In this document: positions 1-56,705 of the stretch, one piece after another
How the letters are laid out: every line of letters begins with the position of its first letter
Numbering within the stretch: position 1 is the first letter of the stretch
Assembly (NCBI GenBank): GCA_030068525.1
Contig: JASJOS010000027.1
Span: 1-56,705 of the forward strand
DNA length: 56,705 nucleotides
Reading direction: 5' to 3'
Source: Xanthocytophaga flava
GTDB lineage: Bacteria; Bacteroidota; Bacteroidia; Cytophagales; 172606-1
Notes under the pieces: generated by a model
The model's input: the letters and a program-made list of their open reading frames with translations, nothing else
What the model was told of the DNA's origin: nothing
The model's database searches: none
Translations under genes and position numbers: made by a program

Positions 1-8152: not shown

Positions 8153-9256
8153 TTACTTGCCAATATCTTTGAGCAAAGTTTGCAACTGACTAATTTCCTG
8201 TTGTGTAATTGCTGGAAAGTTAGCAATACGAAAAGTACTGGATTTCCAGTCACCATATCCATTACCCAGTACAATACCTTCCTTCTGTGCAGCTTGTTTT
8301 ATGAAGGTGATTTTATCCTCTGTAGCACCAATCGTAATCACAGTATCCGAACGAACTTGCGGATTCTGTATCAATGGTTTTAGTACAGGATGATTATCAA
8401 AGAAGGTATACCAGTTTGCTGCCTGTTGCCGGATTTTGTCGGCAATGCTATCCAGCGGTTCTACTGACTCCAACACCCGCATTAACAAGTAAATATTAAA
8501 TACATTTGGAGTATAATGGGTCTGGTACTTCTGTATGTTATCATACATAAACAAGAAGCTATTATAGAACCGTTTATCGCTGATCTTTCTGGCATGTTCC
8601 AATGCTTTGGGTGAGACAATCAGTAAACCCATCCCAGCAGGCAGACCCAGGCATTTCTGAACAGAAGCAAACCAGATATCTGCCTGTTCGATTCTGAGAG
8701 CTACTCCTCCTAAAGAAGATGTTGCATCTACCGCTATCAATTTATCAGGATAAGTTGTTTTTACAGATTCAATAAATGCAGCAGGAAGTTGTGTGCCATT
8801 GGAAGTTTCGTTCTGTGTAAGAGAGATTACATCACAGTCGTCAGGCACATTTGTTAGCAGCGGGATTTGATTGCTATCAAATGCCTGAGAAGTAGTCTGT
8901 GGAACAATCTTATGGGCATATTCATACCATTTTTGTCCAAATGCACCATTATAGTAATGGTGGCTGGACTTTTGCGTAAAGGACTGGGCGATTATCTCCC
9001 AGGATTCCGTAGCCGAAGAGACAAATACCACAGAATAGGTTTCTGGAATGTTGAGTTTTGCCTGTAACAAGCCAAGTGTCTTCTCACAGATCTGCATAAA
9101 AGCAGAGCTACGGTGATTGGCACTCAGAATACCAGAATCGTAGGCATCCAGCATATACTGTCGTACTTGCGGATACACTTTGGAAGGGCCGGGGTAAAAA
9201 GTAATCAAATCGTCAAATTTTAAATTAAATAAACTGTATATATTCTCTTGTCTCAA
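8153..9256 (-). CDS. Class V aminotransferase-fold PLP enzyme (SerC/alanine-glyoxylate aminotransferase-like)
   Basis: 367 residues of fold-type I PLP enzyme. Recognisable parts are the N-terminal FYPGPSKVYPQV, SANHRSSAF near the substrate site, VSSATESWE for phosphate binding, IAVDATSSLGG with the cofactor Asp, and the Schiff-base lysine in SVQKCLGLPAGMG. The sequence is closest to the phosphoserine-aminotransferase-like branch, but I cannot say whether it is true SerC. No ATG precedes the domain: the longest frame starts with TTG at 9256. A second TTG at 9208 would give MITFYPGPS, which looks like the family's normal N-terminus. It is the first gene of a probable three-gene operon. Confidence 0.8.
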   Translation of the reverse strand: MRQENIYSLFNLKFDDLITFYPGPSKVYPQVRQYMLDAYDSGILSANHRSSAFMQICEKTLGLLQAKLNIPETYSVVFVSSATESWEIIAQSFTQKSSHHYYNGAFGQKWYEYAHKIVPQTTSQAFDSNQIPLLTNVPDDCDVISLTQNETSNGTQLPAAFIESVKTTYPDKLIAVDATSSLGGVALRIEQADIWFASVQKCLGLPAGMGLLIVSPKALEHARKISDKRFYNSFLFMYDNIQKYQTHYTPNVFNIYLLMRVLESVEPLDSIADKIRQQAANWYTFFDNHPVLKPLIQNPQVRSDTVITIGATEDKITFIKQAAQKEGIVLGNGYGDWKSSTFRIANFPAITQQEISQLQTLLKDIGK

Positions 9257-9348
9257 TCTACTTCAAAATCCATAAAAAAAACAAAGAATACAAGATTTGC
9301 GTTTTTGCACAATCCTGTATTCTTAAAAAATTACTATCTAACCAAGTA

Positions 9349-9780
9349 TTACTTGGAATCTCTTCTTCTTAGAAAATTTTCCAGTCCCAATCGATACCCT
9401 TCCAGGCCAAATCCACAGATAACACCCGCACAATTGCGGCTGATATAACTGTGATGACGAAACTCCTCCCTCGCAAATACATTGGAGATATGCACTTCTA
9501 TCACAGGCGTGGTAATAGCAGCTACTGCATCAGAAAGTGCGATAGAAGTATGTGCATACCCGCCAGGGTTAAACAGAATGCCATCTATAGAGAATCCAAC
9601 CTCATGTAATTTATCAATCAGTGCACCTTCTGTATTAGACTGAAAGTAAGTAAGCTTTATATCCGGATATTGACTTTGCAAAATTTCATAGAAAGTCTCA
9701 AAAGACATGTTTCCATAAATGCTACGTTCACGACGCCCCAGAAGATTCATATTGGGCCCATTCAGAATCAGAATTTCCAT
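9349..9780 (-). CDS. aroQ: Type II 3-dehydroquinate dehydratase
   Basis: 143 residues, the normal length of the dodecameric type II enzyme that converts 3-dehydroquinate to 3-dehydroshikimate in the shikimate pathway. The N-terminal ILNGPNMNLLGRRE is diagnostic. Catalytic residues appear as Tyr22 (IYG), Asn71 (FNPGGYAHTSIALSDA), His97 (EVHISN) and the arginines of FAREEFRHH. The ATG at 9780 is the natural start. It is divergent from the recombinase gene at 9950. Confidence 0.96.
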   Translation of the reverse strand: MEILILNGPNMNLLGRRERSIYGNMSFETFYEILQSQYPDIKLTYFQSNTEGALIDKLHEVGFSIDGILFNPGGYAHTSIALSDAVAAITTPVIEVHISNVFAREEFRHHSYISRNCAGVICGFGLEGYRLGLENFLRRRDSK

Positions 9781-9949
9781 AATTAATACATAAATAGAAT
9801 TGAAAAAATAACTTTACTAATCAGGCTGGCAATATAAAAGAGATTTTGAAAACAGGGAGATTTTGCCTCAGAAAAAGATTGTACTTTCGTGTTTTGAATA
9901 CAGAAGCTGTTTAACATTCCATTTGCAAGCACAATTCCCCTACAATTCT

Positions 9950-10846
9950 ATGTGGTCATCGGCGATAAAAGAATATAAAAACTATCTCCATCTGGAACGA
10001 GGTCTCTCTGAAAACTCGATTGAGGCATATATACATGATATAGAGAAACTACACCAGTTTCTGGAGATTAAAGAAATGAAGGTTGGCCCTACCGAGGTTA
10101 CCGACCGACACATCCGAGAATTTCTGCAATATCTGGGAGAGTTAGGTATGACGCCTTCCTCTCAATCCCGTTTTTTGTCAGGGCTCAAGGGCTTTTTCAA
10201 ATACATGTTTGCCGAAGATTTGATCAAAGACGATCCTACCCAGCTAGTCGAAGCACCACGGCTGTCTCGCAAACTTCCTGATACACTATCCGTACAAGAA
10301 ATTGACCAGTTGCTGGCAGCCATCGATCATTCTACTCCGGAAGGAACCCGCAACCGGGCTATGCTCGAAATACTGTATGGATCAGGACTACGTGTAAGCG
10401 AACTAATCGAATTGACCTTGTCCAATGTCTATACAGAATTGGGATTTTTACGGATTGTAGGAAAAGGAAATAAAGAAAGACTGGTTCCGATGGGAAGCGA
10501 AGCTACCAAATACCTGACTATCTATCTGGAACAGGTGCGTTGCCATGTTACCCCTCAGAAAGATCACGAAAACTATGTCTTTCTGAATGCCAGAGGTAAA
10601 GGATTGTCAAGAGTGTGGGTGTTTCTGATCATCAAGGAACTGGCTCAGATCATTAACCTCCAAAAAAATATCAGTCCACACACATTCCGCCATTCCTTTG
10701 CTACCCATCTGATAGAAGGAGGTGCAGACTTACGGGCCGTACAGGAAATGCTGGGACATGAATCTATTACTACTACAGAGATCTACACCCACCTGGATCG
10801 GGATTATCTTAAGCAAATCATGCACGATTTCCATCCTCGTAGTTAA
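9950..10846 (+). CDS. xerD: Tyrosine recombinase XerD/XerC-like, chromosome dimer resolution
   Basis: 298 residues from the ATG at 9950; a longer in-frame start at 9863 would add 29 residues atypical for Xer. It has an N-terminal SAM-like core-binding domain (YKNYLHLERGLSENSIEAY) and a C-terminal catalytic domain with Arg in GSGLRVSEL, Lys in GKGNKERLVP, HTFRHSFATHL, LGHESITTTEIYTH and a tyrosine nucleophile. Xer recombinases resolve chromosome dimers at dif with FtsK; the sequence is nearest XerD. Upstream, TTTG (9862-9865) and TACTTTCG (9882-9889) could be promoter elements and favour the shorter protein. It ends at a strong terminator. Confidence 0.9.
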   Translation: MWSSAIKEYKNYLHLERGLSENSIEAYIHDIEKLHQFLEIKEMKVGPTEVTDRHIREFLQYLGELGMTPSSQSRFLSGLKGFFKYMFAEDLIKDDPTQLVEAPRLSRKLPDTLSVQEIDQLLAAIDHSTPEGTRNRAMLEILYGSGLRVSELIELTLSNVYTELGFLRIVGKGNKERLVPMGSEATKYLTIYLEQVRCHVTPQKDHENYVFLNARGKGLSRVWVFLIIKELAQIINLQKNISPHTFRHSFATHLIEGGADLRAVQEMLGHESITTTEIYTHLDRDYLKQIMHDFHPRS

Positions 10847-10848
10847 CA

Positions 10849-10880
10849 AAAAAACCTCTGCAACTTTGCAGAGGTTTTTT
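10849..10880. terminator. Terminator after xerD, usable from both sides
   Basis: A stem AAAACCTCTGC (10851-10861) with GCAGAGGTTTT (10868-10878), loop of 6 nt, flanked by A-rich and T-rich runs. It lies between the convergent xerD and outer-membrane-barrel genes. Confidence 0.85.
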
Positions 10881-10904
10881 ATATAAACCAAAGACTGTTA
10901 TTTT

Positions 10905-11462
10905 TTAGTCAAGAAAAATCTGGAACCCAAAGCTTATTCCTACACTTCCCTGGCTGTCATTACCTTCACTGAATAGCAGGTTATAATTTACAATCCCATC
11001 TACAGATACGTGATCATTTATAAAATAAGCAACACCAGCGCCTAACTTAACGTTGCTATAATTGCTTTTAGTTTCGATAACTCCATTGGAAGTATCATCT
11101 TTACTTTTAGAACTTAGATAAGAATAGCCAGCATGCACAAGTGGTTTGACAGTACCATCACCAATGTAATATCTGGCAAATGGACCAATACCCCACGTCG
11201 TTGTTTTATATTTTTGACCAGGAATAAGTGATTCTGTAGAACTGTGAGAGATAGTAGGTGTTAAACCTATAGCCAGGTTGTCAATGACAAAATATCCAAG
11301 TGTAGGGCTAAAAGAAATGCTGGTATTACTATCATCAAAGTTCAAGTTTGCAATTGAACTTCCCACCATAAAATTACCCTGATCAGTTTGTGCAAATGAT
11401 TTTTCTGTTGTTAACACTAAAAAGCTAAAAATGGCACTAATTAAAATAAACGTTTTTTTCAT
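10905..11462 (-). CDS. Outer-membrane beta-barrel protein, paralogue 1
   Basis: 185 residues from the ATG at 11462, which exposes a clean signal peptide (MKKTFILISAIFSFLVLTT ending SFAQ); an upstream in-frame start would bury it. The mature part alternates short polar and hydrophobic strands, with blocks shared with the next two genes: GNFMVGSSIANLNF, DNLAIGLTPTIS, GIGPFARYYIGDG, LGAGVAYFINDHVSVDGIVNYN and a terminal phenylalanine-rich strand (SFGFQIFLD). This matches small eight-stranded outer-membrane barrels of the OmpX/OmpW-like type. Function unknown. It is the most diverged of three tandem paralogues. Confidence 0.8.
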   Translation of the reverse strand: MKKTFILISAIFSFLVLTTEKSFAQTDQGNFMVGSSIANLNFDDSNTSISFSPTLGYFVIDNLAIGLTPTISHSSTESLIPGQKYKTTTWGIGPFARYYIGDGTVKPLVHAGYSYLSSKSKDDTSNGVIETKSNYSNVKLGAGVAYFINDHVSVDGIVNYNLLFSEGNDSQGSVGISFGFQIFLD

Positions 11463-11617
11463 TGTAAAATGAATAGAGTGGAAAATTAAACAAGCTTTTA
11501 CTCTCACTTTTATGGGAATTGAGAATAAAACAAGTATTAGTATTGGATATTTGAAGAGGTAAACATGCTTATATAAATATTTGAATAATTTCTACAGTAA
11601 GATCTTGGTACATATAT

Positions 11618-12214
11618 TTACTTCCCAACAAAAAACTGTACACCCAGACTAATGCTTAGCTCACCATCTTTCTCATAACCAAAACTTTCGTAGTCCAGAT
11701 AACGTCCATAATTTACAATCCCTTCCAGAGAGATATTATCATTCACAAAATAAGCAATGCCACCTCCTGCTTGTATTAATTTGTATTTATTCTTAAACTG
11801 AAATTCATAGGCATCTCCTGGAAATTCTGGCACAGGAATCGAAGCATAGAAAGCTTTAACCGAGCTATTGTAGTACAAAAAACTGGCATTGAGCAAAGGT
11901 TTTAGTTTGCCTTCGCCAAAATAATATCTCACAAATGGGCCAATACCTACGGCATTGTTTTTCTGCTTATCTCCATTCGGATAATCAGCAGATGTATAAG
12001 CATAGGAAGGAGTTAAGCCAATAGCCAGATTATCAATGATAAAGTAGCCCGCCTTGACATCCAGAGAAAGTTCCGTATAATTTTTTCCAAAGTTGAATTT
12101 GCCCATAGAGGTTCCTAGCATAAATCTGCCTTTTTGCGTTTGGGCCAGGGAATCAGTTAATGAGAGAAGAGAAATAATGAAAAAAGAAAGGGTAATGTAG
12201 AATAATTTTGTCAT
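11618..12214 (-). CDS. Outer-membrane beta-barrel protein, paralogue 2
   Basis: 198 residues with a signal peptide ending SLAQ (about residue 25). The mature protein begins TQKGRFMLGTSMGKFNFGK and has the same strand order as its neighbours: DNLAIGLTPSYAY, GIGPFVRYYFGEGKLKPLLNASFLYY, GGGIAYFVNDNISLEGIVNYGRY and the final LGVQFFVGK. It is very close to paralogue 3 (12351-12947), indicating a recent tandem duplication. Gaps of 136-155 nt separate the copies, so each may have its own promoter. Probably a small surface or porin-like barrel; the function is not known. Confidence 0.82.
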   Translation of the reverse strand: MTKLFYITLSFFIISLLSLTDSLAQTQKGRFMLGTSMGKFNFGKNYTELSLDVKAGYFIIDNLAIGLTPSYAYTSADYPNGDKQKNNAVGIGPFVRYYFGEGKLKPLLNASFLYYNSSVKAFYASIPVPEFPGDAYEFQFKNKYKLIQAGGGIAYFVNDNISLEGIVNYGRYLDYESFGYEKDGELSISLGVQFFVGK

Positions 12215-12350
12215 AAGTTACTGATAAGAAATACTTGAATAGTTTGACTGCACAAATATACTACAGATTTAACATAATCGGATTAATGCCATTTCCTTCA
12301 AAAATGTAAACAAATAATAGATTACTTACTGAAAGATTTTTCAGGTATAC

Positions 12351-12947
12351 TTATTGTCCAATAAAAATCTGCACACCCAAACCAATGCTAACTTCACCTG
12401 CTTTAACATCAGTATTCTCATTATAATCTATATAGCGCCCGTAGTTGACAATCCCTTCCAAAGAAATTGTATTACTTAAGAAATAAGCAATACCCCCTCC
12501 AGCTTGAAGTAATTTATATCCCCCTTTGAACTCATATGCATATCCCTCAATAGGCCCATCTGGTGTCATTATAGGCGAATATGTAACATTTGCTTTACGG
12601 GAATGATACAAAAAGCTTGCATTAAGCAGCGGTTTCAGCTTGCCTTCGCCAAAATAATATCTCACAAAAGGACCGATGCCCAATACATTAATTTTTTCTT
12701 TAAAACGGACATTATCAGTAGCCCAACTATAGGAATAGGAAGGAGTTATCCCAATAGCCAGGTTATCTACAATAAAGTAACCAGCCTTAATGTCAAAAGC
12801 AATGTCTGAGTAACTCTTGCCAAAACTGAATTTTCCAATTGAAGGTCCTGCCATAAATCTTCCTTTTTGCGTTTGAGCAAAAATGGTGTTAAAGGAAAGA
12901 ATAGAGGTAATAAAAGTGCAGAAGGTAAAGTAGAATAAGTTTTTCAT
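12351..12947 (-). CDS. Outer-membrane beta-barrel protein, paralogue 3
   Basis: 198 residues with a signal peptide ending IFAQ. It shares long stretches with paralogue 2: TQKGRFMAGPSIGKFSFGK, FDIKAGYFIVDNLAIGITPS, FVRYYFGEGKLKPLLNASF, LLQAGGGIAYF and ISLEGIVNYGRYIDYN. The variable parts lie where extracellular loops of a barrel would be, for example residues about 75-90 and 120-140. It is first in the tandem array on the minus strand and divergent from the ABC transporter gene. Confidence 0.82.
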   Translation of the reverse strand: MKNLFYFTFCTFITSILSFNTIFAQTQKGRFMAGPSIGKFSFGKSYSDIAFDIKAGYFIVDNLAIGITPSYSYSWATDNVRFKEKINVLGIGPFVRYYFGEGKLKPLLNASFLYHSRKANVTYSPIMTPDGPIEGYAYEFKGGYKLLQAGGGIAYFLSNTISLEGIVNYGRYIDYNENTDVKAGEVSIGLGVQIFIGQ

Positions 12948-13235
12948 GCTTGATAGTAGTAAAATTAGCTTAACAGTAACTATGTAGATTCTCCATACAG
13001 GTAAAGAATGACTTTATTATATCAGCTTTACGCAAAAATCAGACCACTCATGTTATATAGGATTGCTATTTGACAACAAATAGCCTTGCTAGTGTACTAA
13101 TTTTCATTAGCTTTTCTTTTAAATAAGTTTTGAGAGAGTTAATGCTGAAATGCTGCCTCTTATCCCAAAAACAGATGAATCATCCTTATAAAATCAACAT
13201 ATTTAGCTTATACTAAACCTACTTCGAATTTTATT
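12948..13235. promoter_or_regulatory. Divergent intergenic region with a small hairpin
   Basis: This 288-nt region separates divergent genes and must hold both promoters. A perfect 8-bp inverted repeat GCTATTTG (13065-13072) with CAAATAGC (13077-13084) and a 4-nt loop lies near its middle. It could be an operator or an attenuator-like hairpin. No other feature is seen. Confidence 0.4.
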
Positions 13236-14117
13236 ATGGAATTAACCATCAGCAATCTCAGCAAAACCTACTCCAATGGAGTGCAGGCGCTCAAAGATGT
13301 AAATCTCACTATCAAACAAGGTATGTTTGGGTTACTTGGCCCCAATGGAGCCGGAAAATCGTCTTTGATGCGTACCATTGCTACACTGCAGGAAGCAGAT
13401 AGCGGCAGTATTTCACTCGGAAGCCTGAATGTTTTAACCCAAAAAGAAGAGGTAAGACAAATACTGGGTTATCTGCCTCAGGAGTTTGGTGTATATCCCA
13501 AAGTCTCTGCTGAAGATCTGCTGAACCATCTGGCTGTACTAAAAGGTATTACCAATCGTAAAGAACGCCAGGAAATTGTAAAAGCCTTATTGTACAAAAC
13601 CAACCTGTATGATGCCCGCAAGAAAAACCTGGGTGGTTATTCCGGAGGTATGAAACAACGGTTTGGGATTGCACAAGCCTTACTAGCCAGTCCGAAACTG
13701 ATTATTGTGGATGAACCCACAGCAGGACTAGACCCTGCCGAACGGAACCGTTTCTTAAATCTACTGAGTGAAATCGGAGAAAATACCATTGTTATCCTTT
13801 CTACTCACATTGTAGAAGATGTGAAGGAGTTATGCTCAGACATGGCAATCATCAATAAAGGAGAGGTTTTATACAAAGGCAATCCACAAGATGCTATTGA
13901 TGAGATTCAGGGAAGAGTATGGAGCAAGCGTATTGCCAAAAGTGAACTGGAAACCTATAAGAAAACACATGTAGTTATTTCTGACAAACTAGTCGGTGGT
14001 ACACCTGTGATTCGTGTACTGGCAGACATAGCGCCTGAAGGCTTTGATGCAGCAGAAGGAGATCTGGAGGATGTATACTTTGCCAAGATCTTTGGAACAC
14101 AGGTTATTACTGTCTAA
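13236..14117 (+). CDS. ABC transporter ATP-binding protein
   Basis: 293 residues. A complete nucleotide-binding domain: Walker A LLGPNGAGKSS, Q-loop in GYLPQEFG, signature YSGGMKQRFG, Walker B LIIVDEPTAGLDP, and the switch His in STHIVEDV. The last 80 residues are an extension typical of exporters of the ABC-2 class. Its partner is the following permease/peptidase gene, whose ATG is 38 nt after this stop. Together they should form an ABC-2-type transporter; the transported molecule is unknown. Confidence 0.93.
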   Translation: MELTISNLSKTYSNGVQALKDVNLTIKQGMFGLLGPNGAGKSSLMRTIATLQEADSGSISLGSLNVLTQKEEVRQILGYLPQEFGVYPKVSAEDLLNHLAVLKGITNRKERQEIVKALLYKTNLYDARKKNLGGYSGGMKQRFGIAQALLASPKLIIVDEPTAGLDPAERNRFLNLLSEIGENTIVILSTHIVEDVKELCSDMAIINKGEVLYKGNPQDAIDEIQGRVWSKRIAKSELETYKKTHVVISDKLVGGTPVIRVLADIAPEGFDAAEGDLEDVYFAKIFGTQVITV

Positions 14118-14154
14118 GTATTACATTCTTCTCACTCTCAAACGCCATAGACTT

Positions 14155-17100
14155 ATGTTAGCAGAAATATTACGTTTTGAATTCGATTACCGGAAGCGAC
14201 GTGCGGCCACCTACCTATATTTTGCGATTTTGTTTATCCTTTGTTTTGCAGCTGTTACATCTCAGTATGTAACAATTGGAGGGGTTGCAGGTGGGCAGAT
14301 CAAGGAAAACTCTCCTTACAATCTGGCCTTCATGACCATAATCATGACTTTTTTCATGACATTCATTGCTTCTGCCATCATGGGAGTTGCAGTATTACGC
14401 GACTTTGACCATAAAATGGAGGCATTAATATTCAGTAAACCACTGTCTAAGTTTAATTATTTGTTTGGACGGTTTCTGGGATCATTTGTTGTCATGGTAC
14501 TGATATATTGTAGCATATGGCTTGCCTTTATGTTAGGCTTTGGTATTGGCAAACATCTTCCATGGGACCCTTCCTGGAAAGAAAAAACAATGCTTCCTTT
14601 TGATGCCTGGAGTTTCATACAACCTTTTGTTTTATATGGTATCACCAATCTTTTCATTCAGGGAGCGATCTTTTTTGCGGCAGGCGCGCTAAGCAGAAAA
14701 TCTATAGTTCTCTATACGCAAGGTATAATCCTATTTGTATTGTATCAGGTCACTAGTCAGTTGCTATCTGATATTGAAAACAAAACATTGGCGTCTTTAA
14801 TTGATCCGTTTGGTTTTCGTGCTTTTATTATCTACACCGAATATTGGACCCCTGCTCAAAAAAATACAATGCTTGTCCCTATGGAAGGCATGCTTCTCTG
14901 GAATCGGCTAATATGGTGTGGTATAGCTATATTAATATTAGTAATAACCTACTATAGCTTTAGCTTTAATGTAATCAGAACAGGTTTGCGTAAGAAAAAA
15001 GCAATCAAAATAGAAACTTCAAAAATTCGTCCGGAACAAGTTACTATTCCGTCTGTATCGCAGTATATTTCTATCGGAGCTAACCTGCAACAACTCTGGA
15101 AACAAACTATTTTCTATAGCAAAATGGTTGCGAAAGAGATTCCTTTTATAGCTATCGTACTGGTAGGCCTGGCTGACATTATTATTGGCTCTTTTTACTT
15201 TAATCAGATGTATGGAACCAGTTCTTATCCAGTAACTGCCAATGTATTAGGTTTACTCAATGAATTTGATCTGTTCTTTCTAATTATTATTGTTTTTTAT
15301 TCTGGAGAACTTATCTGGAAGGAACGTTCTGTCAATATTAATCTAATCATAGATGCAATGCCTGTCCCCAACTGGGTTAACCTGGTTGCCAAGTTCATGG
15401 GATTGCTAATCATCTATCTGGGTCTATTAATCACATTAATACTGTGTGGCATTTTAATACAGCTATTTAACGGATATTTTGTATTTGAGCTATCGCTTTA
15501 TATCAAAGCTTTGTTCGTCAATACATTATTTTTCTTAATTGCCTGGACGCTCCTCTCATTCTTTGTACAGATCATGGCTAACAGCAAATTTGTTGGTTAT
15601 GCCTTGATGTTTGTATTCTTTCTGATTCTGTTTTTTATTGATGCCATGGGCATACAACATCCATTATTCATTTTCAATAGTGGTAGTTTGGACAGGTATT
15701 CTGACATGAATAAATATGGGCACTTTATTACTTCTTTCTCCTGGATTAAGCTCTATTGGTTATTTTTTATAGGATTATTGTTCGCGCTATCAGTACTCTT
15801 CACTGTCAGAGGAACAGATGTACTCTTTAAAACACGCCTACAATTAGGAAAACTTCGTCTGACAAAACCCTTACTGACTTTTGCTATTGCCACCATTATT
15901 GGTTTTGCAGCAACCGGCTGTTTTGTTTATTATAATACTAACAAACTCAATACCTACCTCACTCGCGATCAGGAAGAGGATCGGCAGGTAGACTATGAGA
16001 AAACGCTGAAAAAGTTTGAGAACATTCCTCAACCTCGCATCACAGATGTAAATCTCAAAGTTGAAATCTATCCTGACAAACGGGATTTTGTGGCAGAAGG
16101 GTATTACTGGCTAAAAAATAAAACAGGCAAACCTATTCAGGATATCCATATCCAAAATGATGTACTGCATAATATGCAGCTGGCCTATTTGAAGTTTGAT
16201 GGCGGTGCAAAAGAAAAACAAACATGGAAACCGCTCGGATATACCATCTATACGTTAACTCATACATTGAACCCGGGAGACTCTGTAAAGATGAGCTTTA
16301 AAACAAGTTACAGCAGCAGAGGCTTTGTAGCAAGAGGTTCAAATACAGAAGTTGTCTATAATGGGACATTCTTTAACAATAGTTATTTTCCATCATTGGG
16401 ATACAATGATGGGTTTGAAATTGGAAACGATGACAACCGGCGCAAACACAAACTTCCTGAGAAAGAAAGGATGATGGCACAAAACGATCCGGTTGGTCTG
16501 GGTCAAAGTTTGTTTGGCGATGATTCGGATTACATTCGTTTTGAAATTGTTTTAGGTACATCCAAAGATCAAACAGCTATTGCACCGGGTTACCTGCAAA
16601 AGTCATGGGAAGAAAAAGATCGTAAATACTTCCATTACAAAATGGATGTACCAATGGTCAATTTTTACTCTATAGTTTCTGCCCGATATGAAGTGCTGAA
16701 AGACAAATGGCATAATGTCAATCTAGAAATCTATTACAACAAAGGTCATGAGTTTAACCTGAAGCGGATGATGGAATCCATGAAAGCATCCCTTGACTAT
16801 TTCTCTAAAAACTTCAGCCCTTTTCAGTTTAGACAAATGCGCATTATGGAGTTTCCTAAATATGCAGAATTTGCCCAGTCTTTCGCTAATACAGTTCCTT
16901 TCTCTGAAGGCATTGGCTATATTCAGCGTATCAAAGATCCGGAAGAAGATCTGGATATGCCATACTATGTTACAGCGCATGAAGTAGGGCATCAGTGGTG
17001 GGGGCACCAGGTTCCGGAAGCGAATGTCAAAGGAAATGCAATGCTATCAGAAACACAGGCGCAGTATTCTGCACTTATGGTTTTGAAACAGACCTACTCC

Positions 17101-17781
17101 CAGGAACAGATGCAGAAATTTCTGAAATATGAATTAAACCGGTATTTGAGAGGTCGATCTGCTGAACGTAAAAAGGAACAGCCTCTGGTAGATGTAGAAC
17201 GACAAGGATACATTCATTATCAGAAAGGATCTCTGGCGATGTTTGCATTACAGGATTATATTGGAGAAGACAAGGTAAATCTGGCACTGCACAACTTCCT
17301 TAACGACTGGCAGTATCCTGGTCCCGAATCCAAACAAAAGCGCTATCCTACCAGCAGAGACCTACTGGGCTATTTTACAGAGCAAACGCCCGACTCCTTG
17401 AAATATATCATCACAGATATGTTCGAAACCATTACACTATTTGAAAATAAAGCGCAGACTGTAACCTATCAGAAGAAAGCTGACAAGCAGTATGAGGTTA
17501 CCCTAACAGTACTGGCAGAAAAACTTCGGGCAGATAGTACAGGTAATGAGAAAAATATCGCGATCAACGACTGGATAGATGTGGGCGTTTACCACAAGGA
17601 TGATCAGGGTAAGGACAAACTCATTTATCTGAAAAAACACAAGGTTAATAAAAAAGAAAACACCTTTGTGATTACAGTTTCAGAAGAACCTTCCAAAGCA
17701 GGCATTGATCCTCTTAATAAGCTAATTGACCGTCATGCTGAGGATAATGTAAAATCAGCAGAGGAAAAAACTGTTAGTTAA
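14155..17781 (+). CDS. ABC-2 permease fused to an M1-family metallopeptidase
   Basis: 1208 residues from the ATG at 14155. The first roughly 600 residues contain about twelve membrane helices in two sets of six, an ABC-2 permease duplication. After a last helix near residue 590 comes a periplasmic part resembling an M1 aminopeptidase: an N-terminal beta domain, FANTVPFSEGIGYIQ at the usual GAMEN place, and zinc ligands His942, Glu943 and His946 in HEVGHQWWGH, then Glu966 in MLSETQAQY. The spacing after HEXXH is 19, not the 18 of classic M1, which seems normal for this fusion family. It is cotranscribed with the ATPase gene. Possibly the peptidase domain processes or gates an exported peptide; that is inference. 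Confidence 0.9.
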   Translation: MLAEILRFEFDYRKRRAATYLYFAILFILCFAAVTSQYVTIGGVAGGQIKENSPYNLAFMTIIMTFFMTFIASAIMGVAVLRDFDHKMEALIFSKPLSKFNYLFGRFLGSFVVMVLIYCSIWLAFMLGFGIGKHLPWDPSWKEKTMLPFDAWSFIQPFVLYGITNLFIQGAIFFAAGALSRKSIVLYTQGIILFVLYQVTSQLLSDIENKTLASLIDPFGFRAFIIYTEYWTPAQKNTMLVPMEGMLLWNRLIWCGIAILILVITYYSFSFNVIRTGLRKKKAIKIETSKIRPEQVTIPSVSQYISIGANLQQLWKQTIFYSKMVAKEIPFIAIVLVGLADIIIGSFYFNQMYGTSSYPVTANVLGLLNEFDLFFLIIIVFYSGELIWKERSVNINLIIDAMPVPNWVNLVAKFMGLLIIYLGLLITLILCGILIQLFNGYFVFELSLYIKALFVNTLFFLIAWTLLSFFVQIMANSKFVGYALMFVFFLILFFIDAMGIQHPLFIFNSGSLDRYSDMNKYGHFITSFSWIKLYWLFFIGLLFALSVLFTVRGTDVLFKTRLQLGKLRLTKPLLTFAIATIIGFAATGCFVYYNTNKLNTYLTRDQEEDRQVDYEKTLKKFENIPQPRITDVNLKVEIYPDKRDFVAEGYYWLKNKTGKPIQDIHIQNDVLHNMQLAYLKFDGGAKEKQTWKPLGYTIYTLTHTLNPGDSVKMSFKTSYSSRGFVARGSNTEVVYNGTFFNNSYFPSLGYNDGFEIGNDDNRRKHKLPEKERMMAQNDPVGLGQSLFGDDSDYIRFEIVLGTSKDQTAIAPGYLQKSWEEKDRKYFHYKMDVPMVNFYSIVSARYEVLKDKWHNVNLEIYYNKGHEFNLKRMMESMKASLDYFSKNFSPFQFRQMRIMEFPKYAEFAQSFANTVPFSEGIGYIQRIKDPEEDLDMPYYVTAHEVGHQWWGHQVPEANVKGNAMLSETQAQYSALMVLKQTYSQEQMQKFLKYELNRYLRGRSAERKKEQPLVDVERQGYIHYQKGSLAMFALQDYIGEDKVNLALHNFLNDWQYPGPESKQKRYPTSRDLLGYFTEQTPDSLKYIITDMFETITLFENKAQTVTYQKKADKQYEVTLTVLAEKLRADSTGNEKNIAINDWIDVGVYHKDDQGKDKLIYLKKHKVNKKENTFVITVSEEPSKAGIDPLNKLIDRHAEDNVKSAEEKTVS

Positions 17782-17788
17782 CATAGCT

Positions 17789-17820
17789 AACGCCCTTTAT
17801 GTACTTTCATAAAGGGCGTT
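17789..17820. terminator. Bidirectional terminator-like hairpin
   Basis: A perfect 13-bp stem AACGCCCTTTATG (17789-17801) with CATAAAGGGCGTT (17808-17820), loop 6 nt, between convergent genes. There is no long T-run on either side. Confidence 0.7.
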
Positions 17821-17834
17821 CTTGTACTATCAGA

Positions 17835-19031
17835 TTATTTACGTTTCTTTTCCAGTGCCACAGAGAACGTCAGATTATTAGAATATAAAAAGGTATCAAA
17901 AGAGCTATTAGTACGGTGAAGAGAGGTTTCATACACACGATAATCCAAGGCATACTCTCTATGCGGGCGTTTCCATTTTAGGCCTGCACCTAGTATTACC
18001 TGTGCTCCAACTTTCCGATTTACACATTCCTTACTCAAACTTCTGGCAGGATAATTTACTTTCATTGTTGATGAAAAATTAAGGCTCATTCCCAAGCCAG
18101 CATAAATATAAGGTGTAATGGCCCCTCGCAACAAGTCATATTTTAATGTAACTGGAATGTAAATCAGGTTATTGCGAATTTCACTTATATCAACATTAGG
18201 TTTTACCTGTTTAAAATTTCCAATCTTCATCATTACAAACTGAAGTTCAGGTTGCAGGTATAATTTCCTATCCATATCTACCAGCTGAAAGGAACCAAAT
18301 ACAGAAATCATTGGCATAGATGAGGTAGGAACACCTTTTATAGCCACATTACTGGCTATAAAATTTACATACCCTATATTTGTCCCAACCCGAACCCCAA
18401 AAAAATGTTTTCCTTTTGGTTCCAGATACTGATAGGTTTGATTCCGGATCTCACTGCACTTGTTATACGTTACCACAAACTTTGTCATATCTGTACGAAT
18501 GTAACGCAGTTCGGCCAAAGCCCCTTGGTCTATCACACACTTAGTCATAATGGAATTTAACTGTTTCTGATATTTCCCATCTGCACGATATCGCTGTCCG
18601 TTGATATAGGTATCCTTTTGTCCTTCCAGTTCCAGCATCCCATCAGGTGGAACTTCGGCAAAATAACGATCTTTACCCTGGCTACCTCTCCAGAAATACA
18701 GATTCACTTCTCCTCCTACCAACTTTTGCAGAAATACAGAAATAGAATCTTTGGACTCTGTATTGCCTATCTTTCCGGATACATAAATCTTTCCGTTTTC
18801 CAGAATATAAGACCGAATATCTATCGGGGTGTATGTAATAGACTTTCCTCTGGCAGAAGTTTTCACAACGCATTCGGAAGAATTCAGTTTATCTGGTCTA
18901 TCTTTGATCAGAACGGATACTGTATCGCCTTTGGATGTTACTATCTTTCCAGGATTAAATAAGTTTTGTGCGTGTATATTTAGTGAAAAAACAACAAATA
19001 AAACAATAGGTATACTTCTTAGACTGAACAT
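17835..19031 (-). CDS. Secreted protein with C-terminal outer-membrane beta-barrel
   Basis: 398 residues from the ATG at 19031, giving the signal peptide MFSLRSIPIVLFVVFSLNIHAQ; an ATG five codons upstream is also possible. Residues about 25-200 form a soluble domain beginning GKIVTSKGDTVSVLIKDRP. Residues about 205-398 look like a membrane beta-barrel: FFGVRVGTNIGYVNF, LYLQPELQFVMMK, NNLIYIPVTLKYDLL, PYIYAGLGMSLNFS and the closing NNLTFSVALEKKRK. This architecture is frequent among uncharacterised Cytophagales proteins. No function can be named. It is monocistronic and preceded by a 185-nt intergenic region. Confidence 0.78.
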   Translation of the reverse strand: MFSLRSIPIVLFVVFSLNIHAQNLFNPGKIVTSKGDTVSVLIKDRPDKLNSSECVVKTSARGKSITYTPIDIRSYILENGKIYVSGKIGNTESKDSISVFLQKLVGGEVNLYFWRGSQGKDRYFAEVPPDGMLELEGQKDTYINGQRYRADGKYQKQLNSIMTKCVIDQGALAELRYIRTDMTKFVVTYNKCSEIRNQTYQYLEPKGKHFFGVRVGTNIGYVNFIASNVAIKGVPTSSMPMISVFGSFQLVDMDRKLYLQPELQFVMMKIGNFKQVKPNVDISEIRNNLIYIPVTLKYDLLRGAITPYIYAGLGMSLNFSSTMKVNYPARSLSKECVNRKVGAQVILGAGLKWKRPHREYALDYRVYETSLHRTNSSFDTFLYSNNLTFSVALEKKRK

Positions 19032-19231
19032 GGTAGAGTCATTCATCAGGGTTATAATATATAAACAGACAATAAATTGTAAACAAGTTACAAATAAAGA
19101 AATTGTTGATTAATAATTATATCCTATTGATTGTAAACATGACTGTGAAAAAATATGGCTGGTAGCCTTTATAAGTAGGAAACTATTTTCTTTCACTCTG
19201 ACTTAGCAATAATAGAACCAAATACACTTTT

Positions 19232-20086
19232 ATGAGAACCATCAAACAGATTCATACAGCAACGTACTCCCCTATTGCAGATTTGATTACCTATTCACCT
19301 TTGCCCTCCCGAACACTCCAGCAGATAGATCCGTTTTTGTTTTTAAACCATCATGGACCACAGGTATATCCAGCAAATAATCGAGGGCTTCCGTTTGGTC
19401 CTCACCCACACAGAGGAATGGAAACGGTAACGTTTATCATAGATGGCGATATCATGCATAAGGATTCCGGCGGACACGAAAGTGTAATCACAGCCGGAGG
19501 TGTACAATGGATGACAGCCGGACGAGGTCTGATCCATGCAGAAGTATCCTCTACAGAGTTTAAAAAGAATGGAGGTAATCTGGAGATTTTACAGTTATGG
19601 CTTAATCTCCCTTCCCGCCTGAAGATGACAGAACCATTCTACAAAGGCCTGCAAAAAGATGAGATCCCTACCATTATTCATGATAATGGAAATATTGTAT
19701 CCCATCTGGTATCGGGTACATGGGAAGGTCACAAAGGTGCATTTGACTCGCTTATTGATGTTTCTTTATGTACAATGGAATATAAAGCGGGAAGTCAGTA
19801 TTCAGTATCGATCCCAGCCTCTCACACTATCTTTTTCTATGTAATCAGAGGTCAGTTTATAGTGAATGGACAAAAAGCCGCAATGCACACTTTAGTTGAA
19901 TTCAATCATGATGCAGAACAACTTACTATCCAGGCACAGGAAGATAGTATATTGCTTCTTGGACATGCAGAGCCAATAGGAGAACCAGTAATAGCACAAG
20001 GCCCTTTTGTGATGAATACGCAACAGGAAATTATGGAAGCGTACAATGACTACCGAATGGGAAAATTTGGCAGCTGGTCACACTGA
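19232..20086 (+). CDS. Pirin-family protein (bicupin)
   Basis: 284 residues. The N-terminal cupin carries the pirin signature FGPHPHRGMETVTFIIDG plus HKDSGGH and GRGLIHAE, giving the His/His/His/Glu metal site. A second, less conserved cupin follows (about residues 170-270). Pirins bind iron; some bacterial and eukaryotic members have quercetin 2,3-dioxygenase activity, others act as redox sensors. The exact role here is not deducible. It is monocistronic, with a strong terminator 15 nt after the stop. Confidence 0.92.
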   Translation: MRTIKQIHTATYSPIADLITYSPLPSRTLQQIDPFLFLNHHGPQVYPANNRGLPFGPHPHRGMETVTFIIDGDIMHKDSGGHESVITAGGVQWMTAGRGLIHAEVSSTEFKKNGGNLEILQLWLNLPSRLKMTEPFYKGLQKDEIPTIIHDNGNIVSHLVSGTWEGHKGAFDSLIDVSLCTMEYKAGSQYSVSIPASHTIFFYVIRGQFIVNGQKAAMHTLVEFNHDAEQLTIQAQEDSILLLGHAEPIGEPVIAQGPFVMNTQQEIMEAYNDYRMGKFGSWSH

Positions 20087-20099
20087 GAAATGAAAAATC

Positions 20100-20141
20100 A
20101 AACAGCCCTGTATACATTATTGCATACAGGGCTGTTTTTAT
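20100..20141 (+). terminator. Rho-independent terminator after pirin
   Basis: A 14-bp stem (AACAGCCCTGTAT from 20101, pairing with ATACAGGGCTGTT to 20136), loop about 9 nt, followed by TTTTTAT. It precedes the convergent protease gene end at 20150 and could serve both. Confidence 0.85.
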
Positions 20142-20149
20142 ACAAAAGG

Positions 20150-22333
20150 CTAATACTTCACAATCTTCTTCACAGACACATGATCTGAGAACACTGCCCG
20201 CACAATGTATACCCCTGATGCATATTGACTGATATCAAATGTATAAGCATTGGCTGGTGTACTACTCGAAATACTTGTTTCAGCTATTTTCTGACCAAGT
20301 CCATTCAGAATCTGAATACGCTGCAACCCTTCTGGTTGTGGATAAAACTGAACATCAACATTGCCATCCGTAGGATTAGGCACTACAAGAAACCCTTTTT
20401 CCTTCAGATTTTTATTGATTGTGACCGTTCTCAGGTTTACATCATCCAGATAAATATTATTTTCATATTCTGTTGTATTGCGGAACGCAATCCACAACTC
20501 ACCAGCGCCAATATAATCTCCCAGATTTACAGAATCTTTACGCCATTCACTGGCGGTTGGTTCAAATGCATCTGTTGTGGCAGTTGTTCGTGTCACCAGG
20601 CTACTACCATACTTCTTGTACAGACTGGTATACGTCTTTCCACAATCTGTACTTACCAGTACCTGCAATGTATCCCATACAATACTTCTGGAAGTACTGC
20701 TAACAGAAGTATAAGTAGCCGCTGCAACATAGAACGATAAGTAAGCTGAATCTACCTCGGCGATAGTTAATACAGGTAATATCAGATCGTCAGTTTCATC
20801 ATTGCTGCTATAATCAAAATTGTTGATCTTCACACTGGTGTTACCTGTTCTGGCAATGCCAGTTACTTTTTCCCATGTAATCCCACCATCATTATTTACA
20901 ATGCTCCATCCAACTGGCGGAAATGTACTTCCTTCAAACCCCTCGCTGATTGTGGATACTGGCGCATAATATTGATAGGTTTCACTCAAGACATCATTAC
21001 TTGTTTCCTCATCCGTTTTTCCATTTGGGGAAGAAATACGGATAGTTACCGTATGATCTCCTTCTGGCATGGTAACTGCCGCCAGGGAAATACTGGTTGT
21101 ATTCGCTTTAGCCAAAGAACCTGCCCAGTTATAGGTAGACACTACAGCGTCATCTATTTTTGTAGTGATAGTCAAGGAAGTAAGCGTCTGGCTTCCCCGA
21201 TTACGAATGGTAATGGATGGCGTAAAAGAGTCACTACACAATCGACCTTCCGGATTATCAATCGATTTTAGTTCAGCATTATTGGTGGTAACAACAGCAA
21301 TCTGTGCTCCATCGGATGTCAATAATGATGATCGGTAGGCAACCAAAGCTGCTTCCATTCTAGTCACCTGAGCATCAGTAAACATTACCAGGCAGGCATC
21401 ATCACTATAATCCATATAATTCTGGTACATAATGCCATTTCCTGAAGAAGTACAGTTATCTGTTTTTACTCCTGAATAACATCCACTGGAAGCATCTGCC
21501 TGATTCGGTGTATCTTCTACATAATCCGATCCGGAACAAGCGCCATCATCATCTCCCCAGATATGATACAGATTAAAGTAGTGTCCAGTTTCATGAGTCA
21601 GGGTTCTGCCGCTATTATAATCTGTATATGATCCACCAGGTAATGTTCTGTAATCAATCACAACACCTTGCTCAGCGGCTGGCATATCACCTGGAAAAGT
21701 CGCGTATCCCAGTATACTACCACTACTCGTTGTAGTGATTGCACAAATCCACACATTAAGGTATTTATCAGGGTCCCAGCTATCAGCACCTCTACTGGAG
21801 GTATATTTGACATCATTGGCAGTATAAGAGAACGAACTTTTGGTAGTTGTCACCCGGTTAATTCCGGTTGTTGGATCTCCTGTTGCCGTACGCTGAGCCA
21901 AACTGAACTGTATTCCGGATTTTCCAAATAAGGGCTTAAAATAGGAAGGTATACTTGTAGAGTCAGCATTTGCACCAGCGAAGTCGGCATTTAATATATC
22001 CAGTTGTTTCTGAATCTGAGCATCTGTCACCTGATTGGGATTAGACATCACAATGTGAAAAACAACCGGTATAGAATACACCGTTTTCGCATTACTGGTT
22101 CCACTTCCTGTTCGCGCAGATGACAACCGATAAGAACCCTTCCAAACATCCTGATTAAATTTTTGTGTATTTTGCTCAAACTGCAATTTAAACTTAGCAT
22201 CCAGGGCAAACTTCTGCTTCAAGCGTTCCATTGTAATACAGCGTTGTATGCCACCTGTACTCACGGATTGTCCTAAAACCTGCGTTGTTACTCCCACTAG
22301 TAAAAGGAAAATAAAAAAGTATACACACCTCAT
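20150..22333 (-). CDS. Secreted M43-family (pappalysin-like) metalloprotease with type IX secretion signal
   Basis: 727 residues from the ATG at 22333, which starts the signal peptide MRCVYFFIFLLLVGVTTQVLGQ; an upstream in-frame start adds 25 residues. The zinc site is RTLTHETGHYFNLYHIWGD (first His about residue 247), the extended HEXXH..N..H form seen in cytophagalysin-type M43 enzymes, followed by NYMDYSDDACLVMFT as the Met-turn. The middle holds a CARDB-like beta domain (NRGSQTLTSLTITTKIDD) and a jelly-roll-like region. The last 80 residues form a type A C-terminal sorting domain (GFLVVPNPTDGNVDV ... GVYIVRAVFSDHVSVKKIVKY), directing the protein to the type IX system. It is an extracellular protease. 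Confidence 0.93.
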   Translation of the reverse strand: MRCVYFFIFLLLVGVTTQVLGQSVSTGGIQRCITMERLKQKFALDAKFKLQFEQNTQKFNQDVWKGSYRLSSARTGSGTSNAKTVYSIPVVFHIVMSNPNQVTDAQIQKQLDILNADFAGANADSTSIPSYFKPLFGKSGIQFSLAQRTATGDPTTGINRVTTTKSSFSYTANDVKYTSSRGADSWDPDKYLNVWICAITTTSSGSILGYATFPGDMPAAEQGVVIDYRTLPGGSYTDYNSGRTLTHETGHYFNLYHIWGDDDGACSGSDYVEDTPNQADASSGCYSGVKTDNCTSSGNGIMYQNYMDYSDDACLVMFTDAQVTRMEAALVAYRSSLLTSDGAQIAVVTTNNAELKSIDNPEGRLCSDSFTPSITIRNRGSQTLTSLTITTKIDDAVVSTYNWAGSLAKANTTSISLAAVTMPEGDHTVTIRISSPNGKTDEETSNDVLSETYQYYAPVSTISEGFEGSTFPPVGWSIVNNDGGITWEKVTGIARTGNTSVKINNFDYSSNDETDDLILPVLTIAEVDSAYLSFYVAAATYTSVSSTSRSIVWDTLQVLVSTDCGKTYTSLYKKYGSSLVTRTTATTDAFEPTASEWRKDSVNLGDYIGAGELWIAFRNTTEYENNIYLDDVNLRTVTINKNLKEKGFLVVPNPTDGNVDVQFYPQPEGLQRIQILNGLGQKIAETSISSSTPANAYTFDISQYASGVYIVRAVFSDHVSVKKIVKY

Positions 22334-23142
22334 GGTCTTCTGTTTAGCTAAAATAAATCTCTTTGTTTGTTTTGCCTGTATGACAACTGATACTGCTTTT
22401 ACTCCCACCTGAGGTTTGCTGATTTTTTAAATATTTTAGAGTAGCCTACATCTTTCCATTATGCATGGTCAGTTTTTATGAGTTTACATTAAAAGTAAAG
22501 ATAACATAAGCTAAAACGAAAGACGTTATCTGATAAAGCATGGTTCATTCAGACTTTGTGAATGATTCAATATTATAGTACAATAGATCGGAACAGGGTT
22601 TCTAATTGACAATAATATTACATACTACTTTTTGATAGTCAATTAGTTGCAGGCATGAATAAATCTATTTACTATTCATCTTTCGGTATCCCTCAAACAA
22701 CATTCTTCATTTTAACTATTTTTTCCTATCGGTCTTACGTGGTGCTTTTATTGACCAAAATACATCTTCGACGTCACAATGAAGTACTACAGGTAATTCA
22801 ATAATGAAGTTCCTTCGTAGGTTGTCTGGTATGTTCTGTTTACAAAATGGTACCAGACAACTTTCGTGTGTAAATAATAACCACTCTTCCCATAGCTTAC
22901 CAGAGACATGGAGGTAATGTACAAAATGCGTAAAGTTTATCTAAACATCTCATAGCCAACACACATTTAGGAATAGAATAGTTTAATAAAACATAAAGTC
23001 TGTAGCACTCATTTTTTGCATTCTATTTTTCATTACTTTGCGACTTTTAGTAGTCATGTCAATCTACCTTTGGCTACACGTGTGAACACAATTTGTTGTA
23101 TTTTTATCCATCGCACATTTTCTAGTATAGTTAATTTTTTTC
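22334..23142. other. Gene-poor 0.8-kb intergenic region
   Basis: No convincing gene is seen on either strand. It contains the promoter regions of the divergent protease and DUF4303 genes, and an 11-bp perfect inverted repeat at 22821-22861 described separately. Confidence 0.6.
22821..22861. repeat. Inverted repeat, 11-bp perfect arms
   Basis: GTTGTCTGGTA (22821-22831) pairs with TACCAGACAAC (22851-22861) around a 19-nt spacer. It is far from any gene end, so it is not an obvious terminator. It may be part of an unannotated transcript or a protein-binding site. Confidence 0.8.
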
Positions 23143-23667
23143 ATGCAACCGTTTGACTTTAATTTATTCAGACAACAAGTAAAAGAAGCAACTCAAAACG
23201 CATTGATAGAAGCTACCAGACAATATACTGGTGAGGTTTGCGCCTTTGCGTTGTACTCAGATGAAGGGGTGCTTACACTTTCACCAGCGGTCAATACACT
23301 TTCGTATTTGCAAAAACAACAAGCAGAAGATCCAGACAATACAGAGTATTATCAGTGGAGTCCGGCAGAATGGAAAAACGAAGGAAACCTTGCGACAGAA
23401 GACTTTAATCAACTGTCTGCGCTACTGCGAAATACAGTGCTAGGCAAAACGTATACAGAAAGCTTTCCCCGTTTTCGGGAAAATGTATTTGAGACGGTAG
23501 TATCTGTACTGGAAGAAATGAGAAAGGAAAACTGGTTCCAGAATATGATCCTTGTCTTTACAATCACAGATTATGATAATCCCAGAAAAGAATCTAACTG
23601 GATCAAACGGCTAAATGACTCTGTACATGCGGAAAATTTCAGGCTATGGCGTCATAGTTGGGGCTAA
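23143..23667 (+). CDS. DUF4303-domain protein
   Basis: 174 residues, no signal peptide or membrane segment. The pattern fits DUF4303: a helical start (LFRQQVKEATQNALIEATRQY), VCAFALYSDEGVLTLSPAVNT, then YYQWSPAEWKNEG and a helical C-terminus with VFTITDYDN. The family has no established function. Its size and WSPAEW motif are characteristic. It stands alone on the plus strand after a long intergenic region and ends in a terminator that begins at its stop codon. Confidence 0.78.
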   Translation: MQPFDFNLFRQQVKEATQNALIEATRQYTGEVCAFALYSDEGVLTLSPAVNTLSYLQKQQAEDPDNTEYYQWSPAEWKNEGNLATEDFNQLSALLRNTVLGKTYTESFPRFRENVFETVVSVLEEMRKENWFQNMILVFTITDYDNPRKESNWIKRLNDSVHAENFRLWRHSWG

Positions 23668-23731
23668 AACAGACAGGAGCTGGTGTTGAGCATTAAAAAA
23701 GTACTTAATAACAGCTCCTGTCTGTTTTGAT
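23667..23731. terminator. Long hairpin shared by convergent genes
   Basis: A perfect 16-bp inverted repeat (23667-23682 with 23712-23727) around a 29-nt spacer, beginning at the DUF4303 stop and followed by TGATTTT. It lies 14 nt from the convergent DUF4337 gene end. Confidence 0.8.
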
Positions 23732-23741
23732 TTTCCGGAAA

Positions 23742-24350
23742 TCAGGATATTGTATAAATATAGATAGAAAGCAATGTTCCTAATGTACCCAGGGCAATCA
23801 TTAGTCCAAAGAAGGTCCACTTGGTAGTTGGTTTGTGAATTACCAATGCCACCCCACCCATTACCAGGCATAACTGTAAAAACAACGAAGCCAGATCAAA
23901 CTGGTCACCAATATAGCCAGCCTTATCTGCCAGCTTTTCCCATTCCTGTGCTCCGGTAATCTGGCCCATCTTTCCATCTTTCTCCTGTACCCAGTTGGCT
24001 TCGCCTACCTCTATAGACCCACGTAGTATTTCATCTTTCTCCTTTTCATAACGTGCTATCTTCTGCTGCATTTTATGAATGTTCTCATATAAGGCAGCTG
24101 TATCCTTACCCTGAATGGAATTTGACTTTAACAATGTTTCCAACAATCCAATCTGACCTTCCAGCAAACTTTCTTTGATACTCTTGGACTGATACCATTG
24201 ATAGGCAGAGGACTTTTCATTGATAGCTTTTAACTCATCTCCACCTGCCTGTCCTGACCCAATCTGAACAACGGCCAGTATAGAGGCAAATATCGCCAGT
24301 ACCAAGCCACAAATTACTTCAAAACGATTTTGCAAAATGTCTTTATTCAT
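23742..24350 (-). CDS. DUF4337-like membrane protein
   Basis: 202 residues. An N-terminal membrane helix (about 12-32) is followed by a charged helical, probably coiled-coil, stretch beginning AINEKSSAYQWYQSKSIKE. Two C-terminal helices follow (about 152-170 and 176-200). The order helix, coiled coil with AYQWYQ-KSIK, paired C-terminal helices is that of DUF4337 proteins. Topology suggests an inner-membrane protein with the coiled coil on one side. Function unknown; I see no operon partner. Confidence 0.75.
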   Translation of the reverse strand: MNKDILQNRFEVICGLVLAIFASILAVVQIGSGQAGGDELKAINEKSSAYQWYQSKSIKESLLEGQIGLLETLLKSNSIQGKDTAALYENIHKMQQKIARYEKEKDEILRGSIEVGEANWVQEKDGKMGQITGAQEWEKLADKAGYIGDQFDLASLFLQLCLVMGGVALVIHKPTTKWTFFGLMIALGTLGTLLSIYIYTIS

Positions 24351-24514
24351 ATGATCTGGTTAAATTTTTGCCCGTAAATATAGAGATAAGTTTATTGTAG
24401 ACTATCCCATTTGAGCTTTTCTTCGGTTAAAGTATCCTATATATTCAGTATGATGTATTTTGGTTTCAGAAAGTATACATCCTGCTAAAAGCCACTAATT
24501 CAAAAAGATTCATA

Positions 24515-24569
24515 TAAAAATACAAGAGCTCCAGTGATGATACCACTATTCATCACTGGAGCTCTTGTA
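24515..24569 (-). terminator. Strong terminator of the flavin reductase gene
   Basis: A perfect 20-bp stem (24521-24540 with 24550-24569) and 9-nt loop. Read on the minus strand it is followed by TTTTTAT. It lies 25 nt beyond the stop of the reductase gene. Confidence 0.9.
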
Positions 24570-24594
24570 CTATAACTATCATCTATAAGGGAAG

Positions 24595-25173
24595 TTAATT
24601 CGTATGAAGGTGTTCTTTCTGTTTTTTCTCGTATACAGCCTCTGCAAGCCACAAAAACTCCTTTGCAAAATGATCCAGATTTTTCAGATAATGTTCGTCT
24701 ATCAGATTTCCTTCTTCATCAAACTTTTGTGTCATATGAGGAACCAGTAACATATGTGGAGCTGCAATAGCGAACAAAGCAGGTATTAATTGTTGCATCT
24801 GCATAGCAGCCCGCATCCCGCCTAAACCGCCGGTAGTAACAGTGACAATGCCAATAGCCTTCCTTGCAAACTCTGTTTTGTTGTAGGTGTCCACCATGTT
24901 TTTCAGAGCAGGTGTATAACTTCCATTGTATTCAGGTGTCACAAACAAAAAAGCATCTGACTGATGAAGTATCTTACCCAATTCAATAACGGAAGGTTGC
25001 GGATTGGGATGTCGCTGAGCTACCTCTTCAAACAAGGGAATAGGATAATCTGCCAGATCAGCAATAGTCAGGTTCACATGGCTGAATTGTGCAAAATAGT
25101 TCTTCAGCCCCAGTGCTACCCGATGTGATTGTCTGCCAATACGGGTACTGGCAGATACAATGGTTAAGTTCAT
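24595..25173 (-). CDS. NADPH-dependent FMN reductase-family flavoprotein
   Basis: 192 residues of flavodoxin-like fold. The FMN phosphate loop is SASTRIGRQSHR (residues 7-18); the flavin-ring contact is the diagnostic TPEYNGSYTPALKNMVD (about 82-98); GGLGGMRA follows. Such enzymes reduce quinones, azo compounds or chromate with NAD(P)H. It is last in a minus-strand group after a MhqD-like hydrolase (121-nt gap) and a ring-cleaving dioxygenase, which suggests quinone or electrophile detoxification. The substrate is not known. Confidence 0.88.
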   Translation of the reverse strand: MNLTIVSASTRIGRQSHRVALGLKNYFAQFSHVNLTIADLADYPIPLFEEVAQRHPNPQPSVIELGKILHQSDAFLFVTPEYNGSYTPALKNMVDTYNKTEFARKAIGIVTVTTGGLGGMRAAMQMQQLIPALFAIAAPHMLLVPHMTQKFDEEGNLIDEHYLKNLDHFAKEFLWLAEAVYEKKQKEHLHTN

Positions 25174-25294
25174 GTTGTATAGGTCAGAAAGGTGTCAGAA
25201 TTCATAGTTCATGACTATGATATAGAACTACGAACTCTGAACCCTATAAAAAAGTTTCCAATATCTGATTCTCACACGTCAATGCATCGGTTGC

Positions 25295-25942
25295 CTATGC
25301 TGTAGGCTTTACAGCATTGCTTGAATTCAGAATAGTATTCACAATTTTGATTTCATCTTCGATAATAGTATGAGGCATATTAGGATACAGCTTGGTAGTC
25401 ACCTGCGCTCCCATTCTCTCAAATACTTCTGCACTTTCCAGCACTCTGTCTTTTGGAATATGTGAATCGACATCACTGCATCCCAGAAATATAGGTGTGC
25501 CCTCCAAAGAACCTGTATAGTCTCTGGGTGTTCCGGAAGGGCCAATCAATCCCCCACTCAAACCGAATACACCGCCATACTGACGGGCATTCCGAGCGAC
25601 AAACTCCAGTGCCAGACAAGCTCCCTGTGAGAATCCAAGTAAGTAAATATTTTCCGAACGAATTCCATTTGCCAGTGCCTGTTCTACAATCCCACCTACA
25701 GACTCCAGAGCTGAAGACAGGTAAGGTTCATTTTGTTCAATGGGCATCAGAAAGGAATAGGGATACCAGGTATTATCCGTTGCCTGTGGAGCCAGAAAAC
25801 TCATATGAGGCTGGGAAAAATAAGAAGATAAACTCATAATATTCTGTGCAGTAGACCCACGTCCGTGTATCATAATCATTACTTTTTCTGCATCCAGTAA
25901 TGAAGCCCCACTTTTCAGATAGTTTTTGGTTTGATGAATCAT
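25295..25942 (-). CDS. Phospholipase/carboxylesterase-type alpha/beta hydrolase (MhqD-like)
   Basis: 215 residues, compact alpha/beta hydrolase of the carboxylesterase/MhqD branch. VMIMIHGRGSTAQN gives the oxyanion loop; the nucleophile is Ser105 in LLGFSQGACLALEF; the acid is Asp157 or Asp159 in GCSDVDSHIP; the base is His191 in MPHTI. Bacillus MhqD, a hydrolase induced by quinones, belongs to this group and is encoded beside a ring-cleaving dioxygenase, as here (next gene upstream at 26165-27112). The match of neighbours supports, but does not prove, a role in quinone breakdown. Confidence 0.86.
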   Translation of the reverse strand: MIHQTKNYLKSGASLLDAEKVMIMIHGRGSTAQNIMSLSSYFSQPHMSFLAPQATDNTWYPYSFLMPIEQNEPYLSSALESVGGIVEQALANGIRSENIYLLGFSQGACLALEFVARNARQYGGVFGLSGGLIGPSGTPRDYTGSLEGTPIFLGCSDVDSHIPKDRVLESAEVFERMGAQVTTKLYPNMPHTIIEDEIKIVNTILNSSNAVKPTA

Positions 25943-26164
25943 AGTACTATAAATTTGATATAAGAGAGTATATCACCAGAAACGCATTTCTGATAACATA
26001 TATAAAAATGTATATTCGTTTATCACTGCGAAAACGCAATGCCATCTGTAGCTATCTTTAAAAGGAAAACACTGCAATGGCAGGCTTTGTTTCTGGGCAT
26101 CCACAACAAACAACAGTCAATACGGTTGCCCCGCTCTTTACCAGCAAACCTCTGTTTATATTTT

Positions 26165-27112
26165 TCAGGAATAAGCTTTGATCTCTATTGGGTCCAGATG
26201 TTTCTCAATTTCTGAGCGTCTGGGCTCATACCACTCCGGCAGCTTCAAATGTTGCCCTAAAGCCGTCACGTCCTCATCTACTGCAAAGCCTGGTACATTG
26301 GTCGCCACTTCAAATAACACACCACCGGGCTCACGGAAATAGATAGACCGGAAATAGTTTCTGTCCTGAACCGTAGTAGGATGTATATTCGCTAAAAGCA
26401 GTTTTTCTCTGATTTCCAGTTGAGTGGCTTCGTTATCTGTACTGAATGCCACATGGTGTACAGTTCCTGCTCCCTGTAAACCTTTCAGATCTGTTGGGCT
26501 AAATAATATATCTACCAAATTACCAGACCCTCCTTTTCCAGCTTCCAACCGTATTCTATTCCCCTCCTGCACAACCAGTTGATGCTGCATGGTTTCGGTA
26601 AGTAATTCCACTGTTTTATCAGCCTGGTTTTCATGCAATGTCACTGTATGAAAGCCTCTGATCGATTTATCCAATGGAATACTACCATTTGACCATCCGG
26701 GACGGGTATCATTTTTAGTTGCTACCAGCTCTATGCCTGTTCCGTCCGGATCTTCAAACTGAATGTACGTCTCATCAAAACGACTGGCAGGCTTCTCGAA
26801 TGTGATATGAAACCGATTCAGGCGATTCATCCAGAAATCCAATGCATTTTCCGGAATAGAGAAAGAAGTATATGTTAACTGATGAGCTCCTTTTCTACCA
26901 CGTACCATACCCTTGTATGGAAAGAAAGTCATAATAGTGCCCGCATGACCTATCTCATCTCCGTAATACAAATGATACACTTCTGGTGCATCAAAATTGA
27001 TGGTTTTCTTTACCAGCCTCAATCCCAGAACACCTACATAAAAATCCACATTTTTTTGTGCACTACTGGCAAATGCAGTTACATGGTGTAAGCCATTTAT
27101 AAGCGTTTTCAT
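26165..27112 (-). CDS. Ring-cleaving dioxygenase, VOC family (MhqA/MhqO/MhqE-like)
   Basis: 315 residues from the ATG at 27112 (MKTLINGLHHVTAFAS); an upstream in-frame start adds 71 residues with no family resemblance. It has two vicinal-oxygen-chelate modules (about 5-135 and 150-285). Candidate metal ligands are the His of GLHHVTA, the His in HHVAFST and the Glu of GGVLFEVATN. The family covers hydroquinone-directed and LinE-like dioxygenases. Neighbouring MhqD-like hydrolase and flavin reductase suggest a quinone-stress pathway in which the quinone is reduced and the ring then cleaved. Confidence 0.86.
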   Translation of the reverse strand: MKTLINGLHHVTAFASSAQKNVDFYVGVLGLRLVKKTINFDAPEVYHLYYGDEIGHAGTIMTFFPYKGMVRGRKGAHQLTYTSFSIPENALDFWMNRLNRFHITFEKPASRFDETYIQFEDPDGTGIELVATKNDTRPGWSNGSIPLDKSIRGFHTVTLHENQADKTVELLTETMQHQLVVQEGNRIRLEAGKGGSGNLVDILFSPTDLKGLQGAGTVHHVAFSTDNEATQLEIREKLLLANIHPTTVQDRNYFRSIYFREPGGVLFEVATNVPGFAVDEDVTALGQHLKLPEWYEPRRSEIEKHLDPIEIKAYS

Positions 27113-27293
27113 ATTCGTTATCTTCGATTCAATGTTGTATAAACATTCTATGTATATACAATTAATAAGCCCTTTTGTAACTTTTCCGATGTCTCTGCCA
27201 AACTCGGGTTTAACCCAGATAAAAGCGTATTTATCCGTGATTTCCGGACACACCCATCTGACAAAGCGACAGGCATAGACTCTTTGCGTATTT

Positions 27294-28415
27294 TCAGGCT
27301 TCCAGCGCCTGCTTGAGATCTTCAATCAGATCATCCGGATGCTCTAGCCCAACAGACACTCTTAGCAGATTTTCAGGAGACGTGCTGGCAGCACCTTCTA
27401 CAGACCTGCGATGTTCTATCAGACTCTCTACTCCTCCCAGGCTGGTAGCCTGTATAAAAAGCCGGGTATGATTAGCTACCTTCAAAGCCTCTGCACTACC
27501 TCCTTTTACCTGAAAGGAAAGCATTCCTCCAAATCCACTTTTCATCTGACGCTTGGCAATTTCATGTCCTGCATGGGTTTCCAGACCCGGATAGTGAACC
27601 TGCTCTACTTTTGGATGAGCACTCAGAAATCTGGCTAATGTAAAAGCACTTTCAGACTGAGCTTTCACCCGTAATGGCATGGTTTTGATCCCTCTGGTTG
27701 TTAGCCAGCATTCAAAAGGAGAAGGCACAGCCCCACCCAGCGATTGTACTTTTTTAAGCCGCTCAGCCAGTTGTGCATCTTTTACAATCAACGCACCACC
27801 CAGCACATCACTATGTCCTCCAAAGTATTTGGTAGTGGAATAATGTACTATATCAGCTCCCAGTTCCAGTGGGCGCTGCAGCACAGAGGTTGTCCATGTA
27901 TTATCTACTGCACACAATGCCCCATGCTGATGGGCTATTTCTGCCAGAGCTGCAATGTCAGTTATCTTTAATAATGGATTAGAAGGAGTTTCCAGCCAGA
28001 GTAGTTTTGTATTAGCCTGAAATGCACTTCGAACCGCCGACAAATCAGTCATATCGACGCGAGAAATCGTCAATCCCCACGGGCCAAAAACCTCAGTCAT
28101 CAAAACACCAGCAGCAAAATAGGCGTCATCGCCCAGAATGACATGATCGCCAGTCTGTAAAATCTGGAGCGCAGCCGTAATACCAGCCAACCCTGAAGCA
28201 AAGGCAAATCCATGTGTCCCTCCTTCCAGTGTTGCCATACTGTTCTCGAGCAACTGACGGTTAGGATTATTTACCCGTGAATACACATAATTTTTAGGAT
28301 AAGAACCATCCTCTCCCCGTTCAAAAGTGGTAGAGAGATAAATAGGTGCTGAAACCGCAGCCGCATTTTCATCCGGAAAGTGCGTACTCTGAATAGCTAG
28401 TGTTTCAAGATGCAT
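27294..28415 (-). CDS. Cystathionine gamma-synthase/lyase-type PLP enzyme
   Basis: 373 residues of the Cys/Met-metabolism PLP family. Visible landmarks: PIYLSTTF, YVYSRVNNPNRQLLE (phosphate-binding Tyr/Arg), FASGLAGITA, LETPSNP, cofactor Asp171 in AVDNTW and the Schiff-base Lys196 in YSTTKYFGGHSD. It could act as cystathionine gamma-synthase, gamma-lyase or a related transsulfuration enzyme; single residues do not settle which. It is first in the minus-strand group leading to the dioxygenase, hydrolase and reductase, at a 181-nt distance from the dioxygenase. Confidence 0.9.
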   Translation of the reverse strand: MHLETLAIQSTHFPDENAAAVSAPIYLSTTFERGEDGSYPKNYVYSRVNNPNRQLLENSMATLEGGTHGFAFASGLAGITAALQILQTGDHVILGDDAYFAAGVLMTEVFGPWGLTISRVDMTDLSAVRSAFQANTKLLWLETPSNPLLKITDIAALAEIAHQHGALCAVDNTWTTSVLQRPLELGADIVHYSTTKYFGGHSDVLGGALIVKDAQLAERLKKVQSLGGAVPSPFECWLTTRGIKTMPLRVKAQSESAFTLARFLSAHPKVEQVHYPGLETHAGHEIAKRQMKSGFGGMLSFQVKGGSAEALKVANHTRLFIQATSLGGVESLIEHRRSVEGAASTSPENLLRVSVGLEHPDDLIEDLKQALEA

Positions 28416-28640
28416 ACTAAATTACCCGTATATAGTTTATAAGTAACATGTCAAATCAGGCTGGAATATACCAAATTACTTTTCTCTTTCAGCAAAATCC
28501 GTATGAATGGTCAATACCTTGTATTAAAATAGTACCAATCATCCAGAATACTATAACATACTTTAATAGTTCAATTTTGTGGTATATAAACCCTGTATAA
28601 CATAGTATAAGAATTGAAATACAAATGATAGATTTGCAGT

Positions 28641-29453
28641 ATGAAAAACAAAGTTGTCATCATCACAGGTGCTTCTTCCGGGATAGGCAAAGCACTAGCA
28701 GAAATATTTGGCCGTGCCGGCGCTAAGATCGTTATCACAGGTCGCAATGAAACCAACCTACAGGAAACGTCCCGTCTACTTTCCTCACAAGGAATTGAAA
28801 ACTTTCCCATTGTTGCAGATGTAAGCATTGAAAAAGACAATCAGCGTATGGTCGACGAAACGATACATAAATATGGTCAGATTGATGTACTGATTAACAA
28901 CGCTGGGATTTCCATGCGTTCGCTCTTTGAAGATGTAGACCTGGATGTAATCCGAAAAGTAATGGACATCAACTTTTACGGAACGGTATATGCTACCAAA
29001 TATTGTTTACCTTATCTGTTAAAAAGTAAAGGCTCTGTGGTAGGCATCTCTTCTATTGCAGGTTTCAGAGGGTTGCCAGCTCGTGCAGGCTATTCAGCCT
29101 CCAAGTTTGCGGTAAATGGATTTCTGGAAGTTTTACGCACTGAAATGCTGCACAAAGGTGTTCATGTGCTCACAGCCAGTCCAGGCTTTACGGCATCAAA
29201 TATCCGCAATACGGCACTTACCAGTGATGGTTCTGTACAGGGAGAGTCACCGAGAGAAGAGGAAAAGATGATGAGTGCAGAAGAATGTGCGGAACATATT
29301 CTAAAGGCAGTTCAGAAACGTAAAAAATATCTTATTCTTACCGGACAGGGTAAACTTACTGTTTTTCTGAATAAGTGGTTTCCAGGTTGGATGGATAAGA
29401 TTGTCTACAATGTTATGGCAAAAGAAAAGGATTCTCCATTCAAGAAGGCTTAA
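28641..29453 (+). CDS. Short-chain dehydrogenase/reductase
   Basis: 270 residues, classical SDR. The nucleotide site is TGASSGIGKALA (residues 9-20); NNAG lies at 86-89; the catalytic triad is Ser138, Tyr151 and Lys155 (GYSASKFA). The PGFTASNIR after beta-strand 6 is typical of the DHRS7B-like SDR branch. The C-terminus (KWFPGWMDKIVYNVM) is amphipathic and could associate with membrane. Cofactor probably NADP(H), since TGRNETN follows strand 2. Substrate unknown. It ends at a shared hairpin and is convergent with the universal stress gene. Confidence 0.9.
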   Translation: MKNKVVIITGASSGIGKALAEIFGRAGAKIVITGRNETNLQETSRLLSSQGIENFPIVADVSIEKDNQRMVDETIHKYGQIDVLINNAGISMRSLFEDVDLDVIRKVMDINFYGTVYATKYCLPYLLKSKGSVVGISSIAGFRGLPARAGYSASKFAVNGFLEVLRTEMLHKGVHVLTASPGFTASNIRNTALTSDGSVQGESPREEEKMMSAEECAEHILKAVQKRKKYLILTGQGKLTVFLNKWFPGWMDKIVYNVMAKEKDSPFKKA

Positions 29454-29471
29454 GTACTTTTCTTGTTTCCA

Positions 29472-29538
29472 GCTAAAACCGACAAATGCAGTATAGTATA
29501 TCAGGTAAAATGATATCTGTATCTTCGTCGGTTTTAGC
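29472..29538. terminator. Extended hairpin between convergent genes
   Basis: A 12-bp perfect stem GCTAAAACCGAC (29472-29483) with GTCGGTTTTAGC (29527-29538) encloses a smaller internal stem ATATCA/TGATAT. It lies 18 nt after the SDR stop and 10 nt from the universal stress gene stop, so it probably serves both. Confidence 0.65.
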
Positions 29539-29547
29539 GTATTCACT

Positions 29548-30366
29548 TCAGGCATGCAATACTAGCAGTGGCACCTTGGTATGATAAGCCATTTGTTTGG
29601 TCTGGCTAGTCGTAAAAAGCTGATCCCAGAATGTACGTCGATAGTTTATCATCACAACAATATCTGCTGCCATTTTTTCTGTAAAGGATCGTATGCCTTC
29701 TTCAATATTTCTTCCCTGCTGTATATGAAACGAAATCTTATCGTAGTTTAATTGCTGATAAAAATTCTTCCAGTCCTCATCTGAAAGTTCCTTCGTTCCA
29801 TTGACAGGAATATAGACAAATGAAATTTCCGCCTTAAACATCCGGGCTATTTCCACAACCATCAGCATATCTGGAGAAGGTTCTTCCCACAGATCCGTTG
29901 CAAACACGATTTGTTCTATCCCTCTGAAATGAGCTTCTGCCGGAATAATCAACACAGGACAAGTGGCTTCTGTCAGCACTTCCACACTATTAGTACCCAG
30001 AAACACCTGTTTTAACCCATATGCCCCGTCCGTTCCCATAATAATCAGATCCGCATTCATCTCTTTAGCCAGGTTTGGCAGCACATCAACCAGAAAACCA
30101 TTCAGCACTTTTGCTTCATAGGTTACATTCGGATACGTTCGGCGAAACTTTGTACATGTCTCCTTAAGCTTTGTTTCCAGTTCTTCTTCCATATAGTCCA
30201 GAGAAGCAGCTTGTGCATAACCTGCTTCAGGAGCGGCAATAACAGGCAGATAATAGGTATGTACTAAAACAACCCGGGTCTGTTTGCGGCTGGCAATGGC
30301 ATTGACAAAACTCATCGCATTTTCAGCAACGGTACTGAAGTCGGTAGGGATGATGATTGTTTTCAT
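29548..30366 (-). CDS. Universal stress protein, tandem UspA domains
   Basis: 272 residues with two UspA modules. The first opens with MKTIIIPTDFSTVAENAM and contains IMGTDGAYGLKQVFLGTNSVEVL, the G-x2-G-x9-G(S/T)xxx nucleotide-binding signature. The second opens IEQIVFATDLWEE and lacks a clear nucleotide loop. Tandem USPs of this size are common in Bacteroidota. A role in stress survival is inferred from the family only. Confidence 0.9.
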   Translation of the reverse strand: MKTIIIPTDFSTVAENAMSFVNAIASRKQTRVVLVHTYYLPVIAAPEAGYAQAASLDYMEEELETKLKETCTKFRRTYPNVTYEAKVLNGFLVDVLPNLAKEMNADLIIMGTDGAYGLKQVFLGTNSVEVLTEATCPVLIIPAEAHFRGIEQIVFATDLWEEPSPDMLMVVEIARMFKAEISFVYIPVNGTKELSDEDWKNFYQQLNYDKISFHIQQGRNIEEGIRSFTEKMAADIVVMINYRRTFWDQLFTTSQTKQMAYHTKVPLLVLHA

Positions 30367-30560
30367 GGTACAAAGGCTTGTGGTATACTCAAATTTGCTA
30401 TATATTCTTCAGCTTTGCGAATTTACTCCTCACAAAAAAAGATGATTTTTCTCACCACAAATTCGCTGATACCTTCACTCTGTTTTTATAGTTCTGCCAG
30501 AATGAACTGTTTTCCAATAGAAGCAGTTAGCCCAACAATACAACCTAAACCACTATCCCA

Positions 30561-31100
30561 ATGCGAATACTTGCTATACCTGGAAGTCCGCGTAAAAACT
30601 CTTCTAACAAAGCTATTTTGCAGTTCACCAGAACATTATTTCCTTCAGACAGCACATTTATCCTCTATGAAAGTTTAGCAGATCTGCCTCATTTTAATCC
30701 AGACCTTGATGGCGAGCAGGTAGAAGATAGCGTGACCCAGCTACGTCATGAACTCACAATAGCAGATGCAGTGATTATTTGTACGCCAGAATATGCTTAT
30801 GGTGTACCAGGATCGCTAAAAAATGCACTCGACTGGATTGTCTCTTCAGGAGAATTTATGAAAAAACCTACTTCTGTAATCAGTGCCTCACCCTCATTTA
30901 TGGGTGGAGACAAAGCGTTTGCCTCCCTGACTCTGACATTGACAGTCATGGATGCCCACCTGGTAGAAGGATCTTCCCTGATGATCGGGTCTGTTGCACA
31001 AAAATTATCCTCGACTGGTGAAGTTACAGATTCAGATACTATTGCCGCCCTCAAACAGGTGGTGAAAAATCTGATTCAGGCAGCACTGGCACAGGTTTAG
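30561..31100 (+). CDS. NADPH-dependent FMN reductase-family flavoprotein (second copy)
   Basis: 179 residues. The flavodoxin-like start ILAIPGSPRKNSSNKA gives the FMN phosphate loop (residues 3-18), and TPEYAYGVPGSLKNALDWI gives the isoalloxazine contact. It differs clearly from the reductase at 24595-25173 and is not a recent duplicate. It is followed after 52 nt by a methyltransferase gene on the same strand, perhaps cotranscribed. Likely a quinone or azo reductase; substrate unknown. Confidence 0.88.
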   Translation: MRILAIPGSPRKNSSNKAILQFTRTLFPSDSTFILYESLADLPHFNPDLDGEQVEDSVTQLRHELTIADAVIICTPEYAYGVPGSLKNALDWIVSSGEFMKKPTSVISASPSFMGGDKAFASLTLTLTVMDAHLVEGSSLMIGSVAQKLSSTGEVTDSDTIAALKQVVKNLIQAALAQV

Positions 31101-31152
31101 TTAGTATACGAGCATAACACTCTTACTTACAACAAAACACATAACAACATCT

Positions 31153-31803
31153 ATGGATTTTAAAGAAGTCGCAGAACAATTACACAAACCAGAAGGCGAA
31201 TTGGGCAAACAAGTTGGGGAGAAGATGAATCATACCAACGAAATCATGAATCTCTCCTGCATCAGATTATTAACCCCTGAGTCAAATGATACTATTCTGG
31301 AAATAGGTATGGGTAATGGGCTTTTTTGTAAATACCTGTTGGGTAGTGCACCGAGAATCCGGTATACAGGCTGTGATTTCTCAGAAACCATGATTCAGGA
31401 AGCCACTCAGGTCAATCAATCATTTGTAGAAACAGGTCAGGCTCACTTTCTGCTGGGGGATGCTATGGCATTGCCGCTGGCAGATAACCTGTTCACCAAA
31501 GCATTTACTGTCAATACACTGTACTTCTGGCAAGATCCGCCGAAGGTACTGGCAGAGATACGAAGGGTATTACAACCCGGTGGCAAGTTGTTGATTGCCA
31601 TACGCAGCAAAGAAGTCATGCAACATCTCCCCTTTGTCTCTTTTGGCTTTCACTTGTATTCCCCGGATGAAGTCAGTGAGTTGTTGTCCCAAAATGGGTT
31701 TGCAGCCATTTCTATCCACGAAATACCCGAACCTGAGCAAACGATCCATGGCCAGGTGCTAAAAATGGATTCTGTGATCATCAGTGGAGTAAGGGTTGTA
31801 TAG
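31153..31803 (+). CDS. Class I SAM-dependent methyltransferase
   Basis: 216 residues. Motif I is ILEIGMGNGLFCKYLL, followed by YTGCDFSETMIQEA, LGDAMALPLADNLFTKAFTVN and LAEIRRVLQPGGKLLIA, the ordinary layout of UbiE/COQ5-like small-molecule methyltransferases. The N-terminal 45 residues (FKEVAEQLHKPEGELGKQV) are shared by a subgroup annotated only as methyltransferases. Substrate unknown. Its stop is 3 nt from the convergent peptidase gene, with no room for a separate terminator. Confidence 0.88.
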   Translation: MDFKEVAEQLHKPEGELGKQVGEKMNHTNEIMNLSCIRLLTPESNDTILEIGMGNGLFCKYLLGSAPRIRYTGCDFSETMIQEATQVNQSFVETGQAHFLLGDAMALPLADNLFTKAFTVNTLYFWQDPPKVLAEIRRVLQPGGKLLIAIRSKEVMQHLPFVSFGFHLYSPDEVSELLSQNGFAAISIHEIPEPEQTIHGQVLKMDSVIISGVRVV

Positions 31804-31806
31804 GTG

Positions 31807-32559
31807 TTAAAACAACTCCGGTCGATACTCAAAGTGCATTGTATCATAATGATACCACTTTCCGCCCCAGATAAAATCATATTTTTCAAAGATCTTCACG
31901 ATTTCCATGGGAATCTGGTTCTTGTATTGAATTCTGGCAGTAGAGTCTTTTACTTCCCATTGCCAGTAGTTGGAGTGTTTTACATTGATATCGATAGCAA
32001 TGGCATAGCTATGATTACTCATACGGGTAGTGGCTGCAATTTTTCGCCAGCTGAATGTGCCACCCGGATCAATCAGGTATTTGTGTAAATGTGGAAGAGC
32101 CTCTAATTCCTTAGAAATAGCCTGTAGTTTTTCAGCCACTCCATTTACCTTTGTTACCTTTAGTTTTGTATGGGAAGTTTTTGGCAGCCAGTCGATCTCT
32201 ACCAGGTTTTGCTCCACCTCTTCTTTGGAACCACCATACATCTTCAGAAAAAACGGTTCATACCGGATACGGCCAGGGTCTTGATCTACAGTTGGTATAG
32301 TGTATTTTTCGCCTGGTGTATACGGCTGTGCTATCTGGTCTTCCAGATCGGGATTGTTCAAGGCTTGGTTAAACGTTTTCGTTTTGCCATCATCCCATAC
32401 CATACGGGTGCCATCTTTCCAAACAATATAGTTTCCATCTACTTCTTTCAGATAGCCAGGATACGCTTTCACTAACTTCTGAGCCAAAGGCAGGTTTGTC
32501 TGCGCCTTTATCCCAAAAGAGATAAGCAGCATTCCGTAAAGCCAATATCGTTGTATCAT
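31807..32559 (-). CDS. M15-family metallopeptidase (D-Ala-D-Ala carboxypeptidase-like)
   Basis: 250 residues with a signal peptide (MIQRYWLYGMLLISFGIKAQ). The zinc site is read from MSNHSYAIAIDIN (His and Asp) and GGKWYHYDTMHFEYRPELF (Glu/Asp base and second His), with FSWRKI before it, as in the M15C/VanY-like group. It should cut peptide cross-bridges or stems of peptidoglycan in the periplasm. The N-terminal half (YVWKDGTRMVWDDGKTKT-like) is an uncharacterised extension. It starts 13 nt after the upstream rRNA methyltransferase gene, so they are cotranscribed. Confidence 0.87.
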   Translation of the reverse strand: MIQRYWLYGMLLISFGIKAQTNLPLAQKLVKAYPGYLKEVDGNYIVWKDGTRMVWDDGKTKTFNQALNNPDLEDQIAQPYTPGEKYTIPTVDQDPGRIRYEPFFLKMYGGSKEEVEQNLVEIDWLPKTSHTKLKVTKVNGVAEKLQAISKELEALPHLHKYLIDPGGTFSWRKIAATTRMSNHSYAIAIDINVKHSNYWQWEVKDSTARIQYKNQIPMEIVKIFEKYDFIWGGKWYHYDTMHFEYRPELF

Positions 32560-32572
32560 ATATTTTATGTAT

Positions 32573-33988
32573 TTATACTTCCAGAAAAGTTATAGGCTCT
32601 GTCAGTAACTTTTCAACCTCCCGCCAATCCATTCGTAAACGCCATTCATTGGGGAAGTAGTTATTGGCACGGTGTCCGATCTGTTTTACCCATCCCAGTG
32701 GAATATTCTGATAAACGATCAGTTTCCAGCCTTTCCCAGTTTCCAGCGCAATATCCTCTTTCTTCAGGAAGCGTAAGGCCTTTTCCAGATCTACTTCTTC
32801 TACAGCAAAATGACGCGGATTCATATCATCAAACAAGGCCAGAGCTGGCAATGGGTTTGCCTGATCTCTGATGATTTCAGCCACATCTACTCCGGCATAG
32901 ACAATACGTGTATGTTGTGCCAGTTGTTCAGCATGGTCATACATACCCGCAGGTAGGATCACCATTTTTTCCTGCCAGCGTAGCCATTCCCAATCATCTC
33001 GTTCCTGAATCCATCCGGACACTATCTCTACCTCTTTTCGCGGGGCTTTCAGCCAGGTAGGTTTCTTAGGTTTCCGAAAACTACGTTCCTGTCCTTCTGT
33101 TTTCTGCAAAACAGCCATAAACAACCCCTCTCCTTCTGTCCGATGCGGATAAAAGCGATAGCCATTGATATCACGGGTACTGGAAACCGTAATATTCCAT
33201 TGATCCGGAACTACTACCTCCACTCCTTTTACCTCATAATTTTCTGTTAACCACTGTAGTACCTGTTCGTTTTCATTTGCATTGTAGGTACATGTGCTAT
33301 AGATGAGAAAACCATCTGGCTTCAGGGCATTCCATACATCTGCCAGAATCCGGTGTTGTCGCTCAGCACACAGATGCACATTGGCCTCTGACCATTCTTT
33401 TACAGCATCCGGATCTTTGCGAAACATTCCTTCGCCAGAACAGGGTGCATCAATTACAATTACATCAAAAAAACTTTCCAGGTCTCCAAAGTCCTGAGGA
33501 TCGCTATTGGTCACAATGATATTGCCTCTTCCCCACTTGGTACTATTTTCTGTCAGGATCTGTGCCCGTGAACGAATCACTTCATTGGAAACCAGCAAAC
33601 TACCTTGAGGCAATAAAGAAGCCAGATGGGTGCTTTTCCCTCCCGGCGCTGCACACAAATCCAGCACAACAGGCTTTGCATCCAGTGACCCGGCAATAGT
33701 CTTCCAGGCTTGCTCCAGAAACATCGAACTAGCCTCCTGTACATAATAAGCTCCCGCATGCCAGCGTGGGTCCAGCGCAAACACAGGACGCTGTGGAATA
33801 TATAGCCCCCTTTCGGCCCATGGTACAGCGGAATACGTAGCTGGCGAGTGAAGACCTTTCTGAGGGTTTAACCGAATACTGACAGGTGGCTCTTTTTCCA
33901 AAGCACTCACAAAAGAAACATACTCCGAACCGAGGGTGGCCTGCATTCGGGACAAAAAAACTTCCGGTAGATGATTAGACGTCAGCAC
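32573..33988 (-). CDS. RsmF-like rRNA (cytosine-C5) methyltransferase
   Basis: 471 residues, NOL1/NOP2/Sun family. Motif I is LDLCAAPGGKSTHLAS (about 109-124). The two catalytic cysteines are Cys183 in IDAPCSGEGMF and Cys233 in YSTCTYNANENE. The C-terminal 170 residues form the RsmF-type accessory and PUA-like region (GWVKQIGHRANNYFPNEWRL). It should make 5-methylcytosine in 16S rRNA, S-adenosylmethionine dependent. No ATG fits; the start is GTG at 33988. A TACTTTCG box on the minus strand (34059-34052) could be the -7 element. Confidence 0.88.
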   Translation of the reverse strand: MLTSNHLPEVFLSRMQATLGSEYVSFVSALEKEPPVSIRLNPQKGLHSPATYSAVPWAERGLYIPQRPVFALDPRWHAGAYYVQEASSMFLEQAWKTIAGSLDAKPVVLDLCAAPGGKSTHLASLLPQGSLLVSNEVIRSRAQILTENSTKWGRGNIIVTNSDPQDFGDLESFFDVIVIDAPCSGEGMFRKDPDAVKEWSEANVHLCAERQHRILADVWNALKPDGFLIYSTCTYNANENEQVLQWLTENYEVKGVEVVVPDQWNITVSSTRDINGYRFYPHRTEGEGLFMAVLQKTEGQERSFRKPKKPTWLKAPRKEVEIVSGWIQERDDWEWLRWQEKMVILPAGMYDHAEQLAQHTRIVYAGVDVAEIIRDQANPLPALALFDDMNPRHFAVEEVDLEKALRFLKKEDIALETGKGWKLIVYQNIPLGWVKQIGHRANNYFPNEWRLRMDWREVEKLLTEPITFLEV

Positions 33989-34234
33989 AAGCGTAACAGC
34001 AAGAGATTTGAAAGATAATACCTGTTAGGTACATCATTTTTCTTTGTGGTGCGAAAGTACAAAATAAAAGGTAACCACATTTTTTTCCTCTATCTGTTTA
34101 CTAATTGCGTATGAAAAGGTATTAATATTCAAAAGCACAGGCAGTAATGATTTAGAATGGCTACCGAACTTACACAGGAGTTAGCAGAAAAAATAAAAAA
34201 AATACGCCTAAACTATTGTTCGCTTGTGTTTTTT

Positions 34235-34264
34235 TTTGGTTATTTGAAGTAAAACTTACATTTG
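34235..34264 (+). promoter_or_regulatory. Bacteroidota-type promoter, close to consensus
   Basis: TTTG at 34235-34238 and TACATTTG at 34257-34264, spaced by 18 nt, match the -33/-7 signals of Bacteroidota primary sigma factor. The predicted start of transcription near 34271 leaves a leader of under 10 nt before the ATG at 34279. Confidence 0.7.
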
Positions 34265-34278
34265 TAATTTTTTGACCC

Positions 34279-34557
34279 ATGCGCAGCACGAAAATATTCA
34301 AAGACTTGATGGAGTATCAGCGGCTTCCTCTGCTCAAACAGCTACAACAGTTAAACTCAGAAGGAACAATTTTATGTGAACGGTATTTTTTTAGCCGGAG
34401 GGTTTCTTTGTTGTATCTTCGCGGTTTCTATGTAGAGGTGTGGTATGATACGATTCGCGAAGAAGTAGTGAAGGTATTGCCATTCAGTTCTTTGCAATGT
34501 TTACAGCCTTACCTGGACCTCATCAACATTGATGATGCTCTGCGGAAAGCTTACTAA
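34279..34557 (+). CDS. Small conserved-looking protein of unknown function
   Basis: 92 residues, basic in the first half, no signal peptide. The middle FSRRVSLLYLRGFYVEVWYDTIREEVVKV reads as three beta strands, preceded and followed by helices (FKDLMEYQRLPLLKQLQQL and LQPYLDLINIDDALRKAY). I do not recognise the family. Support for a real gene comes from a near-consensus promoter just upstream and a strong terminator 32 nt downstream, so it is a self-contained transcription unit. It might be a small cytosolic regulator or housekeeping factor, but nothing in the sequence says so. Confidence 0.72.
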   Translation: MRSTKIFKDLMEYQRLPLLKQLQQLNSEGTILCERYFFSRRVSLLYLRGFYVEVWYDTIREEVVKVLPFSSLQCLQPYLDLINIDDALRKAY

Positions 34558-34588
34558 GTCTTCTAACAAACCCTTACATACATCTTAG

Positions 34589-34616
34589 CCCTGCCTATAG
34601 GCAGGGTTTTTCTTTT
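34589..34616 (+). terminator. Rho-independent terminator of the small gene
   Basis: A perfect 8-bp stem CCCTGCCT (34589-34596) with AGGCAGGG (34599-34606), followed by TTTTTCTTTT. Confidence 0.88.
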
Positions 34617-34686
34617 ATAGTTGTTCTACAGATTTGAGATGGAAGGTTAGCAAGAGACGCCGCAAGAAGAAATAAGATATAGGCAT

Positions 34687-34713
34687 AAAAAAATAGCCCA
34701 TTTCCGGGCTATT
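34687..34713 (-). terminator. Rho-independent terminator of hisA-yajQ
   Basis: An AATAGCCC/GGGCTATT stem (34692-34699 with 34706-34713), followed on the minus strand by a T-run (complement of 34687-34693). It lies 12 nt beyond the yajQ stop. Confidence 0.85.
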
Positions 34714-34724
34714 AAACTCATCTA

Positions 34725-35216
34725 TCAGGACTTCATATTTACAAATTGTAACGGCAGGCCAATGTCTGACGCGCGGAGTTTTGCTATTACCGCCTGAAGA
34801 TCATCTATCTTTTTGGCAGTGACCCGGATTTGATCATCCATCTGGGCAGGCTGTACTTTTAAGCCACTGTCTTTGATAATCTTTACAATCTTTCGGGCAG
34901 TATCCTTATCAATCCCCTGTCTCACCTGAATTTTGCGTCTCACCATATTTCCGGAAGCAGCTTCCAGTTCACCCATATCCAGCGACTTCGGATCAAGTCC
35001 CTGTTTAGCCATCCGTACCATAATGGCATCCTGAATAGCTTTCATACGCATTTCGTTTTCGGTCAGTACCTGAATCGTATTTTCCTTTTTATCAAGCTCT
35101 ATTTCAGATTTAGAGCCATGGAAGTCATAGCGGTTCAGGATCTCTTTTTTGGCAGTATTAATCGAGTTGTCCAGAGTCTGACCATCAATTTTGCTAACAA
35201 TATCAAAAGAAGGCAT
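34725..35216 (-). CDS. yajQ: YajQ-family nucleotide/RNA-binding protein
   Basis: 163 residues from the ATG at 35216 (MPSFDIVSKIDGQTLDNSIN); a longer in-frame start adds ten residues not seen in the family. NRYDFHGSKSEIEL, LEAASGNMVRRKI and KVQPAQMDDQIRVTAKKIDDLQ are hallmark stretches of YajQ/DUF520. Members bind nucleotides; some bind cyclic-di-GMP and act with a transcription factor. It follows hisA by 29 nt and shares its terminator, so it is expressed with histidine biosynthesis, though a functional link is not implied. Confidence 0.93.
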   Translation of the reverse strand: MPSFDIVSKIDGQTLDNSINTAKKEILNRYDFHGSKSEIELDKKENTIQVLTENEMRMKAIQDAIMVRMAKQGLDPKSLDMGELEAASGNMVRRKIQVRQGIDKDTARKIVKIIKDSGLKVQPAQMDDQIRVTAKKIDDLQAVIAKLRASDIGLPLQFVNMKS

Positions 35217-35245
35217 AAGCGGAATAGAAAAAAATGAGACATACA

Positions 35246-35968
35246 TTAGGCATTTGCCATTCTGGACAAGTCAGCAAGCTGAATGGTTCCTTCATAAATG
35301 GCTTTTCCTATAATCACCCCAAAAATATTCATTTCTGCCAATCTTTCCACATCCCCTATGTTACTAACCCCGCCACTGGCAACCAGTTTCAGCTCAGGTG
35401 TCTTGTCCTGGATATTTTTATATAGCTCAAAGGAAGGGCCTTGTAGCAGCCCATCTTTGGCTACGTCAGTGCTGATCACATATTTGACTCCTTTGCGTGA
35501 GTACTCTTCCAGAAAATCATAGATCCATACTTCGGTAGTCTCTTCCCATCCGCTTACAGCAATGCGTTCATTTTTAGCATCTGCCCCCAGAATAATTTTC
35601 TCATTGCCATACTGTTTTAACCAGCTTTCAAACAATTCGGGTTTACGAATAGCAATGCTACCTCCTGTCACCTGTTGGGCACCGCTTTCGAAGGCAATGC
35701 GTATGTCCTCATCTGACTGAATGCCTCCGCCAAAATCGATATGCAGGGAAGTATGGGTTGCTAGCTTTTCCAGCACCTTATGGTTTACCAAACGCTTTTG
35801 TTTTGCCCCGTCCAGGTCTACCAGGTGCAACCGTTTCAGTCCGGCATCGGCAAACATCTGTGCTACTTCCAGCGGGTTTGAGTTGTATTCTTTCTTCTGA
35901 GAATAATCACCTTGTGTAAGGCGAACACATTTGCCATCTATCAGGTCTATGGCGGGAATTATATGCAT
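35246..35968 (-). CDS. hisA: Phosphoribosylformimino-5-aminoimidazole carboxamide ribotide isomerase
   Basis: 240 residues, single TIM barrel with the half-barrel repeat of HisA/HisF. Catalytic Asp8 sits in IIPAIDLIDGKCVRL and Asp130 in IILGADAKN. Phosphate loops are HIDFGGGIQ and VASGGVSNIGD, and STDVAKDGLLQGPS completes the site. It opens the sugar ring of ProFAR to PRFAR, the fourth step of histidine biosynthesis. No other his genes are in the window, so the pathway is split in this genome. A consensus-like promoter lies at 36037-36067. Confidence 0.95.
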   Translation of the reverse strand: MHIIPAIDLIDGKCVRLTQGDYSQKKEYNSNPLEVAQMFADAGLKRLHLVDLDGAKQKRLVNHKVLEKLATHTSLHIDFGGGIQSDEDIRIAFESGAQQVTGGSIAIRKPELFESWLKQYGNEKIILGADAKNERIAVSGWEETTEVWIYDFLEEYSRKGVKYVISTDVAKDGLLQGPSFELYKNIQDKTPELKLVASGGVSNIGDVERLAEMNIFGVIIGKAIYEGTIQLADLSRMANA

Positions 35969-36036
35969 GGGCTTGTATAGGATTGGTGCTACAGTTTATG
36001 ACAGAACGGCAGCAGAGACAAAAAGAATTTAGCCCG

Positions 36037-36067
36037 CAAAGGTACTCAATTCTGTCTCCTATGCAAT
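36037..36067 (-). promoter_or_regulatory. Promoter of hisA-yajQ
   Basis: On the minus strand TACCTTTG (36044 to 36037) is a perfect TAnnTTTG -7 element, with ATTG (36067 to 36064) as the -33 element at a 19-nt spacing. The predicted transcript would start near 36030, about 60 nt before the hisA ATG. Confidence 0.6.
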
Positions 36068-36116
36068 AATCAACCTATTGGCAATGCTTTCAGAAAATAC
36101 AACCATTTATAAAATA

Positions 36117-36146
36117 CAAAGACCTCCTTAAAAAAGAGGCCTTGTA
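36117..36146 (-). terminator. Terminator-like hairpin after the histidine kinase gene
   Basis: On the minus strand AAGGCCTC (36143 to 36136) pairs with GAGGTCTT (36126 to 36119), with one G-U pair and a T-rich loop. It is followed by TGTATTTTATAA. It lies about 70 nt beyond the kinase stop. Confidence 0.6.
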
Positions 36147-36216
36147 AATGCACACTATTAGTTATACTACAACTAATACGTTCTAAATTCATCCTAGTGT
36201 ATCTTTAATCATATAG

Positions 36217-37470
36217 CTATATCTCCTGTGGAATAAAAATGGAGAAGATGCTTCCTTTATTCATCTCACTTTTTACTTCTAAACGCCCCTTGTGTTCTTC
36301 AATAAACGCCCGACACATCATCAGTCCAAATCCCAAGCCCTTCTCACCTTGTGTACCACGGCTGGTCTGATGCCGTTCAAACACACCCTCCATAAACTCC
36401 TGACTCATACCTTTTCCGGTATCGGTTACCTCTATCTGTATAGCAGCCTCCAGTTGACTTGCCTGAATGGTGATCTCTCCTGAGTCCGTAAACTTATTGG
36501 CATTGCCTACCAGGTTACGCAACACAAACCGGAGCATTTCTTTATCAGCCTGTATCTGTATTTTCTTATCTACCCGGTTTGTAATCTGGTTGTCCTTGGC
36601 TTCAGCCATAGGCAGTTGTTCCTGACGTACCTTGTCTACCAGTTCCCACAGAGTAAAAACAACTTTTGTAACCTCGTTTCCTTCCTGCTGGGCAAATCCC
36701 CACTGTACCAGACTGGTTAGCATCTGATCGGTTATATAGAGCATTCGGGATGTTTTGTCTATGATAGATTTGAGATCGTCCTCTATACGTTCCTCTTCTG
36801 ATAAAAGCGAAAGCATACCACTGATCAGGTTTAGCGGACTACGCAAATCATGGGAAATAACCGACAGAATACGACTATTGATTTCATGCAAATGGTAGAT
36901 CTTCTGTGCCTGCTCATGTGCCTGATCCAGTAGTGCTATCAGACTTTCGTTACGTTGTTTCAGTTCCAGCTTTTTTACAATTTGTCCGGCCAGCACCTGT
37001 AATATCATTTCCTGCTCTTCAATAATGGCATGTTCTTCATAATCCATTATGCATAAAGAACCAATCTGATGTTTTTCGGAATCAACCAGAGGAATATCAG
37101 CATAAAAACAAATACGGGAATTATTTTTAAGCAGATAGTTGCCACATAAAAGCTTTTCTTTTTTTATATCATTGGTTAGAAACAATCCTTCCTGGCGAAT
37201 CAATTGGGTACAGAAAGGTATTTCATAGGGTAACTCAGACAAATTCAATCCTTTTTCCGCCTTCACCCATTGTTTCTCGCCCTCAATCGTTATCATCAAA
37301 ACAATTGGCACTCCACATATTAAAGACACAAGCTGGAGTATTTCTTCAAAATTCTTATCCATAGAACTGATATCCAATGAAGAATAAGCAGCAGCAGTTT
37401 GTAGAAGACTTGCATCCTGGTCAGGATTCCTGGAAATTATCATATCATTAGCTGGCAAAGTAAAAGACAT
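36217..37470 (-). CDS. GAF-domain sensor histidine kinase (cytosolic)
   Basis: 417 residues from the ATG at 37470; an earlier TTG at 37482 is possible. It has no membrane segment. A GAF domain (about 35-165: IEGEKQWVKAEKGLN, CTQLIRQEGLFLTND, CFYADIPLVDSEKHQIGSLCIMD) is followed by a coiled coil and a HisKA domain with the phospho-His in SVISHDLRSPLNLI (His211 counting from 37482). The ATPase carries LRNLVGNANKFT (N box), DTGKGMS (G1) and GLGFGLMMCRAF (G2). The GAF type resembles those of light- or redox-responsive kinases, but the ligand is unknown. No response regulator is adjacent, so it is an orphan kinase. Confidence 0.92.
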   Translation of the reverse strand: MSFTLPANDMIISRNPDQDASLLQTAAAYSSLDISSMDKNFEEILQLVSLICGVPIVLMITIEGEKQWVKAEKGLNLSELPYEIPFCTQLIRQEGLFLTNDIKKEKLLCGNYLLKNNSRICFYADIPLVDSEKHQIGSLCIMDYEEHAIIEEQEMILQVLAGQIVKKLELKQRNESLIALLDQAHEQAQKIYHLHEINSRILSVISHDLRSPLNLISGMLSLLSEEERIEDDLKSIIDKTSRMLYITDQMLTSLVQWGFAQQEGNEVTKVVFTLWELVDKVRQEQLPMAEAKDNQITNRVDKKIQIQADKEMLRFVLRNLVGNANKFTDSGEITIQASQLEAAIQIEVTDTGKGMSQEFMEGVFERHQTSRGTQGEKGLGFGLMMCRAFIEEHKGRLEVKSEMNKGSIFSIFIPQEI

Positions 37471-37482
37471 AACATGCAGCAA

Positions 37483-38255
37483 TTATACCTAAAGTGATAT
37501 TTCTTTTAGCAGTGTTATCTATTCTTAGATACTCAATCAGAGGGTCAAGTAAGTGGCAAATTGCCAGAAAAAAGACAAAGCTAAATAAATGTTCTATGAA
37601 TCAGCTTCATATGTCTACGAACTTTAGTAGTAGTCTAAACAAGTAGCATACAGTATATTTACTTAGAAATCAAGCCGAACACATGTATGATTCAACTTAA
37701 AGAAGTACAAGTAGTGAAAATACTTTTACCACTTTTTTATCCATCTGACCTGACTCAGTCCACACATTCAATGCTTCTTACCGAAGGATATGAAAAACAA
37801 TATTGCGAATTGAGAAATTTACCAGCAATACAAAATGTATAATTTTACGAATCCACATGTAAGCTATATACTGCTCTCTTTCATGTGGTCATTACCTACA
37901 CTTGGTACATTTTGAATAAAAAACGAACCTGATTTTTCTTTCTGATATATATAATCCTATTCAATACTGCTCTTTACCAGCAAACTTATGCCTTGCCTAC
38001 AAACAAAGGCATTCTGTATCATTCACAATTTTGTAAATCATATCCCAGTAGTATAATTACTTATCCCTGGAAAGTTAGGGTATCACTCAACAATAAGTTA
38101 TTCAAGGCCAAACTTCTACTGTAGTAATTACGTATCACGAATAACATTGTAAGGTTTTCATTTTGAAGCAATTGCATAATTTCCTTCAATTATATTTCCT
38201 TTGCAATACCATTTTGAATAACACACTTTGTATTTTCAGAATACACCAGCATCCT
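37483..38255. other. Gene-poor 0.77-kb region with one weak small ORF
   Basis: The only start-to-stop frame of note is 37687-37842 on the plus strand (51 codons, ATG start). It shows no recognisable motif and no clear promoter, so it is not called a gene. No repeat, RNA gene or hairpin of note was seen. Confidence 0.5.
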
Positions 38256-38648
38256 ATGAAAGAGATAGCAAAAACACCACAGTACGAAATCGCCATAGAC
38301 GAAACAAAGAACAGAGTATATCTGAAAGTACTCGGATATTGGAGAAACGCGGAGTCTGTTGCCAATTATATATCCGACTGGCGCAAGACATTGGCATTGC
38401 TAAAGCCTAACTTTACATTATTAACGGACCTGACTACTATGCTTACACATCCGGCAGAGGTATTAGGCATTCATAAACAGGCACAGGAGCTGCTTACAGA
38501 AAATGGTTTACGCCATACGGCAGAAGTTGCTCCTAAGGATTTTGTAACAGCCTTTCAGCTGAGCAAGGTTGCCAAGTCCAGCCAGATGCCCGTACGGCAG
38601 TTTCCGACAGTTGCCGAAGCAGAAGCATTTCTGGATACGTTGATTTAA
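38256..38648 (+). CDS. Hypothetical protein, possible STAS/SpoIIAA-like fold
   Basis: 130 residues from the ATG at 38256; an upstream in-frame TTG at 38163 would add 31 hydrophobic residues unlike the rest. The order strand (YEIAIDETKNRVYLKVLGYW), helix, strand (NFTLLTDLTTM), helix, strand (ASQ/TAFQLSKVAK) suggests a small alpha/beta protein like STAS or SpoIIAA-like domains. I do not recognise the family with certainty. It follows a long intergenic region and is monocistronic, with a hairpin at 38655-38692. Confidence 0.65.
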   Translation: MKEIAKTPQYEIAIDETKNRVYLKVLGYWRNAESVANYISDWRKTLALLKPNFTLLTDLTTMLTHPAEVLGIHKQAQELLTENGLRHTAEVAPKDFVTAFQLSKVAKSSQMPVRQFPTVAEAEAFLDTLI

Positions 38649-38654
38649 GGAATA

Positions 38655-38692
38655 GCACTAGAGGAGAATACTGTATAGCTCCTCTGGTACTA
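38655..38692 (+). terminator. Possible terminator
   Basis: AGCACTAGAGGAG (38655-38667) pairs with CTCCTCTGGTACT (38680-38692) with one G-U pair and one mismatch. No long T-run follows, so support is moderate. Confidence 0.5.
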
Positions 38693-38811
38693 TTTATGCC
38701 TGAATAGTTCAGTGAGGACTATTTGTCTCTTTATTTTTATTACCTACCTCACAAATAGCAAATCAAATCACAAAGTCTCCTTTGATTGACCAAATGTTAT
38801 TCAGAAGGGCT

Positions 38812-39192
38812 TTATTTTATGGAATTTGGGAAAGGATTGCATCTGGTTAAAAGCCTTCGAAGAAAATTACCATTCGACTTCTTTTTCACTGGCAAGTGCT
38901 CTATATCTTTAAAGCAGGCCTCACATGTATATGAGCAAGTAACCTCATCCTTACTAAACCTCTCTCCCCACCCATAGTTTTTATCAAATTCATACTTTTC
39001 AAATTGGCTAATGTCAGGAAAAGTTAGCTGATATTTGAGCATGATATCGACTAGTTGTTTTAAATATCTCAAGCTTTGCCCTTTCCTCTCAACTGCACCA
39101 TAAAGTTCACTTATACCTACATCGCAGATCAAATCAACTACCTCTCTTACATCCTTATAAACTGCCGAAGCAACTGAACAAGTAAAAATTTT
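38812..39192 (-). pseudogene. Open frame of unknown function lacking an ATG, probably 5'-truncated
   Basis: The minus-strand frame stays open from after a TAG at 39193-39195 down to the stop at 38812 (126 codons) but has no ATG near its start; the best start is TTG at 39132 (106 residues). The composition looks protein-like: VYKDVREVVDLICDVGISEL, YGAVERKGQSLRYLKQLVD, NYGWGERFSKDEVTCSYTC and a basic end. Two CxxC-like cysteines occur (SYTCEAC). I do not recognise it. It may be a degraded gene or a real TTG-started one. Confidence 0.4.
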
Positions 39193-39429
39193 CTACAACC
39201 TTTGCCAACCTATAGGGTAAGAGCACAACTATTGATCTAATCATATATTGCTGCTTTGAGGAGATTGATTATAGATGAATCTATATATATTATTATACCC
39301 AAGGTCTGTAACAAGTCGACCATGAGTATAATAGTAGAAGAAAATAAAAGTACATTCAACGGCCAGTTTCGTAAACTATCCCATATCACCATCCAAATAC
39401 TATACTGCGAAATGTAGCCAGACAATAGT

Positions 39430-40326
39430 TTAGTGAACAAATGATCGTATAAAATCCAGGCTGGTTGTCCAGGTAAGGCTTTTATAGCGATCGTTGGCTA
39501 ATTGTGTATGGCCGGTTGTGAACATTGAATACATATACTGCCCTTGTTGCCATTTTGCATATAGCTCATTTTCTCCTGCCGGATAATCGGCTCTTTGTTT
39601 TTTGATAAACTGTGCAAAGTCTTCAAGACTGGATAGTTGATACAACCGGAATTCGTGATTTGTTGACTGTTTTACATCCTGCCATATCATCCTGGGGCTA
39701 ACCTGAAAACTGGCAATCTGTAGGTTTCTGGGTGCGGTTTCATCCAACGCGACTTCTGCTGTGAAGGCAGCAGTATCATCCATTGTTGTAAAATCCAGTT
39801 TCCAGTCAGCCTTGTCTCCCCAATACCCAATACTCTTTTCTTTTAAGTTCAGAATGGGCGTATTGTATTGTAATATATCAGCAAAAGCCCCATTGAAAAT
39901 AGACGTGGCCTGTATAGGTTTACTGTCGAGATACTTTCTAAATTCTCTTCGTAAATCAAAATTTCTGTTTTCACCAGGTACCAAATCCGTGTAATCAGTA
40001 CAAAAGTCAGAGGGAATAAATCTGGGCACACCCGCTTGTATAGCTCCCTCTACAATTCGCTTCTGTAAGTCCACAATTACATCGCTCAGGCCAGCTAGAG
40101 CCGATACAACACAACTACCACCTGCACTTGCTTTGGCAATAGCATCCACGTTAGCCAAATCTACTTCCTGAACAGTGGCTCCCATTTGTTTGAGGGTATT
40201 CATTTTTTGTGGATCAGTAGATGTTCGGACAATAGTACGCACTTCTACATCTCTTTTCAGTAGTTCACGGACAATCCTATTTCCCAAATTGCCGGTAGCA
40301 CCAAATACTATTATTATTTTTTTCAT
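39430..40326 (-). CDS. NmrA-like / isoflavone reductase-like NAD(P)-binding protein
   Basis: 298 residues, atypical SDR. The dinucleotide loop is VFGATGNLGNRIVRELL (about 7-23), and the RTSTDPQK after strand 2 suggests NADPH. VSALAG, then RFIPSDFCTDY and the KADWKLDFTTMDDTAAFTAEVAL strand-helix pair are typical of the NmrA/isoflavone reductase branch, which contains both redox sensors and aromatic reductases. It is third in the probable operon Crp/Fnr - epoxide-hydrolase-like - this gene (46-nt gap). The substrate is unknown. Confidence 0.87.
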   Translation of the reverse strand: MKKIIIVFGATGNLGNRIVRELLKRDVEVRTIVRTSTDPQKMNTLKQMGATVQEVDLANVDAIAKASAGGSCVVSALAGLSDVIVDLQKRIVEGAIQAGVPRFIPSDFCTDYTDLVPGENRNFDLRREFRKYLDSKPIQATSIFNGAFADILQYNTPILNLKEKSIGYWGDKADWKLDFTTMDDTAAFTAEVALDETAPRNLQIASFQVSPRMIWQDVKQSTNHEFRLYQLSSLEDFAQFIKKQRADYPAGENELYAKWQQGQYMYSMFTTGHTQLANDRYKSLTWTTSLDFIRSFVH

Positions 40327-40372
40327 TTCAGTTCGTTTTTAAACAGGTGTGTAATTAATCTTATCAGTATTC

Positions 40373-41317
40373 TTATCCCAGAAAGTTCAGCACAGCCTCC
40401 AGCACTTGTACAGGTTGCTCTTCGAACAGGTAATGTCCACTATCCAAAATTCCGATCATTTGTAAATTATTGGCCACATAAGGCAATCCCATTTTCATAT
40501 AGTTGTAACTTATGTAGCTTCCAATTCCTAACACCGGCATGGCAAGAGGCTCATAAGTTTTGGCATCTTCTATATCCTGCAGAAACGTCTGATACCAGGC
40601 ATTGGCAGCCCGGATACTCTCTGTATCATTATAGAAAGAAGCATATACCTCTCGTTCAAAAGAGGACATGTGGCGATCATCAATCATAACATAGTGAAAA
40701 AGCCAGTCCAGCAGGTACTGAAAGCGTCCCTCCAGTAGCTTTTCCGGCAGTCCTTTTACCTGATTAAATCCCATCCACCAGGCATACGGCATGGTAGCAT
40801 CCATCTTTTCGGTAAACGTACCCGGAGCGGGTATCAAACGCATCTGCATCATTCCTTCGCCTGGGTGCGAGCCATCCAGTACAATCAGCTTTTCTATGAA
40901 TTGAGGATAATTAAAGGCAAAACTCATGGCAACCATTCCGCCAATGTCATGCCCCATCATATGCACCTTTGCCAATCCCAGCTGTTGTACCAAGGCTACA
41001 ATATCAGCCGCCATTGTTTTCTTATCGTAGCCGGAAAGGGGTTTGTCTGAGCTACCCATCCCTCGTATGTCTATAATGATGACACGGTATGTTTTGGCGA
41101 GTTCTGCTGCCACAGGGTGATACGAATACCAGGTTTGTGGCCAGCCTGGTAAACAAACCAGCGGCATGCCAGTCCCCCCTTCTACATAATGCAACCGCAC
41201 TCCATTAACGGTTGCATAGTGGTTGGTAAAACCCGGGAGATTTTTAAGTAAATCCTCATCAGAATACGCATTCTGAGATACCATTGTGTTGTGCTTAGGT
41301 TGAGTCATTGCTTTCAT
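40373..41317 (-). CDS. Epoxide hydrolase-like alpha/beta hydrolase (Asp nucleophile)
   Basis: 314 residues. LPGWPQTWYSYHP is the oxyanion HGxP-type motif (here PGWP), IDIRGMGSSDKP follows, and the nucleophile elbow is GHDIGGMVA with Asp124 instead of Ser, as in epoxide hydrolases and haloalkane dehalogenases. The base is the His in LDSGHYLFEEQP (His295). Cap-domain tyrosines of epoxide hydrolases are plausible in MPYAWWMG and the following helices. The start is ATG at 41317, though ATGs at codons 4 and 12 also exist. It follows the Crp/Fnr gene by 65 nt. Confidence 0.88.
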   Translation of the reverse strand: MKAMTQPKHNTMVSQNAYSDEDLLKNLPGFTNHYATVNGVRLHYVEGGTGMPLVCLPGWPQTWYSYHPVAAELAKTYRVIIIDIRGMGSSDKPLSGYDKKTMAADIVALVQQLGLAKVHMMGHDIGGMVAMSFAFNYPQFIEKLIVLDGSHPGEGMMQMRLIPAPGTFTEKMDATMPYAWWMGFNQVKGLPEKLLEGRFQYLLDWLFHYVMIDDRHMSSFEREVYASFYNDTESIRAANAWYQTFLQDIEDAKTYEPLAMPVLGIGSYISYNYMKMGLPYVANNLQMIGILDSGHYLFEEQPVQVLEAVLNFLG

Positions 41318-41382
41318 TATTTAGTGACTCAAAAGTACAATGGTTGTTAAGCGTCAAAACTACCAAATGGTAGATAATGCCA

Positions 41383-41946
41383 CTACCGGATTTTTTTACG
41401 AATTCGACTCAATGCATTGGGCGTGATCCCAAGCACTGCTGCCAGTTGCTTGACCGGAACTTTCTGTATAAGTTCCGGATTGGTCATAAAAGACTGATAC
41501 CGTTCCTGAGCAGATAACGTTTGAAAGTTTAGAATCTGGTCTATCATTCGTACGGACATCCCCTCCCATATTTTTCTGCCAAACGCTTCCCAGGCAGCAA
41601 TCTGGCTATATAAAAAATCCATATCTTTTTTATCAATCACAATGAGTTTCGTTTCCTCTACGGCTTCAATGTTAAATCGGGAGGGTACTTGGGGATGAAG
41701 GCTTGAAATTTCTGTAAAAAACTCATTTTTAAACATCACCCAACTTGTCACTTCCTGGTCATGGGCTTCATAAAAAAACCGGACGCCCCCTGATACAATG
41801 AAAAAGTACTGATTGGCAATCTGTCCCTTTCGTAAGATCCGTTTGCCTTTGGGAATTTGTCGTTCGCTGCATCTGGAAAGCACCAGTTGCAAATCCAGAT
41901 CATCGATCCAGACGATTCCTTTGATAAATTGGATAAGTTCTTCCAT
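41383..41946 (-). CDS. Crp/Fnr-family transcriptional regulator (second copy)
   Basis: 187 residues, same architecture as the gene at 314-886: a beta-roll effector domain (IPKGKRILRKGQIANQYFFIVSGGVRFFYEA) and a C-terminal helix-turn-helix (VKQLAAVLGITPNALSRIRKKI). It reads in the same direction as the two enzyme genes downstream, with short gaps, so it may autoregulate this operon. Its effector is unknown. Sequence identity to the first copy appears moderate, so the two are old paralogues. Confidence 0.9.
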   Translation of the reverse strand: MEELIQFIKGIVWIDDLDLQLVLSRCSERQIPKGKRILRKGQIANQYFFIVSGGVRFFYEAHDQEVTSWVMFKNEFFTEISSLHPQVPSRFNIEAVEETKLIVIDKKDMDFLYSQIAAWEAFGRKIWEGMSVRMIDQILNFQTLSAQERYQSFMTNPELIQKVPVKQLAAVLGITPNALSRIRKKIR

Positions 41947-42352
41947 TAAACTATCTGTAACGAGTTGTTTTGTCTTCTCTCAGAGATAGTAACCTAAACA
42001 TACAGCCATTGTTTAGAAAATATTGTTACAAACAACAGAAAAAACGTCTTTCTAAAAAGAAAAATCACATGAATGGGTATAGTTTACCGGGATAGAATCT
42101 GTGATAACACATATCCGATCAAGACCAGGCTGTTGTCGGGACAAGCATGGCGGGAAGTTTATTTAAGGAGGACAGGATGATAGAAAATATACTTTTGAGA
42201 GCACTCAAAAGAGATAGAAACTCATAAGTTCACTGTATGACCAACTTCTTCTTTATTACCCTATACAGTGAATTCAAATGGGTTAATGACAGGCTATGGA
42301 AAGGTATTTCCCAAACCTGTTACAATATAGAATTATAAATGAAGTAAAATAC
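41947..42352. other. Intergenic region with an inverted repeat
   Basis: No gene is seen. A 10-bp inverted repeat TTCACTGTAT (42229-42238) with ATACAGTGAA (42263-42272) spans a 24-nt loop, and overlaps one copy of a short diverged repeat (42268-42290) whose partner is at 43031-43053. Confidence 0.5.
42268..42290 (+). repeat. Diverged direct repeat, copy A
   Basis: The 23 nt from GTGAATTCAAATGGG through GTTAATGAC match 43031-43053 at 19 positions. The two copies lie on either side of the two small genes at 42353-42915. Confidence 0.45.
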
Positions 42353-42586
42353 TTATACACTATTTTTCTTAATTGATAATTCTATCTCATCTAACTTCGT
42401 TCTGATATCAGTAATAGTCTTCAAGGCTTCCTCACGCATTAAGGACACCATCAAAGAAGAATTTCCGCCAATAGGATTCAGGTCATAGCCCAGAAACTCC
42501 ACCAGCTCCTGTACTTCTTCCCATAGTTTTTCCCTTTCTTTGATTGACTCTATAAACATGAGATCCGATTTGCTTAGTTCTGACAT
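42353..42586 (-). CDS. Small helical protein of unknown function
   Basis: 77 residues, mostly charged helix: SDLMFIESIKEREKLWEEV, then a short loop with GYDLNPIGGN and a second helix KTITDIRTKLDEIELSIK. It is likely a coiled-coil hairpin or small dimeric protein. It has an ATG start and lies 35 nt after the next gene, so both may be cotranscribed. I do not recognise the family. Small acidic two-helix proteins of this kind can be immunity proteins or chaperones, but there is no direct evidence. Confidence 0.5.
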   Translation of the reverse strand: MSELSKSDLMFIESIKEREKLWEEVQELVEFLGYDLNPIGGNSSLMVSLMREEALKTITDIRTKLDEIELSIKKNSV

Positions 42587-42621
42587 GGGTACAATCGTTT
42601 AGTTTAGAAGATGGCGTTTAC

Positions 42622-42915
42622 TTATCTACTTTTCCTTTTATACCCATCCATACAGTCCTTTCCACCTATTCCTGCTCCATATTCAAGCACAACATTCGCT
42701 TTATAAAAAGAAAACCGGCAACTATTACTATAAACAGTCTTTAAACTATCTGTTAAAGGAGCATCGAATAATTTGTATAGATACATTCCTCTTCCACTTC
42801 TCTGAAAACCGATTGTTGCAGGTTCTCCACTTTTAATGGAGATACAATTGGCTTCCTCCAACTTTGTTTTTATAGTCTGTACTGTTTGTTGAGTCCATAT
42901 ATCTATAGTCGCCAA
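42622..42915 (-). CDS. Hypothetical protein, probably exported, with suspected frameshift at its start
   Basis: 97 residues if started at TTG 42915. The body (VQTIKTKLEEANCISIKSGE, MYLYKLFDAPLTDSLKTVY, NVVLEYGAGIGGKDCMDGYKR) has paired cysteines and looks extracytoplasmic. Just upstream another frame starts with ATG at 42955 and reads MTISALSFVFLCIF, a good signal-peptide core. The two frames would join if one base were removed in the A5 run at 42914-42918. Either the gene is frameshifted or there is a sequence error. Family unknown. Confidence 0.45.
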   Translation of the reverse strand: MATIDIWTQQTVQTIKTKLEEANCISIKSGEPATIGFQRSGRGMYLYKLFDAPLTDSLKTVYSNSCRFSFYKANVVLEYGAGIGGKDCMDGYKRKSR

Positions 42916-43030
42916 AAATACATAAGAAAACGAAAGAAAGGGCAGAAATAGTCATCCATCTAAAAATCTACTGCGACATAGAAAAAGAGCCTCCTGTATC
43001 TTTCTCTATAGCATGACTATCACCTCTTAC

Positions 43031-43053
43031 GTGAAACTAAATGGGTTGATGAC
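43031..43053 (+). repeat. Diverged direct repeat, copy B
   Basis: GTGAAACTAAATGGGTTGAT followed by GAC; 19 of 23 positions match copy A at 42268-42290, same orientation. Confidence 0.45.
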
Positions 43054-43345
43054 CAGTGCCAGGATGATATAAAACGTAAGTTTAAAGGCCTTTTTATTGT
43101 TTATTTCCTTGATGTATAAGAGCCATTATAGTTAAAATGCTATATAAAACCATTACCAAAGGACCAAATCTTCAGAAAATCCCAAAACTCTCTATTTCCT
43201 TTCTTTGTAAGAAAGACACACAAACATTATAAGCAAGATCATTCTTAACAATTTCAAGGTAGTATTCAAATAGATACATTTTCAACTTTAAACATACATC
43301 CTCTTCATTTCTAGACTGTTCTTATGTTTATTTACCTTCAGAACC

Positions 43346-43361
43346 TCTAAATGTATTTAGA
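43346..43361. promoter_or_regulatory. Palindrome upstream of the secretion cluster, candidate operator
   Basis: TCTAAAT-GT-ATTTAGA is a perfect 7-bp inverted repeat with a 2-nt centre, ending 25 nt before the preferred ATG (43387) of the first gene. It covers the alternative ATG at 43351. Symmetric sites of this size are typical of dimeric repressors; the binding protein is unknown. Confidence 0.45.
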
Positions 43362-43386
43362 GACAATTAAATATGTTAGATTCATT

Positions 43387-43827
43387 ATGTTTTTTACAAC
43401 TAAGAAAATTTCAATCAAGAGAGTAAAGCATCGCCTACCAGCATTTACCTTGACAGAAGTATTAATTGTATTGGTTATTATTGGAATATTAATCCTTCTG
43501 GCATTACCCAATCTTATGCCACTAATAACTCGTGCCAAAAGTACAGAGGCTAAACTTCAGTTAGAGCATTTACATACACTCGAAAAAACGCACTTTTTTG
43601 AAAAATCTTTGTATTCCAGTTCACTGACGGAAATAGGATTCCAACAAGAAAAGCTGGTAACAGAAGGAGAAAATGGCAAAGCAAACTATCGTATTGAAAT
43701 CGTACAGGCAAACCCAACTGGTTATATAGCCCGTGCAACAGCCATAGTAGACTTTGACGCAGATGGCACCTTCAATGTCTGGGAAATAGATCAGAACAAC
43801 AATCTGCGTGAGGTAACTCCGGATTAA
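43387..43827 (+). CDS. gspG: GspG-like major pseudopilin
   Basis: 146 residues from the ATG at 43387; an in-frame ATG at 43351 adds 12. A basic leader (KKISIKRVKHRLPA) precedes the cleavage site and the hydrophobic helix FTLTEVLIVLVIIGILILLA, with Glu at mature position 5. Ala, not Gly, stands at -1. The C-terminal part carries IEIVQANPTGYIARATAIVDFDADGTFNVWEID, the calcium-loop-like region of GspG pseudopilins. It would be the main subunit of the pseudopilus pushing substrate through the secretin. It is first in the cluster, with the prepilin peptidase gene 29 nt downstream. Confidence 0.86.
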   Translation: MFFTTKKISIKRVKHRLPAFTLTEVLIVLVIIGILILLALPNLMPLITRAKSTEAKLQLEHLHTLEKTHFFEKSLYSSSLTEIGFQQEKLVTEGENGKANYRIEIVQANPTGYIARATAIVDFDADGTFNVWEIDQNNNLREVTPD

Positions 43828-43856
43828 TCAATTAAACTTTTAGTAAAGAGTTAGCA

Positions 43857-44369
43857 TTGAAATACTTACCTTATTTCATTTATATCCTTTTGTTGATTAT
43901 CTTTTTTGAAGATATACGCAATCGAGCCATTTCATTATGGGTTCTGCTTTTACTTGTTATAGGATTGAGTATACAGAAAAGATTATGGCAATTTCAGGAG
44001 GAGGCATATCTGGAAATTTCTATTAACTTTCTCTTTTTGGCCATTCAGCTAGTACTACTAACTATTTATCTATCAATAAAATACAAACAGTTAGTTAATA
44101 TATGTTTGCATTATTTAGGAGCAGGAGATATTGTATTTCTTGTCATAATAGCTCTTTCACTTAGTCCACTGGAATATATATTCTTTTACATAGGATCTTT
44201 GTCGATTATTGGATGTGGGATAATAATCCGATCAGCTTTGTTTACAAAATCATTCCACACTAATCAGACTAGTATTCCTCTTGCTGGCTTACAAGCAATT
44301 CTTCTTCTCATTTATTTTCTATTTCGGAACCAACTCTATCCGGAATGGTTACTGGTTCATCTGATATAA
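43857..44369 (+). CDS. Minimal type IV prepilin peptidase (A24 family)
   Basis: 170 residues, about six membrane helices, lacking the N-terminal methyltransferase domain and zinc cysteines of PilD. The two catalytic aspartates are seen in FFEDIRNRAISLW (first, near residue 19) and HYLGAGDIVFL (the GxGD motif, near residue 93). It would cleave leaders of the pseudopilins encoded around it. The start is TTG at 43857: no ATG lies in frame before the first helix and a stop is nine codons upstream. It is 29 nt after the GspG-like gene. Confidence 0.84.
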   Translation: MKYLPYFIYILLLIIFFEDIRNRAISLWVLLLLVIGLSIQKRLWQFQEEAYLEISINFLFLAIQLVLLTIYLSIKYKQLVNICLHYLGAGDIVFLVIIALSLSPLEYIFFYIGSLSIIGCGIIIRSALFTKSFHTNQTSIPLAGLQAILLLIYFLFRNQLYPEWLLVHLI

Positions 44370-44440
44370 ACTAATGCTTTGCACTCGGTTTTCAAGACCG
44401 TAAGAACAGAGTTTATAGGATCTATCATTACGCAAATACT

Positions 44441-45913
44441 ATGCAAGAAAAACCTACTGGCTCATTAGACGTTATTGTTGATGCACATAGTGACAGTGTT
44501 GCTCATACAGAATTACTTGATGTGGAATTAGCGTGGCATTACAGAATTGTACCCCAGCAAATCACCAAGGAAGTATCTGTTTTGTGGATAGATCAGCAAA
44601 AAGATAATGAAGAAACTAAGGCAGAGTTGGAATTTTTATTGGAAGGAACGATAGAACTCAAACCTGTAGCGGGAATCTGGATTGAAGAACAACTCAGAAT
44701 ATATTATCCAAATCAAAAGGTAACATCTCAAACTCAAGAGATACAACCCCTTAATCAAACTGATCATGACTTCATCAATCGAATGATAGAACAGGCTCGT
44801 TTGTCAGGAAGTAGTGATATTCATATTGAAACCTATGAACAGTCTTGTCGGATTCGTTTTCGTATTGATGGTGGTTTAGTAGAAAAATACCACCTGGATA
44901 AGAATCAATATCCTTCACTTATTAATAAGATAAAGATATTGTCCAATCTAGATATTGCAGAAAAACGATTACCTCAGGATGGCCGTATTTTTTTTCAGTC
45001 GCCTCAGACAGGTAAAATTGATCTGAGGGTTTCTACTTTGCCAACTCTGTATGGAGAAAAGATTGTTATGCGTCTTTTGGGAAATGATGGCAATCAGGTA
45101 GATATAAGTGCATTAGGATTTTCTGCCATACAACAGGAGCATTTCATGGAATCTATCCGACGTCCAAACGGAATTATCCTAATCAGTGGACCAACAGGTT
45201 CGGGAAAGACTACTACTTTATATGCCTTATTAAAACAGCTAAATAGGAAAAACAAAAATCTTCTTACGATTGAAGATCCTATCGAATATACCCTTTCGGG
45301 TGTTAATCAGGTACAGGTAAAAGAAAGTATCGGTCTTACCTTTGCGAGTGCCCTTAGAACATTTCTTCGTCAAGACCCAGATGTAGTTATGGTAGGTGAG
45401 ATACGAGATATTGAAACAGCTACTATTGCAATTCGAGCTGCACTCACTGGCCGTTTGGTTCTTTCGACCATACATACCAATTCTGCCTGGGGAATTGTAT
45501 CCCGATTGATTGATATGGGAATACCCCCCTTTCTCCTGGCAAGCACACTTCATATGGCTGTTGCTCAGCGACTAGTCAGACAGTTATGCCCTCACTGCAA
45601 AACACAAACTCCCCTTGATGTTACACTTTTCCCAAAACACTACCAACCTCCTCGTGCCCTTGTTTCACACTATATAGCTACAGGTTGTTCTATCTGCCAC
45701 CAATCCGGTTATCAAGGCAGGCGAGCAGTTTATGAGGTTGTACCTATGGATAGTGATTTGATGGTTAGCATAAAAAATAAAGAGATCGATGTTTCAGCAA
45801 CTTTATCTCAGAAAGGAATCAGTCGACTTAGTGACAGTGCATTCAGACTATTCGAAGAGGGGCATACCTCGCTGGAAGAAATTTATCCACTGCTCTTACC
45901 TTCTGCCGGCTAA
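44441..45913 (+). CDS. gspE: GspE/PilB-type secretion ATPase
   Basis: 490 residues, cytoplasmic. After an N1/N2-type domain comes the core: Walker A GPTGSGKT (250-257), Asp box IEDPIEYTLSG (277-287), Walker B DPDVVMVGE (312-320) and His box LTGRLVLSTIHTNSA. The zinc-binding tetracysteine motif is CPHC (383-386) with CSIC (416-419). Those cysteines and the length mark a GspE/PilB assembly ATPase rather than a PilT retraction ATPase. It powers pseudopilus growth from the inner face of the membrane, working with the GspF- and GspL-like proteins. A 71-nt gap follows the peptidase gene. Confidence 0.94.
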   Translation: MQEKPTGSLDVIVDAHSDSVAHTELLDVELAWHYRIVPQQITKEVSVLWIDQQKDNEETKAELEFLLEGTIELKPVAGIWIEEQLRIYYPNQKVTSQTQEIQPLNQTDHDFINRMIEQARLSGSSDIHIETYEQSCRIRFRIDGGLVEKYHLDKNQYPSLINKIKILSNLDIAEKRLPQDGRIFFQSPQTGKIDLRVSTLPTLYGEKIVMRLLGNDGNQVDISALGFSAIQQEHFMESIRRPNGIILISGPTGSGKTTTLYALLKQLNRKNKNLLTIEDPIEYTLSGVNQVQVKESIGLTFASALRTFLRQDPDVVMVGEIRDIETATIAIRAALTGRLVLSTIHTNSAWGIVSRLIDMGIPPFLLASTLHMAVAQRLVRQLCPHCKTQTPLDVTLFPKHYQPPRALVSHYIATGCSICHQSGYQGRRAVYEVVPMDSDLMVSIKNKEIDVSATLSQKGISRLSDSAFRLFEEGHTSLEEIYPLLLPSAG

Positions 45914-46044
45914 CAGTCCATGAAAATCAGCAGGTTGGTTTGAGTCATTGATGTGCATTGAGTTAAGAGTAAATATTACATATGTAGAAAATGGCATTAG
46001 TGTGACTTTATACACTGATACATGAAGCGGATATTTGCTCTATT

Positions 46045-48015
46045 ATGAAAATAGTAGTTTATTATCTTAAAAAGAGAGTTTTACCATTTTTTCTTCTTGT
46101 TTTTATCTCAGTTCCCATTCTGGCACAACAAAACCGATTTGCAGATCTAGAGCAACAACTCAACAATCTGTCTAATCAGTTACCAGGATTAAAGGAAAAA
46201 GTAGATATTTCCATTTCGGGTTCTTCCATTCAGGAGTTTTTACGAGGGTTGGCAATTGCCAATCAACTCAATATTAATATTGATCCGCAATTAAACATCA
46301 AGGTTTATAATAACTTTACCCGTGAAACGGTCTCAAACATTATTATTTTCCTTGCCAGAGAATATGATCTGGATGTAAGGTTTGTTGGGACTATTATGTC
46401 TTTTTCCAAATACAAGCCTGTTGTAGAAGTAGTCGCACCAACAGTAAGACAGATTGATGTCCGGTATAATTCGTATACACAACTGCTAAGTATGGATCTC
46501 AGATCTGATACGCTCAGTTCCGTAGTACGTAAAATCACTCAGCTAACCAAGAAAAATGTTATTAGTAGTGCTGACCTATCTGGTAAAACGGTAAGCATCT
46601 ACCTGGAAGATGTTCCTATAGAAGAAGCTGTTGAGAAGATGGCTATGGTTAATGAACTGAAATCGACCAAAACATCTGAAAATTTCTTTTTAATACAAAA
46701 GCAAGATGCTTCTGACCCCAATATGCTGGCCTCAAATGGGCAGATGGGCAACTTTTCACAGAATCGGGGACAGCCTTATCGTAACCCTTCCGGCCAGCCT
46801 TCTTATGGAGGGGGAAGCGGAAGAGTATTTGTACATACAACAGATTCTCTGGGGAACCGCTATGTAGATGTGAATGCAATGAATGCTCCATTCAGTGAAG
46901 TACTTGATGCAGTAGCACATGAAATGAATATTAATTATTTCTTATACTCTGATTTAAAAGGAAATATTACAACACAGGTTTCTAAACTTACCTTTGAAGA
47001 TTTCCTCTCCCGTTTCTTTCGGGGAACAGATTATACCTTTCAAAATGAAAAGGGTGTGTATCTTGTTGGAGACCGAAAACTGGAAGGCCTACGAGCTAAT
47101 CGTCTGTTTCAGTTTCAGTTTCGTTCGTTGGAAACTGTTGAAGAAGCTATTCCTGCAGAATTAAGAAGAGGTGTTGAAATCAAGAATTTTAAAGAATTAA
47201 ACGGCATTCTGCTGTCAGGCTCTCTGCCACAAATATTGGAAGTAGAAGCTTTCTTAAAACAAATCGATCGGGTAGTTCCACTGGTGATGATTGAAGTAAC
47301 ACTAGTGGATGTTCGTAAAACCCGAACAATTAGCACAGGAATAAAAATGGGGTTGGGAGACAGTACAACCGTAACCAGGGGTTCGATTCTGCCAGGAGTA
47401 GATTTTACATTAAGTTCCTCTTCCATTAACGATCTGTTATCCCGCATAAGCAGTGTCACACCTTTGAATATTGGACGGGTAGCGCCTAACTTCTATGTAG
47501 GGCTGAGTGCACTGGAGGCTAATAATAATGTCGAAGTTCGCTCCATGCCAAAGCTGTCAACACTCAATGGACATAGTGCTACTCTCAGTATAGGTAGTAC
47601 ACGATATTACAGTGTAAAAACCCAAAACGTAGTGGGAACACTTACTCCACAAACAGTTATTACAGAACAATTCAATGCTGTCCAGGCTAATCTTGGTATA
47701 GCTATTACCCCTATTGTTTCATCAGATGATCAGGTAACACTAACCATTGATGTGGGAATAGCTGACTTTATTGGAGATCCACCTAACAATGCTCCACCTC
47801 CCTCCTCAAATAGTCAGTTTAAGTCTATAATCAGGGTCCGGAATGAGGAAATGGTTGTACTGGGAGGATTGGAAAGAACTGAAAACAGCAAAAGTGGATC
47901 TGGAACACCCTTACTTTCTCGTATTCCTCTGATTGGACGCTTGTTTAGCTCTAAATCTAACTCACATAACAAAACAGTATCTATTGTATTTATCAAACCT
48001 ACCATTATTTATTAA
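46045..48015 (+). CDS. gspD: GspD/PilQ-type secretin
   Basis: 656 residues with a signal peptide ending ILAQQ (about 29). The N-terminal half contains STN/N-domain-like modules (ISISGSSIQEFLRGLAIA, VNAMNAPFSEVLDAVAHEMN). The C-terminal secretin domain shows VPLVMIEVTLVDVRKTRTIS, VRSMPKLSTLNGHSATLSIG, VQANLGIAITPIVSSDDQVTL and MVVLGGLERTENSKSGSGTP, then LLSRIPLIGRLFSS. This is the outer-membrane gate of the machine. No lipobox is seen, so a separate pilotin may be needed; the lipoprotein encoded at 49898 is a candidate. The 131-nt gap before it could hold a secondary promoter. Confidence 0.94.
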   Translation: MKIVVYYLKKRVLPFFLLVFISVPILAQQNRFADLEQQLNNLSNQLPGLKEKVDISISGSSIQEFLRGLAIANQLNINIDPQLNIKVYNNFTRETVSNIIIFLAREYDLDVRFVGTIMSFSKYKPVVEVVAPTVRQIDVRYNSYTQLLSMDLRSDTLSSVVRKITQLTKKNVISSADLSGKTVSIYLEDVPIEEAVEKMAMVNELKSTKTSENFFLIQKQDASDPNMLASNGQMGNFSQNRGQPYRNPSGQPSYGGGSGRVFVHTTDSLGNRYVDVNAMNAPFSEVLDAVAHEMNINYFLYSDLKGNITTQVSKLTFEDFLSRFFRGTDYTFQNEKGVYLVGDRKLEGLRANRLFQFQFRSLETVEEAIPAELRRGVEIKNFKELNGILLSGSLPQILEVEAFLKQIDRVVPLVMIEVTLVDVRKTRTISTGIKMGLGDSTTVTRGSILPGVDFTLSSSSINDLLSRISSVTPLNIGRVAPNFYVGLSALEANNNVEVRSMPKLSTLNGHSATLSIGSTRYYSVKTQNVVGTLTPQTVITEQFNAVQANLGIAITPIVSSDDQVTLTIDVGIADFIGDPPNNAPPPSSNSQFKSIIRVRNEEMVVLGGLERTENSKSGSGTPLLSRIPLIGRLFSSKSNSHNKTVSIVFIKPTIIY

Positions 48016-48035
48016 TTAGTAAGAGATAATACCCA

Positions 48036-49235
48036 ATGATATCTTCACTTTTCCCTAATTGGACCAAGAAGGCAGCAGGCATCGAAATACAGCTTATTTC
48101 GGAGAGTGAATATCTCTGTCAGGGAATTATCTTAACTCAGAAGAAAGGACAAATTGCCATCGACCGTATTATTCCTCAAATCCAGGATTTGTCACTTCTA
48201 CTTACTTCTTTTGAGAAAACACAACCTGTCTGGTTTATCATCAGCGGTAAAACGATTCTAACACGTAAAAGAGACTCAAAGCCTTTAGGTCCATCCTCAC
48301 AGGCCGAGCTGTTTTATCAACAGGAATATCCGGTTGATCAGCAGAGAAGTCATGCGTATACGAGTCTTATTCGAAAAGATAAGCTTGACCCAATTTTACA
48401 ATGTATTAAAGAATATGCAGGCAATGTAAAAGGCATTAGTCTGGGTGGCGTATCCCTATCCACACTTGGTCCCTTATTAGTAGAGAATAAACTGGAAGTT
48501 GGTGATAGTAAATGGGAGTTCAGTCAGGGAATATTGACAGACTATCAGCAAATACGTACAGAAATTGGAGAGGACAATTTACGTAAAGAAATAGATCTGG
48601 GAGGAGATCTGTTGCCTGCAGCCAGTTTGCTTGCCTATGCAGCAGCCTGGGCGGCACTTATGGAAAGTGGGCAGTTTATGCAATGGGACTGGCTTTCTCA
48701 ACATAAAAAGCAGTATCAATATGAGCATCTATTTCCGTTGTTAGTAAAGGCTGGTCTTGCTGTGTTCTTTGTTTTGCTCTTAGGCAATTTCTTACTTTTC
48801 AATCACTACTTCTCTAAAAAGAATCAACTTGAACAACAAACTCTTCATCTCAGTAGCCATCTTACCCGTCTGGATTCACTGCAGCAACTAATGGCAGCCA
48901 GAGAAAGCTGGCTTGAAAAAACAGGATGGAATACACCCTCTGTAAGTAGCTTCTACACAGATCAGATTGCAGCTTCACTACCAACTCTCATTCTGCTTAA
49001 AGAACTTACATTATATCCACAACAACAACTCTCAGTGACTGCAATAGCCAAAACGCCCTCTTTTCAGGCAAATCAGATTCTGATGAAAGGACTGTGTAAT
49101 CACCCATCCGAGATGACGCCTGTGACAGAAAAGCTGAGAGCTTTCCACTGGATCAAACAAGTGACTGTGGTGGATTATCATTTTGATACAAAAGAGAAAA
49201 AAGGAAGCTTCATTATTCAGATACTTTTAAAATAA
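48036..49235 (+). CDS. GspL-like protein (PilM-like plus PilN-like halves fused)
   Basis: 399 residues. Residues 1-230 are cytosolic with PilM/GspL-like actin-fold character (AAGIEIQLISESEYLCQGI, GNVKGISLGGVSLSTLGPLL, then EIDLGGDLLPAASLLAYAAAW). One membrane helix lies at about 233-256, followed by a coiled coil (KKNQLEQQTLHLSSHLTRLD) and a periplasmic ferredoxin-like region ending GSFIIQILLK, as in PilN. The fused order is that of GspL. It would tie the ATPase to the periplasmic frame. Identification rests on order of domains and position, since sequence conservation is low. Confidence 0.75.
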   Translation: MISSLFPNWTKKAAGIEIQLISESEYLCQGIILTQKKGQIAIDRIIPQIQDLSLLLTSFEKTQPVWFIISGKTILTRKRDSKPLGPSSQAELFYQQEYPVDQQRSHAYTSLIRKDKLDPILQCIKEYAGNVKGISLGGVSLSTLGPLLVENKLEVGDSKWEFSQGILTDYQQIRTEIGEDNLRKEIDLGGDLLPAASLLAYAAAWAALMESGQFMQWDWLSQHKKQYQYEHLFPLLVKAGLAVFFVLLLGNFLLFNHYFSKKNQLEQQTLHLSSHLTRLDSLQQLMAARESWLEKTGWNTPSVSSFYTDQIAASLPTLILLKELTLYPQQQLSVTAIAKTPSFQANQILMKGLCNHPSEMTPVTEKLRAFHWIKQVTVVDYHFDTKEKKGSFIIQILLK

Positions 49236-49273
49236 ATCAGTAACAACCAGAAAGAATTGTAGTAAAAACAACT

Positions 49274-49822
49274 ATGAGTCGGCCATCATTGATCACAACA
49301 TTCCAAACTGCAGATTATAAAAAGAAAACCATCTGGTTATTGGGAGGGTATGCAGTTCTATTGCTGTTGTCCTATCAGCTGGCATTTAAAAATACCTGGG
49401 CTATATATAACCAGGCAAAAATAATGGAACAGAAGATCGAGCAGGCTCCGCTTGCCGCTGCAAAAGCAAATGAATTACAACAAAAACTCACTCATCTACA
49501 GACATTAACCACAACGGATGTAGACTCAACTTCCCGTGGATTGTTGATGCTAATTAGCAACGAATGCAGAGAAAATGGTCTGATATTAAAGGCATTTCCA
49601 GAGCAAATCCGTGAACAAAAGCAGGATATGCAGATTCTTACCCAACAATGTATTGTTGAAGGAAGATTTCATTCATTGCTTACCTTACAACACAGGATTG
49701 AACAACAGAAAAAGCTAGGACGAATTGTTTCCGCTACATACCATACCCGAATAGACTATGAACAACAGAAGAAAGTGTTGGAACTAATTCTATACATACA
49801 ATCTATTCAACTCCCCAAATAA
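49274..49822 (+). CDS. PilO/GspM-like alignment-complex protein
   Basis: 182 residues: a short cytosolic start, one membrane helix (about 19-37, TIWLLGGYAVLLLLSYQLAF), a coiled coil (about 44-75) and a periplasmic domain with a strand-helix pattern that includes RGLLMLISNECRENGLILKAFPEQ and HSLLTLQHRIEQQKKLGRI. This is the architecture of PilO/GspM, partner of PilN/GspL. It directly follows the GspL-like gene, as in other clusters. Confidence 0.78.
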   Translation: MSRPSLITTFQTADYKKKTIWLLGGYAVLLLLSYQLAFKNTWAIYNQAKIMEQKIEQAPLAAAKANELQQKLTHLQTLTTTDVDSTSRGLLMLISNECRENGLILKAFPEQIREQKQDMQILTQQCIVEGRFHSLLTLQHRIEQQKKLGRIVSATYHTRIDYEQQKKVLELILYIQSIQLPK

Positions 49823-49897
49823 GTTGACTCTTTATTGGGAAAATCCAAAATATCAATCAACCAGATACTACGTTATTTAGATGCCAGAATACCTCCT

Positions 49898-50293
49898 ATG
49901 AAACAATATACTTTCTTTAGACTGCTTTACTATCCCTGTTGGCTTGTGTTTCTTTGTTTAATTCTATCGGCATGTGACCAGTTGCTGGAGCCTTCCCTTA
50001 CCGAGAAAACACCCATTTTATTATCTCCCACAGACTCAGTGAAGTTAACCGAAACGGAAGCTACCTTCTGGTGGGAGTCTATGCAGGGTGCCACTAACTA
50101 TCAACTTCAGGTAGTATCTGGTTCGTTTGGAGCCGTAAGCAAACTCTGGGCGGATACACTTGTTTCTACCAATAAGTTCACATTAGAATTGCAACCTGGC
50201 CACTATTCCTGGAGAGTACAGGCTCGTAATCTGAGCAGTCAGTCAGAGTTTACGCAATCCTCTTTCCAGATTGATACAACTTCGGGTAAATAA
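49898..50293 (+). CDS. Lipoprotein with FN3-like domain, secretion-cluster component
   Basis: 131 residues from the ATG at 49898; an upstream TTG at 49835 would add 21 residues before the signal. The lipobox is LILSAC, giving a lipidated Cys at about residue 26. The mature part is a single beta sandwich: TPILLSPTDSVKLTETEATF, WESMQGATNYQLQVV and GHYSWRVQARNLSSQSEF, as in fibronectin-III-like domains. Being a small lipoprotein inside a secretin cluster, it might act as a pilotin or as a surface-exposed adaptor; neither is shown by sequence. Confidence 0.75.
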   Translation: MKQYTFFRLLYYPCWLVFLCLILSACDQLLEPSLTEKTPILLSPTDSVKLTETEATFWWESMQGATNYQLQVVSGSFGAVSKLWADTLVSTNKFTLELQPGHYSWRVQARNLSSQSEFTQSSFQIDTTSGK

Positions 50294-50311
50294 AACTTTA
50301 CAGAAGATCCA

Positions 50312-50839
50312 ATGAAAAACAAACCGTTGACTTTCTTTCTGCTGCTTGCTGTGGCTTCTGTATGGGGAATTATATTTTATAGAGTTTTTGCTTCTCTCTC
50401 AGAGGAACCCGTTACTTCTTCGTTTGAGGAAAAACCTCAGCATCCCTCTGTCTATCCGATAGAAGATTCTTATCAACTATTAGGTAATTACCGTGACCCT
50501 TTTCTGGGAAATAACGCAGAAAAAGTACAGGATGAAGCAGGTTCTATCAGAAAACCACAACCAACTCTTACTCATTACTCATCCACATCTGCTGACAGAG
50601 CAGGTGGTAGTGTTTCAGAAAAAGAGATGGCAGCCCGTACACAGCTAGCGCAACTAAGCTATATGGGGATTATTCAGAATGCAGCTTCAGGACAAAAAGT
50701 TTGTCTGGTCAGTTTTCAGGGAAAAGAACGTATCCTCCGTGAAGGAGAAACGCTGGAAGGTATTGTCTTAAAAAAAGCAACTCCCGACTCTATACTGGTT
50801 AGTATTCAAAACATAAAGTTATATCTGAAAAAACAGTAA
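50312..50839 (+). CDS. PilP/GspC-like inner-membrane connector
   Basis: 175 residues: one N-terminal membrane helix (about 5-25), a proline/serine-rich linker, the YRDPFLG motif at 60-66 typical of PilP and GspC homology regions, and a C-terminal beta domain (LSYMGIIQNAASGQKVCLVSF, then ERILREGETLEGIVLKKATP and SILVSIQNIKLYL) matching the HR/PilP fold. It would link the inner-membrane platform to the secretin N-domains. Its gene starts 18 nt after the lipoprotein stop. Confidence 0.8.
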   Translation: MKNKPLTFFLLLAVASVWGIIFYRVFASLSEEPVTSSFEEKPQHPSVYPIEDSYQLLGNYRDPFLGNNAEKVQDEAGSIRKPQPTLTHYSSTSADRAGGSVSEKEMAARTQLAQLSYMGIIQNAASGQKVCLVSFQGKERILREGETLEGIVLKKATPDSILVSIQNIKLYLKKQ

Positions 50840-50856
50840 GTGATACTCAAGTAACT

Positions 50857-51840
50857 ATGTACTTATATACTTCTTCTATACGGTTGTCTTTTCAAGCTTG
50901 CTTTACCAATATCCAACGGATCTGCTGGATATTGGTAGTGATTCTGTTAGGCATCCCCATGGTTAAGGCACAAAAAATAGAAATGCCTTTGCATAACAGG
51001 GTTATTGTCAATTATCCGGAAAAGGTAGTCTATGCCTATTATCTGCCTTCAGATCAGAAACACAAACCAGCAAAAGAATCTTTGTTCTATTACTGGTTTG
51101 CGGCCAATGATATCAAACGTACACGTGGTGCATATGATGGCAAATTACTTCATGGTACCTATACCGAGTTTTACTCCAATAAGAATCTGAAAGAAAAAGG
51201 GGTGATGCGTCATGGAATTAAAACAGGTATCTGGCAGGGTTGGTATGGGAATGGAGAAAGAAAAGAAATCATCCACTGGGATAAGAAAGGACTTAGGGGT
51301 CGCTTTCGCACCTTTAATGAAAGCGGAAATCTGACAAGCCGGGGTACATACTGGAATGATAAGCTGGATGGCAAAGTTTATGTCTATGATGAGGCTGGAA
51401 AAAAAACCAAGCTACGTTACAAAGACGGTAATCTACTCACAAAGGTGAAGAAAAACCGCAAACAGAAAAAAGCAGATGCACCGCAGGTAGAAAGCCAGCA
51501 GGGTAAAGAAACCAAATGGCGCAAGTTAAAACGTAAAATGCACCTACCTAAAATACATCTACGTAAGTCAAAAAAGACTGCAACAGATGGACAGCCTGCC
51601 AGTCAGAATCCAGCTCCTGCTGATCAAAAAAAGAAAAAAGAACGCAAAGGCAAAAAAGAGAAAGCCGAACAGGTATCCAATGATATACAGATCTCTAATG
51701 GCATGCAGGTGCCGAATGGAGTGGTAGAAACACCGTCTGTATCACAACAGGAGAATGCTTCGTCTAAGCAGAAAAAAGAAAAGAAAAAGAAGAAACAGAG
51801 AAAGGCTCCTGCTGAGCCTGCAACAAACACTACACCTTAG
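50857..51840 (+). CDS. MORN-repeat protein with lysine-rich tail, inside the secretion cluster
   Basis: 327 residues. A signal peptide or anchor (about 20-45, ICWILVVILLGIPMVKAQ) is followed by MORN_2-type repeats: YDGKLLHGTYTEFYSNKNLK, GVMRHGIKTGIWQGWYGNGE, GLRGRFRTFNESGNL and GKVYVYDEAGKKTKLRYKDG (about 95-195). From about 200 on, the sequence is low-complexity and extremely lysine-rich (KKKKERKGKKEK, KEKKKKKQRK) with threonine/proline ends. MORN_2 repeats occur in YwqK-like antitoxin-type proteins and surface proteins. Its place between the PilP- and GspK-like genes, with a short spacing, points to a part in or on the machine. The role is unknown. Confidence 0.78.
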   Translation: MYLYTSSIRLSFQACFTNIQRICWILVVILLGIPMVKAQKIEMPLHNRVIVNYPEKVVYAYYLPSDQKHKPAKESLFYYWFAANDIKRTRGAYDGKLLHGTYTEFYSNKNLKEKGVMRHGIKTGIWQGWYGNGERKEIIHWDKKGLRGRFRTFNESGNLTSRGTYWNDKLDGKVYVYDEAGKKTKLRYKDGNLLTKVKKNRKQKKADAPQVESQQGKETKWRKLKRKMHLPKIHLRKSKKTATDGQPASQNPAPADQKKKKERKGKKEKAEQVSNDIQISNGMQVPNGVVETPSVSQQENASSKQKKEKKKKKQRKAPAEPATNTTP

Positions 51841-51868
51841 CAGAGTCATTGATTTACTCCTACATCCC

Positions 51869-53128
51869 ATGTTTACTGGTAGCAAAAAGCTCAAAGCCCA
51901 TGCCTTAACCATTGTGGTTGTCATAGCCCTTGTTATCAGTCTGATTTCAGGGGCATTGATTCTGCTTGCCTATCATCAGCGACTTATCCTGCAACAACGA
52001 GTGCTACAGGGAAAAATGGAGCGGAATATGGATTCTGCCACTGAACTACTTTTGTCAGAACATACCATCCCTCTGAATCAACACACCGGACTGGATCTTT
52101 TTCAGGATGGCAGAGATAGCGTCTGGCTGGAAAAACAACAGTGGGGAATTTTTGAATTAGCTCATCTGCATATACAGGAAGGCATACATAGCTGGGATAA
52201 GAGCTTTTTATACGGGTATCAGCCTGATAGTAGCCAAACTGCCTTATTTCTGGAAGAAAACGGACTGCCCTTGTATCTGGGAGGAGAAACTACCCTTTCC
52301 GGAATTGGTTATCTGCCAGAAGCAGGACACAAAGAACATACCATTTCCAATATAGCTATCAATTCAATTTCTTTTCGGCTGGATAAACAACACAGAAGCG
52401 GAAAACTTCCAACTCCTGATGCCCAGTGGGTACAGACGATTCAGAAAACCTATCTGAACCGGGCAGATAGTCTTATACCAACCAAAACACCTCTCAGTTC
52501 GGATACACTCTATCAATCCTTTACACAACCTGTACGCACCATTTATACAAACAAGCCTCTTTTGCTTTCCAACATAACCATTCGGGGCAAGGTGCTTTTA
52601 CAGTCAGACACAGTAATTCGGGTTAGTAAGTCGGCTCATCTGGAAGACGTGATCCTGGCAGCTCCTCAGATTTTTATTGAAGATGAGTTTAAAGGTAGCC
52701 TACAGGCCTTTGCCAGCGATAGCCTTATTTTAGGTAATAATTGTGTGCTCATGTATCCGACCGTACTAGCCATTGCCAAAACAAAGGAGAATGAAAAACA
52801 GCCTAACCTGCGGGTTGGAAACCAATCCATTGTCAAAGGTATTATCCTGGGAATCCACTATATAGAGGATTTGAAACGAACCCGTATTGTGCTTGAGGCA
52901 GACAGTGAGCTCGAAGGACAGGTATATACTGCGGGCTTTCTCGAATCAAGAGGTAGCATTCGGGGAGGGGTACTATGCCACAAGTTTACCTGGCACGACC
53001 AGATTTCGGTGTATGAAAACCATCTGATCAATACCCGAATCGAAACAACAAAAGCCAGTCGGTATTTTGTTGCAGGCAATTTGCTTACATCCAAACGCGG
53101 AAAGGGGGTTGCCAAATGGGTAGAATGA
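51869..53128 (+). CDS. GspK-position protein: single-pass anchor with beta-helix-like ectodomain
   Basis: 419 residues from the ATG at 51869. A short basic start (FTGSKKLKA) precedes one hydrophobic helix (HALTIVVVIALVISLISGAL); the -1 Ala and the missing Glu at position 5 resemble GspK/PilX-type minor pilins. The ectodomain is large. Its second half is rich in short strands with regular turns (NITIRGKVLLQSDTVIRVSK, LEDVILAAPQIFIEDEFKGS, TRIVLEADSELEGQVYTAGF, RGSIRGGVLCHKFTW), suggesting a right-handed beta-helix as in polymer-forming bactofilin-like proteins. It ends in an ATGA overlap with the next gene. Function inferred from position only. Confidence 0.68.
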   Translation: MFTGSKKLKAHALTIVVVIALVISLISGALILLAYHQRLILQQRVLQGKMERNMDSATELLLSEHTIPLNQHTGLDLFQDGRDSVWLEKQQWGIFELAHLHIQEGIHSWDKSFLYGYQPDSSQTALFLEENGLPLYLGGETTLSGIGYLPEAGHKEHTISNIAINSISFRLDKQHRSGKLPTPDAQWVQTIQKTYLNRADSLIPTKTPLSSDTLYQSFTQPVRTIYTNKPLLLSNITIRGKVLLQSDTVIRVSKSAHLEDVILAAPQIFIEDEFKGSLQAFASDSLILGNNCVLMYPTVLAIAKTKENEKQPNLRVGNQSIVKGIILGIHYIEDLKRTRIVLEADSELEGQVYTAGFLESRGSIRGGVLCHKFTWHDQISVYENHLINTRIETTKASRYFVAGNLLTSKRGKGVAKWVE

Positions 53129-53499
53129 GTTTTCCAAAAAGATCGGTCTTGGTGAGTGTTCAACTGCCGGCAGCCTCTCTTATCGAAGTCATTATAGCCA
53201 TGGTCATCTCGTCGGTCTTTTTCGGACTTGGCACCATGGTGTATCTGCAGATACTATCCTCTTCCCTATCCCCACAAAAACTCAGAGCAGACCGATGGGC
53301 TACTGCACTCATACAAAAGACCAGAGAAGAAAGGTCCTATCTTGATCAGCAGTTTGCAGAAAACGGGCTCCTGGCAGAAAAGAAGGTGACGCTTCGGGAA
53401 GAAGGAAAAGATCTTTATCAGGTTGAGATCTCTATAGCTGATTCAACACATACTGTGCTTATCCACCGTAAACAACTTATGCAGTTACCACCTGAATAG
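53125..53499 (+). CDS. Minor pseudopilin (GspI/PilV-like)
   Basis: 124 residues from the ATG at 53125, which forms an ATGA overlap with the preceding stop; an ATG at 53116 adds three residues. The prepilin leader (FPKRSVLVSVQLPA) is followed by ASLIEVIIAMVISSVFFGLG with Glu at mature position 5. The short soluble part (TREERSYLDQQFAENGLLAE, DLYQVEISIADSTHTVLIHR) matches the size of GspI. It would be part of the pseudopilus tip with the GspJ- and GspK-position proteins. Confidence 0.82.
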   Translation: MSFPKRSVLVSVQLPAASLIEVIIAMVISSVFFGLGTMVYLQILSSSLSPQKLRADRWATALIQKTREERSYLDQQFAENGLLAEKKVTLREEGKDLYQVEISIADSTHTVLIHRKQLMQLPPE

Positions 53500-53563
53500 T
53501 CCGTTACCAATCCAATAGCCAATCATACTCATGATTGGCAGATCCTAAACCAGTCAAAACAAA

Positions 53564-54148
53564 ATGAAACGCTTTACCCTACACGCTGGCATTTTCCGAA
53601 AAACACTTCCTGCCTTTACCATCGCAGAGATGGTAGTAGTATTGCTGTTAAGTGCTATTGTGATTGGGGTTGCCTACCGGGGACTAGCCTTTGTGCTTAT
53701 TCGTTTCAGTCAGTTTCACCAGCGAAGCCACTTGATTTCGGAGCAGGTGCTCTTTGATAAAACCCTATCCAACGATTTAGCGCACTGCCGATTGCTGGTA
53801 GCCAAAGAGAACACAATCTATTGTCTTTATACGGCTAAAACCATACGCTATCAATTTGCACAGGAGTGGATACTACGGATGGATCACTCCAGAAGTGACA
53901 CGTTTCATCTACCCACAAACCATCTAAGCGTACAGTCTATTACAGGTACTGCACAAGAACAGGAACTGCTCGTTCCTATACCCTTGGCAGTAGTAAATCA
54001 AGTACGTTTTCAAACAAGCCTGTTAAAAGAGAAAGACTCCACCCTTCCGGATACATTTCTCTACCAGAAAAAGTATGCAGCAGACACTTATCTCAATGCC
54101 GATTTTTATTTTGAAGAAGCCTTGAAGGCTGTTGAAAACAGTTTATAA
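53564..54148 (+). CDS. Minor pseudopilin (GspJ/PilW-like)
   Basis: 194 residues. The prepilin leader (MKRFTLHAGIFRKTLPA) is followed by FTIAEMVVVLLLSAIVIGVA, with Glu at mature position 5. The soluble part includes LISEQVLFDKTLSNDLAHCR, the linker-helix pattern of GspJ, followed by IYCLYTAKTIRYQFAQEWI, as in PulJ-like proteins. Its last 17 nt overlap the start of the GspF gene. It would join the pseudopilus tip complex. Confidence 0.8.
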   Translation: MKRFTLHAGIFRKTLPAFTIAEMVVVLLLSAIVIGVAYRGLAFVLIRFSQFHQRSHLISEQVLFDKTLSNDLAHCRLLVAKENTIYCLYTAKTIRYQFAQEWILRMDHSRSDTFHLPTNHLSVQSITGTAQEQELLVPIPLAVVNQVRFQTSLLKEKDSTLPDTFLYQKKYAADTYLNADFYFEEALKAVENSL

Positions 54149-55337
54149 CCCTATTCTTTCGCATATCCTTTCGCAGAAACCAAGCACTATGCCCGTAGAT
54201 ATTCACAAACTTGCCAAGCCTTCTTCTGTAGTTCCGTCTGAGACTACACAAAGTGGCTTTCTGGATAAGGCTCTCTCCGTCCTCAATAAGGACATTCGTT
54301 TTTCTTCTGGTTTTAGCGACAAGAAGAAAGAGGCTTTTTATACTCAACTGGGTATATTGCTCGAATCCGGGATTGATATCAAAACAGCACTCGAGCTACT
54401 TACCGAAGAACAAACCAGTGAACGTGACAAGGCAATGCTTACTCAGATTACCAGTCAGGTAGTAAAAGGAACACCGTTATCACAGGCCATGCGGGAGGCT
54501 GAAACGTTTTCTGTGTATGAGATTTTCAGTACCGAAATTGGCGAAGAGAGTGGTAAACTGGCCTATACACTTACCCAGCTCTCAGGCTACTATCAAAAGA
54601 AGATTAAGCAACGCAGACAAATCATCAGCGCCCTCACCTACCCTGCCATTGTGAGCTGTACCTCTTTTGGAGCTGTGTTTTTTATGCTTCGGTTTGTGGT
54701 TCCCATGTTTGAAGATGTATTTAAACGTTTTGGTGGCAATCTGCCTTTGATCACCCAATGGGTAGTGGATTTATCCAACGTATTAGGGGATTACTTTATG
54801 TACTTCTTTGTGGGTTCGGTTCTGATGGCTGGATGGATTTACAAAGAGCGCAAAAAGGAATGGCTTCGTAAATTGTCTGCCCGTGTATTGCTGCGCATTC
54901 CTTTTATCGGCAATCTGGTAGCCCGAATCTATCTGACCCGGCTCTCCTTTGCATTTACCTTACTGCTTGGATCGCGCATTAATCTGACACGGGCTATTGC
55001 GCTGGTCAGGCAGATGATTCCCTTCTATCCATTGGAAGTCTCATTGCGCCAGATGGAAGACGATATTGTCAATGGGAGTTTTATGCATACCTCAATGGCA
55101 AAGTTTCCGATTTATCCCAAACGAATGATTTCGCTGATCAAAGTAGGTGAAGAGGTTAATCAGCTCCCTGAGTTTTTTGAAAAGATAGCCAAACAATATT
55201 CTGATGAGGTAGAACACCAGTCGAGTCTGCTTAGCAGTGTACTTGAGCCACTCATTATCGTGTTTCTGGGCGTGCTGGTAGGATTTATTCTGATTGCAAT
55301 GTACTTGCCGCTGTTTAAGATGAGTACGGCATTTTAG
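54132..55337 (+). CDS. gspF: GspF/PilC-type inner-membrane platform protein
   Basis: 401 residues, or 382 from the ATG at 54189 (MPVDIHKLAKPSSV); the longer start overlaps the GspJ gene by 17 nt. Two T2SSF domains: the first FYTQLGILLESGIDIKTALE with GTPLSQAMREAE and EIGEESGKLAYTLTQL; the second FAFTLLLGSRINLTRAIALV with SLIKVGEEVNQLPEFFEKIA. Three membrane helices are seen (about 165-195, 230-250 and 370-395). It is the rotating platform that couples the ATPase to pseudopilus assembly, and closes the cluster. Confidence 0.93.
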   Translation: MKTVYNPILSHILSQKPSTMPVDIHKLAKPSSVVPSETTQSGFLDKALSVLNKDIRFSSGFSDKKKEAFYTQLGILLESGIDIKTALELLTEEQTSERDKAMLTQITSQVVKGTPLSQAMREAETFSVYEIFSTEIGEESGKLAYTLTQLSGYYQKKIKQRRQIISALTYPAIVSCTSFGAVFFMLRFVVPMFEDVFKRFGGNLPLITQWVVDLSNVLGDYFMYFFVGSVLMAGWIYKERKKEWLRKLSARVLLRIPFIGNLVARIYLTRLSFAFTLLLGSRINLTRAIALVRQMIPFYPLEVSLRQMEDDIVNGSFMHTSMAKFPIYPKRMISLIKVGEEVNQLPEFFEKIAKQYSDEVEHQSSLLSSVLEPLIIVFLGVLVGFILIAMYLPLFKMSTAF

Positions 55338-55383
55338 TTCTGTTTATTTCCCCTTTCAATTCGTAACATAAATTCCCTTGTCT

Positions 55384-56463
55384 ATGGCAAAAAAAGAAAC
55401 AACACTTTCACTCATTTCCTGGCTGGATAAATTTATTGCTGAGTCTAAAAATGGAAAACGACTTCAGAAAAATGGCAAACGCATCACAGACGGAACTATC
55501 GACCAGTACCAGTATCTGAGCAAACTTCTGGAGGACTTTGAAACTGCAAAACAATTTCCACTACGTATTAAGCTTTTAACTACGTCAAATGCCAGAGTCT
55601 TTGAAACAGAAAAAAACTACTGGAAGAAGTTTTACCGCAAGTTTACAGATTACCTATATGACGATCTGGGATGTTTCGACAACTATGTGGGGTGTATGAT
55701 CAAAACATTGCGGGTATTTTTCAATTATCTTTCGGAAAGTAAGGGTATGCCTGTTGGTAGTTTTCACAAACAGTTTTATGTACCCAAAGAAGATATTTCA
55801 ATCGTAGTAGTAACCCCTGAACAACTAAATTACTTGATCTATGACAAAACCTTTGAACAGTCGTTGTCAGTAGAGCTAGATCGTATCAAGGATATATTTG
55901 TGGTTGGTTGTACAGTCGCACTTCGTTTTTCGGATCTGATGAATTTAAAAGCAGCCAATCTGGAGATTGTAGGTGACCGCTGGTATTTACAGGTACGATC
56001 CAAGAAAACACAAACCTACACCCGTGTATTATTGCCTGAGTACGCTAAAGCCATTTTAAAGAAGTATAAGGGCAAACATAAAACCCTGCTTCCGGCATTT
56101 TCCAAAGATTACCTCAATGCAAAGTTTAAAGAACTCGGCGAACTGGCTGGATGGACAACTCCACTGATCAAAACCCGTAACCGCAGAGGTGTTCCTATCA
56201 CAGTATACAAAGAAAAAGGAAGCCGACGCAATTACCGCTTCTGTGATTCCATCACAACCCATACGATGCGTCGTTCTGCGATTACAACTATGCTCACACT
56301 GGGTATGCCAGAATACCTGGTACGCAAGATCTCAGGACATGCACCGAACAGCAAAGAATTCTTCCGGTATGTTTCACTGGCACAGAGTTACATGGACAAT
56401 GAAATATCACAGGTTTTTGATAAATTGGCTGTTAAAAAAGAAGAATCCCAACTGGTAGATTAA
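55384..56463 (+). CDS. Tyrosine recombinase / phage-type integrase
   Basis: 359 residues from the ATG at 55384. A SAM-like N-terminal part (about 10-130) precedes the catalytic domain starting VVTPEQLNYLIYD. Catalytic residues: Arg in VALRFSDLMNL, Lys in RSKKTQTYTR, HTMRRSAIT (HxxR), ISGHAP and the nucleophile in FRYVSLAQSYMDNEI. It differs from XerD (9950-10846) and belongs to the integrase group common in Bacteroidota mobile elements. It lies 46 nt after the GspF gene on the same strand. It may belong to an integrated element whose remainder is outside the window, or invert local DNA; no excisionase or attachment repeats were found. Confidence 0.9.
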   Translation: MAKKETTLSLISWLDKFIAESKNGKRLQKNGKRITDGTIDQYQYLSKLLEDFETAKQFPLRIKLLTTSNARVFETEKNYWKKFYRKFTDYLYDDLGCFDNYVGCMIKTLRVFFNYLSESKGMPVGSFHKQFYVPKEDISIVVVTPEQLNYLIYDKTFEQSLSVELDRIKDIFVVGCTVALRFSDLMNLKAANLEIVGDRWYLQVRSKKTQTYTRVLLPEYAKAILKKYKGKHKTLLPAFSKDYLNAKFKELGELAGWTTPLIKTRNRRGVPITVYKEKGSRRNYRFCDSITTHTMRRSAITTMLTLGMPEYLVRKISGHAPNSKEFFRYVSLAQSYMDNEISQVFDKLAVKKEESQLVD

Positions 56464-56566
56464 AATGATATTTTTTTGCAAAAATTAGTATTAAAAACAA
56501 CTCAACAAATACGTTTTTCCGCAAAAACACAAACTCAAAACAATACGCACCCCACTCACTATCTGA

Positions 56567-56705
56567 CACTTACACATCAAAGATTACTATCCGTTCGGGA
56601 TGGAAATGCCTAACCGTACACTCGATACTGAAAAATATCGCTATGGCTTTAATGGACAAGAGTCAACGGACGAAATCGAGTTAGGCCATTATACTGCTAT
56701 GTTTT
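56567..56705 (+). pseudogene. RHS-repeat-associated core fragment, 5'-truncated, cut by window edge
   Basis: The frame after a TGA at 56564-56566 reads DYYPFGMEMPNR and then YRYGFNGQESTDEI, which is the RHS-repeat-associated core signature (DYYPFGM...YRYGFNGxE) found just before the variable toxin tip of RHS/YD-repeat proteins. The hundreds of residues of YD repeats normally before it are missing, so this is an orphan core or decayed copy. The next ATG is at 56600. Its continuation lies beyond the window, so I cannot tell whether a toxin tip and an immunity gene follow. Confidence 0.75.

Follow-up and report, generated by a model that had tools for sequence, protein, structure and literature searches.

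Bacteroidota type IV filament gene cluster with conserved extra parts and a genomic link to RHS proteins as putative cargo

A 13-gene cluster of Xanthocytophaga flava encodes a type IV filament machine, and RHS genes lie beside the same machine in many relatives, which makes RHS proteins its likely cargo. The cluster lies in the window (the whole analysed stretch of DNA, 56,705 nucleotides), and we favour, with about even confidence, the reading that it encodes a retraction-less exporter resembling the type II secretion system (T2SS) and derived from the type IVa pilus (T4aP), with giant RHS proteins as a main putative cargo class in the phylum. The machine itself was known earlier, as the cluster matches the putative “T2SS” (CHU_3191-CHU_3202) described for Cytophaga hutchinsonii in the available part of Wang 2017 (PMC5553014); what is contributed here is the conserved LPP, MORN and K parts and the RHS neighbourhood.

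The open reading frame list of the window revealed 13 intact frames on the + strand (43351-55337), with intergenic gaps of -17 to 131 bp. They encode pilins, a short A24 peptidase, one GspE/PilB ATPase, a secretin, an L/M/C-like platform and GspF, in agreement with the preliminary description of thirteen same-strand genes supplying these parts. All 13 genes were found in identical order and strand in 25/80 named loci, indicating that the cluster is not due to chance, and all 13 families lay inside the fetched DNA in 38/80. The comparison of gene order proposed in that description thus revealed an order that other Cytophagales share and that is conserved phylum-wide. The distribution is patchy, with a long T2SSE match in 14/118 genomes of the order, the window genome included. 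Between 42500 and 56705, promoter- and terminator-like sites were no more frequent than in shuffled sequences, and the TTTG/TANNTTTG motif occurred 7 times in the window (2.85 expected), never 5' of the cluster in the orientation of its genes. Further gene families turn up repeatedly next to the cluster, each at 11/80 loci at most.

The first gene (43351..43827, +; alternative internal ATG at 43387) encodes a PilA/GspG-like major pilin with the prepilin site LPA/FTLTE and an N_methyl match just below cut-off. It scored 61 bits with the Myxococcus PilA model and 35 bits with GspG, both under the cut-offs, and the best PDB match of the family profile was M. xanthus PilA (2.4e-15; GspG 6.8e-5), so that PilA outscored GspG in both searches and the protein did not qualify as a GspG-type major pseudopilin. 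The A24 prepilin peptidase (43857..44369, +; Peptidase_A24 E 0.0024, under cut-off) has 170 amino acids, too short for an N-terminal methylase domain, and its family is present in 73/80 named loci. The assembly ATPase (44441..45913, +) gave a T2SSE match of 5e-127, the only one in a search of the genome, which implies that PilT is absent; a second, shorter T2SSE protein was seen in another genome, G051. Scores did not separate GspE from PilB (473 and 484 bits; about 350 each in a second comparison), so that the placement of the machine follows Denise 2019. The secretin (46045..48015, +) showed a Secretin match of 1e-37 and an STN domain. In seven relatives its layout was STN/N0-like modules, then Secretin_N, then the secretin domain, with one Secretin_N stretch per orthologue (six under cut-off) and none in the window copy, a count that could miss divergent modules. 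When the secretin profile was compared with PDB chains, GspD chains aligned at best over 364-646 and PilQ (6w6m) over 261-646. At the other end of the cluster, the platform protein GspF/PilC (54132..55337, +) matched T2SSF at 3e-44. The ATPase, secretin and GspF matches are all above cut-off, as the profile searches suggested in the preliminary description required.

The remaining inner-membrane parts were assigned by conservation and by matches in relatives, since the window copies of L, M, C and K had no Pfam match at E 1; fold assignments here refer to Pfam matches in family members only. The GspL-like protein of PilM/PilN type (48036..49235, +) has one hydrophobic segment by eye, and 37/67 members of its family, the window copy not among them, matched PilN at E <=1 (best 2.7e-8). 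The assignment of the GspM/PilO-like protein (49274..49822, +) is weak, with T2SSM in 3/11 and PilO in 2/11 members (best E 0.004 and 0.04) and neither in the window copy. T2SSC was found in 4/10 members of the GspC/PilP-like family (50312..50839, +; 175 amino acids) at E <=1 (best 2.6e-4), with no PDZ match and no T2SSC match in the window copy. Two minor pilins, of I-type (53116..53499, +; site A/ASLIE) and J-type (53564..54148, +; A/FTIAE), gave N_methyl matches of 0.003 and 0.012, both under cut-off.

Three further cluster genes are conserved across Bacteroidota, and they substantiate the earlier suggestion of phylum-specific extra parts. LPP (49835..50293, +; possible start 49898) is a lipoprotein with an Ig/Fn3-like domain, assigned by conservation and found in 73/80 named loci; the window copy is shorter than most relatives' copies and has two sub-cut-off Pfam matches only. 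By eye, its relatives carry a lipobox and a C-x-[DE]-x-x-E-type motif (CDQLLE in the window copy), which may be a surface-export signal like that known from F. johnsoniae. The second part (50857..51840, +) is a MORN_2-repeat protein (MORN_2 1e-9, above cut-off) with, by eye, an N-terminal hydrophobic segment and a Lys-rich tail, and its family occurs in 48/80 named loci. The third, K (51869..53128, +), is a GspK-like tip candidate with a pilin-like N-terminus lacking Glu5, followed by a bactofilin-like domain; a Bactofilin match (E <=1) was obtained in 38/49 members (best 3.5e-6) and was absent from the window copy. Its start was set at 51869 by the position of the hydrophobic helix, the frame itself starting at 51755 and overlapping the MORN gene. 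K was found in 31/395 phylum genomes, and 28 of these also had a strong secretin match; three had K only, four had the secretin only and 360 had neither.

Which known family the machine belongs to depends on the level of comparison. At Pfam level, the GspE ATPase, GspF platform and secretin are present together, and homologues of PilB, PilC, PilQ and PilA are present at family level. The NCBIfam equivalog cut-offs were missed for GspE (473/630 bits), GspD (125/351) and GspG (35/89), and likewise for PilB and PilQ. The earlier characterization as a T2SS or type IV pilus-like machine stands for the parts, but membership of the T2SS family is not demonstrated, and the machine has been known since 2017. 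The cluster resembles a canonical T2SS in its ATPase, GspF, secretin, fused-looking L, putative M and C, and one major plus several minor pseudopilins, and both lack a retraction ATPase. It differs in a pilin nearer to PilA, a short A24 peptidase and the extra LPP, MORN and K. The canonical T2SS secretin carries three Secretin_N modules, the N-domain layout of GspD being N0-N1-N2-N3, whereas one such module was seen here. Likeness to the type IVa pilus lies in the PilA-like major pilin, the PilQ-like secretin layout and the tree position, as the available part of Denise 2019 groups the Bacteroidota system with T4aP, away from T2SS, and proposes a possible novel secretion system. Unlike that pilus, the cluster lacks PilT, and its L/M/C organisation appears T2SS-like.

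One locus (L039/L171), which we take, partly from its gene order, to be that of C. hutchinsonii, a soil bacterium not known as a pathogen, reads K-I-J-F-G-A24-E-D-L-M-LPP-C-MORN. The gene set of Wang 2017 is the same as that of the window and its order is circularly equivalent: the published order F, G, A24, E, D, L/M/C was recovered as a circular permutation, F being the last gene of the window cluster. In the available text of that paper CHU_3192 is unnamed and CHU_3202 hypothetical, and the order found here predicts them to be LPP and K, respectively; the T2S-C/L/M order given there differs from ours, and neither MORN nor an adjacent RHS gene is mentioned in that text. According to the same text, RT-PCR connected no more than two gene pairs; the C. 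hutchinsonii cluster may therefore not be one operon.

The genes linked to the machine encode RHS polymorphic toxin-like proteins, with an RHS core, RHS repeats and variable C-termini. They were detected with TIGR03696, our own RHS-core HMM and Pfam RHS_repeat and DUF6443, together with their differing ends. The partner protein fam2, which is YD-type and weakly SpvB-like (E 0.0042 in one of four scanned), is often followed by an RHS-core protein with a variable C-terminus, and wherever the N-terminus of an RHS or fam2 protein is complete, it looks signal-peptide-like by eye. In L171 the RHS gene near K is a frame of 2,513 amino acids. A look for dedicated immunity genes showed small genes, two of them lipoprotein-like, 3' of an RHS gene in one genome (G000, C5). 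A gene of about 230 amino acids sits between fam2 and RHS in L171-L173; it had no Pfam match at E 0.1 in L171 and one of E 0.058 in L172, and an HMM yielded no further members.

The linkage was first noticed in the named loci, and the phylum sample and a Persicobacter plasmid are separate from these. An RHS core or fam2 partner was found in 44/80 named loci, the nearest such gene not being co-directional in 13/44, and none was seen in the fetched flanks of the other 36/80, some with several kb on each side. Among the 50 of all 80 named loci whose genomes were searched, 21 had an RHS core (1.6 expected, P 5e-20), 20 of them at >=40 bits. In the phylum sample, an RHS core or DUF6443 lay within 10 kb of the secretin or K in 21/35 genomes (at most 2.4 expected, P 2e-17) and within 5 kb in 7 of 35 (1.3 expected, P 2e-4); the linkage is about ninefold to thirteenfold over the genome-wide RHS density. 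The Persicobacter plasmid, found through its ATPase, carries the complete machine flanked by two fam2/RHS pairs, one per side, both on the strand that holds most of the machine genes. The window genome has 10 RHS-core matches, all on contigs other than that of the cluster, and among the matches listed for a congener (G024) none is near the cluster.

The RHS core was present in 32/32 genomes with a strong secretin match and in 112/363 others (Fisher P 8e-16), strong meaning E <1e-30, a threshold chosen after the list was seen and under which 46 weaker matches were scored negative. In Cytophagales families it was present in 13/13 ATPase-positive and 8/16 hand-picked ATPase-negative genomes (P 0.003). 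Within one family, f26, the contrast in RHS presence stood at 10/10 against 10 out of 19 or more (P near 0.009); as the genomes are related, these Fisher P values overstate independence. RHS was also found in 4/5 ATPase-negative genomes of the window's own family, and the 112/363 genomes imply that other export routes exist. DUF6443 was rejected as an exclusive label of the machine, being present in 38/363 genomes without a strong secretin match.

From gene content and neighbourhood we infer how such a machine might work. Cargo would be exported by Sec to the periplasm and taken up there, and a short pseudopilus, built by the ATPase and GspF on the L/M/C platform, would push it through the secretin. 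K, with its bactofilin-like head, may sit at the pseudopilus tip as piston and cargo adaptor, while the MORN protein would be periplasmic and LPP would lie at the outer membrane. One main cargo class in the phylum would be giant polymorphic toxin-like proteins of the RHS (YD-repeat) kind, which often come as fam2 plus an RHS-core protein. More tentatively, and with somewhat less than even confidence, the machine may be a distinct Bacteroidota secretion system, derived from T4aP independently of T2SS, with K, LPP and MORN as core parts of its own, dedicated to two-protein RHS toxins and mobile with its cargo on plasmids.

A general exporter or surface-presentation system for hydrolases, lipoproteins and adhesins, with RHS genes as frequent neighbours in shared variable islands, would fit the C. 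hutchinsonii D, F and G mutants, in which cellulose-bound outer membrane proteins were altered and adhesion and beta-glucosidase activity reduced; extracellular profiles hardly changed (available part of PMC5553014). The patchy distribution and the Persicobacter plasmid are likewise as for island genes, RHS is unlinked in the window genome, and a shared taste for variable islands could explain part of the linkage. We nevertheless hold this explanation to be rather unlikely, as both the excess of linkage over genome-wide density and the presence of RHS in every strongly secretin-positive sample genome argue against it.

It appears improbable that the cluster builds a conventional type IV pilus, serving in adhesion or DNA uptake, and no secretion machine. 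Of all models and PDB chains searched, Myxococcus PilA came nearest to the major pilin, and the single Secretin_N module and the trees of Denise 2019, as far as available, point the same way; however, the genome has no PilT or other T2SSE paralogue, L resembles a fused GspL, no PilY1 or Che-type Pfam match was found among the 13 genes, and motility was unaffected in the C. hutchinsonii mutants (PMC5553014, available part). Exit of the RHS proteins by the type IX system (T9SS), with the cluster unrelated, is the least probable of these explanations. The preliminary description had deduced a T9SS from the tail of an M43 protease, rightly so: SprA is present in the window genome (a 2,427-aa frame) and the M43 protease in the window bears a Por_Secre_tail; TANFOR toxins of Bacteroidetes have been proposed as T9SS substrates (available part of PMC7073777). 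Against this route, the T9SS C-terminal domain was found in 0/15 RHS/fam2 proteins scanned with the same library that finds the M43 tail, and the RHS linkage is to the 13-gene cluster. In another genome (G056), a large non-RHS gene adjoins the major pilin, and its end is T9SS tail-like by eye.

The favoured reading, in which the machine exports RHS proteins, bears on a question left open in the available part of Wang 2017 (PMC5553014), namely the cargo of the Bacteroidota machine, for which the RHS link supplies a candidate. This candidate can be put to a direct test in C. hutchinsonii, in which three of the core genes have already been mutated. The linked proteins resemble the RHS/TcdB-TcaC-type polymorphic toxins of Zhang 2012 (PMC3482391) in that they carry signal-peptide-like N-termini and an RHS core, differ in their C-termini and are followed by small genes. 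In the available part of that paper the signal-peptide RHS toxins are ‘T2SS/Sec-dependent’, with no signature neighbourhood gene, whereas here a concrete outer-membrane machine is genetically linked to them. If the reading is true, the machine would provide an outer-membrane route for Sec-signal RHS toxins that had been described there only by that dependence.

Sequence analysis of contig JASJOS010000027.1 (C19), which at 56,705 bp constitutes the entire window within a 9.49-Mb genome, revealed a run of 13 ORFs on the forward strand (43351-55337), with intergenic spacing of -17 to 131 bp, thus confirming the single-strand type II secretion/type IV pilus-like cluster proposed in the preliminary description. 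The HMM assignments of the ATPase, secretin and GspF proteins passed, all three scoring above the Pfam cut-off, as did the MORN_2-repeat protein (MORN), while matches for the A24 peptidase and for three pilins of the N-methylation type fell below it. The window copies of L, M, C and K had no Pfam match, and the Ig/Fn3-like lipoprotein (LPP) had weak matches only. A single T2SSE protein is encoded in the genome, and the retraction ATPase PilT is therefore absent. The proposal of a second machine beside the type IX secretion system (T9SS) was borne out by the presence of SprA and of a Por_Secre_tail domain in the same genome; this C-terminal sorting domain is carried by an M43 metalloprotease located at 20150-22408. 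A tyrosine recombinase gene (55378-56463) begins 40 bp past the GspF gene, and no further gene lies between it and the end of the contig at 56705.

The major pilin scored nearer to Myxococcus PilA than to GspG. Prepilins elsewhere usually have a G before the cleavage site; among the 64 of 72 pilins in which the site was readable by script, the window included and the remaining 8 being unreadable, this residue was A (51 pilins), G (10) or S (3). By eye, the major pilins of seven loci (L057, L058, L069, L072, L080, L082, and L087), several of them labelled Flavobacteriales, were without the usual glutamate 5 (Glu5) of the N-terminal helix. In seven secretin orthologues, STN/N0-like modules were followed by one Secretin_N module (six below cut-off) and the secretin domain, a layout that, in our reading, appears nearer to PilQ than to GspD. 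PilN was matched by 37 of 67 members of the L family, T2SSC by 4 of 10 C members and T2SSM by 3 of 11 M members. The K protein has a pilin-like N-terminus, judged by eye, with basic residues, a small residue and a hydrophobic helix without Glu5, and is presumably GspK-like, as it sits right before the minor pilins I and J and is without this residue. For its second domain, a Bactofilin match was obtained in 38 of the 49 family members (E-value as low as 3.5e-6), but not in the window copy, and a profile search against the PDB reached Bactofilin A only at E 0.58, ranked below an unrelated enzyme. Most relatives of LPP showed an acidic motif downstream of the lipobox cysteine; the window copy (49835-50293) has 152 amino acids, and 57 of the 74 LPP-family proteins of the named loci have at least 290. 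Given the PilA-like pilin, the apparently PilQ-like secretin, the PilN, T2SSC and T2SSM matches and the GspK-like K, the machine appears to combine features like those of the T2SS with others like those of the type IVa pilus (T4aP). The initial interpretation was supported and refined: the cluster probably encodes an exporter that derives from T4aP, resembles the T2SS and has parts specific to the phylum.

A long T2SSE match was found in 14 of 118 genomes of the order, the window's own counted. Thirteen family profiles, built after retrieval of 12 regions, were scanned against the best 80 of 345 contig loci encoding a secretin relative; nearly all were labelled Bacteroidota, from several orders, and the MAG loci included one labelled Chlorobiota and another labelled Lachnospiraceae. 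Gene order was kept in other genomes, 25 of the 80 loci having the order and strand of the window. All 13 families were present in 38 loci; truncation at contig or locus ends, or a MORN-K-I-J-F block placed elsewhere or reversed, was seen in many loci. LPP, MORN and K were detected in 73, 48, and 50 loci, respectively. In a phylum sample of 395 genomes, K occurred in 31. Secretin matches were strong (E below 1e-30) in 32 genomes, 28 of which also had K, and weaker in another 46. The machine itself is not new, since it was described by Wang 2017 and Denise 2019. Mutants in the Cytophaga hutchinsonii cluster had cellulose and outer-membrane phenotypes, the direct cargo was not identified and RT-PCR gave no sign that the whole cluster forms a single operon (Wang 2017; PMC5553014), while the system always clusters with T4aP and was raised as a possible novel secretion system (Denise 2019; PMC6668835).

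Clustering of the non-core neighbours at the 80 loci yielded two top families, present in 29 and 22 loci, with the next ones in at most 11. Both comprise giant, exported-looking proteins, namely RHS (YD-repeat) polymorphic toxin-like proteins and their YD-type partner (fam2), which is weakly SpvB-like. With an RHS-core profile built from 18 places, the core was detected in 28 of the 80 loci, fam2 in 22 and either in 44, and in 31 of these 44 the nearest such gene was co-directional with the nearest machine gene. Among the 50 loci with genomes searched by TIGR03696, 21 had an RHS core compared to 1.64 expected from uniform placement of the genome-wide counts (P 5e-20), the local and genome-wide searches having used different profiles; 20 of the 21 remained at 40 bits or more. 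In L175 (a locus of genome G056), the large gene at 730-4449, adjoining the major pilin, is not RHS, and its end resembles a T9SS sorting tail by eye.

RHS cores occurred in 144 of the 395 genomes of the phylum sample: in 32/32 with a strong secretin match, 3/3 with K only and 109/360 others, species not being independent in these co-occurrence statistics. They are also common without the machine (112 of 363 genomes lacking a strong secretin match), and the contrast within one family (f26) was 10/10 versus 10 of at least 19. In the Cytophagales families, RHS was found in 13/13 ATPase-positive versus 8/16 ATPase-negative genomes picked from among those listed in the T2SSE search of the order. 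Regarding distance, 7 of 35 genomes of the phylum sample had an RHS core or DUF6443 no more than 5 kb from the secretin or K (1.3 expected); at 10 kb the count rose to 21 (at most 2.4 expected; P 2e-17) and at 15 kb to 23 (3.4 expected).

The 110-kb plasmid of Persicobacter sp. JZB09 (CP012864.1; L144/L178), found via the ATPase, carries all 13 genes, with MORN reversed and K apart from the others. One fam2/RHS pair precedes K by about 7 kb and a second follows F at a distance of about 4.5 kb, both pairs lying on the main strand of the machine. At L171, taken as C. hutchinsonii, fam2, a gene of 226 amino acids and the RHS gene (2,513 amino acids) are followed by three small ORFs, of which one looks like a REP-type transposase by eye, and then by K, all on one strand, K being 2.6 kb from the RHS gene end. 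In the genome that contains the window, 10 RHS-core matches were obtained, all on contigs other than C19, where none was found. Two of these proteins were read and have LamG, DUF6443 and RHS domains and, by eye, signal-peptide-like N-termini; one of the genes is followed by two small lipoprotein-like genes. Stop codons interrupt two RHS-core reading frames of this genome, on contigs C29 (L169) and C8.

Signal-peptide toxins are labelled 'T2SS' (Zhang 2012), a T9SS route is proposed in the TANFOR paper, and pil genes and an RHS protein are given separately for F. columnare (PMC5524665). No link between RHS proteins and the machine appeared in titles or abstracts among the best-ranked matches in open-licence literature, where DUF6443 had no match. 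Taken as genomic association, these data suggest that RHS polymorphic toxin-like proteins are likely a cargo class of the machine.
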